From an uncultured Bacilli bacterium (GTDB lineage: Bacteria > Bacillota_I > Bacilli_A > RF39 > UBA660), in NCBI GenBank assembly GCA_947588685.1, contig CANPYM010000006.1:1-52945 (forward strand): a DNA stretch of 52,945 nt, given 5' to 3'. The notes beneath the pieces are model-generated. The model worked only from the letters and a program-made list of their open reading frames with translations, was not told the origin of the DNA and ran no database searches. This document shows positions 1 to 52,945 of this stretch, piece after piece (position 1 is the stretch's first letter; each line of letters begins with the position of its first letter). Made by a program: the position numbers and the translations under genes.

Positions 1-37
1 TCTTTAAGTTTATTACTTAATAGTTATGGAAGGCGGT

Positions 38-3000
38 ATGAGTATGCAATCAAAAAATACGAGGGTAAAAATTGTCATAGTATTTTTGACAATTGTTTCG
101 GTTTTATTTGGCTTGAATTATGGTGGCATAATAAATGTCGGTACTTTATTTAAATCAAGTACTAAAGCTTCTAATGATTCATATGTGAGAATAGCTGACC
201 CTAACACAATGGATTCATACCAAGACTTTCTATTAAATTCAACCAATGGTTCAAGATATGCTGGCCGTATATGGGCTGATAAAAGTGTCTTTGCTAAAAA
301 TAATGGTAATGGAACATTAGCCCTTGATATGAATACTGATGGTATTAATAAAGAGTTATCTTACAATTCTGATTTTCTTAACATATATAGTGCTTTAGGA
401 AGTAGTCAAAATACCATTAAACAAGAGGCTCTTCCTCTTGATGTTGTTCTTTTACTTGATATGTCCACTTCTATGACGACTAAGGGTGGTGCAAAGCTAG
501 ATAAGGCTGACCAAGTGATTGAACAGGCCAATAAATTTATTTCAAAATTGATGAACGTTGATGATGATCCTAATATTCACAAAAATAATCGGGTTGGCGT
601 TGTTGTTTATGCGGGTGGTTCAGAAGTTGTTCTACCTTTAAATCATTATAGTTTGATAGATAACAATAATGCCTTCTTATCTATTTCATATCAACATATT
701 AATGACAAATATTGGCCACAAGTTTCAACTCATGTTAAATTAACTGATAAATCTTTTTCTAATGTAACAAGTGATATTTTGTATGCCGATTCAACCTACC
801 TACAAGGTGCTATATATCAAGGTATGAATATGCTATCTAGTGAAACGGAAACTACTTACACGGATAGTAAAACGGCTAGGACGAGTAATCGTATACCTGT
901 GTTAATAGCTTTAACTGATGGTGGTACTAATGCTGTTGGCGCTACCCAAACGCCTGGAAGTGAAATATCTATTGATTGGTGGGATCCTGTTAGTTGGGTA
1001 AGTAGCGGTGATGGCAATACAAAAGCATTATTACCAACGCCAACAACGGATCTCTCAAACTGGAAAACCTTTATCCCAGTTCCTAATGGTAATCCTATTT
1101 ATATATCATTATCAGCACGACCATCTAATGGCGTTGATGCTAGGACTTTGAGTAATCTATTGACAGCTGGTTTTATGAAGAAAAAGGTTGAAGCTAACTA
1201 TAATCAACATACTAGTGATGCTGATTATATTAATTTTAAAGTTTATGGACTTGGATTTGATGTTGCCGACTTATCAGTAGCAGAGAAAAAGCAAATAAAC
1301 TTAACTATGAACCCACGTGAGTATTTTGTTGATAACAGTGGGGATGCTGAAATACAAAGGGCATATGATACTTTTATGAGTTATTTAAATCATGAAGATC
1401 CAACTTTAACATTTGGTGGATATAGTTGGATTAACGAAGATATCTCCGCTAGTTGGACCTTTAAACACCCGCCTGGAGATTTAGCAAAATATGATGTTAC
1501 ATCCTTGGAAGATATGTATTATATCGATGAGTTTATTGAATCTGACTCTAATAGTGTTGGTACTATTTTTGATGGAATTTTAGAGGATATGCTAGTTTCA
1601 TCATCAGTCGGTAAGCCAATTGATGGTGAAAATGATTCTGGTGTAAGTAATTCCATAACATATAAAGATCCTATTGGAAAATATATGAGCATTAAAGACA
1701 ATGCTATTAGCATTGATAATAAGTCTTATGATATGGGCTTACTATTATTTGGAAAAATACATAACATTAAAAAATATGCTGTTTATGACTATACATTTAA
1801 TAGTACTCACCGGGGCGAAAATCATGATAGTGATGATATGAGACAACCTTTTACTAGTGGTTGGTATGATAGTGAAGGCCATTATTTAAAAGATGGTGGT
1901 TCTTGGGAAAATGGAGATACATACTATATTGATGGAACAAAAATTAGAGAGTGGATTCCTACTTTAGACGAAAGTGGAAGTATCACTAATCAACAAAAAC
2001 ATACAATTTATACCTTATATGATTTTGTTGATGAAGACGTTAATGCTATTTTGCAAAATCCTTGTTATGATAATGCCAAAATAAATTACAAACTAAATGA
2101 TATTCGTATTTGGATTGAAGATACAGGTAATTTTATTGATGAAGGTACGGGTATAGCACCTAATTTAGGTTATAATCGTACGCTAAACGTTAATGTACCG
2201 GTTACAGCATTACCTCTACAAGTTGCAACGATTAATCTAGATGTTAACGATCGTGTAACATCTTATAATACAAATCTAAATAGTAAAGAACAATCAACAC
2301 CATTCCGATTATTTTATAGTATTGGTGTTGATGATGCTATCGTTACTGAAGATGGTTTAGATATTGATATATCAAAAGTAAATCAAGAGTATATTCAAGC
2401 TAATAAGAAAAATGATACAATTTATTTTTATTCTAACTACTATAGTGCGACAACTTATGATGGCTATGTAACTGATACGCTAGATGAAAGAACTAGAGGA
2501 GATGCTAGTGCTACTTTTTCACCAAGTTTAACTAATCGTTTTTATACATATCAAAAACCATTGCCATTATATGAAGTAGCGACATCGGATTCTAAAAACG
2601 ATAAAGGTGGTTATAATGAAATCCCACTTGAAGATGAAAATGCCTACAATGTATTTAAAACTACTCATAACAATATAACGGATAGTCAAAAACTTGATCC
2701 TAATAGTTGGTATTATATCGTTGTTGATTATTATATGCCAGGTAAAGATACTATTATGCGTTTAGCTGTTCCAAGAGAAGGCAAAGAGTTTGGATCAGGT
2801 ATTGCTGGTGGTAGTGTCGATGCCGGGGCATACTTATCTTGGTATAGTCAATCACTTGATAAATATGTTAACTTTGTTGTTGGTGATGCAAAACCAGATG
2901 ATGCCGATGATTACGTTATTGCTACGCGTCCTGGTGGTTTAAGAGTCGGCGATTTAGCGCAAAGTTTAAGACAAAAATCACAAAATAATACCCAAACATC

Positions 3001-6000
3001 AAGAAGTTATTATTTACCAACGGTAAGTACTTCTAATGATAATATTGTTATAGATGATTTCTTAGGAAACAATGGACGGTTAGACGTTAGTGATTCTCTT
3101 ATGATGATTGCTAAAGAAGTAAAGACAACCCCATTTGGTGAAAAGACTATCGATAGATCCCGTGATTATCAATTTGAAGTTAAAATTGATGGCCATGAAG
3201 GGGATTATAGTGCGATTAAAATGTATAAAAATCCTTATAGTAATGAATGGCAACTTCGCCTTAGTACCATTGATATCCTAACTGATAATGATGGTTTCTT
3301 ACAAGATAAGGATACGAAGTTATATGTTTATGAAGATGGTGGCCAACAGTATTACGTTTATATCGGTGATAATGAAATAGAGGGCGATACCGGTGGCGAT
3401 GATGTCTTTAGAGTATATTCAGCCCCTGATAATGATAATCACATTGAACTAACGAAATCGGGAATGACAACTTATGTAACCGATCCAAGTACGATTGAGG
3501 GTGCTACCAAACTAAACAAATATGAAAAGGTTGATGACAATCATACTTTAGGATCAATTGATTTTTGGATCGATAAAGTATATCTAATTCCAACCAATAT
3601 TGTTGATGAAAAAACTTGGAATCATTCATTAGAAGGTTATAAAACATTAACAGAGTTTGTAGTGGCTCATTTGGATTCAATGAAAAAGGGTGTTGATGAA
3701 TTAACAACATCATATAAAACAGAAACCTCATATTTAACAACGACCCTTAAATTTGGTTATACTGCTCAAAACAAACCAGAAACAAAACCAACAAGTTGGA
3801 CCGATGATGAATGGGATAGTCAAAAAGAACATATTGCTAAATTAGTTTTAAAAGATAATGAAGGAATTATGTTATCAGGACTAAAATCAGGCGTAAATTA
3901 TGAGACCATAGAAGAGATAACAACTAAAGATAATAAAGAAGGATATTACTTCGAAGAGATTAAACTAGGTGAAGAAGATACGGCCACGATAACTGATAAG
4001 ACGGTTAAAGGAAGAGTAAACGCAAATTATATTGATGAAGTAGAATACATTAACCGCTATTATGCACCGACTAGTTTAGCTATTAAAAAGACCGTTAGTG
4101 GTTCATTAGGCGAAAAAGATAAAGACTGGACTTTCAAGATAACATTAACGCCACCTGAGGGAGCTACTATCCTTGATAGTTATAATTATCGTACAGAAAA
4201 TCTTGAAGGGGTCACGGCTAAACCATTTGGAGAAATCAACTTCACTTTAGAAAGTGATGGTAAATATCAAGGTGAGGCAACTTTAAAACATGGCCAAACC
4301 ATTATTATTGATGGCCTTCCAGAAGGAACAACTTATGAAGTTAGTGAAGATGAGGCTAATCAAGATGACTATATTACAAACGGAACTAATACTACCGGAA
4401 CTTTGACTAGCGAGTATCAAGAAGCTATATTTGATAATGCTAAATACGCTAGGTATGATATTAATATTACAAAAGAAATAAAAGGTGAAGAGGCTGAAGA
4501 TAAGGAATGGACCTTTGAAGTAGCCTTAACACCAAAAGACGGAATTCCTCTTTCTAATAGTTATGTTTATACTGGTGATACGAATGGTCAAATTAATTTA
4601 GTTAAAAATAGTGAAGGTAAGTATGTTGGTGAAGTAAAGATTAGAAGTGGTAAGTCAATTACAATTAAAGGCATACCAGAAGAAACATCATATGTTATTA
4701 CTGAAAAAGAAGCTAATCAAAACGATTATATAACCTTGATTGATAATAACATTGGTACTTTAAATAATGACGCTACGGAAAAGGTAAAATTCACTAATAT
4801 TAGATATTCTCGTCATAAATTAACCATTGGTAAAACTGTTACTGGTGGTGCCGGTGATAAAAATAAAGAATGGACTTTTGAAGTAACATTTACACCAGAT
4901 AAAGATGTAATTTTTGATAGTAGTTATGCCTATAAAGGCGGATCAACTATTAGCGGTGTTGCCGCACCAGCCGATGGCAAAATCAATTTGACTGAAAAGA
5001 ATGGTGAATATAAAGGTGAAATAACCTTGAAGCATGGTCAAAAGATTACTATTCAAAATATTCCAGAACGAACTAATTATGATGTTGTTGAAAAAGATGC
5101 TAATAAGGATGAATATACAACTAAGGTAACAGTTAATAAAAGTGGTGTCTTAACTAGTGATGAAGAACAAGTGATGTTTACTAATCGCAAGTTAACGAAA
5201 CACGATTTAACTATTAGTAAAACAGTGTCAGGTGGTTGGGCTTCAAAAGAACGTGATTGGACATTTAAAATAACTTTAACTCCTGCCGCTGAAGTTTATC
5301 TAGATACTTCTTACAATTATGAAGGTAGTAAAGATGGTGCAATTTCTTTAGTTGATAATAATGATGGAAGTTATAGTGGTACTGTTACTTTGAAACACAA
5401 TGAAACGATTACGATAAAAGATTTACCAGAAGGAACCCACTATAAAGTTGAAGAAGTCGAAGCCAATAGTGAGGGATATACAACAAGAGTTACAGGACAG
5501 AGTGAAGGAACTTTTGTAGCAGATACGAAAACTGTTGAGGTAGCATTCAATAATATTAAATTATCTGAACATAGTCTAACAGTTTCTAAAGAAGTAACTG
5601 GTGGTGCTAGTGATCCCGATAAAGAATGGGAATTTGTTATCACGCTTACTCCAGCTGAAGGCGTTATACTAAAGGATAGTTATGAAGCTTTAGGCGGTAA
5701 TAGCACAGAAGAGATATCTTATGTTGATTTAGATTACGTAACATTAAAACATAATAGTAATGGAACATCAGAGATAAGAATCAAATTAAAACATGGTCAA
5801 TCTTTGACAATTAACAATTTACCAGAAGGAACCCACTATAAAGTTGAAGAGGTCGAAGCTAATACTGATGAATATATCACAATAGTTGACGCTCCTGAGG
5901 GGGTATTGGAAGATAATGCCGAAGAAACGGTTAAGTTTATAAACAAAAAACCATCAAAGCATGACCTAGTTATCAGTAAAACAGTTGATGGTGGCGCTGG

Positions 6001-7183
6001 TGATAAAAATAAAGAGTGGACTTTCAATATAACCTTTATTCCTGATGAACATGTTTCTCTATTAGATCATTACCTAGTTGATGGATTGGATCCTAACCTT
6101 ATAGCTTTAACACGACAATCAGATGGTAGTTATAAAGGTACTATCAAACTAAAGAGTGGGGATAAGGCAACGATTAAAAGTATGCCTGAAAAAACCCAAT
6201 ATAAGATTGAAGAAGTTGAAGCTAATACTGATGATTATATCACAACAATTGAAGGTAACATTGAGGGAGTGTTAGAAGGAGCTGCTAAGGAAATAATCTT
6301 TACTAATACTAAATTATCATTACATAATTTAGTAATTAGAAAAAGCGTTAAAGGAAACTTAGGCGAAAAGGATAAGGCATGGACTTTTAAAATTATCCTT
6401 GTCGCACCAGCTATTAAACCATTAAATGCGACTTATCCATATGAAAAAATTGTACTTACTGAAGAAGAATCTTTAACTGAAACAGGAAATGTTTCCTTAA
6501 CTAAAGTTGATAATCATTATGAAGCTGAAGTAAGTTTAAAGGATAGTGAACAAATTATCATTAAAGGGTTACCAGAAAGAACAAAATATAAAGTTGAAGA
6601 AATAGAGGCTAATGCTGATGATTATGAAACGACTTTTGAAGGTGAAGCGGGAACCATAAGTGATAAGGATTTACTTGTAGCTTATACTAATACTAAATTC
6701 TCTCGTCATCGCCTAAAAATTGAAAGTAGCCTAAAAGGTAACAATGTTGATCCTAATAAAGAATGGACTGTCGATGTGACAATAACACCTGATCCAGACG
6801 CTCATCTTAAAGATAGTTATGTTTGGACTGATGATGATGGAGAAGAACACTTGTTGGAATTAACTCCTAATGAGGATGGAAGCTATAGTGGTAAATTAAC
6901 TTTAAAAGGTAATAGCAGTGGTACAATTGATGATTTACCATATGGAACTACCTATGAAGTTAAAGTAGAAGAAGAAAATACTGACGGATATAAAACAACT
7001 ATCGAGCAACAGAGTGGTACTTTAACTGAAGAGGAAACGATTGTTCCATTTGTTAATGAAAGAAATATCAAAATACCAAATACAATTGATAATATTGCTA
7101 AGTATTTTATCATTCTAGTAATGACATCTTTGATAACTATTTTGGGATTAATTTACTACAAAAAGGAAAGAGGAACGATTTAG
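38..7183 (+). CDS. Giant cell-surface VWA protein with eight Cna-B-like repeats
   Basis: A secreted, wall- or membrane-anchored surface protein of about 2,380 residues, probably an adhesin or pilus-tip-like protein. An N-terminal hydrophobic segment (KIVIVFLTIVSVLFGLNYGG) acts as signal or anchor. A von Willebrand A domain spans roughly residues 130-440, with the metal-site motif DMSTS and a later TDGG. A long middle region lacks recognised motifs. From about nt 4060 to 7060 there are eight repeats of about 120 residues, each opening with a variant of LTISKTVSGGAGDKNKEWTF and ending near a Y-KVEEVEAN motif; these look like DUF7601/Cna-B-type isopeptide domains. The C-terminus has IPNTIDN, a hydrophobic helix and KKER, like a non-canonical sortase signal. 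The ATG at 26 lies in front of the Shine-Dalgarno stretch GGAAGGCGG (28-36), so 38 or 44 is the likelier start. Surface location is confident; ligand unknown. Confidence 0.85.
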   Translation: MSMQSKNTRVKIVIVFLTIVSVLFGLNYGGIINVGTLFKSSTKASNDSYVRIADPNTMDSYQDFLLNSTNGSRYAGRIWADKSVFAKNNGNGTLALDMNTDGINKELSYNSDFLNIYSALGSSQNTIKQEALPLDVVLLLDMSTSMTTKGGAKLDKADQVIEQANKFISKLMNVDDDPNIHKNNRVGVVVYAGGSEVVLPLNHYSLIDNNNAFLSISYQHINDKYWPQVSTHVKLTDKSFSNVTSDILYADSTYLQGAIYQGMNMLSSETETTYTDSKTARTSNRIPVLIALTDGGTNAVGATQTPGSEISIDWWDPVSWVSSGDGNTKALLPTPTTDLSNWKTFIPVPNGNPIYISLSARPSNGVDARTLSNLLTAGFMKKKVEANYNQHTSDADYINFKVYGLGFDVADLSVAEKKQINLTMNPREYFVDNSGDAEIQRAYDTFMSYLNHEDPTLTFGGYSWINEDISASWTFKHPPGDLAKYDVTSLEDMYYIDEFIESDSNSVGTIFDGILEDMLVSSSVGKPIDGENDSGVSNSITYKDPIGKYMSIKDNAISIDNKSYDMGLLLFGKIHNIKKYAVYDYTFNSTHRGENHDSDDMRQPFTSGWYDSEGHYLKDGGSWENGDTYYIDGTKIREWIPTLDESGSITNQQKHTIYTLYDFVDEDVNAILQNPCYDNAKINYKLNDIRIWIEDTGNFIDEGTGIAPNLGYNRTLNVNVPVTALPLQVATINLDVNDRVTSYNTNLNSKEQSTPFRLFYSIGVDDAIVTEDGLDIDISKVNQEYIQANKKNDTIYFYSNYYSATTYDGYVTDTLDERTRGDASATFSPSLTNRFYTYQKPLPLYEVATSDSKNDKGGYNEIPLEDENAYNVFKTTHNNITDSQKLDPNSWYYIVVDYYMPGKDTIMRLAVPREGKEFGSGIAGGSVDAGAYLSWYSQSLDKYVNFVVGDAKPDDADDYVIATRPGGLRVGDLAQSLRQKSQNNTQTSRSYYLPTVSTSNDNIVIDDFLGNNGRLDVSDSLMMIAKEVKTTPFGEKTIDRSRDYQFEVKIDGHEGDYSAIKMYKNPYSNEWQLRLSTIDILTDNDGFLQDKDTKLYVYEDGGQQYYVYIGDNEIEGDTGGDDVFRVYSAPDNDNHIELTKSGMTTYVTDPSTIEGATKLNKYEKVDDNHTLGSIDFWIDKVYLIPTNIVDEKTWNHSLEGYKTLTEFVVAHLDSMKKGVDELTTSYKTETSYLTTTLKFGYTAQNKPETKPTSWTDDEWDSQKEHIAKLVLKDNEGIMLSGLKSGVNYETIEEITTKDNKEGYYFEEIKLGEEDTATITDKTVKGRVNANYIDEVEYINRYYAPTSLAIKKTVSGSLGEKDKDWTFKITLTPPEGATILDSYNYRTENLEGVTAKPFGEINFTLESDGKYQGEATLKHGQTIIIDGLPEGTTYEVSEDEANQDDYITNGTNTTGTLTSEYQEAIFDNAKYARYDINITKEIKGEEAEDKEWTFEVALTPKDGIPLSNSYVYTGDTNGQINLVKNSEGKYVGEVKIRSGKSITIKGIPEETSYVITEKEANQNDYITLIDNNIGTLNNDATEKVKFTNIRYSRHKLTIGKTVTGGAGDKNKEWTFEVTFTPDKDVIFDSSYAYKGGSTISGVAAPADGKINLTEKNGEYKGEITLKHGQKITIQNIPERTNYDVVEKDANKDEYTTKVTVNKSGVLTSDEEQVMFTNRKLTKHDLTISKTVSGGWASKERDWTFKITLTPAAEVYLDTSYNYEGSKDGAISLVDNNDGSYSGTVTLKHNETITIKDLPEGTHYKVEEVEANSEGYTTRVTGQSEGTFVADTKTVEVAFNNIKLSEHSLTVSKEVTGGASDPDKEWEFVITLTPAEGVILKDSYEALGGNSTEEISYVDLDYVTLKHNSNGTSEIRIKLKHGQSLTINNLPEGTHYKVEEVEANTDEYITIVDAPEGVLEDNAEETVKFINKKPSKHDLVISKTVDGGAGDKNKEWTFNITFIPDEHVSLLDHYLVDGLDPNLIALTRQSDGSYKGTIKLKSGDKATIKSMPEKTQYKIEEVEANTDDYITTIEGNIEGVLEGAAKEIIFTNTKLSLHNLVIRKSVKGNLGEKDKAWTFKIILVAPAIKPLNATYPYEKIVLTEEESLTETGNVSLTKVDNHYEAEVSLKDSEQIIIKGLPERTKYKVEEIEANADDYETTFEGEAGTISDKDLLVAYTNTKFSRHRLKIESSLKGNNVDPNKEWTVDVTITPDPDAHLKDSYVWTDDDGEEHLLELTPNEDGSYSGKLTLKGNSSGTIDDLPYGTTYEVKVEEENTDGYKTTIEQQSGTLTEEETIVPFVNERNIKIPNTIDNIAKYFIILVMTSLITILGLIYYKKERGTI

Positions 7184-7195
7184 TTCCTCTTTTTA
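7167..7195 (+). terminator. Intrinsic terminator overlapping the stop of the surface protein gene
   Basis: A 10-bp perfect stem (AAAGAGGAAC / GTTCCTCTTT) with a 6-nt loop is followed by a T run. The loop contains the stop codon, so the gene ends inside its own terminator. Confidence 0.85.
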
Positions 7196-7239
7196 GTCTA
7201 AATTTGATTGTTTTACTATTATTTTAAAGTGATAATTGA

Positions 7240-7245
7240 TATAAT
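7240..7245 (+). promoter_or_regulatory. -10 element of the secA promoter
   Basis: A perfect TATAAT lies 42 nt upstream of the secA start and just after the preceding terminator. No good -35 box is visible at 16-18 nt, so only the -10 is claimed. Confidence 0.4.
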
Positions 7246-7286
7246 ATATATATCGCGAATTGTACGCTGATAAAGGAGAATGTCTG

Positions 7287-9773
7287 ATGAAATTATTTAA
7301 AAAATTATTTGATCATGAATATAAAGAATTAAAAAGATTTGAGGCCTTGGCACGTGAAGTTGATGCTTTAGATGAAGAATATACTAATTTATCAGATGAA
7401 GATCTTAAAGCTAAGACAGCGGAGTTTAAAGAAAGACTTCAAAATGGGGAGACTTTAGAAGATATTAAGATTGAAGCTTTTGCGACAGCTAGAGAAGCCG
7501 CTAAAAGAACAATTGGTTTAAAACCTTTCTTTGTTCAAATTGTCGGTGGTTTTGCTATTCATTATGGCAATATTGCTGAGATGAAAACTGGTGAAGGTAA
7601 AACTTTAGTGGCAACGATGCCAGCTTATTTAAATGCCTTATCTGGTGAGGGTGTTCATATCATTACTGTTAATGAATACCTAGCTGAACGTGATGCTAAT
7701 TGGATGGGTGAAATATATCGTTTCTTAGGTTTAACGGTTGGTGTTAATTACCGAGCTAGTAGTACAGCTGAAAAAAGAGATGCTTATAATTGTGATATCT
7801 TATATTCAACTAATAATGAAATTGGTTTTGATTATTTAAGAGATAATATGGTTGTAAGATCATCTGATCGGGTTGCAAGACCGCTTAATTTTGCCATTAT
7901 TGATGAGGTTGACTCCGTTTTAATTGATGAAGCAAGAACACCCCTTATCATTTCTGGTGGTCATATGCAATCAGCTAACTTGTATATTCAAACAGATCGT
8001 TTCGTTAAAACATTAAAAGAAAATAATGGCTATGTCTACGATGAGCAGACTAAAGCCACTGTCTTAGATCAAACGGGTATTGAGAAAGCTGAAAAAACTT
8101 TTAATGTATCCAATCTATATGATATTGAAAACACTAATTTAGTTCACTTTATCAACCAATCCCTTCGTGCTAACTATGCTATGCATAATGATGTTGATTA
8201 TGTTGTTAAAGATGATAAAATTGTTATTGTTGACCCTTTTACCGGCCGTTTAATGGAAGGTCGTACGTATTCTGATGGTTTGCATCAAGCTATTGAAGCT
8301 AAAGAGGGTGTAACTATTAACGAAGAGACTAAGACTTTAGCAACCATCACATTTCAAAACTTATTTAGAATGTATAAAAAACTTGCTGGTATGACAGGTA
8401 CGGCTAAGACCGAAGAAGAGGAATTAAGAGATATCTACAATATGTATGTTATTTGTATTCCAACTAATAAACCGGTTATTCGTGAAGATTGCGCTGATTT
8501 ATTATTTGCTACTAAAGAAGGTAAATATAAAGCTATTATCAATGAAATTAAGGCCCGCCATGAAGTAGGTCAACCCGTACTTGTTGGTACGATTGCCGTT
8601 GAAACGAGTGAATTAATTAGCGAGCGACTTAAGAAAGCTCATATTCCACATGAAGTATTAAATGCTAAAAACCATGCTCGCGAGGCTGAAATTATTGCGC
8701 AGGCTGGTAAAAAAGGTGCCGTAACGATTGCTACTAATATGGCTGGTCGTGGTACCGATATTAAAATCGATGATGAAGTAAAGGCTCTAGGAGGCTTATG
8801 CGTTATTGGTACGGAACGTCATGAATCGCGCCGTATTGATAATCAGTTACGTGGCCGTTCTGGTCGTCAAGGAGATCCTGGCTTTAGTCAGTTCTGCGTA
8901 TCATTTGAAGATGATTTAATGGTTCGCTTTGGAGCTGATCGAGCTAAGACAATTTTAGCGCGTGCTGGATTTTCTGGTGATGCTGCTATCCGTAATGGTA
9001 CATTAGCTAAATCTATTGAATCTGCCCAAAAACGTGTTGAGGGTAATAACTTTGATATGCGTAAGACTTTACTAGAATATGATAATGTTATCAATGAACA
9101 AAGAGAGATTATCTATGAAAAGCGTAATGAAATCTTAGATATGGAATCAATTCATGAGTCAGTCTTAGAAACATTTAAAAATTATGTTGGTGATGTTGTT
9201 TTTGAACATACCTTAGATGGTAAGTTTAATGAAGATGACATCAGTGAAATGATTGAATTTTTTGCTAATGAAGTTGAAGTTAAATTAGATGAAGATGACT
9301 TTGATGTAACAAGTATCGATAATACAACGGAAAATATCTATAATAAGATTGTTGATAAGTTTAATACTAAAGTTGCTGAGTTACCAGATGAAATTATCAA
9401 TGACTTTGAAAAGGCTATTGCCCTAAGAGTTATCGATATGCACTGGATGGAACATATTAATACTATGGCTCATTTACGTGAAGGTATCCATTTAAGAGGA
9501 TATGCACAGGAAAACCCATTACGTGCTTATCAAAGTGAAGGTTATGAATTATTTGATGCTTTATTATCTAAAATTGATAGACAGACAACTGTTTATTTAT
9601 TAAAGGCTGAAGTAAGACAAAACACCGAACGTAAGCAAGTTGCTAAGGGTGTAGCTAACCAAGATATGAACAAAGTAAAGAAAGCGACTCCAAAGAGAGT
9701 TCAAAAAATTGGTCGTAATGATCCATGCCCATGTGGTAGTGGTAAGAAGTATAAGAACTGTTGTGGTAAATAG
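7287..9773 (+). CDS. secA: Preprotein translocase ATPase SecA
   Basis: The motor ATPase that drives preproteins through the SecYEG channel. At 828 residues it has normal family length. The Walker A motif MKTGEGKTLV is near residue 98, the DEVD box (IIDEVDSVLIDEARTP) near residue 205, GTAGMTGTAKTEEEE-type motifs lie mid-protein, and NMAGRGTDIKI and QLRGRSGRQGDPG mark the second helicase half. The C-terminus is the zinc-binding SEC-C motif CPCGSGKKYKNCCGK, which contacts SecB or ribosomes in other species. A TTG at 7260 is in frame, but AAAGGAG (7273-7279) sits at correct distance from the ATG at 7287. The last 44 nt of the gene and the 23 nt after it are duplicated 1.2 kb downstream (10904) and, more diverged, at 12584. 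The 3' end therefore looks like an attachment site whose use restores the SecA reading frame. Confidence 0.97.
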   Translation: MKLFKKLFDHEYKELKRFEALAREVDALDEEYTNLSDEDLKAKTAEFKERLQNGETLEDIKIEAFATAREAAKRTIGLKPFFVQIVGGFAIHYGNIAEMKTGEGKTLVATMPAYLNALSGEGVHIITVNEYLAERDANWMGEIYRFLGLTVGVNYRASSTAEKRDAYNCDILYSTNNEIGFDYLRDNMVVRSSDRVARPLNFAIIDEVDSVLIDEARTPLIISGGHMQSANLYIQTDRFVKTLKENNGYVYDEQTKATVLDQTGIEKAEKTFNVSNLYDIENTNLVHFINQSLRANYAMHNDVDYVVKDDKIVIVDPFTGRLMEGRTYSDGLHQAIEAKEGVTINEETKTLATITFQNLFRMYKKLAGMTGTAKTEEEELRDIYNMYVICIPTNKPVIREDCADLLFATKEGKYKAIINEIKARHEVGQPVLVGTIAVETSELISERLKKAHIPHEVLNAKNHAREAEIIAQAGKKGAVTIATNMAGRGTDIKIDDEVKALGGLCVIGTERHESRRIDNQLRGRSGRQGDPGFSQFCVSFEDDLMVRFGADRAKTILARAGFSGDAAIRNGTLAKSIESAQKRVEGNNFDMRKTLLEYDNVINEQREIIYEKRNEILDMESIHESVLETFKNYVGDVVFEHTLDGKFNEDDISEMIEFFANEVEVKLDEDDFDVTSIDNTTENIYNKIVDKFNTKVAELPDEIINDFEKAIALRVIDMHWMEHINTMAHLREGIHLRGYAQENPLRAYQSEGYELFDALLSKIDRQTTVYLLKAEVRQNTERKQVAKGVANQDMNKVKKATPKRVQKIGRNDPCPCGSGKKYKNCCGK

Positions 9774-9796
9774 CCCATAAAATAAGGGTTTGCGAG
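9730..9796 (+). repeat. Attachment-site-like repeat, copy 1 (secA 3' end)
   Basis: This 67-bp segment covers the last 44 nt of secA and 23 nt beyond its stop. It recurs at 10904-10970 with 65 of 67 bases identical by my count; the two differences are one third-codon-position change and one base after the stop. A third, more diverged copy is at 12584. Direct copies of a gene's 3' end bounding non-native DNA are the signature of site-specific integration. Read as the left boundary (attL) of element 1. Confidence 0.8.
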
Positions 9797-9834
9797 GATT
9801 TAAAGATTTTAAAAAATCGCAAAAAAAGCCAAAA

Positions 9835-9944
9835 TGTTTCCATTTTGTTTCCAAAAAAATGGAAATGTTTCCAAAAATGGCTGGAAACACTTATAAAATA
9901 AGGCATTTATCAATGGAAACAAATTTGGAGACAACATGGAAACA
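9835..9944 (+). repeat. Left-arm TGTTTCCA repeats of integrated element 1
   Basis: Six copies of the octamer TGTTTCCA lie here: direct at 9835, 9846 and 9866, and inverted (TGGAAACA) at 9882, 9914 and 9937. Two more direct copies, again 11 bp apart, occur at the other end of the element (10751, 10762). Short repeats flanking a core site at both ends resemble the arm-type binding sites of tyrosine recombinases. The equivalent array in element 2 has the same spacing but a different octamer. Confidence 0.65.
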
Positions 9945-9977
9945 AAAAGATTTCATTCAAATATGAAGTCTTTTTTT
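9944..9977 (+). terminator. Intrinsic terminator at the left end of element 1
   Basis: A 13-bp stem with one G-T pair (AAAAAGATTTCAT / ATGAAGTCTTTTT) and a 6-nt loop runs into seven T residues. It could stop secA transcription before the cargo gene. Confidence 0.7.
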
Positions 9978-10075
9978 CTAATTTATAATATGTAATAAAT
10001 ATTAAAAAATAAATGGTATAATAAAATTTAGTTAATTCAAAAGTTTTGCAATTAAAAATATAGGTGGTGAATTTT

Positions 10076-10714
10076 GTGGATCAAAAAGATTTTGAATGGC
10101 GTTGGTGTCTTGTGGGTAATATTATTGATACCCGTCTATATGGCGAAGAACATGAATTAAAAGAAGGCACTAAAAATTTTTCACCAGGAACAAAAGTATA
10201 TGTTAATAGATCGCAGTGGGGAGATGGTGGAGATCAACTTATTGTTATTGGAAAACCGAAAGATAGAAAACAATATATTGAGTGCGTAATTAGAAGAGAT
10301 TTTATATGTAACTGGCGATTACAAAAAGTTTATTCTCCTACTGTTTTAAATAAGATAAAAAATTCTAAATGGGATTGGTGGAAAAATGATAATGCTAGCA
10401 AAAATTTAATTAAATATTTAGCAAAAGCAAGAAATGAAGATGAAAATCAAAATGAAAAATATCATTATAATACAATAAAAGATTTGACTATAAATATAGA
10501 AAAAATTTCATTATCAGAAGATACTTATAATAGAATCAAAAATCAATTAAATTTAAATAAAAGACAAATCATTAAATATTGCAAGAATAAAATATTGGAT
10601 AATGAATGTAACATTTATAGAGATGGTAGGAAATTTTATTGTGAAGTAGAAAATTTGAAAATTGTTATTAATGCAATTAATTATGAGATTTTATCCATAG
10701 AAGTTAATAAGTGA
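10076..10714 (+). CDS. Hypothetical cargo protein of integrated element 1
   Basis: A soluble protein of 212 residues with no function I can name. The N-terminal half is rich in Trp and Gly (WRWCLVGNIIDTRLYGEEHE, then FSPGTKVYVNRSQWGDGGDQ) and looks like a small beta-rich domain. The C-terminal half is Lys/Asn-rich and helical. There is no signal peptide or membrane helix. The GTG at 10064 lies inside the ribosome-binding stretch AGGTGG (10062-10067), so the GTG at 10076 is the better start. A TATAAT at 10017-10022 suggests its own promoter. It is the only gene between two copies of the secA tail and is more AT-rich than secA, consistent with acquired DNA. The reading frame is real by RBS, promoter and length; function is open. 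Confidence 0.7.
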   Translation: MDQKDFEWRWCLVGNIIDTRLYGEEHELKEGTKNFSPGTKVYVNRSQWGDGGDQLIVIGKPKDRKQYIECVIRRDFICNWRLQKVYSPTVLNKIKNSKWDWWKNDNASKNLIKYLAKARNEDENQNEKYHYNTIKDLTINIEKISLSEDTYNRIKNQLNLNKRQIIKYCKNKILDNECNIYRDGRKFYCEVENLKIVINAINYEILSIEVNK

Positions 10715-10750
10715 AATGTTAAATTATATTAGTTAAACGAATGAAAACAA

Positions 10751-10769
10751 TGTTTCCATTTTGTTTCCA
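10751..10769 (+). repeat. Right-arm TGTTTCCA pair of element 1
   Basis: Two direct TGTTTCCA octamers at 10751 and 10762 have the same 11-bp spacing as the first two copies in the left arm. The bases between and just after them also match the left arm. A stretch rich in ATAAATACTA/ATAGTAA-like sequence follows up to the attachment repeat at 10904. No gene is seen between 10715 and 10904. Confidence 0.6.
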
Positions 10770-10903
10770 AAATACTAAATATTTATAGTAATAATAGTAA
10801 CATAAATACTATATATACTAAATGTTTCTTGTCCAATGCTTTCAACGAATAACAATAGTTACACATAGTAATATAAATACTATAAATATCAAAAGCGCAA
10901 GAG

Positions 10904-10970
10904 CATGTGGTAGTGGTAAGAAATATAAGAACTGTTGTGGTAAATAGCCCGTAAAATAAGGGTTTGCGAG
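10904..10970 (+). repeat. Attachment-site-like repeat, copy 2 (secA tail duplicate)
   Basis: This 67-bp near-perfect copy of 9730-9796 still encodes the last residues of the SecA zinc motif and its stop codon, but has no SecA body in front. It marks the junction between elements 1 and 2, serving as attR of the first and attL of the second. Confidence 0.8.
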
Positions 10971-11007
10971 ATTTTGAAAAATGAAAAAAATCGCAAAAAA
11001 ACCAAAA

Positions 11008-11094
11008 TGTTTGTAAAATGTTTGTAATCTTTATAAAATGTTTGTAAAAATTGGCTGAAACCCTTATAAATAAAGGAATTTCCATTTACAAACA
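11008..11094 (+). repeat. Left-arm TGTTTGTA repeats of integrated element 2
   Basis: Direct TGTTTGTA octamers start at 11008, 11019 and 11039, and an inverted copy (TACAAACA) starts at 11087. Offsets are 0, +11, +31 and +79, identical to four of the sites in element 1 although the last three bases of the octamer differ. This reads as the arm-site array of a related recombinase with shifted specificity. Confidence 0.65.
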
Positions 11095-11106
11095 AATTTA
11101 TAAACT

Positions 11107-11138
11107 AAAAAGATAGCATTCGATTGCTATCTTTTTTT
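11107..11138 (+). terminator. Intrinsic terminator at the left end of element 2
   Basis: A 12-bp perfect stem (AAAAAGATAGCA / TGCTATCTTTTT) with a 6-nt loop and a T run lies at the position equivalent to the terminator at 9944 in element 1. Confidence 0.75.
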
Positions 11139-11169
11139 CTCCGTTCATATAGAAAAAGGAGGAAAAGTA

Positions 11170-11244
11170 ATGGGTAATGTTTATGTTCAAAAAAGAGGTA
11201 ATGTATTTCAATATCAATTTCAGATTTCTTCTGTGGATAAATAA
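11170..11244 (+). pseudogene. Integrase N-terminal remnant
   Basis: An ATG preceded by a strong Shine-Dalgarno AAGGAGG encodes only 24 residues (MGNVYVQKRGNVFQYQFQIS, then SVDK) before a TAA. The sequence resembles the start of the arm-binding domain of phage/ICE tyrosine integrases, which typically open with a short KRGN-Y-YQFEI-type strand followed by a GKRK segment. The rest of the integrase is missing. Its place immediately inside the attachment repeat, next to arm-type sites, is where such integrases are normally encoded. The match is by eye and short, so alternative explanations remain. Confidence 0.5.
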
Positions 11245-11315
11245 AAAAACTTAAAAATTTCGTGATATAATACTGTTATAAATTAAATAGCTTTTATAAT
11301 GAAGAGGTGAAGAAT

Positions 11316-12389
11316 ATGTCTGACAATTCACATTATATTTATGTGTCCGTTACATATGATGATGACTATAGCGAAAAGAAGTACTTTTATAAAACTGATA
11401 ATGAAAATATAAAAGTAGGAGATAAGGTATTAGTCGATAGAAATGGTAATGAAGCTTATGGTACTATTGTAGAAGTTAACGTGTATGATGCTGAATCGAT
11501 TCCATATCCTATGGAAAAAACAAAAGAAATAATTAAAATTATAGACTATGATTATGATGAACATAAAAAAATAGAAGAATATCAAGATTTAATTATTAAT
11601 AATATGTTTGGAAGAATTTCTATAAAAAGATTAATGAAATTAAATAGTCCAAAAAATGGAGAAGATGGATGGGAGTTGTTTTATTATCCAAGATTTAATA
11701 CGTTTTTTTATAAATTAGATAAAAATACATATAAATTAGCCGAATATAAAGAGAACCTCATAACTGATGAAATGTTTAGTATTATTGAAAAAGAGTCTAT
11801 TAAAGTTAAGCAAAAGAGTTTTAAACGTAGTACAAAAAGTGATTCTTATATTAGAGCAGTTACCTTCTGTCAAGAAAATATGATACCTTATCACGATGAT
11901 ACAGATTTTCTTGAATTTAGGAAAGAAAAAGAAATGTTTTATAAAGATGACATAGAATCTGTTTCCGCCGAGCCAAAGAATTTCAATTCGATTGAAGATA
12001 TCAAACAATATTTGAAAAATGAATATGTTTCTGCATACTGGAAAACTCCTGATCCTAGTTATTTCATTGACAATGGAAAAATTATTCATTATGCTGGTTG
12101 GATTGAATATGATATGAGGGTGTTTAACATAATTGATTTTCTAGAGAAAAATGGATATGTTGATAGAAAATATTATGATAGAAAGAATTATCCTCAATTT
12201 TTTGATGAAAATTGGTATTCATATGACTATGAAAATTTGGACTTTGGTAGAGCTTCATACATGCTTCTAAGAATATTTAATATTGAAAGAATTTGTGAAG
12301 GTACAGTAAATTCAATGGCAGCCTCTGGAACACTATTAAAGCTTGTAGAAAGAGTTGAATATTTAAAGGAGAATAAATTAAATGAATAA
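11316..12389 (+). CDS. Hypothetical cargo protein of integrated element 2
   Basis: A soluble protein of 357 residues without a named function. The N-terminal 75 residues (YIYVSVTYDDDYSEKKYFY, then KVGDKVLVDRNGNEAYGTIV) form a small beta domain reminiscent of the PriA N-terminal fold, where a VGD-VLV motif is typical; this is only a resemblance. The C-terminal third contains aromatic-rich IIHYAGWIEYDMRVFNIIDF and a charged helical tail. There is no signal peptide. An in-frame GTG at 11307 overlaps the Shine-Dalgarno GAAGAGG, so the ATG at 11316 is preferred. A TATAAT at 11266-11271 gives a likely promoter between the integrase stub and this gene. It appears to have replaced the integrase body, making it the single cargo of element 2. 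Confidence 0.7.
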   Translation: MSDNSHYIYVSVTYDDDYSEKKYFYKTDNENIKVGDKVLVDRNGNEAYGTIVEVNVYDAESIPYPMEKTKEIIKIIDYDYDEHKKIEEYQDLIINNMFGRISIKRLMKLNSPKNGEDGWELFYYPRFNTFFYKLDKNTYKLAEYKENLITDEMFSIIEKESIKVKQKSFKRSTKSDSYIRAVTFCQENMIPYHDDTDFLEFRKEKEMFYKDDIESVSAEPKNFNSIEDIKQYLKNEYVSAYWKTPDPSYFIDNGKIIHYAGWIEYDMRVFNIIDFLEKNGYVDRKYYDRKNYPQFFDENWYSYDYENLDFGRASYMLLRIFNIERICEGTVNSMAASGTLLKLVERVEYLKENKLNE

Positions 12390-12431
12390 TATACCGATAC
12401 ATTTTGTTATTATTTGAACGGATGCAAACAA

Positions 12432-12450
12432 TGTTTGTAATTTGTTTGTA
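12432..12450 (+). repeat. Right-arm TGTTTGTA pair of element 2
   Basis: Two TGTTTGTA octamers start at 12432 and 12443, again 11 bp apart, followed by the same kind of ATAGTAACAATAGTT / CATAAATACTAAATGTT sequence seen in the right arm of element 1. This pairs the right end of element 2 with its own left-arm motif. Confidence 0.6.
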
Positions 12451-12583
12451 AAATGTAAGTGTTTCATAGTAACAATAGTTCTATAAATAACATAAATACT
12501 AAATGTTACCAAATCCACAAACCATTGAAATAACAGTAATAACACAAATATCATAAATAACATAAAAAATTAATTTAAATGAG

Positions 12584-12627
12584 CTTGTGGAAGTGGAAAG
12601 AAGTATAAGAACTGTTGTGGGAAGTAG
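12584..12627 (+). repeat. Attachment-site-like repeat, copy 3 (distal secA tail)
   Basis: This segment encodes CGSGKKYKNCCGK and a stop, with several synonymous differences from the SecA tail at 9730 but a 22-bp identical central block ending in AACTGTTGTGG. It is followed by a terminator, so it may be the original secA 3' end displaced by the insertions, or the attR of an older insertion. Confidence 0.7.
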
Positions 12628-12675
12628 TAGGTTTTATAAGGGCTTCCAAATAGGAACATTTTATAATAAAATTGT

Positions 12676-12700
12676 AAATCAGCATTCGTGCTGATTTTTA
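12676..12700 (+). terminator. Terminator, possibly the displaced secA terminator
   Basis: A 9-bp stem (AAATCAGCA / TGCTGATTT) with a TTCG tetraloop and short T run lies 49 nt after the third secA-tail copy. Confidence 0.75.
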
Positions 12701-12714
12701 ATTTATATCAAGCA

Positions 12715-12739
12715 ACATATGGTAAAAAATACTATAAAT
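12715..12739 (+). promoter_or_regulatory. Operator-like palindrome 1 upstream of pnuC
   Basis: ACATATGGT, a 7-nt spacer, then ACTATAAAT. This imperfect inverted repeat matches the palindrome at 12756 in its left half-site and in six of nine bases of the right one. It lies just upstream of the -35 box. Binding protein not proven; the NrtR-like regulator encoded at 15276 is the obvious candidate. Confidence 0.5.
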
Positions 12740-12742
12740 ATA

Positions 12743-12771
12743 TTGACAATCATAAACATATGGTGTAATAT
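12743..12771 (+). promoter_or_regulatory. Strong sigma-A-type promoter of the pnuC operon
   Basis: A perfect TTGACA (12743-12748), a 17-nt spacer and TAATAT (12766-12771). The -10 lies inside palindrome 2, so a bound regulator would block RNA polymerase. Confidence 0.8.
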
Positions 12772-12780
12772 ACTATATGT
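12756..12780 (+). promoter_or_regulatory. Operator-like palindrome 2 overlapping the pnuC -10 box
   Basis: ACATATGGT, a 7-nt spacer, then ACTATATGT: eight of nine positions are symmetric. It is 41 bp (about four helical turns) from palindrome 1, which would place two dimers on the same DNA face. Positioned for repression. Confidence 0.6.
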
Positions 12781-12795
12781 AAGGAGATGATTGTT

Positions 12796-13347
12796 TTGTT
12801 TTTAGAAATCGGAGCAACGATTTTGGGTTTGATTCAAGGATTATTGGTAATGCTTAATAAAAGGAGTAACTGGGTCTTTTATGTTTTACAAATGGCCTTC
12901 CTAATTGTTTTTTCTCTCATTAACCACTTATATGGCGATGTCGTTAATAATAGTATTTACTTTATTATGGGTATCATTGGTTTTATTCTTTGGAATAGAG
13001 AAGGTACAAATAAGATTACAAGTGTAAGTATTAAAGGAAAAATCACATATGTAGTTTTAATTGCTTTAGGAACAATTGGTTTATCAGTAATATTAAGTAA
13101 GACAGATGATCCACTTCCTGTGTTAGATTCATTTACAACAGTATCTAGTTTGGTAGCTACATACTATATGATGAAGAAAAAGCTTGACACATGGATTATT
13201 TGGTTTGTAAATGATATTTTTTATGCTGTAGAATATTTTATTTTGCCGGATCAAGCTTTGTATTTGTTTGCTCTTAACTTAATTTGGACTATTATGGCTG
13301 TGGGTTCTTATGTCAACTGGAGAAAATTAATGAAAGAAGGTAAATAA
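12796..13347 (+). CDS. pnuC: PnuC-family nicotinamide riboside transporter
   Basis: An integral membrane carrier for nicotinamide riboside or a related nucleoside, feeding NAD synthesis. The 183 residues contain about six or seven hydrophobic helices. The Trp/Asn-rich helices of the PnuC family are visible: RSNWVFYVLQMAFLIVFSLI, VNNSIYFIMGIIGFILWNRE and TWIIWFVNDIFYAVEYFILP. The ATG at 12787 directly abuts the Shine-Dalgarno AAGGAG (12781-12786), which is too close; TTG at 12796 with a 9-nt spacer is the likelier start. It is the first gene after the promoter with two palindromes, and its stop overlaps the next ATG. The NrtR-like regulator in the same run of genes strengthens the NAD-precursor assignment; other pnu-type substrates such as thiamine or riboflavin remain possible. 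Confidence 0.85.
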   Translation: MFLEIGATILGLIQGLLVMLNKRSNWVFYVLQMAFLIVFSLINHLYGDVVNNSIYFIMGIIGFILWNREGTNKITSVSIKGKITYVVLIALGTIGLSVILSKTDDPLPVLDSFTTVSSLVATYYMMKKKLDTWIIWFVNDIFYAVEYFILPDQALYLFALNLIWTIMAVGSYVNWRKLMKEGK

Positions 13348-13856
13348 TGATTAAAATATTTTATTCTGGTACTTATAATGTTAGACACGAACTTATTAAC
13401 AAAGATAACGTAGAAATAATGCTAAAAGAAGATTTAAGAAGTAAAATAGTGGGTAATGTTCATGATACTATATATGCCTCTGATGGTGTTGTATTAAAAG
13501 GAAATAAAAATGTTATGTATATTGGAGGGTTTTATTATGAAAAGGAGCATCCTGGAAAAACAGTATGTGAAAATGTTGTATATGAAGAATTGAAACAAAT
13601 TGATAAATGTGATTTGGTTATTGCTAATTTAACTAAGTATTCAGCTATCGCTTCTGTTACAGAAATATTATATGCGGCATTTCATAATAAAAAGATAGTA
13701 ATATTTTGCGATCCTGATGTAACTAGTTATGAAGTTGAAGGCGAGTATTGGTTCCCCATTCTAACTGCTAAACAACTAGATAAGAATATTGAAATAAAAT
13801 TTATAAAGGATGAAAAACAAATCATCGATTATATAAATAATCTAGGTGAAGTTTAA
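13347..13856 (+). CDS. Nucleoside 2-deoxyribosyltransferase-like protein
   Basis: A 169-residue protein with the Rossmann-like fold of nucleoside deoxyribosyltransferases and related N-glycosidases. Recognised by an N-terminal IKIFYSG strand, then YIGGFYYEKEHPGKTVCENV and the typical KCDLVIANLTKYSAIASVTE segment, in which the Glu would be the catalytic nucleophile position, followed by AAFHNKKIVIFCDP. The family cleaves or exchanges the N-glycosidic bond of (deoxy)nucleosides or their monophosphates. It overlaps pnuC by one base and precedes the CYTH-kinase gene by one base, so it is in the operon. In this NAD-related setting the substrate could be a nicotinamide nucleoside or an ADP-ribose derivative; that is inference. 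Confidence 0.65.
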   Translation: MIKIFYSGTYNVRHELINKDNVEIMLKEDLRSKIVGNVHDTIYASDGVVLKGNKNVMYIGGFYYEKEHPGKTVCENVVYEELKQIDKCDLVIANLTKYSAIASVTEILYAAFHNKKIVIFCDPDVTSYEVEGEYWFPILTAKQLDKNIEIKFIKDEKQIIDYINNLGEV

Positions 13857-13857
13857 A

Positions 13858-14745
13858 ATGGTTATAAAATCTGGTAAAATTGTTAATATCGAAAAGAAAT
13901 TTGTTTCTAGCAATATAACATATCTAAATAAATATTTAGAAAGTATTCATAAAATAGATGATGTAACTATAATTCAAGTATTTCATGATAACTATAAATA
14001 TCGAAAATATATAAGTGGTTGTGGATGTGAATATACTAAAAAATTTAAGAATAATGATATTAACATTGTAAAGAAAATATCTGAAAAACAGTTTAATAGA
14101 GTATTAGGATTATCAACAACAATAATAAGAAAAAGAAGAAGAACATATTTAGATGGTGTATATCAAATAGATGTTGATGATTTTGAAGAACCTAATATTT
14201 TCACAATGGTAGAGGTATCAAATGGGAACTTAAATAAATATAAAATACCCCAAGGATTTATTGAAGTTACTAATTTTGATGAATATCAAAATAAAGAAAT
14301 ATTTAAAGGATTTATTAAAAAAACGGGGATTATTATTGAAGGGACAGATGCTGTAGGAAAGACTGAAACAATAAAAAAATTACTATTGGATGGCATAATT
14401 TGTAAAGATAGAGAATCATCAGTTATATCTGCTAATATGGTATTTGATATTCCTATGGAAATGAGAGTGCAAAAATATAATGATTATTTAAAACAAACAC
14501 CGGATATAATAATTTTTTTAATTAACAATGATAAGAAAGAATTATTAAGAAGAGTACATTCAAGAAAAAAAGTGACAACTTTTGATTTGAAAACTTATGA
14601 ATATAATCAATTATATAAAGAAACTTATGAATATATGAAAGAACATCATATGTTACAAAACAAATTGTTTTTGATAGACTGTACAGGATTAGATATAGAA
14701 AAACAAGTAGAAAAAGTAAAAGAGGTAATTAATAAATATGCCTAA
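13858..14745 (+). CDS. CYTH-like domain fused to a P-loop nucleoside/nucleotide kinase
   Basis: A two-domain protein of 295 residues. The first half (about 1-150) resembles the CYTH triphosphate-tunnel fold: an RKYISG-type strand, the basic run IIRKRRRTYL, then GVYQIDVDDF and FTMVEVS, where alternating charged residues would line the tunnel. The second half is a small P-loop kinase of the thymidylate/ribosylnicotinamide kinase type, with Walker A GTDAVGKTE near residue 165, a PDIIIFLINND strand and an LLRRVHSRKK lid. The GTG at 13846 lies upstream of the Shine-Dalgarno and overlaps the previous gene; ATG at 13858 is preferred. Beside pnuC and an NrtR-like gene, a nicotinamide riboside kinase making NMN is an attractive but unproven role. 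A dNMP or dNK-like kinase is the alternative. Confidence 0.7.
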   Translation: MVIKSGKIVNIEKKFVSSNITYLNKYLESIHKIDDVTIIQVFHDNYKYRKYISGCGCEYTKKFKNNDINIVKKISEKQFNRVLGLSTTIIRKRRRTYLDGVYQIDVDDFEEPNIFTMVEVSNGNLNKYKIPQGFIEVTNFDEYQNKEIFKGFIKKTGIIIEGTDAVGKTETIKKLLLDGIICKDRESSVISANMVFDIPMEMRVQKYNDYLKQTPDIIIFLINNDKKELLRRVHSRKKVTTFDLKTYEYNQLYKETYEYMKEHHMLQNKLFLIDCTGLDIEKQVEKVKEVINKYA

Positions 14746-15286
14746 TATCAGTTCGCATATGATAGTTGCAAAACTAGTAAGTGAAAAACTGAATATAAAT
14801 GATCCCGATTTCATAAAAGGAAATATATTACCTGATATAGTCAATAATGATCAAAGTCATCATAAGATTCAAGGAGAATATTGCTTAATTCCAAATATTG
14901 ACTATTTTAAGCGAAGACTTAATTTAAATAAAAAGTTGGAATTAGGATATTTTACACATTTGCTTTTAGATAAATATTTTTTAGAAGAATATATACTAAA
15001 TAATATTAAAGATCTAAATATATTTGACAATAAACTTATTTACCAAGACTATGATTTTATCAATTATCAATTAGTTAAAAAATTTGATTTAGATGTTTTA
15101 GCTTTAAAAAAAATATTAAGTGAAATAGATGGTGATATTGATAAAAACAAATTAGAAAGAAATATAAAATATCTATCGAATAGCGAAACTAGTGAAACAA
15201 AATATTTAAATCTTGAAAAATTCTCTTCTTTCCTTTATAATGTATCTGAAAAAATAAGCGAGGAGTTAAAAAAATATGCAGGTTAA
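14738..15286 (+). CDS. Zinc-dependent phospholipase C-like / metal hydrolase family protein
   Basis: A cytosolic protein of 182 residues. It opens with PNISSHMIVAKLV and contains FIKGNILPDIV, then SHHKIQG, and GYFTHLLLDKYFLEEYI. The conserved His and Asp residues in these segments follow the pattern of the bacterial zinc-dependent phospholipase C-like family, in which they bind two or three metals. It is shorter than secreted phospholipases and has no signal peptide, so an intracellular phosphoesterase acting on a small metabolite is more likely. It overlaps the kinase gene by 8 nt and the NrtR-like gene by 11 nt, so translation is probably coupled. The substrate cannot be read from sequence. 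Confidence 0.55.
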   Translation: MPNISSHMIVAKLVSEKLNINDPDFIKGNILPDIVNNDQSHHKIQGEYCLIPNIDYFKRRLNLNKKLELGYFTHLLLDKYFLEEYILNNIKDLNIFDNKLIYQDYDFINYQLVKKFDLDVLALKKILSEIDGDIDKNKLERNIKYLSNSETSETKYLNLEKFSSFLYNVSEKISEELKKYAG

Positions 15287-15989
15287 TATAGTTTGCTGTT
15301 TATTTATTTTAAATAGTGAAAAAAATGAAAATATAAGAAAAAATGATATAAAAAAAATAAATGTCTTGACGAATCATTTGGGGCTGATCCCTAATTTTCC
15401 TTTAAAAAAAGGTGATATGAAAAAAACACTAAGGAAACATTTAGAAACGATAATTGGCTCTAATAAATTTCATTTAGAACAAGTTTATACTATGAATCAT
15501 AGCAGTAGCATTGATATTATTTATCTAGCTATAACAAATATGGAAAACGTAGTTAAATTAGATGAAGAATATGAAATGCGTGATTTTAAAATTGAAAAAA
15601 ATGAATTGATAACTTTTGGTAAAAATAATTATAAATATAAAACGATTGAGATAGAAGAAAACAATAATATTGAATATGTCCATGAAATTGCTGTAAGAGA
15701 TATTAAATTAAAAAGGGTTCTTTTAAGTTTATTAATTAGTTATAAAAAAATAAGGAGTAATATTGATAATACGGATATTTTATTTAAATTTTTAGGAAAG
15801 ACATTCACTTTGGAAGATGCTAGGATAGTTTATGAACTAATAAAGGATAAAAGCGTTGACAAGTCTAATTTTAGAAAAAAAATTATGAAGTATTGTGAAA
15901 AAATAGATGCTAAAGATTTAACTAAAAAAGGTTATAGACCTACCCAAAAATATAAATTTAAACCATTAAAAGGAGATGCATGGTTGTGA
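15276..15989 (+). CDS. NrtR-like transcriptional regulator (degenerate Nudix plus winged helix)
   Basis: A 237-residue putative repressor. The N-terminal half follows the Nudix fold of NrtR regulators, including the family hallmark HLEQVYTMNHSSSIDIIYLA, but the catalytic Nudix box is replaced by KGDMKKTLRKHLETIIGS, without the REXXEE residues, so it should sense rather than hydrolyse its ligand. The C-terminal part has the NrtR-type winged helix: LGKTFTLEDARIVYELI, then KSNFRKKIMKYCEKID and RPTQKYKFKP. In characterised relatives ADP-ribose or NAD metabolites bind the Nudix-like domain and release the repressor from palindromic operators. The paired palindromes at 12715 and 12756 in front of pnuC are plausible targets, giving an autoregulated operon. 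It overlaps rdgB by 10 nt. Confidence 0.8.
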   Translation: MQVNIVCCLFILNSEKNENIRKNDIKKINVLTNHLGLIPNFPLKKGDMKKTLRKHLETIIGSNKFHLEQVYTMNHSSSIDIIYLAITNMENVVKLDEEYEMRDFKIEKNELITFGKNNYKYKTIEIEENNNIEYVHEIAVRDIKLKRVLLSLLISYKKIRSNIDNTDILFKFLGKTFTLEDARIVYELIKDKSVDKSNFRKKIMKYCEKIDAKDLTKKGYRPTQKYKFKPLKGDAWL

Positions 15990-16549
15990 TTGCAGCTACT
16001 AATAATGAAGGAAAATTAAGAGAAATAAGGGCAATTTTAAATGATTATAAAATAGATTCATTAAAAGATAGAAACATTTCTATTGATGTTGTAGAAGATC
16101 AAGATACATTTTTAGGTAATGCAATAAAGAAAGCCCAAGAAATTTATAATATTACTCATGAAGACGTAATTGCTGATGACTCTGGTCTTTGTATTAACGC
16201 TTTAGATGGATTTCCTGGTGTTTTAACTCATCGCTTTTTGGGTGAAGAAGCAACTGATGAAATGCGAAATAACTATCTAATTGAAAAAACAAATAAATGT
16301 ACCAATAGAAGTGCAAAAGTAATCTGTTATATTGTTTATTATAATGGTAAAGAAACTATAGTTGGTGAAGGTATTTTAAATGGATATATTTCAAAAAAAA
16401 GAAGAGGGCTAAATGGTTTTGGGTTTGATGAAATATTTGAACTTCATAATGGGAAAACTTTAGCTGAATTGACTTCTAATGAAAAAAATGAAGTTAGTGC
16501 AAGAGCCCTAGCACTTAAGGATCTAAAAAGGAAATTAGCCAAAAATTAG
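15980..16549 (+). CDS. rdgB: RdgB/HAM1-type non-canonical purine NTP pyrophosphatase
   Basis: Hydrolyses dITP, XTP and related damaged purine triphosphates to monophosphates, keeping them out of DNA and RNA. The 189 residues match family length. The N-terminal IAATNNEGKLREIRAIL is the substrate phosphate-binding motif, and VIADDSGLCINALDGFPGV holds the catalytic Asp residues and metal site; GFGFDEIF and ELTSNEKNEVSARALA complete the pattern. Shine-Dalgarno AAAGGAG precedes the ATG at 15980; a GTG two codons later is an alternative. It is the last gene of the overlapping run that begins with pnuC. Confidence 0.92.
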   Translation: MVVIAATNNEGKLREIRAILNDYKIDSLKDRNISIDVVEDQDTFLGNAIKKAQEIYNITHEDVIADDSGLCINALDGFPGVLTHRFLGEEATDEMRNNYLIEKTNKCTNRSAKVICYIVYYNGKETIVGEGILNGYISKKRRGLNGFGFDEIFELHNGKTLAELTSNEKNEVSARALALKDLKRKLAKN

Positions 16550-16639
16550 GAAGAACTTTATTATATATGGATTAATATTATATGCTATTATTTAAATAGT
16601 AGGTCATTGTATAGTAATAAAAATAAATGAGGTATAAAA

Positions 16640-17062
16640 ATGAATAATGATCGTGTAAAACATTCTATATCAGTTGCAAGGAAAATGGTGAAAATTGCTC
16701 AAAGTAAACACTTAAGCACTGATGAAATTAATAATTGCTTTTTAATAGGTTATGTTCATGATATCGGGTATGAGTTTATAAAAGACGGTATGAAGCATAA
16801 CATTATTGGTGGAGAAATATTAAAAAATAGTGGTTTTAAGTTTTGGCAAGAAGTTTATTACCATGGCGAAATTAATCCTACTTATACATCTTTATACCTA
16901 GATATTTTAAATCAAGCTGATATGCAAATTGATAAAGATGGTAATGATGTTGGATATGTCGGAAGATTAAAAGATATCGAGGAAAGATACGGAAAAGATT
17001 CTGATGTATATAAAAATTGTCAAAAGTTAATAAATAAGTTAAAAGATAGTATGAATATATAA
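16640..17062 (+). CDS. Small HD-domain phosphohydrolase
   Basis: A 140-residue metal-dependent phosphohydrolase of the HD superfamily. The metal ligands are seen as an early His in VKHSISVARKM, the HD doublet in LIGYVHDIGYEF, and the later Asp in LNQADMQID. This is about the minimum length for a stand-alone HD domain. The ATG at 16640 has GAGGT upstream. It is separated from rdgB by 90 nt and closely followed by a histidine phosphatase gene. Substrate is probably a nucleotide, judged only from family and neighbours. Confidence 0.75.
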   Translation: MNNDRVKHSISVARKMVKIAQSKHLSTDEINNCFLIGYVHDIGYEFIKDGMKHNIIGGEILKNSGFKFWQEVYYHGEINPTYTSLYLDILNQADMQIDKDGNDVGYVGRLKDIEERYGKDSDVYKNCQKLINKLKDSMNI

Positions 17063-17071
17063 GAGGTGATA

Positions 17072-17713
17072 ATGATGAAAACAATCGTTTATATTTCAAG
17101 ACATTCTAAACCACTTAAAAATTTAGTTGAAACTTATGATGCTAAAGAAAGTGAGCAAATTAGAAACGAAAAAAATCCTTTAAGTGTTGAAGGTGAGAAT
17201 CTTGCTTTAAAAATGAGTATGTACGAAGATTTGCAAGATATTGATGTTATCTATTCTTCACATTATGTTAGGACAATGTCAACAGCTAAATACATCGCTT
17301 TAAATAATCATATTAAGTTAAATGTTGATGAACGCTTTGGCGAAAGAAAATTTGGACTTGATGGTGCAACTACTCTTCCTGATAATTATTTCGAAGATCA
17401 ATTTCGTAATTGGGATTATAAGTTGCCACTTGGTGAGTCATTAAATGAGGTTGCCGATAGAATGAAATCTGGATTTGATGATTTACTTAAAGCTAATGCC
17501 GGTAAAAAAGTAATGCTTGTATCACATGGAACAGCATTAAGTGCGATGTTTAGTAAGTGGTGCACAGTTAAATTAAATGAGGCAACTAAATTAGTTGAGA
17601 TATACTTTAAAGATAGACTAGTTTTTGATGGAAATTGGGATGCACCAGAGTTATTTAAGTTAGAGTTTGAGGATACTGAATTAATAGATATTAAAAATAT
17701 TAAGTGGCACTAA
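17072..17713 (+). CDS. Histidine phosphatase (phosphoglycerate mutase-like) family protein
   Basis: A 213-residue phosphatase with a phosphohistidine intermediate. The N-terminal motif YISRHSKPLK is the RH-x catalytic box with Ser in place of the usual Gly. IDVIYSSHYVRTMSTA and the C-terminal VMLVSHGTALSAM carry the other active-site Arg and His. The GTG at 17066 overlaps the Shine-Dalgarno AAGAGGTGAT, so the start is the ATG at 17072 or the adjacent one at 17075. The gene is 9 nt from the HD hydrolase and ends at a strong terminator. Related proteins act on sugar phosphates or nucleoside monophosphates; a mutase role is unlikely without further conserved residues. Confidence 0.85.
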   Translation: MMKTIVYISRHSKPLKNLVETYDAKESEQIRNEKNPLSVEGENLALKMSMYEDLQDIDVIYSSHYVRTMSTAKYIALNNHIKLNVDERFGERKFGLDGATTLPDNYFEDQFRNWDYKLPLGESLNEVADRMKSGFDDLLKANAGKKVMLVSHGTALSAMFSKWCTVKLNEATKLVEIYFKDRLVFDGNWDAPELFKLEFEDTELIDIKNIKWH

Positions 17714-17718
17714 GCCAT

Positions 17719-17751
17719 AAAAAATACTAACATTAGGTTAGTATTTTTTTT
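17719..17751 (+). terminator. Intrinsic terminator after the histidine phosphatase gene
   Basis: A 13-bp stem (AAAAAATACTAAC / GTTAGTATTTTTT) with a 5-nt loop and T run. The ISL3-type element begins immediately after the last T. Confidence 0.85.
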
Positions 17752-18156
17752 GGTTGTATTATAAATAGTGTTGGTGAGAAAAATCACTGACACTATTTTA
17801 TTTTATAAAAAGACATAAGTTTGATACAATGTAATTATCCAAAAAACATAGAAAGGATCAAAACTTATGTCTATAAATAATTATATCTTAAATTTACTAA
17901 ATATTGAAGATAAAAATATCTTTATTAATACAAATAATATTCAAACTAAATCTATTAAAGGAAAAAACTATAAAATCATTGAAGCTTTTCTGACATATAT
18001 GCCTGAATATTGTCCTCATTGTGGCGTTGTCAATAAATCTTCTGATGATATTATTAAATGGGGCTTTAGAAAAAACTGTATTGTTAAAATCCCTAAACAA
18101 GGTAATTGTTTAACTAGATTAATTCTTCATAAACAAAGATTTCTTTGTAAACATAC
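17752..18156 (+). mobile_element. Truncated ISL3-family insertion sequence (left end only)
   Basis: Starts with an end repeat whose inner 14 bases (AAATAGTGTTGGTG) are identical to the sequence near the right edge of the window (52880-52893); over 25 positions the two ends agree at 20. About 90 nt later a transposase reading frame begins. Homology to ISL3 stops near 18156, where sequence belonging to the convergent ATPase gene begins. No right end is visible. Confidence 0.7.
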
Positions 18157-18175
18157 CAATAATTGGGATTTCTGA
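17867..18175 (+). pseudogene. ISL3-type transposase, N-terminal fragment
   Basis: Encodes 102 residues before running into foreign sequence. The zinc-ribbon-like segment YMPEYCPHCGVVNKSSDDII and the following ILHKQRFLCKH are typical of the N-terminus of ISL3 transposases, which are normally around 400 residues with a DDE catalytic domain. That domain is absent here. The last eight or so residues come from the antisense of the neighbouring ATPase gene. Shine-Dalgarno GAAAGGA precedes the ATG. Confidence 0.75.
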
Positions 18176-18643
18176 TAAAAAATCTTTTAAAAAAGATAAT
18201 TCCTTATTTTCATCAAAAATATTTTTTAGTTCTGGTTTCGTAACATTTTTTCCTAGTTTAGTTTCATAAACATAAACAACTAAATCGAAAATGGGGAAGC
18301 TATAATTATATTTAGTTTTTAAATTTTGTCTTAGGACCTTTAATATTTCTAAAATATTATTATTTAGTTCGCTGAATTTTTCAAAGTCAAAAAATAAATA
18401 TTTAATTCCAGGCTTTTTTTCTTGTAATTCTTCTTGCAATTTTAAAAGTAGAGAACTCTTACCTATTCCTCCATAGCCATAATAGGAAATAACTTGGATT
18501 TTATTGGAAATTTTTTCCTTTAAAATTAAGTCTTCTGTTTCATTAAATTTCGCCCAAAAGGCTTTACGTGGTTCCTCACGATCCGTAAACATTTTTACTG
18601 CCGGAATATTTTTAAAATTTCCTTTGCTAGCAAACTTTGACAT
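18119..18643 (-). pseudogene. Truncated P-loop (STAND/AAA-type) ATPase gene
   Basis: A frame of 174 residues starting at 18643 with GGAGG upstream. It contains a clear Walker A, YYGYGGIGKSSLLLKL, near residue 58 and a YLFFDFEKF strand that may be the following beta element. ATPases of this kind are normally several hundred residues, with sensor or repeat domains at the C-terminus. Here the sequence stops at FLSEIPIIGM, where the ISL3 fragment begins (near 18156), and the last residues are read from IS DNA. The lost part cannot be recovered from this window. Possible original roles include a signal-transducing NTPase or defence protein; neither is demonstrable. Confidence 0.65.
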
Positions 18644-18778
18644 ATCTTAAACCTCCACCTTTAATATATAATAATTTTGCATTTCTTTTTTTGATATTTT
18701 AGTTATCTCTATTTTTGGATAAATATGGTTAAGAAATACTTTAGTATATTATATCATATTGGAAATCATTTAGATAAA

Positions 18779-18809
18779 TAAAATACTAACATGAAAGTTA
18801 GTATTCTTT
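18779..18809. terminator. Bidirectional terminator
   Basis: A 9-bp stem (AATACTAAC / GTTAGTATT) with a 6-nt loop lies next to the 3' end of the minus-strand membrane protein gene. Its stem is nearly the same as that at 17719. Confidence 0.65.
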
Positions 18810-18810
18810 T

Positions 18811-20139
18811 TTAATTATTTAGCTTTTTATCTTGAACTTTTTGATTATAAATATGGCGACTTACAACCATACTATTTTTCTTTTGGTATTCTCGGTTTAA
18901 ATATTCGTAATAAGTTCCGGGAGTAATAATACCATTCATCTTTAGTAAGTCAATGCCACTTTTACCGATAATTAAATCAGCTAATCGGCAGCAGTTCGCA
19001 CCCAAAACAAAGTATTTTTGAAACTTACCGGATGTAAACTTATAAAATTTAGCTCCTGTTTGTTGATGCAATACACTAGCATAATCGGTATATTTACTTT
19101 TATCTACTTTTTTATTTGCCTTTGCAGCGGCAACATAAGGTGGTTGCCATTCAACTAATTGGCTAAATAGTTTATCTATTTCTTTATCGATATTTTTCTT
19201 TTGCGTTTCGGTTAATTTTAAACCAAAAGCAAATAACGTTTTAGCGCTATGTTGGATACAAAAGGGAATATATTTTTCTCGGTTGGTGGTGAAGACGACC
19301 CCATCGCCAATCATATCGAAAAGGCGAAAGGAAGTATCATCATAATTACCATAGGAAATGACTTTGCCTTGATAATACAAATCAACATGCCCCATCCGGT
19401 TAAAGCCACGATTAGAAGTATGAACAAATACTTCCATATCGGGTTCATCAACATTTTTGTTTTCATCGAAAAGTAAAGAACCATCTTCTTCATCTTTATC
19501 AATTAAATAATTAATCTCGCTTAAGACGGTAAAAGGAATAATGGCCTCTATAACCGCTGGTAAGCTTATTCTAAAGCCTCTTTTAATTTTATTTTTTAAT
19601 TTTTTAGGGATTAAGAAGGTGATGAAATCTCCCATATAGGTCATTCCAAGGAAGATAAAGTACCATCCTATTAAAATGACAAAGCGATTAATATTTTTAA
19701 TTGGCGCTAGAACAACTGGAATAGCAATAATAAAATAAAATAAACTAGATATAAGTTCCAATAGGCGTCCTTTAGTCTTATGCTTTAAAAGAATGAGATA
19801 GTTAATCAGTTTAACAAGACCATTGACAAATAAATATATACCAAAAATAAGCGGTAAAATTGATAAGGGTATATTTTTAAAAAAGGTTAAACCTAAACAG
19901 AAGATAAGATTTAAAAAGCATTTGGCAAAATTGATGTTTTGCCCCTTCTTCTTCCCTAAAAGAAAGTTGACGAATTGCTTAATTGATAAAAAGAGAATAG
20001 CAAGGGTAAAAATATTAATTAGTTGATAATATAGTTCTCCTTTAAAATTGATTAAAGAAACCCCAATAATTGTTAAAACAATACTAATTATAAATGAACT
20101 AGTAGCACTAAACATCTTATCACTTTTTATTTCTAGCAT
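18811..20139 (-). CDS. Membrane protein with DUF308-like helices and a papain-like C-terminal domain
   Basis: A 442-residue protein. Roughly residues 10-210 contain six to eight transmembrane helices resembling the HdeD/DUF308 repeat. The soluble C-terminal half holds FVHTSNRGFNRMGHVDLYYQ (a Gly-His-Val-Asp segment), VISYGNYD and FVLGANCCRLADLIIG. The order His before Cys fits the permuted NlpC/P60 (YiiX/YebB-like) papain fold, whose members are lipid or peptide amidases and acyltransferases. On this reading it would be a membrane-tethered thiol hydrolase; the catalytic assignment is inference. The start has GAGGG upstream, and a TATAAT on the minus strand at 20173-20178 is a likely -10. No operon partner on this strand. 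Confidence 0.65.
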   Translation of the reverse strand: MLEIKSDKMFSATSSFIISIVLTIIGVSLINFKGELYYQLINIFTLAILFLSIKQFVNFLLGKKKGQNINFAKCFLNLIFCLGLTFFKNIPLSILPLIFGIYLFVNGLVKLINYLILLKHKTKGRLLELISSLFYFIIAIPVVLAPIKNINRFVILIGWYFIFLGMTYMGDFITFLIPKKLKNKIKRGFRISLPAVIEAIIPFTVLSEINYLIDKDEEDGSLLFDENKNVDEPDMEVFVHTSNRGFNRMGHVDLYYQGKVISYGNYDDTSFRLFDMIGDGVVFTTNREKYIPFCIQHSAKTLFAFGLKLTETQKKNIDKEIDKLFSQLVEWQPPYVAAAKANKKVDKSKYTDYASVLHQQTGAKFYKFTSGKFQKYFVLGANCCRLADLIIGKSGIDLLKMNGIITPGTYYEYLNREYQKKNSMVVSRHIYNQKVQDKKLNN

Positions 20140-20231
20140 AAATATCCCTCACATATAAAACTAACTATACTGATTATAACATAAAAATAGTAATTACTTT
20201 ACACTTCAAGTCTTAAAGTCATCAACTTAGA

Positions 20232-20260
20232 TTAACAATTATAAAGATATATGGTATAAT
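20232..20260 (+). promoter_or_regulatory. Promoter of the 131-residue hypothetical gene
   Basis: TTAACA (20232-20237), a 17-nt spacer and a perfect TATAAT (20255-20260), 24 nt before the start codon. Confidence 0.7.
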
Positions 20261-20283
20261 TACTACAATTGGAGAGTGATAAA

Positions 20284-20679
20284 ATGCCAGTAGCTAACCA
20301 ACCTCAATTAGATGTTTATAATATGCCTAAAAATATAGTTTATCAGTTTGATCAAGATGGACATTATGTTTGGAAAGTTAATCGCTATAGTACACTTGAA
20401 GGTAAATATCCTAGTGATGTAGCAACGGAATTTGTTGAAGTATATGCTTTAGATGACAAAGGTAATTTAGTGTGTGAATGGAGCGGTGGGCTTATTGGTG
20501 AGTTAGATCATTTTGGACCAGCCTTTTCACGTGAGGATGGCCATTTTGGTATCTTCAGTTATGATATGGATAAGGGACGTGTTTTTAAAGCTGATATGCC
20601 ACTTAAAAAAGTTCCTAAAGAATTATCCGAACAGTTAGAAGTACCAAAAAAGAAAAATCCTTGGCATCATTATTTATAA
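20284..20679 (+). CDS. Conserved-looking small hypothetical protein
   Basis: A soluble protein of 131 residues I do not recognise. It is rich in aromatic and acidic residues, with short beta-like segments such as IVYQFDQDGHYVWKVNRYST and LVCEWSGGLIGELDHFGPAF, and a basic, Pro-rich tail (PKKKNPWHHYL). No signal peptide, membrane helix or Cys pair. The in-frame TTG at 20269 precedes the Shine-Dalgarno GGAGAG, so the ATG at 20284 is used. It is a single gene with its own promoter and terminator, between two minus-strand genes. Confidence 0.75.
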   Translation: MPVANQPQLDVYNMPKNIVYQFDQDGHYVWKVNRYSTLEGKYPSDVATEFVEVYALDDKGNLVCEWSGGLIGELDHFGPAFSREDGHFGIFSYDMDKGRVFKADMPLKKVPKELSEQLEVPKKKNPWHHYL

Positions 20680-20706
20680 AAAAAGACTGCTTATGCAGTT
20701 TTTTAA
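20679..20706. terminator. Shared bidirectional terminator between the hypothetical gene and metK
   Basis: ACTGC, a 4-nt loop and GCAGT extended by A/T tracts on both sides, between two convergent genes; T runs occur in both directions. Confidence 0.65.
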
Positions 20707-21725
20707 TTTGTAAAATGACCGAAGCGAGCCTTTTCTTCATAAGAGATATTTCTAAGATTTAAGTCGTTAATAATATTTGCTAGCTTACATTCTTCATACA
20801 TTTCAACGCTAGCTTCTCTTTCTCCTTTATCGGTTTTAATGAAAATAGAAACAGGTTTAGCTTTTCCTATTACATAGGCTAGTTGAACTTCGCACCAATT
20901 GATGTCATTATTTTCTTTGACAATTCTTTTAGCTAACTCCCGAGCTTTATAGGCACCAGATCGATCAACTTTGGTAGGATCTTTACCGGAAAAAGCTCCT
21001 CCACCAACGGGTGCGAATGATTGATATGTATCAACGACAATCTTGCGGCCAGTAAGTCCAGCATCGCCATCAAAGCCACCAATTTTGAAGCGACCAGTTG
21101 GGTTAATAAGATATTCATCAACTGTCATATTATATTCTTGGCATATTTTGTTAGCTATATCTTTTAAGATAGCATCAGTTAGTTCACGATTTTCTTCGGT
21201 ATTTTGGTAGCAAATAGTAAAATACTTAATTTTGATTAATTTATCTTGTTCATATAACCCCGTTATTTCGGCTTTACCATCCGGTAAAAAACGTTTATCT
21301 TTTTTTCTTAATTCATCATAGGCTTGACTAAACTTTTGCAAGATAACCATTGCTTTAGGAAGCATATTTGGTGTTTCTTTAGTCGCATAGCCAAACATCA
21401 TTCCGTTATCGCCAGCCCCACCGACATCATCATTAGTTCCTAAAGCGATATCAGAACTTTGAACACCCAAATTATCAATGATTTCATAATCAGTCCGGTA
21501 ACCGACATCTTCTAAAACTCTTTTAGTAATGGCTTTAGTGTCAATTTTAGCTTTGGTTGTGACCTCACCGGTAATGAATATTTTATCTTTTCCTCCCATA
21601 ACTTCAATACCACATCGGCTCATTTTATCTTGCCTTAAGCATTCATCTAAAATGGCATCACTAATTTGATCACATACCTTATCAGGATGACCGCGAAAGA
21701 CAATTTCGTTAGTATAAACTTTCAT
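20703..21725 (-). CDS. metK: S-adenosylmethionine synthetase
   Basis: Makes S-adenosylmethionine from ATP and methionine. It has 340 residues, shorter than the 380-400 of most bacterial MetK proteins, and belongs to a divergent type with the N-terminus MKVYTNEIVFRGHPDK instead of the usual SESVTEGHPDK. ATP and metal motifs are present: GHPDKVCDQISDAILDECL at residue 12, VGGAGDNGMMFGYAT near 105, GRFKIGGFDGDAGLTGRK, and GGGAFSGKDPTKVDRSGAY near 230; it ends in ARFGHFTN. The upstream in-frame ATG (21758) lies in the riboswitch expression platform; AAAGGAG places the start at 21725. A SAM-I riboswitch directly upstream provides feedback control. Confidence 0.93.
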   Translation of the reverse strand: MKVYTNEIVFRGHPDKVCDQISDAILDECLRQDKMSRCGIEVMGGKDKIFITGEVTTKAKIDTKAITKRVLEDVGYRTDYEIIDNLGVQSSDIALGTNDDVGGAGDNGMMFGYATKETPNMLPKAMVILQKFSQAYDELRKKDKRFLPDGKAEITGLYEQDKLIKIKYFTICYQNTEENRELTDAILKDIANKICQEYNMTVDEYLINPTGRFKIGGFDGDAGLTGRKIVVDTYQSFAPVGGGAFSGKDPTKVDRSGAYKARELAKRIVKENNDINWCEVQLAYVIGKAKPVSIFIKTDKGEREASVEMYEECKLANIINDLNLRNISYEEKARFGHFTN

Positions 21726-21747
21726 ATAATTCTCCTTTCGCATCTCA

Positions 21748-21866
21748 TAAAAAAACACCCAAGATAACTTGAGCTTAAAGTTATCTTATCGTTCTAGCTT
21801 TACCACCTAATTTAATAGGTTGGTGTGATTTCGTTGGGCTAGTCCCTCCATCACTCTTTATAAGAT
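21748..21866 (-). promoter_or_regulatory. SAM-I (S-box) riboswitch with terminator
   Basis: Read on the minus strand, the leader holds the S-box signature: closing helix CTTATA / GATAAG, then GATGGAGGGACTAGCCC followed by AACGAAATC, a CCAACC...GGTGG helix, and GCTAGAACG. The usual GCAACC/GGTGC pair is changed on both sides, which preserves pairing. The 3' side merges with a terminator (AAGATAACTT / AAGTTATCTT, then seven T). SAM binding should favour the terminator and turn metK off. Confidence 0.93.
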
Positions 21867-21875
21867 GTTAAAATA

Positions 21876-21904
21876 ATTATAACGTCATTTATTGGTAATG
21901 TCAA
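21876..21904 (-). promoter_or_regulatory. metK promoter
   Basis: On the minus strand, perfect TTGACA (21904-21899), a 17-nt spacer and perfect TATAAT (21881-21876). Transcription would begin a few bases upstream of the S-box aptamer. Confidence 0.85.
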
Positions 21905-21947
21905 TGATAGAAATATTTGGTATAATATAGAGGTAAAGGAGCGTTAT

Positions 21948-22568
21948 ATGAATTATTTAAAAATAAATGGTGATCATCTTTTAGATGAACCGGCTAAAAA
22001 GTTACAAGAGGGTGAGGTTGTCGTTTTTAAAACAGAAACCGTCTATGGTATTGGCGTTAATGCTCTTGATGAAGAAGCGGTAAAACGGCTATATAAGGCT
22101 AAGCAAAGAGAAGCAACCAAACCAACTAGTGTCTTAGTATCTAATTATGATATGGTTAAAATGGTTGCTAAAGATATTACGGATGTTGAAAAGAAGATTA
22201 TGGATGCTTTTTTTCCGGGCTCACTTACGATTATCTTAAAGCAAAATGATTTAGTACCTGATATTGTTACGGCTGGTACAAAAACGATTGGAGTTAGAAT
22301 GCCAAGTGGTAAGCTAGCTTTAAAACTAGTTGAAAAAGCGGGAGTACCTTTAGCTACTTCAAGCGCTAATATCGCTGATCATAAAGTCGGAATAAATATG
22401 GATGAAATTATGAATGATTTTGGCTCATCAGTCAGTTTTTACTTAGATGACGATGAACCTTTTTCTGGCGTTGCATCAACTGTTGTAAAAGTTGTTGATG
22501 GTGTTCCTAAAATATTACGTGAGGGAACCATTAGTGAAGAAGATATTCTTAAGGTTATTAATGATTAG
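21948..22568 (+). CDS. tsaC: Threonylcarbamoyl-AMP synthase (TsaC/YwlC/Sua5 family)
   Basis: Makes threonylcarbamoyl-AMP from threonine, bicarbonate and ATP for the t6A modification of ANN-decoding tRNAs. The 206 residues cover the YrdC-like catalytic domain without the Sua5 C-terminal extension. Signature segments are VVVFKTETVYGIGVNALDEE with the key Lys and Thr, RLYKAKQREATKPTSVLVSN, FFPGSLTIILK, IGVRMPS and LATSSANIADHK. TATAAT at 21921-21926 serves as -10, lying back to back with the metK promoter. The Shine-Dalgarno AAAGGAG precedes the ATG at 21948. The Nudix gene starts 9 nt after the stop. Confidence 0.93.
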   Translation: MNYLKINGDHLLDEPAKKLQEGEVVVFKTETVYGIGVNALDEEAVKRLYKAKQREATKPTSVLVSNYDMVKMVAKDITDVEKKIMDAFFPGSLTIILKQNDLVPDIVTAGTKTIGVRMPSGKLALKLVEKAGVPLATSSANIADHKVGINMDEIMNDFGSSVSFYLDDDEPFSGVASTVVKVVDGVPKILREGTISEEDILKVIND

Positions 22569-22577
22569 GAGTAAATG

Positions 22578-22985
22578 ATGAAAAAAGTTGTTGGAACAAT
22601 GTTTTTTGATAATAATAGTTTACTAATTGATAAACCCCGTAAACGATCAACTTATCAGATGATTGGTGGGAGTGTTGAAGAGGGGGAAACCCCTAAAGAA
22701 GCAGCTATTCGGGAGTGTCATGAAGAATTGGGGAGTGAAGCTATATTTGATGAAGATAAGCTTACGCTTGTGATGGAGTTTGATGAAATCGCTACAAGTG
22801 ATGGTGTTACACCGATTCATTTCTACGTTTTTAAGTATGAGGGGAAACTTTTAGGTAGTCTTCAAACATCTGAAGAAATTGAAAAGTTCTTATGGTATAA
22901 TTCCGATTATGGTGTAGATGTTTTATCTAATACTTTAAAAAATGAAGTTGTCCCATATTGTCTTCAAAAAGGACTGATAAAATAA
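22578..22985 (+). CDS. Nudix hydrolase
   Basis: A 135-residue pyrophosphohydrolase. The Nudix box is complete: GGSVEEGETPKEAAIRECHE followed directly by ELG fits G-x5-E-x7-RE-x2-EE-x-G. The N-terminal strand VVGTMFFDNNSLLIDKPRK suggests an MutT-like nucleotide substrate. There are two adjacent ATGs at 22575 and 22578; the second has better spacing from TAGGAG. Co-transcribed with tsaC. Substrate not determinable by eye. Confidence 0.88.
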   Translation: MKKVVGTMFFDNNSLLIDKPRKRSTYQMIGGSVEEGETPKEAAIRECHEELGSEAIFDEDKLTLVMEFDEIATSDGVTPIHFYVFKYEGKLLGSLQTSEEIEKFLWYNSDYGVDVLSNTLKNEVVPYCLQKGLIK

Positions 22986-23088
22986 TAAGGATTTTTAGGA
23001 AAAAATAGAAATTAAGCCTATAAATATGATATAATATATTTAGTTAACCATAAAAGGCAAAACATTATGACGAAAGGTAGGGATTTTT

Positions 23089-24132
23089 ATGGCAACAAAA
23101 AAACAAGAATTTGATTCCTTACAAGGGCAAAAAGATAATTTTCGACAATTCGAAGGTAAAAATGGAAACTCAATAGGTGTTGAAGCAAATCCTATTAAAA
23201 AAACTATGAGTGATAAAACACGTTATATTATCGTAGGTGTGGTTGCTTGTGCTTTATTGGCAGTAATCGTTGCCGTAGCGCTTTGGGGCGACCTTGACAA
23301 GCGAAAAGCTGATAGTTCTAGTAGTACATATAGCAGCAATGTTAACCATGAAGTTGGAATTAAAAAGGCTGATCGTAATTTAAGTACCGAAACTTTAAAA
23401 GGCTTCTATGAAACAATTGATGCTAAAGACACTAGCGTTGTTTATTTTGCAAGCTCAACTTGTGGATATTGCGCAATGGAAAAGCCAATTTTCCAAAATA
23501 TTGTTAAAGACTATGGTATGAAGACTTTTGAAATTGATGCTAGCAAGTTAACTCAAGCTGAATTAAATGAAATTATAACAGCTTTAGGTATTGAAGGATC
23601 AACACCAGCAACGGTTGTTGTTAAAAATAATACCATTGTTGATCGTCAAAATGGTTATTTAGATGGTAAAGCATATGTTGCTTTCTTAAGTAAAAATGGT
23701 GCTATCCCAGAGGATGCCGTTTATAAACAAGAAGAAAGATTAATTGATATTAATTATGATGAGTTTAAAAGTTTAGCTGAACGTAAAGAAGCTAACCTTG
23801 TCCTATTTGATAATGTCGCTTGTAGCTCATGTGCTGAAGTTAGATCTTTATTGAATGATTTATCCAAAGAACATAATTTCGTTGTTAATTATTTATCAGC
23901 TTCTTACTTAGAAGATGACGATATTGAACCATTTATTAATACAGATTTAAAAGAATTAGGTTACGATGAAGAGTCATTTGTAAAACAAGAAGCTATCAAA
24001 TATCCAGTTTTATTCGTTCTTCAAGATAATGAAATTGTTGATTATCTATTGGAAGATTTAGAAGATGAAAATGATACTATCGAAGAGTCTGATTATACTA
24101 AATTATTAAAGAAATACGGATTTATTAAATAA
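23089..24132 (+). CDS. Membrane-anchored protein with two thioredoxin domains
   Basis: A 347-residue protein: an N-terminal cytosolic tail, one membrane helix (about residues 46-67, YIIVGVVACALLAVIVAVAL), a Ser-rich linker and two extracytoplasmic thioredoxin folds. Domain 1 (about 95-215) has the redox motif CGYC in VVYFASSTCGYCAMEKPIF. Domain 2 (about 225-345) has CSSC in LVLFDNVACSSCAEVRSLL. Both contain the conserved cis-Pro-like region (STPATVVVKNN; KYPVLFVLQDN). It probably acts as a thiol oxidase, reductase or isomerase for exported proteins. A TATAAT lies at 23030-23035. First of three related adjacent genes, 2 nt from the next. Confidence 0.8.
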   Translation: MATKKQEFDSLQGQKDNFRQFEGKNGNSIGVEANPIKKTMSDKTRYIIVGVVACALLAVIVAVALWGDLDKRKADSSSSTYSSNVNHEVGIKKADRNLSTETLKGFYETIDAKDTSVVYFASSTCGYCAMEKPIFQNIVKDYGMKTFEIDASKLTQAELNEIITALGIEGSTPATVVVKNNTIVDRQNGYLDGKAYVAFLSKNGAIPEDAVYKQEERLIDINYDEFKSLAERKEANLVLFDNVACSSCAEVRSLLNDLSKEHNFVVNYLSASYLEDDDIEPFINTDLKELGYDEESFVKQEAIKYPVLFVLQDNEIVDYLLEDLEDENDTIEESDYTKLLKKYGFIK

Positions 24133-24134
24133 TT

Positions 24135-24992
24135 ATGTCTAAAAAAAATAACAAGCAGAATGTTACAACTAAAAAAAAGCATATATGGAAAATTTTAGGC
24201 TTTGCTTTAGCTAGCGTTTTGCTTGTTTTAGCTTTATACTTTGGAATAAAAAAATTAAGTAAATCAGAAGATAGTGAATTTAATAAATATTATGGTAGTG
24301 AAAAAATGAGTCTCATTTACTATTATGATAGTACTAGTAGTGAAGAAACAGATGCTTTGGAACTAGAATATATAAAACAAATTGTTAGAGATTATAAACT
24401 TAATTATGTCCTTCTTGATGCCCATGGTATGAGTAACAAGAATAAAAAGGAAATTGAAACAAAATTAGGTATTGAAAATAATATACCTGTTACAGCTGTT
24501 ACTAAAAATAGTAATGTTGTAGCAATTAATCAAAAGTTTGTTGGTAGCAATAAATTAGTTGACTTTTTGATTGATGCGGGTATGCTTAGTGAAGGTTCAA
24601 CTTATAAACCAACAGAAAATCTAACCTTTATCAATTATGACGATTATGTTAAAATTTTAGGTCAAGACGAAGCTAGTATTGTCGTTATTGGTCAAATCTC
24701 TTGCCCATATTGTTCTGCTAGCAAACAGATTTTAAGTAATATTGCGAAAGGTTATAAAATTACCATCAATTATCTTGATGTTAATGATTTTACTAGAGAA
24801 CAAGCGGTCGAATTTGTTACCAATTTACCAAAATTAGGTTATGATAATGAAAAATTAATTACTGATGGAACATTTGAAATGCCAACTTTATTTACGATTA
24901 AAGATGGTAAAATAGCTGATTATGTTGAAGGTGTAAAAAGCCTAGAAGAATATATCAGTTACTTTAGAGAGCAAGAATTTATCAAGTATTGA
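24135..24992 (+). CDS. Membrane-anchored protein with one active and one degenerate thioredoxin domain
   Basis: A 285-residue paralogue of the preceding gene. A short basic N-terminus and one membrane helix (about residues 18-38) are followed by a thioredoxin-like domain in which the redox Cys pair is missing (LIYYYDSTSSEETDALELEY), then a second domain with CPYC in VVIGQISCPYCSASKQIL and a cis-Pro region EMPTLFTIKDG. The degenerate domain could bind substrate or partner while the second does chemistry, as in multi-domain disulfide isomerases; that is inference. It follows the first paralogue by 2 nt without a clear ribosome-binding site, so translation is probably coupled. Confidence 0.78.
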   Translation: MSKKNNKQNVTTKKKHIWKILGFALASVLLVLALYFGIKKLSKSEDSEFNKYYGSEKMSLIYYYDSTSSEETDALELEYIKQIVRDYKLNYVLLDAHGMSNKNKKEIETKLGIENNIPVTAVTKNSNVVAINQKFVGSNKLVDFLIDAGMLSEGSTYKPTENLTFINYDDYVKILGQDEASIVVIGQISCPYCSASKQILSNIAKGYKITINYLDVNDFTREQAVEFVTNLPKLGYDNEKLITDGTFEMPTLFTIKDGKIADYVEGVKSLEEYISYFREQEFIKY

Positions 24993-25002
24993 GGGTGAAG
25001 AT

Positions 25003-26298
25003 ATGCGGTGTGAAAAATGTGGCTATAATAATAGTGATTATGATATTATTTGCGAAAAATGTGGCTCACCACTTAGTATTGAAAAAAATATCGAATTACA
25101 AAAAAAATATAACCATAAAGCTCGGGCCATTGATATCGTTGAAATTAAACCCGATAATAGTGTTGCCGTTTTTTTACACACCCAAAAGCAAATCCGTAAT
25201 ATTTTGATTGTTCTCGTTTTCTTTACTTGCCTGATTATTTTTTCTTTAATCTATGGGTTAACACAAAATTATTCATCAAAGGACATCTACAAACAATATA
25301 ATAATTTTGTTAGTGATAATCAAATTGGTATCATTTATTTTGGAACTGATGATAAAGCTAATACTTACCTCCAAGAATGTTTAGAAAAGTATGATATTAG
25401 ATATTTATATGTTAACACGAAAAAGATTAGCGTTTTGCGAAAAAATAAGATAAGAAAACAACTTGACTTGCGACGCATTAAAGATACAGTTGTTATTATT
25501 GATAATCAAAAAACTGTTAACGCGTATAATGGTTATCAATATAAAAAAAGAGAAGAAATGCTAACGTTTTTAAAAAATAATTTAATTATACCTGTTGAAG
25601 AGGGTGACGCTAAAAAAAACGTTAAGACTTTTAATGAAATGATAGTATCGGTAGATCCAGCTATCATCTATCTTACAACGACAAAAACGGATGATGCTGA
25701 TAAACATAATAAAATGTTAAATAGCTTATGTAGTGATTATTCAATTAAGTATGCTTATATTGAAGGTTATTTCTTATCTTCAGCGCAGCAAATGAATATT
25801 TTTCATAAATTAAATTATAATGAAAAGAAAGAAAATTTAATCATTTTTGTCGATGAAGGGCAGATAAAACAAATTATTGAAGGTATTGATGCTAAAGATG
25901 ATTATTATAAAATAGCTTCAACTAATGGCTTTATCGATGAAGATAGTGCTAAAAATTTTGTTAATATCAATTTTAGCCAGTTAAAAAGGCAAGTGTTAGA
26001 GGAAACAAAAACAATGGTTTTATTTGAAACAGATGACTGCGAATATTGTGAACGTGTAAAACCGATTATTGGAAAAATAGGGTTGCAAAATAATTTGATA
26101 GTTTATAATTATAAAATATCAGCAAATGATTTAGTAACTATTGAGCAATTTTTAAAAGTTGCTGGCCTTAAGGAAGAAAAATTAACTACGCCTTTATTTG
26201 CTATATTTGAAAATAGTCAAATGACTGATTATATGATTGGTCTTATCGATAAAAATTTGTTAGAGGAAAAACTTAAAGAGTTAGGTGTTATAAGATAG
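25003..26298 (+). CDS. Zinc-ribbon membrane protein with three thioredoxin-like domains
   Basis: A 431-residue paralogue with an added N-terminal zinc ribbon (MRCEKCGYNN, then CEKCGSP), which would sit in the cytosol. One membrane helix lies near residues 65-88. Three thioredoxin-like folds follow: the first (IGIIYFGTDDKANTYLQECL) and second (AIIYLTTTKTDDADKHNKML) lack CxxC, while the third has CEYC in TMVLFETDDCEYCERVKPII and a cis-Pro-like TPLFAIFENS. The start at ATG 25003 has GAGGGTGA upstream. Third gene in the cluster and the most elaborate. Whether it shuttles electrons with the other two is unknown. Confidence 0.78.
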   Translation: MRCEKCGYNNSDYDIICEKCGSPLSIEKNIELQKKYNHKARAIDIVEIKPDNSVAVFLHTQKQIRNILIVLVFFTCLIIFSLIYGLTQNYSSKDIYKQYNNFVSDNQIGIIYFGTDDKANTYLQECLEKYDIRYLYVNTKKISVLRKNKIRKQLDLRRIKDTVVIIDNQKTVNAYNGYQYKKREEMLTFLKNNLIIPVEEGDAKKNVKTFNEMIVSVDPAIIYLTTTKTDDADKHNKMLNSLCSDYSIKYAYIEGYFLSSAQQMNIFHKLNYNEKKENLIIFVDEGQIKQIIEGIDAKDDYYKIASTNGFIDEDSAKNFVNINFSQLKRQVLEETKTMVLFETDDCEYCERVKPIIGKIGLQNNLIVYNYKISANDLVTIEQFLKVAGLKEEKLTTPLFAIFENSQMTDYMIGLIDKNLLEEKLKELGVIR

Positions 26299-26307
26299 GA
26301 GGAAAAA

Positions 26308-26772
26308 ATGGAAAGTGTTTATGAAAAGGTAGTAGCCTTTAAAAAAAGGAATCCCGGAACGGTTAGTTGGCGTGTTAAAGCGCATAGTAAAGTTATTGAA
26401 AAACACTTAAATGATGGTGAAGAGGTTTTATATGCTTTTGTTGGTCAAAAAGGATTATCATCTCTTGAAATGTTTAATACTTATGTCGTGGCAGTAACTA
26501 ATAAGCGCCTTATTTTAGCGCAAAAACGAGTTTTGTTTGGTTATTTATTTATTTCAATCACACCAGATATGTTTAATGACTTAACTGTCGCAACCGGTAT
26601 CATTTGGGGTAAAGTTGTTATTGATACAGTTAAAGAAATTATTACTTTATCAAATCTTTCTAAAGGGGCTGTTTCAGAAATTGAAACGGCTATAACCGAG
26701 ACCATAATGGAACAAAAAAAGAAATATGTAAAAATAAATAGAGAACATGAATCACATAATTTTGATATGTAG
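26308..26772 (+). CDS. Bacterial PH-domain-like small protein
   Basis: A 154-residue soluble protein. The segment GEEVLYAFVGQKGLS followed by YVVAVTNKRLILAQKRVLFG is characteristic of bacterial pleckstrin-homology-like domains, which often mediate protein or membrane association. A helical, charged C-terminus follows. Shine-Dalgarno AGGAGG precedes the ATG. It follows the thioredoxin cluster by 9 nt and ends at a terminator, so it is probably the last gene of that operon. No catalytic residues are apparent. Confidence 0.65.
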   Translation: MESVYEKVVAFKKRNPGTVSWRVKAHSKVIEKHLNDGEEVLYAFVGQKGLSSLEMFNTYVVAVTNKRLILAQKRVLFGYLFISITPDMFNDLTVATGIIWGKVVIDTVKEIITLSNLSKGAVSEIETAITETIMEQKKKYVKINREHESHNFDM

Positions 26773-26797
26773 AAAGCTATGACTGACATAGCTTTTT
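26773..26797 (+). terminator. Terminator after the thioredoxin-cluster operon
   Basis: A 9-bp stem (AAAGCTATG / CATAGCTTT) with a 5-nt loop and a short T run. Confidence 0.75.
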
Positions 26798-26859
26798 ATA
26801 TGGCTATGTTGTTTTTAAGTATGATATAATGATATTAGTGATGAGCATAGGAGGAAACT

Positions 26860-28950
26860 ATGATTGAAGTACTTAATAAAGAACAACTTGAAGCTGTAAC
26901 AACGACCGAAGGACCTTTGCTTGTCATTGCGGGAGCTGGCAGTGGAAAAACGAGAGTCTTAACAACTAGGATAGCTTATTTAGTTAGTGAATTAGGTATT
27001 GATCCTAGTAATATTTTAGCTATTACCTTTACTAATAAAGCGGCTAAGGAAATGCAAGAACGGGTCATTTCTTTGTTAGGATCTTCGGCGTATAAAATCC
27101 AAATATCAACATTTCATTCTTTTGGCGTTAGTATTATTAGAGATAATTATAATCTTTTAGGCTATAAAAAGAATTTTACAATTTTAGATAGTGATGATTC
27201 CCTTCTTACAATTAAAAGAATCCTAAAAGATTTAGGCTATGACCCAAAACAATATAATCCGAAAGCTATTCGTAATCGCATTAGTAGTGCCAAAAATGCG
27301 ATGCAAGCACCGGATGCTTTAAGTCGCTTTAATGCTTGTGATTTCGATGAAAGAGTCGTTGAAGTCTACCGCATATATCAAGATAAACTAATAAGCAATA
27401 ATTCCCTTGATTTTGATGATTTACTTTTAAAACCGATTGAATTATTTAAACAAAATCCTGACGTTTTAGCGGAATATCAAGAACGTTTTAAGTATATTTT
27501 AATCGATGAATATCAGGATACTAATGAGGTTCAATATCGTCTTACGAAAATGCTTAGTCAAAAACATAAAAATATATGTGTTGTCGGTGATGAATCACAA
27601 TCGATCTATGCTTTTAGAGGTGCTAATTACCGCAATATTTTGAACTTTGAAAAAGACTATAAGAAAGCCAAAATTATTTTACTAGAGCAAAATTATCGCA
27701 GTACCGGGAACATCCTAAATGCGGCTAATGATGTGATAAAGAATAATAAACAGCGTAAAGATAAAAAACTTTGGACAAAGAATGGTATTGGTGACAAAAT
27801 CATCTATCATAAAGCTCTTAATGAAAAAGATGAAGCTTTATATGTTACAAGAGAAATTAATAAATTATTAGGTGATGGCGCTAATTTAGATGATATTGTT
27901 GTTTTATACCGTGCTAATGCACAGTCACGAAATGTTGAGGAAGCTCTTTTAAAAGAAAGTATTCCTTATAAAGTTATCGGTAGCTTTTATTTCTATAATC
28001 GTAAAGAGATTAAAGATTTATTAGCTTACTTAAAGTTAATTTATAATAGTGATGATGATATAAGTCTTTTAAGAGTTATTAATTCACCTAAAAGGGGTAT
28101 TGGTTCTAAAACAATAGAATCTTTAACAAGTAAATCTAATACTAACCATATAAGTCTTTTTGAGGCTATTGAAGATGGTAAAGAAAAACAATTTAAAGAT
28201 TTAATTTTAAAACTAAAAACGTTAGTTGATAATTGTTCTTTAACAGAATTAGTTGAGGCAGTTTTAAATGAAACAGGTCTAAAAAAAGAACTTCAAGAAG
28301 AACAATCTCTGGAAGCGGATGCCAGACTTGAAAACTTAGAAGAGTTTAAATCCATTACCAAAAATTTTGAAGAACGTAATGGTATTGTTTCGCTTAGTGA
28401 GTTCTTAGAGGAGATAAGTTTAGTTTCAGATGTTGAAGAGCATAAGGATGAAACAAATGTTGTAACTTTGATGACGATGCATTCAGCGAAAGGTTTAGAG
28501 TTTAAATATGTCTTTGTGATTGGAATGGAAGAAGGCGTTTTCCCACATAGCCGGGCGTTTGACTCAAATGATGAATTAGAAGAAGAACGAAGACTATGTT
28601 ACGTTGCGATTACAAGAGCTAAGGAAAAACTTTGGCTAGTGGGCGCTAAAAGGAGAGTCCTATTTGGTCAAGATAACGCTAATCCTGTGAGTCGTTTTGT
28701 CAAAGAAATAAGCGATGAATATCTTGAAAAAGATGAAGAAACAAGTCTATTTGAAAATCGTAGCAAAAAAAGTTATAATAATAGTATTGATGATACGATA
28801 GAGTATAAAGTTGGCGAAAAAGTTATGCACACGACATTTGGTGAAGGCATTATTGTAAGCGTCACCAACACGGTCATTAATGTGGCTTTCCCGCATCCTA
28901 TTGGTATAAAAACGATAATGAAAGGACATAAAAGTATAAGAAAGGTATAG
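26860..28950 (+). CDS. pcrA: ATP-dependent DNA helicase PcrA (UvrD family)
   Basis: A 3'-5' superfamily 1 helicase for repair, plasmid replication and conflict resolution. All motifs are present across 696 residues: Q motif and Walker A (LNKEQLEAV; IAGAGSGKTRVL near residue 24), Ia ITFTNKAAKEM, II IDEYQDTN, III GDESQSIYAFRGA, IV LEQNYRS, V MTMHSAKGLEFKYVFVIGME and VI CYVAITRAKEKLWL. The C-terminal segment VGEKVMHTTFGEGIIVSVTN is the PcrA/UvrD Tudor-like RNA-polymerase-binding domain, here slightly short. AGGAGG precedes the ATG; a TATAAT lies at 26825-26830. Followed by an 8-nt gap and a small membrane protein gene. Confidence 0.95.
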   Translation: MIEVLNKEQLEAVTTTEGPLLVIAGAGSGKTRVLTTRIAYLVSELGIDPSNILAITFTNKAAKEMQERVISLLGSSAYKIQISTFHSFGVSIIRDNYNLLGYKKNFTILDSDDSLLTIKRILKDLGYDPKQYNPKAIRNRISSAKNAMQAPDALSRFNACDFDERVVEVYRIYQDKLISNNSLDFDDLLLKPIELFKQNPDVLAEYQERFKYILIDEYQDTNEVQYRLTKMLSQKHKNICVVGDESQSIYAFRGANYRNILNFEKDYKKAKIILLEQNYRSTGNILNAANDVIKNNKQRKDKKLWTKNGIGDKIIYHKALNEKDEALYVTREINKLLGDGANLDDIVVLYRANAQSRNVEEALLKESIPYKVIGSFYFYNRKEIKDLLAYLKLIYNSDDDISLLRVINSPKRGIGSKTIESLTSKSNTNHISLFEAIEDGKEKQFKDLILKLKTLVDNCSLTELVEAVLNETGLKKELQEEQSLEADARLENLEEFKSITKNFEERNGIVSLSEFLEEISLVSDVEEHKDETNVVTLMTMHSAKGLEFKYVFVIGMEEGVFPHSRAFDSNDELEEERRLCYVAITRAKEKLWLVGAKRRVLFGQDNANPVSRFVKEISDEYLEKDEETSLFENRSKKSYNNSIDDTIEYKVGEKVMHTTFGEGIIVSVTNTVINVAFPHPIGIKTIMKGHKSIRKV

Positions 28951-28958
28951 GTGGTTCT

Positions 28959-29129
28959 ATGTTAAAATTAATGAATACATTAACAATTATGTCAAAGCTA
29001 AGCGAATGGTCAGATCGTTTACATGCATGGATTATTGATAATTATACAAACCCTGTTTTATGGATTGGAATTGTAGTTGTTGGTGTTCTTTTCTTTAAAA
29101 TAGTTTTTGGTGCATTAAATAAAGACTAA
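28959..29129 (+). CDS. Small single-pass membrane protein (56 aa)
   Basis: A short frame starting MLKLMNTLTIMSKLSEWSDR, with one hydrophobic helix (NPVLWIGIVVVGVLFFKIVF) and a charged end (ALNKD). The Shine-Dalgarno AGGTGG is 6 nt before the ATG and overlaps the pcrA stop, and a terminator follows directly, so expression as the second gene of the pcrA transcript is credible. Function not recognised; the N-terminal part looks amphipathic. Confidence 0.65.
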   Translation: MLKLMNTLTIMSKLSEWSDRLHAWIIDNYTNPVLWIGIVVVGVLFFKIVFGALNKD

Positions 29130-29154
29130 GGCTAGATTTATATCTAGTCTTTTT
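29130..29154 (+). terminator. Terminator after the pcrA/small-protein operon
   Basis: An 8-bp stem with one G-T pair (GGCTAGAT / ATCTAGTC), TTAT loop and five T residues. Confidence 0.75.
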
Positions 29155-29177
29155 GTTATAATGAAATGGGTGATAAT

Positions 29178-30068
29178 ATGATAACAATTGGATCACATGT
29201 TTCTTTTACGAAAGAAAAACAAATGTTAGGTAGTGTAATGGAAGCTTTAAGTTATGATGCTAATACATTTATGTTTTATACAGGAGCTCCTCAAAACACA
29301 AATCGCTTGCCAATTAATGATGAATTAACTGAATTAGCTCATAATTTGATGTTAAATGAAAATATTAATATTGATAATGTTGTTGTTCACGCACCATATA
29401 TTATTAATTTAGCCAATGATAAAAATGCTAAGTTTAATGTTGACTTTTTAAAAGAAGAAATTAACCGTGTTGAACAAGTTGGTGTCCACTTATTAGTACT
29501 ACACCCTGGTAGTCACGTTGGCCTTGGCGTAGATAAGGGCATTGAAAATATTATTAAAGCTTTAAATGATGTTTTAACACCATCAACTAAAGTTACAATA
29601 TGCTTAGAAACAATGGCCGGTAAAGGTAGTGAATTAGGTAGTTCTTTTGAAGAATTAAAAAGAATTATTGATGGCGTTAAATGCCAAGATAAAGTCGCTG
29701 TTTGCCTTGATACGTGTCACATTAATGATGCTGGTTATGATCTTAATGATTTTGATGCTATCTTAGATGATTTCGATAAGATTATCGGCTTAGATAAATT
29801 ATTAGTTTTACATATCAATGATAGTAAAAATGAACAAGGCTCTCATAAAGATCGTCATGAGAATTTTGGCTATGGTAAAATCGGCTTTGATAAACTTATG
29901 AAAGTTATTTATCATCCTAAATTAAAAGATGTTCCTAAAATATTAGAAACACCTTATGTTGACACGGAACTTGGTAAACTTGCGCCATATAAGTTTGAAA
30001 TTAAAATGATTAGAGATAAAAAGTTTAATGATCATTTAACCAATGATATAGTTCAGGATAATAAATAG
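29178..30068 (+). CDS. nfo: Endonuclease IV (AP endonuclease)
   Basis: Cleaves DNA at abasic sites in base excision repair. At 296 residues it has normal length. Metal-binding segments of the TIM-barrel family are visible: VVHAPYIINLAN, VLHPGSHVG, ICLETMAGKGSELG, VCLDTCHINDAGYD and LVLHINDSKNEQGSHKDRHE followed by NFGYG. The ATG at 29166 overlaps the ribosome-binding GGGTGAT, so ATG 29178 is used; the -10 TATAAT (29157-29162) gives a short leader. Its 3' end overlaps a convergent DUF2624-like gene by 44 nt. Confidence 0.94.
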   Translation: MITIGSHVSFTKEKQMLGSVMEALSYDANTFMFYTGAPQNTNRLPINDELTELAHNLMLNENINIDNVVVHAPYIINLANDKNAKFNVDFLKEEINRVEQVGVHLLVLHPGSHVGLGVDKGIENIIKALNDVLTPSTKVTICLETMAGKGSELGSSFEELKRIIDGVKCQDKVAVCLDTCHINDAGYDLNDFDAILDDFDKIIGLDKLLVLHINDSKNEQGSHKDRHENFGYGKIGFDKLMKVIYHPKLKDVPKILETPYVDTELGKLAPYKFEIKMIRDKKFNDHLTNDIVQDNK

Positions 30069-30294
30069 TATATAATTCATATATTTTATTATAAGTAGTA
30101 GGCGTAAGCTTACTTTTTATATTATTTAAATAAAAAAGTGGGTCTTTAATTATTGACGAATAGTCCCTTTTTATCGTATTATATAAAGTATTAATTTCAA
30201 TATCGTTTAAGATGATGCCATTATCTTTGGCAAGACTAATAAGATCGTTTTTAGTTAAACGATTAATATACATTTGAATAATTTTTTCCTTCAT
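30025..30294 (-). CDS. DUF2624-like (YqfT-type) small helical protein
   Basis: An 89-residue helical protein beginning MKEKIIQMYINRLTKNDLIS and containing LAKDNGIILNDIEINTLYNT. Its pattern of an N-terminal helix, a short L-A-K/N turn and a second helix matches the Bacillus YqfT/DUF2624 family, and yqfT lies directly beside the nfo homologue yqfS in Bacillus. Here it is on the opposite strand and overlaps the 3' end of nfo. The start lacks a clear Shine-Dalgarno, which lowers confidence. Function unknown in the family. Confidence 0.6.
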   Translation of the reverse strand: MKEKIIQMYINRLTKNDLISLAKDNGIILNDIEINTLYNTIKRDYSSIIKDPLFYLNNIKSKLTPTTYNKIYELYTIYYPELYHWLNDH

Positions 30295-30340
30295 ATAAAA
30301 TAGTATATGTTTGAAGATATAAAAATTGACAGGAGGCCTT

Positions 30341-32416
30341 ATGCGTAAAAAAGAAAGTTATTTAAAATATTATAAGAGATTAACGCCTAAAGAAGATGGG
30401 TCCATTGTCAATCGTCGTTATAAAATATTAACGGTTGTTATAGTAGGCCTTTTCATTACTTTAGCTAGTTCTTTATTCTATGTTCAAATTGTAAAAAGCG
30501 ATTATTACACTAATCAATTAGAAACGATGACGCAACTTGTCATTGAGGGTGATAGTGCCCCACGGGGTCGTATCTATGACCGTAATGGTCGGATTATTGT
30601 TGATAATAAAGCTGTTAAAACAATCTATTATAAAAAGCCTACTAATATATCAACTTCGAAAGAAGTCAAAATTGCTTATCAAGCTGCTGAAGTATTAGCT
30701 GTTGATTTTTCTAGACTAAGTGATTACAACTTAAAATATTTCTGGGTTATTAATAATCCACATTTAGCTAATAAAAAAATTACCGATGATGAATGGCAAC
30801 AACTAGAAGAGCGTCGGATTAGTGCAAGTGACATTGAAAACTATAAAATTGAACGGGTAACTGATGATGATTTAAAAGAATATCAAGATATCGATAGAGA
30901 AGCTGCTTACATCTATTATTTGATGAACAAAGGATACTATTATTCCGAAAAGACAATCAAGAATGTTGATGTAACGGATGAAGAATATGCCTTAATTGCT
31001 TCTAATGATGCCGGTATTGAAGGTTTTGGAACGAAACTTGATTGGGAAAGATATTATCCTTATGGTGATGTTTTTAGGACCTTACTAGGTAGTGTGTCAT
31101 CTAGTAGTAGTGGGCTTCCAGCGGAATTAAAAGATGCCTATTTAGCTGTTGGTTATAGTTTATCCGATCGAGTTGGTACAAGTTATTTAGAGTATCAATA
31201 TGAAAGTATTTTAAGAGGAACAAAAACTAAATACACGTTAGATGAAGATGGTAACTATGTTGTCTTAGAAGAAGGTAAACGGGGTAATGATATTGTTATA
31301 AGTATTGATATTGAACTTCAAAAAGCGATTGAAAAGATTGTTGCTAAAGAGCTCATCAATACGAAAAAGAAGGATAAATACACCAAATATTTTGATAGAG
31401 CATTCGTTGTTATTAGTGACCCTAATACAGGTGAGATTTTAGCAATGGTGGGAAAGCAAGTTAAAAAAGAACATGGTGAATATAAAGTGTATGATTATTC
31501 CGTTGGTGTCATTAACGCTTCTATCACACCGGGTTCAGCTGTTAAAGCTGCATCTCATATGGTTGGTTATACAACGGGAGCTTTAAAGATAGGTGAAGTT
31601 AGAAATGATGCTTGCATTAAAATAGCGGCAACGCCTATTAAGTGTTCTTATACAAGATATGGAAACATTAATGACTTACAAGCTTTATCATATTCATCTA
31701 ATACTTATCAGTTTCGAACAGCTATTAAAGTTGGTGGCGGTAAATACCAATACAATAAGCCATTAAAATTGAAGGCGTCAGCTTTTACAACATATCGCAA
31801 TATGTTTGCTCAGTTTGGTTTAGGTGTTAAAACCGGCATTGATTTACCTAACGAAATGTTAGGATACCGGGGAACATCCACACAATCAGGATTACTTTTA
31901 GATTTTGCTATCGGTCAGTATGATAACTATACTCCAATTCAAATGTCACAGTATATCAATACGGTAGCTACTGATGGTAACCGGGTAAAACCAATGCTCC
32001 TAAAGAAAGTTTATGCTCCAACCAAAGATGGCTTAACCGATTTAATCTATACTAACACCCCGACGATTTTAAACCATGTTCAAGCTGATCCAAAATATTT
32101 TAAACGTATTAAAAAAGGCTTACGAATGGTTTTTGCTAGTGGTACCGGATATGGATTTATTAGTAATAAATATAAGCCAGCTGGTAAGACAGGAACTAGT
32201 CAAAGTTTCGTTGATACCAATAATGATGGTGTAATCGATAAGGAGACATTATCAACATCCCTTGTCGCTTATGCCCCATACAATAAGCCAACGGTAACTT
32301 TTACCATTATCACACCTAATGTTGGAACAGGTAATATATCATTTGGACAAATGTCTAAGGTAAATAACCGCTTGTCCCAAAAAATTTCTAAAAAATACTT
32401 TGAAATTTATAAATAA
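30341..32416 (+). CDS. Class B penicillin-binding protein (PBP2-type transpeptidase)
   Basis: Cross-links peptidoglycan during growth; 691 residues. A short cytosolic tail and one membrane helix (VVIVGLFITLASSLFYVQIV) precede the dimerisation region starting APRGRIYDRNGRIIVDN. The transpeptidase domain has the three active-site motifs: SAVK in TPGSAVKAAS (near residue 398), SSN in SYSSNTYQF (about 452) and KTG in AGKTGTSQS (about 616). The ATG at 30341 with AGGAGG seven bases upstream is preferred to the TTG at 30326. Followed by rpmG as in Bacillus pbpA-rpmG. It could be the PbpA/MrdA elongation enzyme rather than a division FtsI; neighbours favour the former. Confidence 0.9.
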   Translation: MRKKESYLKYYKRLTPKEDGSIVNRRYKILTVVIVGLFITLASSLFYVQIVKSDYYTNQLETMTQLVIEGDSAPRGRIYDRNGRIIVDNKAVKTIYYKKPTNISTSKEVKIAYQAAEVLAVDFSRLSDYNLKYFWVINNPHLANKKITDDEWQQLEERRISASDIENYKIERVTDDDLKEYQDIDREAAYIYYLMNKGYYYSEKTIKNVDVTDEEYALIASNDAGIEGFGTKLDWERYYPYGDVFRTLLGSVSSSSSGLPAELKDAYLAVGYSLSDRVGTSYLEYQYESILRGTKTKYTLDEDGNYVVLEEGKRGNDIVISIDIELQKAIEKIVAKELINTKKKDKYTKYFDRAFVVISDPNTGEILAMVGKQVKKEHGEYKVYDYSVGVINASITPGSAVKAASHMVGYTTGALKIGEVRNDACIKIAATPIKCSYTRYGNINDLQALSYSSNTYQFRTAIKVGGGKYQYNKPLKLKASAFTTYRNMFAQFGLGVKTGIDLPNEMLGYRGTSTQSGLLLDFAIGQYDNYTPIQMSQYINTVATDGNRVKPMLLKKVYAPTKDGLTDLIYTNTPTILNHVQADPKYFKRIKKGLRMVFASGTGYGFISNKYKPAGKTGTSQSFVDTNNDGVIDKETLSTSLVAYAPYNKPTVTFTIITPNVGTGNISFGQMSKVNNRLSQKISKKYFEIYK

Positions 32417-32427
32417 TTTGCTATAAT
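32400..32427 (+). promoter_or_regulatory. rpmG promoter inside the end of the PBP gene
   Basis: TTGAAA (32400-32405), 16-nt spacer, perfect TATAAT (32422-32427), 30 nt before the rpmG start. Confidence 0.6.
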
Positions 32428-32457
32428 AGTAATGCGTAAAAAAAGGAGGGCAAGACT

Positions 32458-32625
32458 ATGGCCAAAAAAGGTGAAGCAAGACAAAGAATCACACTTCAAT
32501 GTACCGTATGCAAATCTGAAAATAAGCGTACAGAAAAAAATAAGCGTAACACAACTGAACGTTTAGAATTAAATAAATATTGTCCAAAATGTAAAAAGGT
32601 AACATTACACAAAGAGGAGAAGTAA
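32458..32625 (+). CDS. rpmG: Ribosomal protein L33
   Basis: A 55-residue basic protein of the large ribosomal subunit, starting [20 protein letters not shown]. Two Cys pairs (CTVC and CPKC) make it the zinc-binding C+ form of L33. [17 protein letters not shown] is the family signature. AAAGGAGGG precedes the ATG. Too short for many gene finders. Confidence 0.95.
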
Positions 32626-32630
32626 TAATT

Positions 32631-32801
32631 ATGTTTCGACATCTACATACGACGATTAATTATCCTAAACTAATTGCTTGGCAAGCTCATCAAACAAGGT
32701 TTGGCGAAGCTATTAATAGGGGATATACATTAAAGAGTATGAAGAGTCAAAAGGGGTTTCACGGAAAACTTAAAGTTAAAGCCCGTAGTACTTTAAAATA
32801 A
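32631..32801 (+). CDS. Small basic protein downstream of rpmG (56 aa)
   Basis: Begins MFRHLHTTINYPKLIAWQAH and ends with GKLKVKARSTLK; highly basic with two His near the start. A GAGGAG lies 11 nt before the ATG, inside the end of rpmG, and a terminator follows within 10 nt, so the frame is bounded like a real gene. No family recognised. Its charge and position suggest RNA or ribosome association, which is only a guess. Confidence 0.5.
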   Translation: MFRHLHTTINYPKLIAWQAHQTRFGEAINRGYTLKSMKSQKGFHGKLKVKARSTLK

Positions 32802-32809
32802 GAGTAAAT

Positions 32810-32832
32810 AATAAGGTTTATCCTTATTTTTT
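32810..32832 (+). terminator. Terminator between the rpmG unit and efp
   Basis: AATAAGG, 5-nt loop, CCTTATT followed by T residues. Confidence 0.7.
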
Positions 32833-32850
32833 ATGGAAAGGAGTGAGATT

Positions 32851-33408
32851 GTGATAAATATTAATGATATTAAGAATGGTATGACCATTTTATTTGAAGA
32901 TAATATCTATGTTGTTTTGGATTTCCAACATGTAAAACCAGGTAAAGGTGCAGCCTTTGTTCAAGCTAAATTAAAAAACTTGAGAACGGGATCTATTATT
33001 GAAAAACGTTTCAATAGTGGTGTTAAAGTTGAAAAGGCTATGATTGAAAAGAAGAATATGCAATACCTATATGAATCTGGTGGCGTATATACTTTTATGG
33101 ATAACCAAACTTATGAACAATTAGAATTATCTGAAGAACATTTAGGTAATGATAAAAATTATTTAAAAGACGGTCTAGAAGTTATGGTTTCTATTTATCA
33201 AGGTGAGGTATTAGGTGTTATTCTACCTGAAAAAGTTGAATTAAAAATTACTTCAACGGAACCTGCTGTTAAGGGTAATACAACGAATAACGCTCAAAAA
33301 GATGCTTATGTTGAAACGGGATTATTAGTAAGAGTACCACTTTTCATAGAAGAAGGCGAAACAATCCTTGTTAATACAAAAGATGGTTCTTATGCATCAC
33401 GTGCTTAA
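32851..33408 (+). CDS. efp: Elongation factor P
   Basis: Relieves ribosome stalling at polyproline stretches. From the GTG at 32851 the protein has 185 residues, the standard length; the ATG at 32833 precedes the Shine-Dalgarno AAAGGAG and is rejected. The N-terminal KOW-like domain carries KPGKGAAF with Lys32 at the position modified in Bacillus EF-P. The remaining two OB-like domains include LPEKVELKITSTEPAVKGNT and GLLVRVPLFIEEGETILVNT. It lies alone between two terminators. Confidence 0.95.
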   Translation: MININDIKNGMTILFEDNIYVVLDFQHVKPGKGAAFVQAKLKNLRTGSIIEKRFNSGVKVEKAMIEKKNMQYLYESGGVYTFMDNQTYEQLELSEEHLGNDKNYLKDGLEVMVSIYQGEVLGVILPEKVELKITSTEPAVKGNTTNNAQKDAYVETGLLVRVPLFIEEGETILVNTKDGSYASRA

Positions 33409-33430
33409 AAGAGGGTAACCTCTTTTTTTA
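33407..33430 (+). terminator. Terminator after efp
   Basis: AAAAGAGG, GTAA loop, CCTCTTTT with continuing T run; begins within the stop codon. Confidence 0.85.
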
Positions 33431-33489
33431 TTGTATAAGTGTAAAAAATATAGTAAAATATAGTTATGTAATTATATAATGGAGGGTAT

Positions 33490-34674
33490 ATGAAAAAGAC
33501 AATTAGAGATTTTGATTTAGAAGATAAAAAAGTATTAATAAGGGTCGATTTTAATGTCCCAATTAAAGATGGTGTTATTACTGATGATAACCGGATAAGA
33601 GAAAGTTTAAAGACCATTAATTATGCGATTGATAATGGTGCTAAAGTTATTTTATTATCACACTTAGGCCGTGTTAAAACGGAAGAAGATAAATTAAAAA
33701 ACACTTTAAGGCCTGTCGCTAATCGTTTAAGTGAATTATTAGGTAAAGAAGTTAAATTTATTCCTGAAACCCGTGGTACTGAACTAGAAGAAGCCGTTAA
33801 TAACTTACAAAAAGGTGATGTTCTTTTAATGGAAAATACACGTTTTGAAGATTTAGATGGCAAAAAGGAAAGTGGCAATGTTGAAGAATTAGGTGCATAT
33901 TGGGCATCTTTAGGTGATATTTATATCAATGATGCTTTTGGTACAGCTCACCGGGCGCATGCGTCTAATGTTGGTATTGCTAGTCACTTACCTAATGGTA
34001 TTGGCTTTTTGATTGAAAAAGAATTAGATAACTTAGATAAGGCTGTTAATAATCCTGAACGTCCTTTTACGGTTGTTTTAGGTGGAGCCAAAGTAAGTGA
34101 TAAGATAGGTGTTATTAAAAACTTAGTTAATCGTGCTGACCATATTTTAATTGGTGGGGGTATGATGTTTACTTTCTTAAAGGCTAAAGGGTATGAAATA
34201 GGCACATCATTACTTGATGAAGAAAGTATCGATTTTTGTAAAGAAATGCTTGCTAACTATGCCGATAAATTAGTTTTACCAGTCGATGTTTTATGTGCTT
34301 TTGAGATGAGTGAAGAAGCTAGTGTAAGACATACAGATGTTGCTTCCATTAATCCTGATGAAATGGGCTTAGATATTGGCGAAGAAACTGTAGCTTTATT
34401 TACAAAATATCTAAATGAGAGTAAGACAATTGTATGGAATGGACCAGTTGGTGCTTTTGAATATGCTAATTTCGCATCAGGAACAAAAGCTTTATGTGAC
34501 GCTTTAGCAGGACTTGATGCCACTGTTATTGTTGGTGGCGGTGATAGTGCATCAGCGGCTATTAAGTTTGGATATAAAGATAAATACACGCATATTTCTA
34601 CCGGTGGTGGAGCATCATTAGAATTATTAGAAGGTAAAGAGCTACCTGGTATAGCTATCATAGAAGAAATGTAA
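33490..34674 (+). CDS. pgk: Phosphoglycerate kinase
   Basis: Glycolytic enzyme converting 1,3-bisphosphoglycerate and ADP to 3-phosphoglycerate and ATP. At 394 residues it has normal length. Seen are [15 protein letters not shown] at the N-terminus, [55 protein letters not shown] and the nucleotide-binding [16 protein letters not shown] and [26 protein letters not shown] precedes the ATG. It starts a run that ends with tpiA, so two glycolytic genes flank two membrane-lipid genes. Confidence 0.97.
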
Positions 34675-34676
34675 TT

Positions 34677-35696
34677 ATGAAAGCATTTATCAAAAAACAT
34701 AAAGGAAAATTAAACATTGTTCTACTTATCATTATTACCGGCTTAGTTTTGTATTTTTCCTTAAAAGATGATTTTGATAGTATTGTTGATCGGATTGTTA
34801 ATGTTAATGCTTGGTATTTGTTATTAGCGTTTATCCTTGTTATCTTGTACTGGTTGTTACGGAGTTTAGCGCTTCATAAATTTACTAAGAAAATGAAAAA
34901 AGATAATCGCTATTTAAGTTCTTTTCAGTTAATGCTTAGAACCCAGTTTTTTAATGCGATTACGCCTTTTTCAACCGGGGGACAACCTTACCAAATATAT
35001 TATTTAGTCCAAGAAGGATTAAGCCCAACAATCGCAACAAGTGTTATTATTCAAAACTTTATTGTTTATCAAATTGCTCTAGTTATCCTTGGAATTATTG
35101 CCGTTGGATGTAATTATTTCTTCCATATTTTTGCTAAAGTTAGTTTACTTCAACATTTAGTTTTAATTGGTTTTCTTACGAATACAGCCGTTATTATCAT
35201 TATGTTTATCGTTTCTTTCAGTAAGAAGTTAAATAAGAAGTTAATTTCTTTAGGCATAACGATTTTGACGAAATTACATATTGTTAAGAATCGTGAGAAA
35301 AAATTAGCTGAGTGGGATGCGTATATTAATCGCTTTCACGGCGGGGCAAAAGTTTTATTAGAGAATAAATGGGAGTTTATTAAAAATATTATTTATAATA
35401 TTTTGGCTTTGGTATGCTTGTATTCTATTCCGGTTGCTCTTTTATATGCGATGGGGGACTTTACAAGTTATAATGTAGGTATCGCTATCATTACTAGTGC
35501 TTATGTTATGTTGATTGGATCATTCGTTCCTATTCCTGGCGCTAGTGGGGGATTAGAGTATGGATTCGTGTCCTTTTATGGCAGTTTCATTACCGGTTCA
35601 ACCTTAACAGCCATTATGTTATTATGGCGTTTTGTAACATATTATTTCGGTATGCTCGTTGGCGCTTTAGCTTTAAACTTAAAGAGGGTGAAATAA
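34677..35696 (+). CDS. MprF/AglD-type flippase-like membrane protein
   Basis: An integral membrane protein of 339 residues with about eight helices, of the lysylphosphatidylglycerol synthase transmembrane-region family (UPF0104). The family motif FFNAITPFSTGGQPYQIYYL lies near residue 100, and IGSFVPIPGASGGLEYGF near residue 285 is equally typical. Such proteins flip or bind lipids or glycolipids. It starts 2 nt after pgk and its stop overlaps the start of the glycosyltransferase gene, pointing to a shared role in glycolipid export. No aminoacyl-transfer domain is attached. Confidence 0.85.
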   Translation: MKAFIKKHKGKLNIVLLIIITGLVLYFSLKDDFDSIVDRIVNVNAWYLLLAFILVILYWLLRSLALHKFTKKMKKDNRYLSSFQLMLRTQFFNAITPFSTGGQPYQIYYLVQEGLSPTIATSVIIQNFIVYQIALVILGIIAVGCNYFFHIFAKVSLLQHLVLIGFLTNTAVIIIMFIVSFSKKLNKKLISLGITILTKLHIVKNREKKLAEWDAYINRFHGGAKVLLENKWEFIKNIIYNILALVCLYSIPVALLYAMGDFTSYNVGIAIITSAYVMLIGSFVPIPGASGGLEYGFVSFYGSFITGSTLTAIMLLWRFVTYYFGMLVGALALNLKRVK

Positions 35697-36940
35697 TGCG
35701 TATTGGTATTTTTGCAGATACTTATCCACCATTTATTAATGGTGTATCAACTAGTATAACAATGCTTCGTTCAGCGTTGATGAAAATGGGTCACGAAGTA
35801 TTTGTCGTAACGGTTAATCCCGATTCTATGCATTATGTTTTTGATGAAGATGAACATATTATTCGCTTACCAGGGATACCGGTAGGTATATATGATTACC
35901 GACTAACGGGTATTTATCCTATTAAGGCAATTAATAAAGTAAAAGAGTGGAATCTTGATATTATTCATTCCCATACTGAGTTTGGCGTTGGTATGTTTGC
36001 GCGCATTATGGCTAAACAATTAGATATACCTATTGTTCATACTTATCATACAATGTATGAAGACTATGTTTACTATATTACCAAAGGGCATTTTGATGCA
36101 GCTAGTAAAAAGATAGTGGAATATTTAACAAAGTTTTTCTGTGATAAAACAGTTACGGAATTAATCGTACCAACGAAAAAAGCTTATGATTTATTTAAAC
36201 AAAAGTATGAATATGATCGCAATATTCATATTGTTCCAACGGGTATTGATGTCGAACGCTTTTATATCGAAAATAACGATGCGAAAGTAACGGCTAGTTT
36301 AAGACGTAAATATGGTCTTAAAAAAGATGACTTTGTCATTTTAACAGTCGGTCGTTTGGCTTTAGAAAAAAATGTTAGTTTTCTTATTAATAATCATAAG
36401 AGGCTTGTTCAAAAATATCCTAATTGTAAATTATTAATTGTCGGTGATGGACCAGATGCGGATACTTATAAAGAATTGGCTTTAAAAAATGGTATCGCAT
36501 CATCCGTCATCTTTACGGGCAAGATACCATATGATGAAATACCTAAATATTATCAATTAGGAACCATTTTTACGACAGCATCTAATACGGAGACACAAGG
36601 TTTAACCCCATTAGAAGCGATGGCCGCATCGATTCCCGTTATCGCTTTAGATGATGATGCCTTTAGAGATGTCGTTATTGATGGTTTGAATGGTATTTTG
36701 TTCTCTAATGATGAAGAGTATCAAAAGGCCATTGAAAAAATGATTACTGATAAGAAATTATATAAAAGAATGTGTGATCAAGCTCGTATTAATGCGGAAG
36801 CACATTCATCTAAATACTATGCTGAAAAGGTATTAGATGTCTATAATAAAGCTATTTTAAATAGCGGGTCTACTAGTGGTGATCGCACCTTTGGCACAAG
36901 AATGAAAGATGTTATAAAGAAGGGATTACATGGCGAATAA
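35696..36940 (+). CDS. GT4 glycosyltransferase, probable diacylglycerol glucosyltransferase
   Basis: Likely adds a sugar to diacylglycerol at the cytosolic membrane face, making glycolipid anchors. The 414 residues show the GT-B fold: RIGIFADTYPPFINGVSTSI at the N-terminus, DIIHSHTEFGVGMFARIMAK, the acceptor-side HTYHTMYEDYVYYI, and the donor-site LTVGRLALEKN, and ASNTETQGLTPLEAMAASIP. The HTMYEDY segment is characteristic of 1,2-diacylglycerol 3-glucosyltransferases. The ATG at 35696 overlaps the previous stop; an upstream ATG at 35624 is inside that gene and rejected. Its end overlaps tpiA. Confidence 0.85.
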   Translation: MRIGIFADTYPPFINGVSTSITMLRSALMKMGHEVFVVTVNPDSMHYVFDEDEHIIRLPGIPVGIYDYRLTGIYPIKAINKVKEWNLDIIHSHTEFGVGMFARIMAKQLDIPIVHTYHTMYEDYVYYITKGHFDAASKKIVEYLTKFFCDKTVTELIVPTKKAYDLFKQKYEYDRNIHIVPTGIDVERFYIENNDAKVTASLRRKYGLKKDDFVILTVGRLALEKNVSFLINNHKRLVQKYPNCKLLIVGDGPDADTYKELALKNGIASSVIFTGKIPYDEIPKYYQLGTIFTTASNTETQGLTPLEAMAASIPVIALDDDAFRDVVIDGLNGILFSNDEEYQKAIEKMITDKKLYKRMCDQARINAEAHSSKYYAEKVLDVYNKAILNSGSTSGDRTFGTRMKDVIKKGLHGE

Positions 36941-37643
36941 ATTAGTTGTTGGAAATATGAAAATGAACTTGTCATATGATGAGATGGAAGAATATATTGA
37001 CCGGATGCAAGGCTATCAAGACTGCATTATATGCCCAAGTTATATCTATGTTCCTTATTTTATCGATAGTGGTTTTACGACGGGTGTCCAAGATGTGGCT
37101 AGTTTTGATAATGGGGCCTATACAGGTGAAGTATCAGCTAAGCAATTAGCGTCTTTAGGAGTTAAATACACTATCATTGGTCATAGTGAAAGAAGAGAAC
37201 TTTTTAATGATACGGATGCTTTAATCAAAGAAAAAATTATTAAAGCTCTAACAAACAATTTAAAAGTTATCTTATGTGTTGGTGAGACACTAATGGAACG
37301 TGAAAATAATCAAGCTAAAAAGAAAATAGCGGATCAACTCCTTACGGATTTAAAAGATATCGATAATATTAATGATGATAATTTAATCATTGCCTATGAA
37401 CCAATTTGGGCTATTGGAACAGGTAAGGTACCAAGTAATGATGATATCGATGAAATTATTTCTTATATTAAAGAGTTAACTAATAAAGAATATCATATAA
37501 ATCCAAAAGTGTTATATGGTGGCAGTACCAATGATGCCAATATTAAAGAATTAGCCCAAATAAAAAGTGTCGATGGTTTCTTAGTTGGCGGTGCGTGTCT
37601 TGTACCTGATAAGTTTATAAAAATAATTGAGGCCGTTAGATAG
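36930..37643 (+). CDS. tpiA: Triosephosphate isomerase
   Basis: Interconverts dihydroxyacetone phosphate and glyceraldehyde 3-phosphate. The 237 residues contain VVGNMKMNLS with the catalytic Lys, YTIIGHSERRELF with the His, and LIIAYEPIWAIGTGKVPSND with the Glu and flexible loop; VLYGGSTNDANI and VDGFLVGGACL bind the phosphate. It is slightly short (usual about 250). The start overlaps the glycosyltransferase gene by 11 nt, so translation is probably coupled. Confidence 0.97.
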   Translation: MANKLVVGNMKMNLSYDEMEEYIDRMQGYQDCIICPSYIYVPYFIDSGFTTGVQDVASFDNGAYTGEVSAKQLASLGVKYTIIGHSERRELFNDTDALIKEKIIKALTNNLKVILCVGETLMERENNQAKKKIADQLLTDLKDIDNINDDNLIIAYEPIWAIGTGKVPSNDDIDEIISYIKELTNKEYHINPKVLYGGSTNDANIKELAQIKSVDGFLVGGACLVPDKFIKIIEAVR

Positions 37644-37656
37644 GTCTCTTTTTTTG
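37629..37656 (+). terminator. Terminator after tpiA
   Basis: GAGGCC, 8-nt loop, GGTCTC (one G-T pair) and seven T; overlaps the end of tpiA. Confidence 0.75.
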
Positions 37657-37668
37657 TTAGATGATTTA

Positions 37669-37675
37669 TTCGACA
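37669..37675 (-). promoter_or_regulatory. 0A box upstream of spo0A
   Basis: TTCGACA on the plus strand, i.e. TGTCGAA on the minus strand, matches the Spo0A recognition sequence TGNCGAA. It lies 71 nt before the spo0A start, a position suited to autoregulation. A partial second TTCGA occurs at 37678-37682. Confidence 0.6.
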
Positions 37676-37746
37676 TTTTTCGATAACAATCGCAATTACG
37701 TGATAGTAATATATAAAGTATGCTTATAGAAAATTGGAGGAAATAA

Positions 37747-38508
37747 ATGAAAGATATAAGAATATTAATGATTGATGACAATGAAAATCTCATCCTTGCT
37801 GTTAAGGAATATTTTGCTAATAGGGATGGCATTAAAGTTGTTTTAACAGCAAATGATGGTAAAGAAGGAATGGAATTAATCAGGAATCGTAGTAAAGACT
37901 TTGACGTTATTATTCTTGATTTAATAATGCCAGGTAAAGATGGTATGTATGTTTTAGAGTGTATGAAAAATGAAAACATTAATAAAGAAGTTATTGTGGC
38001 AACAAGTTATAATTCAATGGAGGTAATAAGAGAAGTATCAGAATATGGTGTTAATTACTATGTCTTAAAACCATTTGATCTTATTGACTTAGAAAAACGG
38101 ATTTTAGATCTTACTAACAAAGAATATGATAATAAGATTATTGATATGGAACATAATAATATTCAGTCATCTATCTCAAAGATTTTACACGAATTAGGTA
38201 TTCCTTCACATATTAAAGGATATCAATATATAAGAGAAGGTATCAATATTTTGTATGACCGTCCTGAAACAGTTGGTGGGATAACGAAAGAGTTATATCC
38301 CGAACTAGCTAGTAAGTTTGATACAACTGTTTCTCGGGTTGAACGCGCTATTCGTCATGCAATTGAAGTTAGTTGGAACCGGGGCAGTTGGGATTTAATG
38401 GAAGAAATATTTGGACATAGTGTAGATGTCGATAAAGCTAAACCTACGAATAGTGAGTTTATTGTTACTATTGCCGATAAATTAAGATTAGACTATCATC
38501 GCATATGA
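37747..38508 (+). CDS. spo0A: Sporulation master regulator Spo0A
   Basis: Phosphorylation-activated DNA-binding response regulator. The 253 residues contain a receiver domain with acidic residues in LMIDDNENLILAV, the phospho-acceptor Asp in DVIILDLIMPGKDGMYVLE (about residue 58) and Lys in VLKPF. The C-terminal Spo0A DNA-binding domain is unmistakable: SISKILHELGIPSHIKGYQY, PELASKFDTTVSRVERAIRH followed by AIEVSWNRG. GGAGG precedes the ATG. It is a single gene with its own terminator and a 0A box upstream. No other sporulation genes are in the window, so whether this organism forms spores cannot be judged here. Confidence 0.95.
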   Translation: MKDIRILMIDDNENLILAVKEYFANRDGIKVVLTANDGKEGMELIRNRSKDFDVIILDLIMPGKDGMYVLECMKNENINKEVIVATSYNSMEVIREVSEYGVNYYVLKPFDLIDLEKRILDLTNKEYDNKIIDMEHNNIQSSISKILHELGIPSHIKGYQYIREGINILYDRPETVGGITKELYPELASKFDTTVSRVERAIRHAIEVSWNRGSWDLMEEIFGHSVDVDKAKPTNSEFIVTIADKLRLDYHRI

Positions 38509-38541
38509 AAAAACCAATTAAACTATTTTAATTGGTTTTTT
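38508..38541. terminator. Strong bidirectional terminator between spo0A and the convergent gene
   Basis: A 15-bp perfect stem (AAAAAACCAATTAAA / TTTAATTGGTTTTTT) with a 4-nt loop; it overlaps the stop codons of both convergent genes. Confidence 0.9.
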
Positions 38542-39442
38542 GATGGGTATGTGTAATACCTAATGTATCATAACTAAAAATAATTAGTTCATCCCTAGGA
38601 ATATCTTTTTTATAATATGTATTCCTAATATCATTACCTATAGAATTAATAACAAAACTAACGACATCACCTTCAGGATAAGGAGGTACGTCCGTTTTAT
38701 CTCTTTTTTTCATTAGAATACTAGGAAGTTTATCACTTGTAAATATTAGCCAATATTTTTTAAAAAAGGCCATAACAACTTCACTATCTTCTTTACTTAG
38801 ATTATTTTTAAGACATAGCTTTTGGATACTTTCATAAGCTCTAGGATAATCCCTATTTAAAAAGACATTTAAATAGGCGTGATCATTTTCGACGAATTTT
38901 CTAAAGAAAGTTGGCGAGGTTAGACCATAATAAGGGGAAACACTTAAATTAGGAGCAAAAAAGATACCTTCATTCTCCCCATTGAATAAACCAAAAACAC
39001 TATGGTCAAATAATTTCATAATTCCTTTTACTTCTGCAAGATCCCAAGGCTTGTCATCAATCTTTAAGCCGTTTTCATTAATATGTTCGGCATAACTAGC
39101 ATTTAAGGTATGAAATAAATAGCCGTTAAACCAATTGTTCATTAACTTTAAATAAGTATCTTCATTAATACCATATTTTTGAAAATAATTTTTAACAATA
39201 TGCGCGACACTAGCTTTAAAAACAGCATTATTATCATTAACAATCTTTTGTCCACGAACCGATTTAATTAGCATTATAAAATAGCTAATATCATCATTAC
39301 TGACCTCTTCTTTCGTTAGAAGATAATCATTTAAGATAAGGGCAACTAGATTTAAATATTCATAACAAGATAAACCTTCTTTTTCTCTAATTAATCCTAA
39401 GTAATCTTTTAATTGCTCATTAAATAATTCATCAAAACTCAT
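38528..39442 (-). CDS. Hypothetical protein, possible ADP-ribosyltransferase-like fold
   Basis: A soluble protein of 304 residues that I cannot assign. The N-terminal 100 residues are helical. The central segment YLFHTLNASYAEHINENGLK, followed by FFAPNLSVSPYYGLTSPTFF, resembles the opening of ADP-ribosyltransferase or RES-like NAD-binding folds, where an H-x-T/S strand precedes an I-x-x-x-GL turn. The required later Glu cannot be placed with confidence. No signal peptide or membrane helix. It is convergent with spo0A and starts 8 nt after the phosphoesterase gene stops on the same strand, so the two may form an operon. Confidence 0.65.
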   Translation of the reverse strand: MSFDELFNEQLKDYLGLIREKEGLSCYEYLNLVALILNDYLLTKEEVSNDDISYFIMLIKSVRGQKIVNDNNAVFKASVAHIVKNYFQKYGINEDTYLKLMNNWFNGYLFHTLNASYAEHINENGLKIDDKPWDLAEVKGIMKLFDHSVFGLFNGENEGIFFAPNLSVSPYYGLTSPTFFRKFVENDHAYLNVFLNRDYPRAYESIQKLCLKNNLSKEDSEVVMAFFKKYWLIFTSDKLPSILMKKRDKTDVPPYPEGDVVSFVINSIGNDIRNTYYKKDIPRDELIIFSYDTLGITHTHQKTN

Positions 39443-39449
39443 AAATCAC

Positions 39450-40304
39450 CTATTTATTTAATAATCGATATAAATTGAATGATGGCTTGTTAAAGATTCT
39501 CGCTTTAATATTAGTTGTACCAATACCTGATGAGATATACATAACCGAATCACCATACTGATATTTTAATTCCGTATAGGAACTATCTTTTCTTGGAATA
39601 ATAAACTTTTTAAAATAAGGTATATTCAATTCTCCATTATGGGTATGGCCAGCTAAGATTAGTTGGAAATTATCCTTATTGATATCTTCAACATTGTTAG
39701 GCTCATGCATAATGAGAATATTATATTTAGTATCATTAGTCTTAATAGCATCTTCAATCGTACTTACTTTATTTAAGACATCAATGTGTTCTCTTTGCGT
39801 AGATATACCACCAATCAGCATAGCATCATTTGTTTTATCATAGATGATGTCATAGGTATTATCAAGTAGTTTAAAAGATGTTTTGTTAATGACGTCTTTA
39901 AATGTTTTTTGATTAAAGTCATGGTCACCAGTGATGACATATTGATATTTAGCTTCAATAGTATTCAAGGCATCAACCAAATCATTAACATCATCACTAG
40001 TATATTTAACTTTTTTATCTAGTATATCACCACTAATAATAACAATATTAGGCTTAACTTTATTAACTTTTTTAATAATTTTCTTTAAATCACTTTTATC
40101 TACAGTTGTTTTATAGTGGATATCACTTAGTTGGACAATTTTATAGCCATAAAAAGAGGTAGGAATCTTTTCATTGATAACATTAATTTCTTTCACATTA
40201 ATTCCTTTAGGGCCATAGTAAAAGGCATAAAAAACGATTGCTGATATGATAATTAATATAAGGATTAATATTTTAAGCCAAGTAAAATGTCTTTTCTCTT
40301 CCAT
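39450..40304 (-). CDS. Membrane-anchored calcineurin-like metallophosphoesterase
   Basis: A 284-residue protein of the YkuE/YaeI type. One N-terminal membrane helix (LKILILILIIISAIVFYAFY) is followed by the extracytoplasmic phosphoesterase domain: IVQLSDIHYKTTVD, IVIISGDILDKK, YVITGDHDFNQ, ILIMHEPNN and ILAGHTHNGELNIP supply the Asp, His and Asn ligands of the di-metal centre. The third motif is GDHD rather than the usual GNHD. The in-frame ATG at 40322 precedes the Shine-Dalgarno AGGTGG, so 40304 is the start. A minus-strand TATAAT overlaps 40318-40323. Relatives act on lipid or nucleotide phosphodiesters. Confidence 0.85.
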   Translation of the reverse strand: MEEKRHFTWLKILILILIIISAIVFYAFYYGPKGINVKEINVINEKIPTSFYGYKIVQLSDIHYKTTVDKSDLKKIIKKVNKVKPNIVIISGDILDKKVKYTSDDVNDLVDALNTIEAKYQYVITGDHDFNQKTFKDVINKTSFKLLDNTYDIIYDKTNDAMLIGGISTQREHIDVLNKVSTIEDAIKTNDTKYNILIMHEPNNVEDINKDNFQLILAGHTHNGELNIPYFKKFIIPRKDSSYTELKYQYGDSVMYISSGIGTTNIKARIFNKPSFNLYRLLNK

Positions 40305-40407
40305 GTTACCACCTAGTATCATTATAACAAAAAAATGCTGATTAATAAATGTTTAACTTTTGCATATTTCTCTTTAAAAAACAACGTTATTATGTTATAA
40401 TGTACGT

Positions 40408-40642
40408 AATGTGATTATTAAAGACATTGAACAAGAGGAGTAAAATAACTAGTACTTATTAGAGATGAAAAGTCATAGGCTGAAAGCTTTTCTTAAAGAA
40501 GATTATTTGAAGGTAGCTTGGGAGTTTCATATCTAGATAATAGATATGACGTTTACGGCGTTAACGATAAAGATAAACAGTTGTTTATGAATAAAGGTGG
40601 TACCACGGCTTTTCGTCCTTTTGGGATGAAGCCGTGTTTTTT
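40408..40642 (+). promoter_or_regulatory. T-box leader, presumably valine-tRNA responsive
   Basis: Long structured leader behind a TATAAT at 40396-40401. It has stem I with AGAGATGAAA pairing to TTTCATATCT, a GGCTGAAAG segment typical of the distal stem, the T-box AAAGGTGGTACCACGG (40593-40608) and a terminator CACGGCTT / AAGCCGTG followed by six T (40604-40642). Uncharged tRNA would pair with the T-box and prevent termination. valS lies in the transcript. A GTT at 40524-40526, in the 3' strand of stem I, could be the Val specifier, but I could not confirm the loop. Confidence 0.92.
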
Positions 40643-40654
40643 GTAGGTGATAAA

Positions 40655-41377
40655 ATGGACATAAAAAAAGCAAAGACGATATTTAATGATTATGTTAAAC
40701 AATTTGATTTTAATGATGCAAGTGTTCAAAGGAAATATGCACATACTTACCGAGTTATCGAATATGCGATGGCGATTTCTTCTTCTTTGAATCTTGATGA
40801 TCAAATGAAAGAACTTATTTATGTTGCATCTTTGTATCATGATATTGGTCGTTTTAAACAAGCTAGTATATATCATACTTTTGATGATAGTAAATCACTT
40901 GATCACGCTAAGCTAGGTTATGATTTACTAAAAGATGGAATGATTGATTCCTTCGCTAAAAAAGAGGATGCCGAAGTTATTCTCTTTGCTGTTTTAAATC
41001 ATAGTCGTAAAGAAATACCTCAAGGTAGTGAAGATCAAATACTATGCGCTAAAGTCGTCCGGGATGCGGATAAGATGGATATTATGAAAGAGCAGGGTAA
41101 TAGTCTTAGTAATGATGTCATCCTTTCTAAAGAATTACTTACATCTTTGAAAAGTAAAGAAGTTTGTGATAATAAAAATGTTCATAATGCTGGAGACCAT
41201 ATATTAAGGCTTTTAGGTTTCATCTATGATATTAATTTTAAATACACGTATAAATTCATCTTAAAGGAAGAAATTATTGATCAAAAAATACAATTATTAG
41301 AACATGCTACACATCAGAATTTAGATGATGTTGCTACCATTTTAAAACAATATATTGAAGGAGTGATAAAATGTTAG
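40655..41377 (+). CDS. HD-domain phosphohydrolase in the valS T-box operon
   Basis: A 240-residue HD-superfamily hydrolase. Metal-binding residues are in [31 protein letters not shown] with the HD pair, [17 protein letters not shown] and [12 protein letters not shown]. Substrate unknown; relatives cleave nucleotides or (p)ppGpp-like molecules, but the RelA-type signature is not seen. The GTG at 40634 is within the terminator; ATG 40655 with TAGGTGAT upstream is the start. It lies between the T-box and valS and overlaps valS by 7 nt, so it is expressed under valine-tRNA control. Confidence 0.8.
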
Positions 41378-43899
41378 ATACGAAATATAATCATTTAGAA
41401 GTTGAAAAAGGCAAATACGAAGATTGGAAAGAAAAGGGCTACTTTGAAAGTGGTGATTTAAGTAAAAAACCATATTGTATTGTTATCCCACCACCTAATG
41501 TAACCGGTAAACTTCACCTAGGCCATGCTTGGGATACGACCCTTCAAGATATTCTTATTCGTTATAAAAGAATGGATGGCTATGATGCTTTATGGGTTCC
41601 TGGTATGGATCACGCCGCTATTGCGACAGAAGCTAAAGTTGTTCAAAAGCTTCGCCAAAATGGTATTGATAAATATGAATTAGGTCGTGAAGGCTTTTTA
41701 GATGCTTGCTGGGATTGGACCCATGAATACGCTAAAAATATAAGAGAACAATGGGCTAAACTAGGTCTTAGTCTCGATTACCGCAAGGAAGCTTTTACCC
41801 TTGATGAAAACTTGACGCGAGCTGTTAAAAAGGTCTTTGTTGATCTTTATAACGAGGGACTAATTTATCGTGGCGAGCGGATTATTAACTGGGATCCCGT
41901 TGCTAAAACAGCATTATCAAATGAGGAAGTTATTTATAAAGATGATGAGGGAGCATTCTATCATTTAAAATATTTTATTGAAGGAACTGATGAATACTTG
42001 GATGTTGCGACAACTCGCCCTGAAACTTTATTTGGTGATACCGCTGTTGCTGTTAATCCTGATGATGAACGTTATAAACATCTTATCGGTAAAAAAGCTA
42101 TTTTACCAGTTATCAATAAAGCTATACCTATTGTTGGTGATGAACATGCTGATCCTACCTTTGGAACTGGTGTTGTTAAAATAACGCCAGCCCATGATCC
42201 TAACGATTTTGAAGTTGGTAATAGACACAATTTAGAGCGCATTGTCGTTATGAATGAAGATGCGACAATGAATGCGAATGCCTTAAAGTATGAGGGCATG
42301 ACAAGAGAAGAATGTAGGGAAGCTCTTCTTAAAGACTTAGAAGAAGCAGGTCTTTTAATCAGTGTTGAAAAAATGGTTCACAGTGTTGGTCATAGTGAAA
42401 GAACCGATGCTGTGGTTGAACCATATTTATCAAAGCAATGGTTTGTTAAGATGCGGCCACTCGCTGATCGTGTTTTAGAAAATCAAAAAAATAAGAAGAC
42501 GAAAGTAAACTTTGTCCCACCACACTATGAAAAGACGATGAATCACTGGATGGAGATAACTTATGATTGGTGTATTTCCCGCCAATTATGGTGGGGACAC
42601 CGGATTCCTGCTTGGTATAAAGGTGATGAAGTATACGTTGGTGTTGATGCGCCATCTGGTGATGGTTGGGTTCAAGATAATGATGTTTTAGATACTTGGT
42701 TTAGTAGTGCATTATGGCCATTTGCTACTTTAGGTTGGCCAAATGAAACAGATGATTATAAAAGATATTATCCTAACAGTGTTTTAGTTACGGGTTATGA
42801 TATCATTCCTTTCTGGGTTAATAGAATGACTTTCCAAGGCTTGAAGTTTACGGATTCTCGTCCTTTTAAAGATTGCTTAATTCACGGCCTTATTCGTGAT
42901 AAAGAGGGACGCAAGATGAGTAAGTCTTTAGGTAATGGTGTCGATCCTATGGATGTCATTGATGAATATGGTTGTGATGCCTTAAGATTTTTCTTAACAA
43001 CTAATTCCGCTCCCGGGGCTGATTTAAGATATGATGAAGAGAAAGTTAAATCATCTTGGAACTTCCTTAATAAATTATGGAATGCTTCACGTTTTGTTTT
43101 AATGAACCTTGAAGACTTTAAGGAAGAAGATTATACTTTGGATGACTTATCACTTGCTGATAAATGGATTTTAAATCGTTTAAATAATGTTATTAAAGAA
43201 GTAAGAAAAAATATGGATACATATGATTTCCATAACGTTGGTAATACTTTATATGCCTTTATTTGGAATGATTTTTGTGACTGGTACATTGAACTATCAA
43301 AAAGTGATATGTCCAAAACAAATAAGAGCGTTTTGCTTTTAGTTTTAACAGATATTATGAAGATGTTACACCCATTCACCCCTTATATAACGGAAGAAAT
43401 CTATCAAATGTTACCAATTAAGGAACAACCATCTATTATGATATCTTCATATCCTAGTGTTCGGGATTTTGATTATCAAAAAGAAGAAGATAAGTTAAAT
43501 AAGATTTTAGAAGATATTATCGCCATTCGTAATTTAAAAGCGACAAACAATATTACCAAACAAGCTAAGGTAAAATATGTGACTGATGATAGTATTGAAA
43601 CTATTTATCGTTCGCAGTTAAAAATCAAAGATGAAAATATTTTAACGGATAACGGTGATAACTATTTAACGATCAATTATAAATCTAAAAATATTGATAT
43701 TACATATTACTATGAAGGAACTAAAGAAGATGATAGTAAGAAAGATGATGAAATCAAGAAGTTAGAAGAATCTATCGCTCGCAGGGAGAAACTTTTAAGT
43801 AATGAAAATTACGTTTCTAAAGCACCAGCGCAAATTGTCGATGCTGATAGAAAAAAACTAGCTGAAGAAAAAGAGCGTTTAGCGCTTCTTAAGGGTTAA
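41371..43899 (+). CDS. valS: Valyl-tRNA synthetase
   Basis: Charges tRNA-Val. The 842 residues are a little short of the usual 880. Class I motifs: [15 protein letters not shown] (HIGH-type, about residue 31-45) and [14 protein letters not shown] (KMSKS-type, about 513). The editing domain contains [19 protein letters not shown]. The anticodon-binding region and the C-terminal coiled-coil arm ([20 protein letters not shown] to the end) are present. AAGGAGTG precedes the ATG, which overlaps the HD gene. The ArsC/Spx-like gene follows by 1 nt, so the transcript may continue. Confidence 0.97.
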
Positions 43900-43900
43900 G

Positions 43901-44257
43901 ATGTTATTTCTTTATTACCCGAAATGTTCAACTTGTAAGCGCGCTAAAGCATGGCTAGATAATCATCATCTTTCTTATAATTCTCGTGATATCGTTTTAG
44001 ATAATCCTAAATATGCAGAATTAGAAAAATGGATAAAAGATAGTGGCATAGATGTAAAACGTTTCTTTAATACTAGTGGTCTAAAATATAAAGAATTAGG
44101 CTTAAAAGATAAGTTAAGTGAACTATCTTTGGAAGAGAAGATTAAACTTTTGTCAAGTGATGGTATGCTTGTCAAAAGACCTCTTATAATTAGCGATAAT
44201 ATTACCTTAATAGGTTTTAATGAAAAGGAGTGGGAGAAAGCATTATGCAAGAATTAA
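43901..44257 (+). CDS. ArsC/Spx-family thioredoxin-fold protein
   Basis: A 118-residue protein of the Spx/ArsC/YffB family. The N-terminal FLYYPKCSTCKRAKAWLDNH has the CxxC redox pair; FNTSGLKYKELGLKDKL and LSSDGMLVKRPLIISDN match the family's conserved Arg region. It is either an arsenate-reductase-like thiol enzyme or an RNA-polymerase-binding stress regulator; sequence alone does not decide. It begins 1 nt after valS and overlaps the next gene by 13 nt, which encodes a superoxide reductase-like protein, so an oxidative-stress role is plausible. Confidence 0.85.
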   Translation: MLFLYYPKCSTCKRAKAWLDNHHLSYNSRDIVLDNPKYAELEKWIKDSGIDVKRFFNTSGLKYKELGLKDKLSELSLEEKIKLLSSDGMLVKRPLIISDNITLIGFNEKEWEKALCKN

Positions 44258-44610
44258 AATTGAAAAAATGTTTAAAATGTCATAGAATTGTCAAGATAAT
44301 AAATGGTAGTTGCCCTATTATGTGTTGCAAAGAAGAAATGGTTGACGTTATAGCTAATAGTGTCGATGCTGCTTTTGAAAAGCATATTCCCCAATATGAA
44401 GTTATTGACGGAGAAATGCATATTAGTGTTAATCATGTTATGGAAGACGATCACTATATCGAATGGATTTTAGTTAAGTATGAAGGTGGCAGCATTGAAA
44501 AATATTATCAGCCCGGCGATGAACCTACTTTAGTCGCCCCATATGAAAAAGGCGCTACTATCTATAGTTATTGTAATAAACACGAATTATGGCAAAAAGA
44601 AGTAGAATAA
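44245..44610 (+). CDS. Superoxide reductase (desulfoferrodoxin-like) protein
   Basis: A 121-residue protein that likely reduces superoxide to hydrogen peroxide. Four His and one Cys of the catalytic iron centre can be placed: KHIPQYEV, ISVNHVMEDDHYIEWI and SYCNKHELW. The N-terminal KKCLKCHRIVKIINGSCPIM, ending in CC, resembles the desulforedoxin iron domain although spacing is unusual. The GTG at 44230 lies upstream of the ribosome-binding site; ATG 44245 is preferred. Co-transcribed with the Spx-like gene and ended by a strong terminator. Confidence 0.85.
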   Translation: MQELKLKKCLKCHRIVKIINGSCPIMCCKEEMVDVIANSVDAAFEKHIPQYEVIDGEMHISVNHVMEDDHYIEWILVKYEGGSIEKYYQPGDEPTLVAPYEKGATIYSYCNKHELWQKEVE

Positions 44611-44643
44611 AAAAGTTAAAAATCCTTTTTTATTCTTTTTTTT
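44605..44643 (+). terminator. Terminator after the superoxide reductase gene
   Basis: An 11-bp perfect stem (GAATAAAAAAG / CTTTTTTATTC) and eight T; it overlaps the stop codon. Confidence 0.85.
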
Positions 44644-44674
44644 GACTAGCAATAAATGGTATAATAATAATTGA

Positions 44675-46666
<1,992 letters not shown>

Positions 46667-46697
46667 TATATTATATGTAGTATTTGGATGTGATTTA

Positions 46698-48893
46698 ATG
46701 CAGGAATGGAATGGTTTTAAAGGAACCAAATGGCAACAAGTAATTGATGTAGAAGATTTTATTTTAAATAATTATCAAGAATACAAAGGTAGTTCGGATT
46801 TTTTAAAGGGGATTAGTAAAAAGACGACGAGATTAACAAGTCGTATTTCTAAATTACTTACGAAAGAAGATATTACCGGTCTTTTAGACGTTGAAACATC
46901 ATCTTTAACAAGTATTGATGCTTTCGAACCAGGCTATATTGATAAGAAAAATGAAATTATTTTAGGATTACAAACTGATGATCCTTTAAAGCAGGCAGTC
47001 AATCCTCTTACACTAGATACTTCTATTGATGTGCTTAAAAATAATGGCTATCGTTTTGAACGTAGTGTCATCGATAATTATCATGCTTTTAATGATACTT
47101 ATGAAGAAAATCTTGATGAAGTAACTACAAAGGAAATTAAAAAATTTAAAGAAGTTCATATACTAGATGGTATGCCTGATAATTATGGCCGAGGTTTTAT
47201 GCTAGGCGATTATCGGCGCTTACCTCTATATGGTATTGATTATTTAATTGCGCGTAAAGAACATGATTTAAATCGTTTAAGAAAAGATATTAATTATTCA
47301 GTTATTAGAACAAGAGACGAAGTTGTAAAGCAAATAAAAGCTCTAAAACAAATAAAAATTTTAGCTTTAAGCTATGGCGTCGATATATCAAGGCCTGCTA
47401 GTAATGCTAAAGAAGCTTTTCAGTGGCTATATTTTGCCTATCTTGCTGTTAGTAAAGAGACTTGTGGTGCATCTATTCCCGTTGGTAACAATAGTGCCTT
47501 TTTAGATATATATCTTGCTCGTGATTTGGAGTTAGGCATTATAACGGAAGACGAGGCTCAAGAATTAGTTGATCAGTTCATCTTAAAACTTCGTTTAATA
47601 AGATGTGTTCGTAATGCTGATTTTAAAATGATGCTTATGGGCCGAAATACGTTAGTAACCGAAACAATCGGTGGTGTTCATAAAGAACATTCTCTTATTA
47701 CCAAAACGGCTTATCGCTTTTTAAATACGATTGAGACATTAGGATTATATCCAAGTCCCTCTTTTACAATTTTATGGTCCACGAAAATGCCTAACAATTT
47801 TAAAAGATATTTAGCTAAAGTAATGATGAAACATAACTGTTTGTGTTTTGCTAATGCTGATGCTTTAGGAAGTAGTAATTATGCTACTAACGGTCTAGCA
47901 AGCAGTTCAAAAATTGGAAAACAAATTGATTATAACGGCGGTAGTTGTAATTTAGCTAAAATCCTTCTTTATGCTATCAATGGTGGCCGTGATGAGTTAA
48001 CGGGTGAGCTTATTATTGATGGTGTAGCACCTTTAGATGATGCGACATTGACTTATTCAAAAGTTGTTCGTAATTTTGCTGTGGTTTTAAAAAAATTGGT
48101 GACTATCTATGCGGATAATCTAAATACCATTCATTATATGCACGATAAATATGGTTATGAAAGTTCATTAATGGCTTTTAATGATACCGTTGTTGAACGT
48201 TATATGACCTTTAATATATCAGGTTTTGCTACGCTTGTTGATTCTTTGTCAGCTATTCGTTTCGCTAAAGTGAAAGTGAATCGTGATGAGAATGGTTTAA
48301 GCACTGATTTTGTAGTTACAGGTGATTATCCCCATTATGGATGTGGGCTAGATGCTGTCGATAAATTAGCTAGTGATATTATAAGACTTATTAGCCGTGA
48401 ATTAGCAGCGCATCATATGTATCGTAATGCTGTTATTAAATTAGGACTTCAAAGCGTTGGTATGAGTATTTTATATGGTATGAATACTGGTACTACACCT
48501 GATGGTCGTTTCCGTGGTAGTGCTTATTCTTTTAATGCCGATTCAGGTGAGATTAAAAATACTAATGGATTACTTAATGCTCTAAAAAGTGTTATGCGAA
48601 TGCCAAGTAAACTATGTAGTGGTGGAATTATGACTACTATCAATGTTAATGCTTTAACTCTTGGTAGTAAAAGAACCGAACGGGCGGAAAACTTAATTGG
48701 CCTTTTAGATAGCTATTTTAAACAAAATGGTAGTGTTATTGCCATAAATATTATTGATAAAAAGCAGTTACCTACAAATGATAAAGCTGATGATCTTATC
48801 TTAAATGTTGGAGGCATTGTTACGCGTCATAGTGATTTACCAGAAAACATTAAAACAGCTCTTTTTGACCTAACATATTATGATAAACTATGA
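46698..48893 (+). CDS. Pyruvate formate-lyase homologue lacking the catalytic Cys pair
   Basis: A full-length (731 residues) relative of PflB. Global similarity is evident: LGDYRRLPLYGIDYLI, SNAKEAFQWLYFAYLAV, NLAKILLYAINGGRDE, LNTIHYMHDKYGYESSLMAF, TGTTPDGRFRGSAYSFNAD. In PflB the segment between these ends in IACCVSPM with two active-site cysteines; here the aligned stretch SNYATNGLASSSKIGKQ (about residues 393-409) has none. The nearest Cys, in GGSCNLAK, aligns with a non-catalytic position. The glycyl-radical loop (RVSGYAVRF in PflB) reads NVGGIVTRH, with the Gly kept. So acetyl transfer by the known mechanism should be impossible. Its stop overlaps the gene for an equally altered activase homologue. 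Possible roles are regulatory, structural or a new chemistry; none is demonstrated. Confidence 0.85.
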   Translation: MQEWNGFKGTKWQQVIDVEDFILNNYQEYKGSSDFLKGISKKTTRLTSRISKLLTKEDITGLLDVETSSLTSIDAFEPGYIDKKNEIILGLQTDDPLKQAVNPLTLDTSIDVLKNNGYRFERSVIDNYHAFNDTYEENLDEVTTKEIKKFKEVHILDGMPDNYGRGFMLGDYRRLPLYGIDYLIARKEHDLNRLRKDINYSVIRTRDEVVKQIKALKQIKILALSYGVDISRPASNAKEAFQWLYFAYLAVSKETCGASIPVGNNSAFLDIYLARDLELGIITEDEAQELVDQFILKLRLIRCVRNADFKMMLMGRNTLVTETIGGVHKEHSLITKTAYRFLNTIETLGLYPSPSFTILWSTKMPNNFKRYLAKVMMKHNCLCFANADALGSSNYATNGLASSSKIGKQIDYNGGSCNLAKILLYAINGGRDELTGELIIDGVAPLDDATLTYSKVVRNFAVVLKKLVTIYADNLNTIHYMHDKYGYESSLMAFNDTVVERYMTFNISGFATLVDSLSAIRFAKVKVNRDENGLSTDFVVTGDYPHYGCGLDAVDKLASDIIRLISRELAAHHMYRNAVIKLGLQSVGMSILYGMNTGTTPDGRFRGSAYSFNADSGEIKNTNGLLNALKSVMRMPSKLCSGGIMTTINVNALTLGSKRTERAENLIGLLDSYFKQNGSVIAINIIDKKQLPTNDKADDLILNVGGIVTRHSDLPENIKTALFDLTYYDKL

Positions 48894-49429
48894 AAGGTAA
48901 AATAACTGATATTGATCCTATGTCCTTTAATAGTGGACCGGGTATTAGATTTGTTTTAACACTTGATGATGAGGAAAATATATCTTTAACTCCTAAAGAG
49001 ACAATTGACCGAATTCGTAAGTTTCGTCCCTATTTTGGGCCTGATGATGGTGGCTTAACATTTAAAGGTAAAAATCTTTTTGCTGAAATAGATTATATAA
49101 GTGAGACTTGTCATATTGCCCATAAGGCAGGAATTACAACGTGTCTTATGACAAACGGACATAATTATGAGAAAAATTGTGTCCAATTTAGGGATATTGA
49201 CTTTATTATACTGGAAATTTCTAGTATCCCGTTATATAATTATGATAAGTTAGATGATAAGACCTTTTTAGCAATTGAACAATTTATAATGGATGCCATA
49301 ACAAGTGGCGAAAAAGTATTTTTTAAACCAATCATTAGCGAAATGGTAACAGATAAAGATGCATATCTTCTTGCCCTAGAAAATTACGCCCATACTTTTA
49401 GTTATGAGATTGTTATTGTTGATGAATAA
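48890..49429 (+). CDS. PFL-activating-enzyme homologue lacking the radical-SAM cluster motif
   Basis: A 179-residue relative of PflA (about 246 residues in E. coli). The N-terminus MKGKITDIDPMSFNSGPGIR aligns with the PflA start that ends in DGPGIRF, but the following loop with CxxxCxxC, which binds the 4Fe-4S cluster, is deleted: after GPGIRFVLTLDDEENISLTP the sequence resumes in the helix before RKFRPYFGPDDGGLTF. The SAM-binding GGEP becomes KGKN. The later AGITTCLMTNGHNYE is conserved. The C-terminal third of PflA is missing. Overlap of 4 nt with the PFL homologue implies coupled translation and joint function. It should not perform radical chemistry. Confidence 0.85.
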   Translation: MKGKITDIDPMSFNSGPGIRFVLTLDDEENISLTPKETIDRIRKFRPYFGPDDGGLTFKGKNLFAEIDYISETCHIAHKAGITTCLMTNGHNYEKNCVQFRDIDFIILEISSIPLYNYDKLDDKTFLAIEQFIMDAITSGEKVFFKPIISEMVTDKDAYLLALENYAHTFSYEIVIVDE

Positions 49430-49441
49430 GAGGAGGAGTTT

Positions 49442-50563
49442 ATGGAAAAGAAAGTAAAAATAGTTTCAACAATTTATTTTATTGTTGTAGCTATTATCGT
49501 TTTCACAAGTGATAACGTCAAATTGTTTGCGACAGCTCTAGATTATATAGCTTGTGGTAGTGCGACTGGTATACCTAAACCCATTCCTCAGGTTATAACA
49601 ATTGGTTATACTTTATTGATGGTTGGAACGCCCATTGTTCTTATCACATCATCGATTATAACTTTAGTTAAAGCGATAGTCGAAAGTGATCAAGAAAAAA
49701 TATTAAAAGCCCGAAATGTGTTAGTGCGTAAAGCTATATTAGCTGTTTTGGTATTCTTTACGGCATCAATAGTTAGATTTATATCTTCTAAGGTTGCCAG
49801 TACGGCTGACGACAAAAGCACTGTTGCGAAATGTTTGAATTGCTTTATTTATTATAATAATAATGATTGTCGACCTTCAAAGATTGATGCTCATTCTGAA
49901 GATGGTACTTACAATGAAAATTATGGTGATGTTAGTACATATACTGGTGGGACTAAACCGCATGGTGAGAAGACAATTTTAATTGGCGATTCTCGTACTG
50001 TAGGTATTTGCGGTAGTACCTCGAGAACGGCAGTTACTGATTGCCGTGATGGCGTTTTGGCTGTCCGTCAAGGTGCAGCCTCAAACACAGGAGCTCACGA
50101 TAGATTTGGATGGGGTGTATGGTTTGATAATGAAGCTATTCCAGCTGTGACAACTTATGTAAAAGAACATCAAAGTACGATATTTAATATTGTTATTTTA
50201 ATGGGAGTTAATGACTTAGGATTAACAGCTGAGCAGGCTTCGGATAATTATATCGCTGATATTGAACGTATGGCTAATGGAGACTGGAAAAGACATAGTA
50301 TCGTTTTTGTATCGGCTGGGCCAATAAAACCAGGAACTTCTTATGGTATAGGTGGATGTGTTACTCAATCCAAAATTGACGAGTTTAATAGATTAATGGG
50401 TGAAAAAATAAAGAACAAAAATTTCCATAATGTCACTTACTGTGACATAGTTGATAAAGTTGAGTGGTTATTCCCTAGTAATGATAATGTCCATTATTCT
50501 TACCCAAATGGAAATACTAATTATTTTAATGGTATTATGGATAATTGCGGTTTAAAAAATTAA
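49442..50563 (+). CDS. Surface protein: VirB2-like N-terminal module plus SGNH hydrolase
   Basis: A 373-residue protein. The first about 140 residues form a module shared with the next two genes: signal-like helix, small-residue junction (FATA), LDYIACGSATGIPKPIPQ, two membrane helices (TIGYTLLMVGTPIVLITSSI; KAILAVLVFFTASIVRFISS) separated by a basic loop, then CLNCFIYYNNNDC. The topology is that of VirB2/TrbC pilins. After a Ser/Thr/Tyr-rich linker comes an SGNH/GDSL hydrolase-like domain: ILIGDSRTVG (block I Ser), LMGVNDLG (block III Asn) and a C-terminal DNVHYSYPNGN with the His. It probably deacylates a surface glycan or lipid. AGGAGG precedes the ATG; 12 nt after the activase homologue. 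Confidence 0.8.
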   Translation: MEKKVKIVSTIYFIVVAIIVFTSDNVKLFATALDYIACGSATGIPKPIPQVITIGYTLLMVGTPIVLITSSIITLVKAIVESDQEKILKARNVLVRKAILAVLVFFTASIVRFISSKVASTADDKSTVAKCLNCFIYYNNNDCRPSKIDAHSEDGTYNENYGDVSTYTGGTKPHGEKTILIGDSRTVGICGSTSRTAVTDCRDGVLAVRQGAASNTGAHDRFGWGVWFDNEAIPAVTTYVKEHQSTIFNIVILMGVNDLGLTAEQASDNYIADIERMANGDWKRHSIVFVSAGPIKPGTSYGIGGCVTQSKIDEFNRLMGEKIKNKNFHNVTYCDIVDKVEWLFPSNDNVHYSYPNGNTNYFNGIMDNCGLKN

Positions 50564-50600
50564 CTTGTTACGAAGATTATTGGAATACGGATGTGATATT

Positions 50601-51731
50601 TTGAAAAAAAAGATTGTATATTATATGGCTCTAACCTTTTTTACAGCGTTGCTTTTAGTAGTTGTTAGTAAAAATGATGTTGCTTATGCGCTAGATTATG
50701 TTGCTTGTGGTGATGCAACGGGTATACCAAAACCAGTCCCACAAATGACTACTATTGCATATACATTGTTATTAGTTGGAGCGCCGCTTGCCTTAATTAT
50801 TGCCGCTATATCCTCTTTAACAAAAGCAATTTCTAGTGGTAATCAAGAAAATGTTTTAAAAGCTAAAGATAAACTATTCAAAAAATTCTTTATAACAGGA
50901 TTTGTTTTCCTTGTTGCTGGTGTGGTTCAATTTACATTGACAAGGGTCACTAGTACAGATAGTGATAAAAATACAGTTTCTGCTTGTTTGAGTTGCTTTT
51001 TATATTATAATGGGTGTGAAGAGTCTGATTTGGAATATAGTTCTGAACAAGGAACTAGTTCATCTGGATATACTGATGCATCTACATATGATGGAACTGT
51101 TAGTCATAAAAATGGGAACTATTTAAAATATTATAATGCGCTTACTATTTTGCATTCTGGCCAAATACCTGAAGATAATACGGTATCATTATTTGAAAAT
51201 GCTGGCCAAGCTCATTTCTATGGTGCTGAATGTGACTTACAAATGCACAATAATACTTTATATTGTTATCACAATTCTGTAACTTCTAATACGGCGTCTT
51301 TTGCTAAATATATGGAAATTTGTAAAAAGTATAATATGATAGCGCTTTTAGATCTTAAAGGCGGTACTTCAACTCTAGATGCCTTGGCAAAATATGTCAA
51401 AGCTAATGATGCCCAAAAAAGAATTATTGTTCAAACGTCTAGTACATCATCAATGCAATATTTAACTGATAAATTACCCGGAACAAAATATTGGTATTTA
51501 ATTATGAGTAGTGGTCAATTTAGTACATTTAGTAATGTTGATTATAAAAAATACAATATAACCGGTGTCAATGTTGAAAGGACAATTTCTAAAAGTCGAG
51601 TTGATACACTTAAAAGTTATAAAAACAAAGGCTTAGAGGTATGTGTTTTTTCATGGGCTAAATGGAGCGATAGTGATAAAAAACTGTTTTCTGATGCTGG
51701 GGTCGACTATATAATGACAAACTCAGCTTAG
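50601..51731 (+). CDS. Surface protein: VirB2-like N-terminal module plus GDPD-like domain
   Basis: A 376-residue paralogue. The N-terminal module repeats the pattern: VAYALDYVACGDATGIPKPV, helices TIAYTLLLVGAPLALIIAAI and FITGFVFLVAGVVQFTLTRV, and CLSCFLYYNGC. The C-terminal domain contains SLFENAGQAHFYGAECDLQM, LYCYHNS, MIALLDLKGG and a final AGVDYIMTNSA, the order of a glycerophosphodiester phosphodiesterase TIM barrel (E-x-D and H pair, then D-K, then the C-terminal strand). It may act on lipid or teichoic-acid phosphodiesters outside the cell. The start is uncertain: TTG at 50601 gives a clean signal segment and has GGATGTGAT upstream; another TTG at 50565 would add 12 residues. Confidence 0.75.
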   Translation: MKKKIVYYMALTFFTALLLVVVSKNDVAYALDYVACGDATGIPKPVPQMTTIAYTLLLVGAPLALIIAAISSLTKAISSGNQENVLKAKDKLFKKFFITGFVFLVAGVVQFTLTRVTSTDSDKNTVSACLSCFLYYNGCEESDLEYSSEQGTSSSGYTDASTYDGTVSHKNGNYLKYYNALTILHSGQIPEDNTVSLFENAGQAHFYGAECDLQMHNNTLYCYHNSVTSNTASFAKYMEICKKYNMIALLDLKGGTSTLDALAKYVKANDAQKRIIVQTSSTSSMQYLTDKLPGTKYWYLIMSSGQFSTFSNVDYKKYNITGVNVERTISKSRVDTLKSYKNKGLEVCVFSWAKWSDSDKKLFSDAGVDYIMTNSA

Positions 51732-51796
51732 CAAATAATCGCAATTGTATATTTTTTAATAAGTTGGTATAGTTATAATGGATAGGTGATATTGAT

Positions 51797-52858
51797 ATGA
51801 AATACAATAAAAAATTAATATATTGGTTATTCGGTATAGCGTTAACATTTAGCGTAACGTTTATAACATCTAGTAGTACTGTCTATGCCTTAGATTATGT
51901 CGCTTGTGGTGATGCGACAGGTATACCAAAACCTATTCCAATGTTTACAACTATCGTATATACATTGCTTATTGTTGGTGTGCCACTTGCTTTAATCATC
52001 TCGTCTATTATTACTTTGGTAAAAGCTATTACAAGTGGCAATGCCGATAATGTAGTAAAGGCTAAAAATAAGCTTTTAAAAAAAATTATTATAGCTGCAG
52101 TAGTTTATTTAACGGCTGGATTAGTTAAATTTATTATTGGAAAGGTATCAAGTACTGAACAAGATAAATCGACGGTTGGTGACTGCTTAAATTGCTTTTT
52201 GTATTATAATGGTTGCACTGAATCAGAGTCTGGAAATCATACTGAACAAGGAACATATACTTCCGACTATACTGATGTATCTACTTATACAGGACTTAAA
52301 GTTGGAGAGGCTCTAACCGAAGAAGAATTTTTGAAAGAATTGAACAAATTAGATAAAGCCCCTACTTATGAGGAACTAGTAGAACTTGCTGATAAACTTT
52401 ATAAGATGCCGGAGAGTGTATTCAAGATGGTTTTTGGATGGGCCGCTAATGAGGGATATGACTCAGAAAGAAATAATGCCGGCAAGATAGATTATTATTT
52501 AGCTTATTTATCGGATTCTATTGGTATTAATTTTTATATGGGTACTAATGATGCTCAAACGGCTGATGCTATGGCCGCTAAAATTGGTGGTGCCGCTGCA
52601 TCACAATATGCGGTATGGCTTCCAAGGGCAGCTGAAGAAGCAATAAATAATCCAAAGGGGAATGCAATTACGTATAAGATTATGTATATTGTATTGCTAC
52701 ATCCTGATGAAAAAGCTCATGACTGCGATGGCTTATCCAATTACACTCCTTATGGCGGTAAGGTATATTATGATGCTGGATATTATGGAAAATATCCTAT
52801 TAAGGTGTGGACTTTAGACTATGAAGTTGATGTCCATTGGAAAGAAAAACTAAGATAG
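51797..52858 (+). CDS. Surface protein: VirB2-like N-terminal module plus unknown domain
   Basis: A 353-residue paralogue with the same first 140 residues (VYALDYVACGDATGIPKPIP; helices TIVYTLLIVGVPLALIISSI and IIAAVVYLTAGLVKFIIGKV; CLNCFLYYNGC). After the linker EQGTYTSDYTDVSTYTGLKV it has an acidic helical hairpin (EEFLKELNKLDKAPTYEELV) and a domain starting VFKMVFGWAANEGYDSERN, with HDCDGLSNYTPYGGKVYYD near the end. I do not recognise this domain; the WAANEG segment could include a catalytic Glu as in lysozyme-like folds, but that is speculation. A TATAAT at 51774-51779 and GGTGAT before the ATG indicate its own promoter. Confidence 0.75.
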   Translation: MKYNKKLIYWLFGIALTFSVTFITSSSTVYALDYVACGDATGIPKPIPMFTTIVYTLLIVGVPLALIISSIITLVKAITSGNADNVVKAKNKLLKKIIIAAVVYLTAGLVKFIIGKVSSTEQDKSTVGDCLNCFLYYNGCTESESGNHTEQGTYTSDYTDVSTYTGLKVGEALTEEEFLKELNKLDKAPTYEELVELADKLYKMPESVFKMVFGWAANEGYDSERNNAGKIDYYLAYLSDSIGINFYMGTNDAQTADAMAAKIGGAAASQYAVWLPRAAEEAINNPKGNAITYKIMYIVLLHPDEKAHDCDGLSNYTPYGGKVYYDAGYYGKYPIKVWTLDYEVDVHWKEKLR

Positions 52859-52868
52859 TATAGAAAAA

Positions 52869-52945
52869 GGTTCTTTGTCAAATAGTGTTGGTGGACAATA
52901 AATTTGATAAATGAATTTAGTTATAGAGGATGATGAAAATCATCC
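52869..52945 (+). mobile_element. Left end of a second ISL3-type element, cut by the window edge
   Basis: GGTTCTTTGTC followed by AAATAGTGTTGGTG (52869-52893) matches the end at 17752 in 20 of 25 positions and has the GGxTCTTTGTCAA form of ISL3 termini. The orientation is the same as at 17752, so the element should extend to the right beyond the window. Confidence 0.5.

Follow-up and report, generated by a model that had tools for sequence, protein, structure and literature searches.

The closest described systems are PflB (formate C-acetyltransferase, TIGR01255; PDB 1H16), with catalytic cysteines C418 and C419 and the radical-bearing G734, and its activase PflA (TIGR02493; PDB 3C8F/3CB8), with a CxxxCxxC motif for the 4Fe-4S cluster and a GGEP motif for SAM binding. 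Simulations and crystal structures place Asp16 and Asn38 of the activase as anchors of the PFL glycine loop (PMC9326890). E. coli PflB lacking both cysteines (C418A/C419A) is still made and still accepts the glycyl radical, and the loss of these cysteines therefore need not destroy the fold (PMC12338860). A different departure from the canonical pattern is seen in the aminoacyl radical enzymes, non-canonical GREs in which the glycine is replaced, the catalytic cysteine is kept, and the radicals are stable (PMC11528403).

The window analyzed here, a 52,945-nucleotide stretch of DNA from a 1.16-Mb genome assembly that is 88.7% complete, carries homologues of both PflB and PflA. A first-pass annotation had claimed that the two genes, open and overlapping by 4 nt, encode a PflB homologue with NGLASSS in place of ACCVSPM and a PflA homologue in which CxxxCxxC is deleted and GGEP is changed to KGKN. 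Alignment to E. coli PflB and to canonical PflA agrees with each of these readings, and both frames are open and overlap by 4 nt at the coordinates below.

44684..46666, + strand: ligA, the constant upstream neighbor and marker of the ancestral pflBA slot, syntenic across 11 genomes of the genus and in 6 other genera
46698..48893, + strand: PFL-fold pseudoenzyme of 731 aa; open frame, PF02901 and Gly_radical domains, within the monophyletic dead-PFL clade
47889..47909, + strand: NGLASSS replacing ACCVSPM, with G399 at the position of C418 and L400 at that of C419 (alignments)
48813..48815, + strand: G706, the retained equivalent of the radical-bearing G734 (alignment)
48890..49429, + strand: pseudo-activase of 179 aa, a PflA homologue without the radical SAM center (TIGR02493, 53 bits; alignment with canonical PflA)
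48966..48969, + strand: site of the 15 missing residues that include CxxxCxxC, at about residues 26/27, common to 7/7 pseudo-activases
49064..49075, + strand: KGKN where the SAM-binding GGEP is expected in the activase frame (alignment)

In terms of family scores, the window PFL matches Pfam PF02901 with 411 bits (residues 18–594), as expected of a PFL, and TIGR01255 with 694 bits over residues 3–730, which lies below the family cut-off of 994. The pseudo-activase likewise scores below its family cut-off (232 for TIGR02493), and a Pfam search with it returned zero matches. Searches confirmed that the pair is homologous to 1H16 and 3C8F. E. coli PflB and PflA served as the reference rows of the alignments, and the numbering of the PflB row was verified by the positions of ACC (418) and G (734). 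AlphaFold models, from alignments three rows deep (window, L032, and L033), have mean pLDDT values of 53 and 41, too low for interpretation, and the fold of both proteins is predicted to be intact on the strength of sequence conservation.

The dead PFL resembles PflB in its full-length homology, its domain order, its G734, the activase homologue next to it, and its occupation of the same genomic slot as the intact pflB of sister genera; it differs in the replacement of C418, C419, R176, R435, W333, and F432 and in its score below the family cut-off. The pseudo-activase shares with PflA the GPGxR motif, the GG.T strand, and collinearity over most of its length, whereas CxxxCxxC, GGEP, D16, and N38 are absent and the C terminus is shorter. 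The losses of R176/R435 and of D16/N38, the shortened activase C terminus, and the retention of the radical glycine had all escaped the first-pass annotation.

The same losses were sought in related genomes, a check that the first-pass annotation had proposed, with a sample of 12 genomes of the genus (MAG assemblies). A dead PFL is found in 11 of the 12, always directly downstream of ligA and always with an open frame, and a dead activase in seven (the window genome, G011, G003, G005, G006, G007, and G010). The one genome without a dead PFL, G001, likewise has no ligA in its assembly, so the locus is simply missing there. Given 11 genomes with a dead PFL, an assembly artefact is a very unlikely explanation. 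In G009, G002, G004, G005, G007, G010, G011, and G003, the contig with the dead PFL also carries PFOR, a few kilobases beyond it. Plasmid records contained ordinary PFLs only, at identities under 60%. The G011 and G003 relatives are MAGs with isolate names containing "Lapin", which suggests a rabbit gut.

The pattern of substitutions in the dead PFLs is concentrated on the active site. Twenty-seven canonical PFLs share 226 invariant positions, 19 of which are changed in all 11 dead PFLs, among others R176, A273, C418, F432, R435, and L604. The first and fifth of these, R176 and R435, the pyruvate-binding residues of PFL structures, are F and S in the window PFL and are lost in 11/11. Six of a list of 11 active-site residues known from PFL structures are among the 19 (hypergeometric p = 6e-5), and the mean loss at active-site positions is 9.4 of 11 versus 3.0 elsewhere. 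C418 has become glycine in every dead PFL, and no other canonical-invariant position has settled on a single new residue across all 11. C419 is kept by G008 (TGCSS) and G009 (VGCSS) alone. All seven members of the window subclade keep the radical glycine, which stands in the motif NVGGIV in the window PFL, as do G004 and G008; in G002 and G009 it is Glu. Newly fixed in the window subclade are Q430→D, A434→G, T600→K, and R278→N. The PFL active site was lost once, through C418→G and a rebuilding of the pyruvate pocket; the simplest order inferred from the tree is that C418 and the pocket went first and that the radical parts went later, repeatedly, in separate lineages.

The seven dead activases share an identical 15-residue deletion and a shortened C terminus, a pattern that a single event in their common ancestor would explain. 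GPGIR is retained in the window protein and GPGxR in all seven; CxxxCxxC is deleted and E79 of the SAM motif is gone from each. Of the 46 activase residues that are canonical-invariant, all seven lack 22, including the cluster cysteines, D16, N38, G78, E79, D104, and K131, and all seven retain 10 (G17, P18, G19, R21, G71, G72, T74, T105, D124, and L183). In terms of the glycine-loop anchor, D16 is replaced by S, A, C, or N and N38 is deleted, and the old activation contact is therefore probably gone; binding of PFL by the pseudo-activase in the old mode is thus unsupported. The activase gene overlaps or abuts the dead-PFL gene in 7/7. No activase is present at the dead-PFL locus of G002, G004, or G009, and the stretch is masked in G008. 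In a family-wide search of 386 genomes, drawn evenly, activases from other genera did not reach the scores of the dead ones, the best being 154 bits (G030) and 146 bits (G143) versus 241–327 bits inside the genus; the top-scoring activases of G030 and G143 are intact. Distances between dead PFLs and dead activases are correlated (r = 0.72, 21 pairs), and this was not used as evidence because shared ancestry alone suffices to produce it.

The origin of the pair is indicated by its position. The slot downstream of ligA in six other genera (G143, G030, G059, G309, G218, and G311) is occupied by canonical pflB followed by canonical pflA, with ACC or SCC and GYAV as the PFL motifs, and in G030 PFOR comes after this pflBA. 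In a maximum-likelihood tree, the 11 dead PFLs form one clade (100/100) that adjoins the ligA-slot PFLs (e.g. those of G143 and G030), and the canonical PFLs of the genus lie away from it as a separate PFL lineage. The dead pair is therefore the pflBA operon native to the family, which underwent a single conversion in the genus ancestor; it is not a spare copy of the working pfl of the genus.

A canonical pfl pair, for which a search had also been advised, was found outside the ligA slot in 8 of the 12 genomes, all eight of which also have a dead PFL. It is located between a sporulation-type sigma gene, presumably sigG-like from its sequence, and an rluD-like gene. In G005 and G009 this junction is intact and carries no pfl, and their assemblies (about 94% complete) contain no canonical-strength match to PF02901 or TIGR02493 elsewhere. 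The lack of canonical pflBA in the window genome is not interpretable as a real absence, as the flanking sigG is also unassembled. At the sigG locus, the canonical PFLs of G007 (L078) and G010 (L075) are of another PFL subtype (TWVTCS) than the remaining six, suggesting that the working pfl was replaced at one site.

The first-pass annotation had argued against random decay and had named premature stops in relatives and dN/dS near 1 as observations that would count against its own reading. Neither was found: frames are broken in 0 of 11 PFL and 0 of 7 activase copies, and dN/dS = 1 was rejected by maximum likelihood for every tested pair (2ΔlnL at least 539 for PFL and at least 51 for the activase). 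Because most synonymous sites are saturated, the dN/dS values themselves are unreliable, and dN compared across genes of the same species pair is the safer measure. For G004 against G008, the dN of the dead PFL (0.092) equals that of ligA (0.095), and the canonical PFL has a dN of 0.063; for G003 against the window genome, the dead PFL reaches 0.276, about 2.6 times the ligA value of 0.106. Constraint is thus tight in one subclade; in the window subclade it is weaker, though still evident. The argument against random decay is thus well supported by 11/11 intact homologues, monophyly, shared synteny, and strong purifying selection, and conserved homologues that lack catalytic residues under such selection fall within the pseudoenzyme class.

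Taken together, we favor, with a probability of about 0.6, the reading that an ancestral ligA-linked pflBA operon turned into a pseudoenzyme pair in the ancestor of this one genus and that its function is radical-independent, probably in scaffolding or ligand binding. The PFL active site went once, with C419, G734, and the activase Fe-S loop then lost lineage by lineage. The large PFL barrel would now work without radicals, most likely as a scaffold or as a small-molecule binder with an altered pocket (D430, G434, K600, and N278 in the window subclade), and the translationally coupled pseudo-activase would serve the dead PFL of that subclade as a binding partner. This function would be independent of active PFL in the cell. 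Against this reading, the faster replacement evolution of the window subclade could also stem from partly relaxed constraint. The earlier proposal, that two pseudoenzymes were conserved for a new role and did not decay at random, is well supported; strict pairing is not, with G002, G004, and G009 lacking the activase.

A more elaborate history is suggested by the dead PFL of G008, in which TGCSS and G734 are kept and the pyruvate arginines are gone. G008 could be a living relic of an ancestral switch from a two-cysteine PFL to a one-cysteine (Gly-Cys) GRE of new specificity, whose relatives would have lost the radical parts several times independently while keeping the fold, one subclade forming with its matching dead activase an obligate ligand-sensing complex. 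We regard this account as tentative and rather unlikely.

The main rival to a pseudoenzyme pair is that the dead PFL is still an enzyme, its remodeled pocket running a new, non-radical reaction. The pocket does appear rebuilt rather than merely eroded, as seen in C418→G in 11/11 and in the four fixations of the window subclade (430, 434, 600, and 278). However, the two subclades have no newly arisen group of conserved catalytic-type residues in common, glycine 418 alone being newly fixed among canonical-invariant positions in all 11. A new catalyst is judged unlikely.

A role as partner of active PFL, which the first-pass annotation had offered as an example, is weakened by the distribution of canonical genes. 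Mixed dimers with active PFL, or titration of the activase by the dead pair, would be consistent with the co-occurrence of dead and canonical PFL in 8/12 genomes; PFL is a dimer, and the acceptance of a glycyl radical by C418A/C419A PflB implies that a dead PFL can engage an activase (PMC12338860). However, the canonical copies belong to a separate PFL lineage, and G005 and G009 keep the dead PFL with an intact but empty sigG-rluD-like locus and no canonical PflA by score. A role solely as regulator is thus unlikely, since two species retain the dead PFL without canonical pflB or pflA, and regulation of canonical PFL as a whole is considered improbable. A related idea, that the dead PFL gates the formate channel FocA, was rejected because Form_Nir_trans occurs in 1 of 15 genomes.

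Continued use of the radical, with G734 activated by a canonical activase for a cysteine-independent purpose such as oxygen sensing, could account for the glycine in 7/7 of the window subclade, G004, and G008, and radical insertion does not need C419 (PMC12338860); with Glu at this position in G002 and G009, and with G005 having the glycine but no intact PflA in its assembly, it is highly improbable. Slow decay of both genes as dying remnants, which the faster window subclade, the loss of the activase in the sister subclade, and the mosaic loss of C419 and G734 might recall, is already largely refuted and very doubtful, given frames unbroken despite saturated synonymous sites and the rejection of dN/dS = 1.

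In comparison with other non-canonical systems, the dead PFLs are like the aminoacyl radical enzymes in being GRE homologues off the GRE fingerprint that were first noticed in metagenomes (PMC11528403). Those enzymes have Ala, Ser, or Thr in place of the glycine and keep the catalytic cysteine, whereas the dead PFLs have lost cysteines and mostly keep the glycine, the window PFL having lost the catalytic Cys and kept the Gly. The Gly-Cys motifs of G008 and G009 recall the one-cysteine, dehydratase-type GREs (E. coli YbiW, IGC), but the dead PFLs are of PFL type, and most of them, the window protein included, have lost the remaining cysteine too. GrcA (autonomous glycyl radical cofactor) likewise derives from PFL yet does not itself catalyze the PFL reaction; it consists of the small radical domain only and needs the radical, whereas the dead PFL retains the entire PFL.

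As a class, pseudoenzymes are already known. The open-access literature searched, outside of which most subscription papers lie, yielded no report of a pseudo-PFL or of a GRE-activase pair in which both members lack catalysis yet are kept, and a doubly dead but retained GRE-activase pair is thus unreported in that literature. The genus and family offer a graded series, from the intact pair of sister genera through a dead PFL with one cysteine and a dead PFL alone to the dead pair, which makes a second, non-catalytic function of the radical enzyme fold testable. Homology-based annotation would assign formate production to genes that are predicted to be incapable of it.

The pair also appears to border a variable island that is subject to recombination. 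The window and G011 are about 98% identical in the ligA region; from about 46,800, some 100 bp into the dead PFL gene, identity is ~80%, and this low identity spans the membrane-module genes before returning to 97% at PFOR and its far side. By a Nei-Gojobori estimate, dS between the two is 0.12 in ligA versus about 0.9–1.2 in the pair, roughly eightfold. Accelerated evolution of the pair between these two genomes was rejected, the dS jump and the sharp edge indicating recombinational allele exchange.

In terms of neighbors, the three window genes that follow the pair (49442–50563, 50565–51731, and 51797–52858) share a similar N-terminal membrane module (..YVACGSATGIPKP..) and differ in their C-terminal domains (a weak GDSL lipase match, GDPD, and one unassigned). 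Genes of this kind come after the dead pair in most subclade species and after the dead PFL in G004, and they may form a cassette encoding variable proteins that are secreted or exposed at the surface. PFOR comes after the membrane-module genes in G011; the window genome instead has a type VII secretion-like cluster immediately upstream of PFOR (L097, contig C22:55000-67248), with a 1534-aa EssC-like ATPase and several small WXG-like proteins recognized by eye. On the other side of ligA, an ArsC/Spx-like gene (window 43901–44257) overlaps by 28 nt a divergent desulfoferrodoxin gene (44230–44610), which scores 76 bits against a cut-off of 147 and, by eye, keeps its metal ligands.

What the first reader, a model, noticed from the sequence alone, without database searches (positions are those of the whole stretch)
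49442..52858. Three tandem proteins with one VirB2-like membrane module and three different C-terminal domains
About 140 N-terminal residues are shared (LDYxACGxATGIPKPxP, two helices, CLxCFxYYN) while the C-termini are an SGNH hydrolase, a GDPD-like domain and an unknown domain. This looks like a modular surface-display family built on a pilin-like two-helix scaffold, possibly assembling into mixed oligomers that carry enzymes. Conserved Cys outside the helices suggests disulfides.
Basis: partly seen in the sequence, partly recalled or inferred. Interest (0 to 1): 0.82.

Follow-up and report, generated by a model that had tools for sequence, protein, structure and literature searches.

The report
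Pilin-anchored surface enzymes in gut Bacilli
Three neighbouring genes of an uncultured gut bacterium share one membrane-spanning module, related to the pilins of type IV secretion machines, and carry three different enzyme-like heads on the outside of the cell; related bacteria show many more such combinations.

Summary
ORFs 49442-50563, ~50601-51731 and 51797-52858 share a ~160-residue N-module (46-59% identity) and have unrelated C-termini: SGNH hydrolase, GDPD-like, and an orphan domain. The module is a Sec signal, a Cys-bearing motif, two long helices with a Lys-rich loop (so both ends outside), and CxxC...C; four cysteines are invariant in 24 of 24 rows. The window modules miss Pfam's T4SS_pilin cut-off. 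Homologous modules pass it, four of them on enzyme fusions in other genera (SGNH, C39-like, CHAP, NlpC/P60).

The module occurs in 79 of 85 genomes of one GTDB family. Its short paralogs sit in a chromosomal cluster with VirB4, VirD4, a TrbL/VirB6-like protein, a VirB11/TadA-type ATPase and wall hydrolases. I collected 31 fusions from 16 genomes in 10 genera, mostly with cell-wall enzymes; enzyme type changes at least 19 times on the module tree.

Best reading: pilin-derived tethers holding envelope-modifying enzymes at the surface, probably working with this secretion system. Incorporation into a pilus is untested. VirB4 was not found in the window's own assembly, but flanking SmpB, RNase R and U32 genes are missing too, and a near-identical relative has the cluster.

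The parts
49442..50563 (+). p1: pilin-like module (aa 1-165) + SGNH hydrolase domain
   Evidence: ORF; RBS AGGAGGAG before ATG; Pfam Lipase_GDSL_2 E 0.0021, below cut-off; SGNH residues conserved 7 of 7
49442..49936 (+). N-module of p1 (signal peptide, C38 motif, TM1, loop, TM2, C131/C134/C143)
49937..50563 (+). SGNH C-domain of p1
   Evidence: profile matches PDB SGNH-type proteins 2hsj E 1.6e-5, 9kr0 E 5.9e-4
50601..51731 (+). p2: pilin-like module + GDPD-like domain (tool ORF starts 50565; TTG 50601 preferred)
50604..51077 (+). N-module of p2
51078..51731 (+). GDPD-like C-domain of p2
   Evidence: Pfam GDPD 28.2 bits, cut-off 23.6, profile 126-240 of 244; 43% identical to a second fusion in G003
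51797..52858 (+). p3: pilin-like module + orphan domain
51797..52285 (+). N-module of p3; helices 46-79 and 83-116 predicted
   Evidence: AlphaFold2 model; T4SS_pilin E 0.19 over both helices
52289..52858 (+). orphan C-domain of p3 (conserved E, H, D/E, C, GGKVYY)
   Evidence: strong matches in 3 of 389 genomes, all this genus; no Pfam, NCBIfam, PHROG or fold match
46698..48893 (+). neighbour: pyruvate formate-lyase-like gene; start of the diverged block
   Evidence: 79% nt identity to G011 against 97.6% for ligA just before it; gene name recalled from sequence
48890..49429 (+). neighbour: PFL-activase-like gene
   Evidence: 76% nt identity to G011; gene name recalled from sequence

Best explanation
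p1-p3 are extracellular envelope-modifying proteins, each tethered to the cell membrane by a hairpin that descends from VirB2-like T4SS pilins. Sec exports the N-terminus and the signal peptide is cut; the two helices stay in the membrane with the Lys-rich loop inside; the cysteine clusters and the enzyme head lie outside. Heads (SGNH esterase, GDPD phosphodiesterase, orphan domain; in relatives M23, NlpC/P60, CHAP, C39, amidase, VanY) act on peptidoglycan or its attached polymers. The tether places them at, or in, the chromosomal T4SS-like apparatus of the family, doing the job of VirB1-type wall hydrolases and of surface remodelling. Shown: shared module, homology to the pilin paralogs of the T4SS cluster, head swapping, conserved residues. 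Inferred: topology, catalysis, partnership with the T4SS.
For: Module homologs over the T4SS_pilin cut-off (26.6 bits) as N-domain of enzymes: L106 SGNH 36.3 bits, L080 C39-like 39.1, L105 CHAP 33.1, L125 NlpC/P60 29.2; also locus-2 orthologs and a G004 fusion just at the cut-off. Paralogs in a cluster with VirB4, TrbL, T2SSE ATPase, M23, VirD4 and SpoIID-C39. VirB4 in 71 of 85 family genomes, 80-92% identical to the first of ten aligned. Predicted hairpin 46-79/83-116. Four Cys invariant in 24 of 24 rows. 31 fusions, at least 19 changes of enzyme type. Locus 2 lies 18-23 kb from VirB4 in eight genomes (G001, G004, G005, G008, G009, G024, G061, G080; read).
Against: Window modules fail the Pfam cut-off. 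No fusion that I saw lies inside the VirB4 operon itself; the locus-2 linkage may be mere chromosome synteny, and locus 1 (this one) sits by pyruvate genes. 15 of 16 fusion genomes have VirB4, but so do 71 of 85 family genomes, so that is no association. No VirB4 was found in the window's assembly. No localisation or activity data.
Confidence: 0.55

Rival explanations
1. Plain membrane anchors: a duplicated pilin hairpin was co-opted only to tether wall enzymes, with no contact to the T4SS.
For: Many fusions sit at two chromosomal spots beside housekeeping genes (PFOR; U32/GreA), not in the VirB4 operon. The window modules form a separate starred clade of 24 rows, 100/99, apart from the core pilins.
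Against: Pilin-family features beyond two helices (CG motif, CxxCF..C) are kept in the window's type; near-identical modules carry different heads, suggesting that the module matters.
Confidence: 0.3
2. Antibacterial effectors carried by a pilin or T4SS and aimed at neighbours, in the manner of polymorphic toxins.
For: Variable heads on a constant trafficking module; wall-active heads; p1-p3 differ from G011 by 32-39% in DNA while genes upstream are 96.6-97.6% identical.
Against: No room for immunity genes between p1, p2 and p3. p2 of G011 has no head at all (154 aa). SGNH recurs at the same locus in several genomes, unlike a fast-changing toxin.
Confidence: 0.08
3. Not pilin-related: two hydrophobic helices of ordinary membrane proteins, with chance similarity.
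For: Other membrane families also give weak Pfam scores. Fold hits are generic hairpins (best Z 8.3, rmsd 1.9, 53 aligned).
Against: The T4SS_pilin cut-off is passed by several homologs; the iterated HMM settles near 155 hits and gives 0 on shuffled proteins.
Confidence: 0.05

Closest known systems
VirB2-like pilin arrays of Patescibacteria T4SS (PMC12102498, passages read)
   Same: Monoderm, chromosomal T4SS with VirB4, coupling ATPase, VirB6 and tandem divergent T4SS_pilin paralogs; reduced genomes
   Different: Different phylum; here some paralogs carry C-terminal enzymes, which the passages I read do not mention
PF18895 T4SS_pilin
   Same: Two-helix stretch aligned nearly end to end with the profile in many homologs
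   Different: Window copies score below the cut-off; long C-terminal heads
VirB1-type and Gram-positive T4SS wall hydrolases
   Same: Heads such as M23, NlpC/P60, CHAP are of the same kinds (recalled)
   Different: The anchor is a pilin hairpin; some heads (SGNH, GDPD) are not wall hydrolases of that type
NCBIfam Mbov_0395 pilin-like and pLS20_p028 conjugation proteins
   Same: The L106 protein gives weak scores to both over its module (19.2 and 29.8 bits)
   Different: Far below their cut-offs (40 and 150)

Membership tests
PF18895 T4SS_pilin | Score over the curated cut-off, window proteins | tested here: not met
   p3 12.3 bits, p1 and p2 not listed at E<=1; cut-off 26.6
PF18895 T4SS_pilin | Score over the cut-off, homologous modules | tested here: met
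   34 of 144 genomes have a match over the cut-off; fusions L106, L080, L105, L125
VirB2-like pilin | Signal peptide plus two-helix hairpin | tested here: met
   Model helices 46-79 and 83-116; hydropathy
VirB2-like pilin | Fold match to a solved VirB2 pilin | tested here: inconclusive
   None listed
VirB2-like pilin | Paralogs coded with VirB4/VirB6/VirD4 | tested here: met
   In relatives only; not in the window's assembly
VirB2-like pilin | Polymerises into a pilus | not testable with these tools
   No multimer prediction or microscopy
SGNH hydrolase (p1) | Ser, Asn and His blocks | tested here: met
   GDS, GxN, DxxH in 7 of 7 rows; PDB SGNH matches; Pfam score below cut-off
GDPD (p2) | Pfam score over cut-off | tested here: met
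   28.2 against 23.6 bits, second half of the profile
GDPD (p2) | HR..E.D..HD catalytic motif (recalled) | tested here: inconclusive
   HSG, ExD and a second His present; the Arg and the Asp after the second His are replaced (sequence)

The most novel reading that the evidence does not exclude
A monoderm lineage builds a T4SS pilus, or pilus base, that is a mixed polymer of plain pilins, adhesin-bearing pilins (ectodomain before the module) and enzyme-bearing pilins (head after the module): an armed pilus whose heads are exchanged by domain swapping to cut or edit its own or a partner's cell wall.
Probability: 0.22. Interest if true: 0.88.

Novelty: new variant of a known kind. Interest (0 to 1): 0.7.

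Why it matters
[quoted passage not shown] Here is a second monoderm group, a whole family of gut Bacilli, with a widespread chromosomal T4SS-like cluster and a pilin array, and with pilin modules fused to enzymes. It offers a testable link between pilin evolution and wall remodelling, and a natural scaffold for surface display.

Tried and rejected
Rejected: shared module by chance (shuffle and reverse controls); origin of the module in a known mobile element (no match in plasmids, phages or viral contigs); true loss of the T4SS from the window's genome as the default reading, because SmpB, the RNase R ortholog and the small U32 gene are missing from the same assembly. G010 shows the same gap.

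Led nowhere: PDB sequence search of p1, of the module alignment and of the p3 C-domain; Foldseek and VIA-align on the full p3 model and on its C-domain alone (one chain of 641 with Z>=2); PHROGs and NCBIfam on the p3 C-domain; plasmids and phages for it. I suspected a SleB or lysozyme kinship by eye; nothing supports it. The C-domain labels 'SleB' (L009), 'lys' (L048_8275) and 'CHAPlike' (two of L044) in the tree script are by eye; Pfam named no enzyme for them.

Caution on names: TadB and TadC in my scripts are labels by position; Pfam gave no T2SSF match for the 301- and 261-aa proteins, and RcpC is below its cut-off; the T2SSE ATPase matches VirB11, TrbB and TadA models about equally, all below cut-off. 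The VirB4/module co-occurrence (70 of 71 against 9 of 14, Fisher p 3.3e-4, counted by hand) is largely trivial, since the module search also finds the pilins of the cluster.

Paper searches. None listed a pilin-enzyme fusion by title or abstract; this is no proof of absence from print. Read: passages of PMC12102498 and PMC12857230; all others only as search listings.

Full report
The three ORFs are real and tandem. The first starts 12 bases after a PFL-activase-like gene, and the last ends 87 bases before the contig end. Their first ~160 residues are homologous and their C-parts are not. Pfam recognises GDPD in p2 above its cut-off and SGNH in p1 below it; an alignment of seven SGNH heads keeps the catalytic blocks in 7 of 7 rows and finds solved SGNH proteins. 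The p3 head has strong matches in only 3 of 389 genomes, all of this genus (two more at E about 0.007), and no known fold by the tools used.

The module: a signal peptide ending before the ALDY stretch, a motif with Cys 37 (p3 numbering), two helices, CxxCF and a fourth Cys. In an alignment of 24 modules these four Cys are invariant. The loop between the helices is Lys-rich, so by the positive-inside rule both ends face outward (inference). AlphaFold2 (24 rows, mean pLDDT 72.4, block means 71-91 over the helices) gives helices 46-79 and 83-116. Fold search shows only a generic hairpin.

Distribution: the three-row profile hits 79 of 144 genomes, all 79 among the 85 genomes of the window's GTDB family. 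A broad profile over 392 genomes of the phylum hits 29: 18 of the family, mostly strongly, and 11 outside it, all weak, at most 28.1 bits. The set is essentially family-specific at this sensitivity. The organism is an uncultured Bacilli; the near relative G011 has contigs of the same lengths as two contigs of record CANQCR, a metagenome bin named Lapin. RF39 as its order is my guess, not tested.

Context: in relatives the short paralogs stand in a cluster with a T2SSE-type ATPase, a TrbL/VirB6-like protein (just below its cut-off), VirB4 (P-loop_TraG E 7.6e-13) and an M23 peptidase, followed by SpoIID-C39 and VirD4 (T4SS-DNA_transf E 2.9e-56). Some pilins there carry an ectodomain before the module. 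VirB4 is found in 71 of 85 family genomes. G000 and G010 lack it, but both also lack SmpB, the RNase R ortholog and U32b that flank the cluster in relatives, which points to missing sequence. G011, 96.6-97.6% identical in DNA over four genes beside the window's locus, has the cluster.

Fusions: 31 were collected from 16 genomes of 10 genera: SGNH 8, NlpC/P60 4, M23 3, C39-like 3, CHAP or CHAP-like 3, p3-type 3, GDPD 2, one each of Amidase_3, VanY and a weak GH99-like, and two unassigned. They were not drawn at random: loci were chosen from search hits and two syntenic spots, so the shares are not frequencies. One further N-module protein with an unassigned 217-residue tail (L028, G014), a p177-type protein hit at E 0.009 (L053) and copies cut by locus ends were left out of the tree. 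Locus 1: a module gene lies directly before PFOR in 6 of 10 same-genus genomes with PFOR (G003, G004, G005, G007, G010, G011; not G002, G006, G009, nor G000, whose PFOR is on another contig) and in G051 (found by its pilin hit), but in none of 28 other family genomes fetched there, some of them cut short by contig ends. Locus 2, before U32a-U32b-GreA: present in 8 of 9 same-genus genomes with U32b, and with NlpC/P60 or amidase heads in G024, G028, G061, G080; many other genera have no module gene there.

Swapping: on a tree of 54 modules enzyme type changes at least 19 times among 31 fusions (12 head types, so at least 11 changes were to be expected of any tree). In G068 four closely similar tandem modules carry SGNH, C39-like and two CHAP-like heads; in G004 two near-identical modules carry SGNH and C39-like. 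Between the window and G011, DNA identity falls from 97.6% (ligA) to 79% (pfl), 76%, then 64, 68 and 61% at p1-p3; PFOR is 99% identical as protein. In G011 p2 is a bare module of 154 residues. This looks like replacement by recombination.

Mechanism: see best explanation. The heads are mostly of wall-active kinds, as are the VirB1-type enzymes that open the wall for T4SSs (recalled). A pilin-derived tether that brings them to the machine is the simplest account; a plain anchor remains possible.

Noticed in passing
window 26-7183 and 7260-9773: 2385-aa protein with a VWA domain and nine DUF7601 stretches, followed by a complete SecA gene; possibly a giant surface protein with its own export ATPase.
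   Followed up: no
window 10001-18000: Low-GC stretch (22-28%) with a run of small co-directional genes; two have weak relatives on G000 contig C14.
   Followed up: no
L161, L190 (G000:C22:53000-67248): Before PFOR in this genome stand small WXG100-like proteins, a repeat protein and a 1534-aa FHA/EssC-like protein: looks like a type VII secretion island by eye, absent at that spot in G011.
   Followed up: partly
L041, L038, L039 and others: T4SS cluster pilins with large N-terminal ectodomains and the module at the C-end, adhesin-like mirror images of the enzyme fusions.
   Followed up: partly
L041 18236-18676: DUF5411 (PF17424, E 4.5e-46) next to the RcpC-like and ATPase genes; may belong to the machine.
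   Followed up: no
L077 6248-7786: Module fused to a weak GH99-like glycosidase (23.8 bits, cut-off 33).
   Followed up: no
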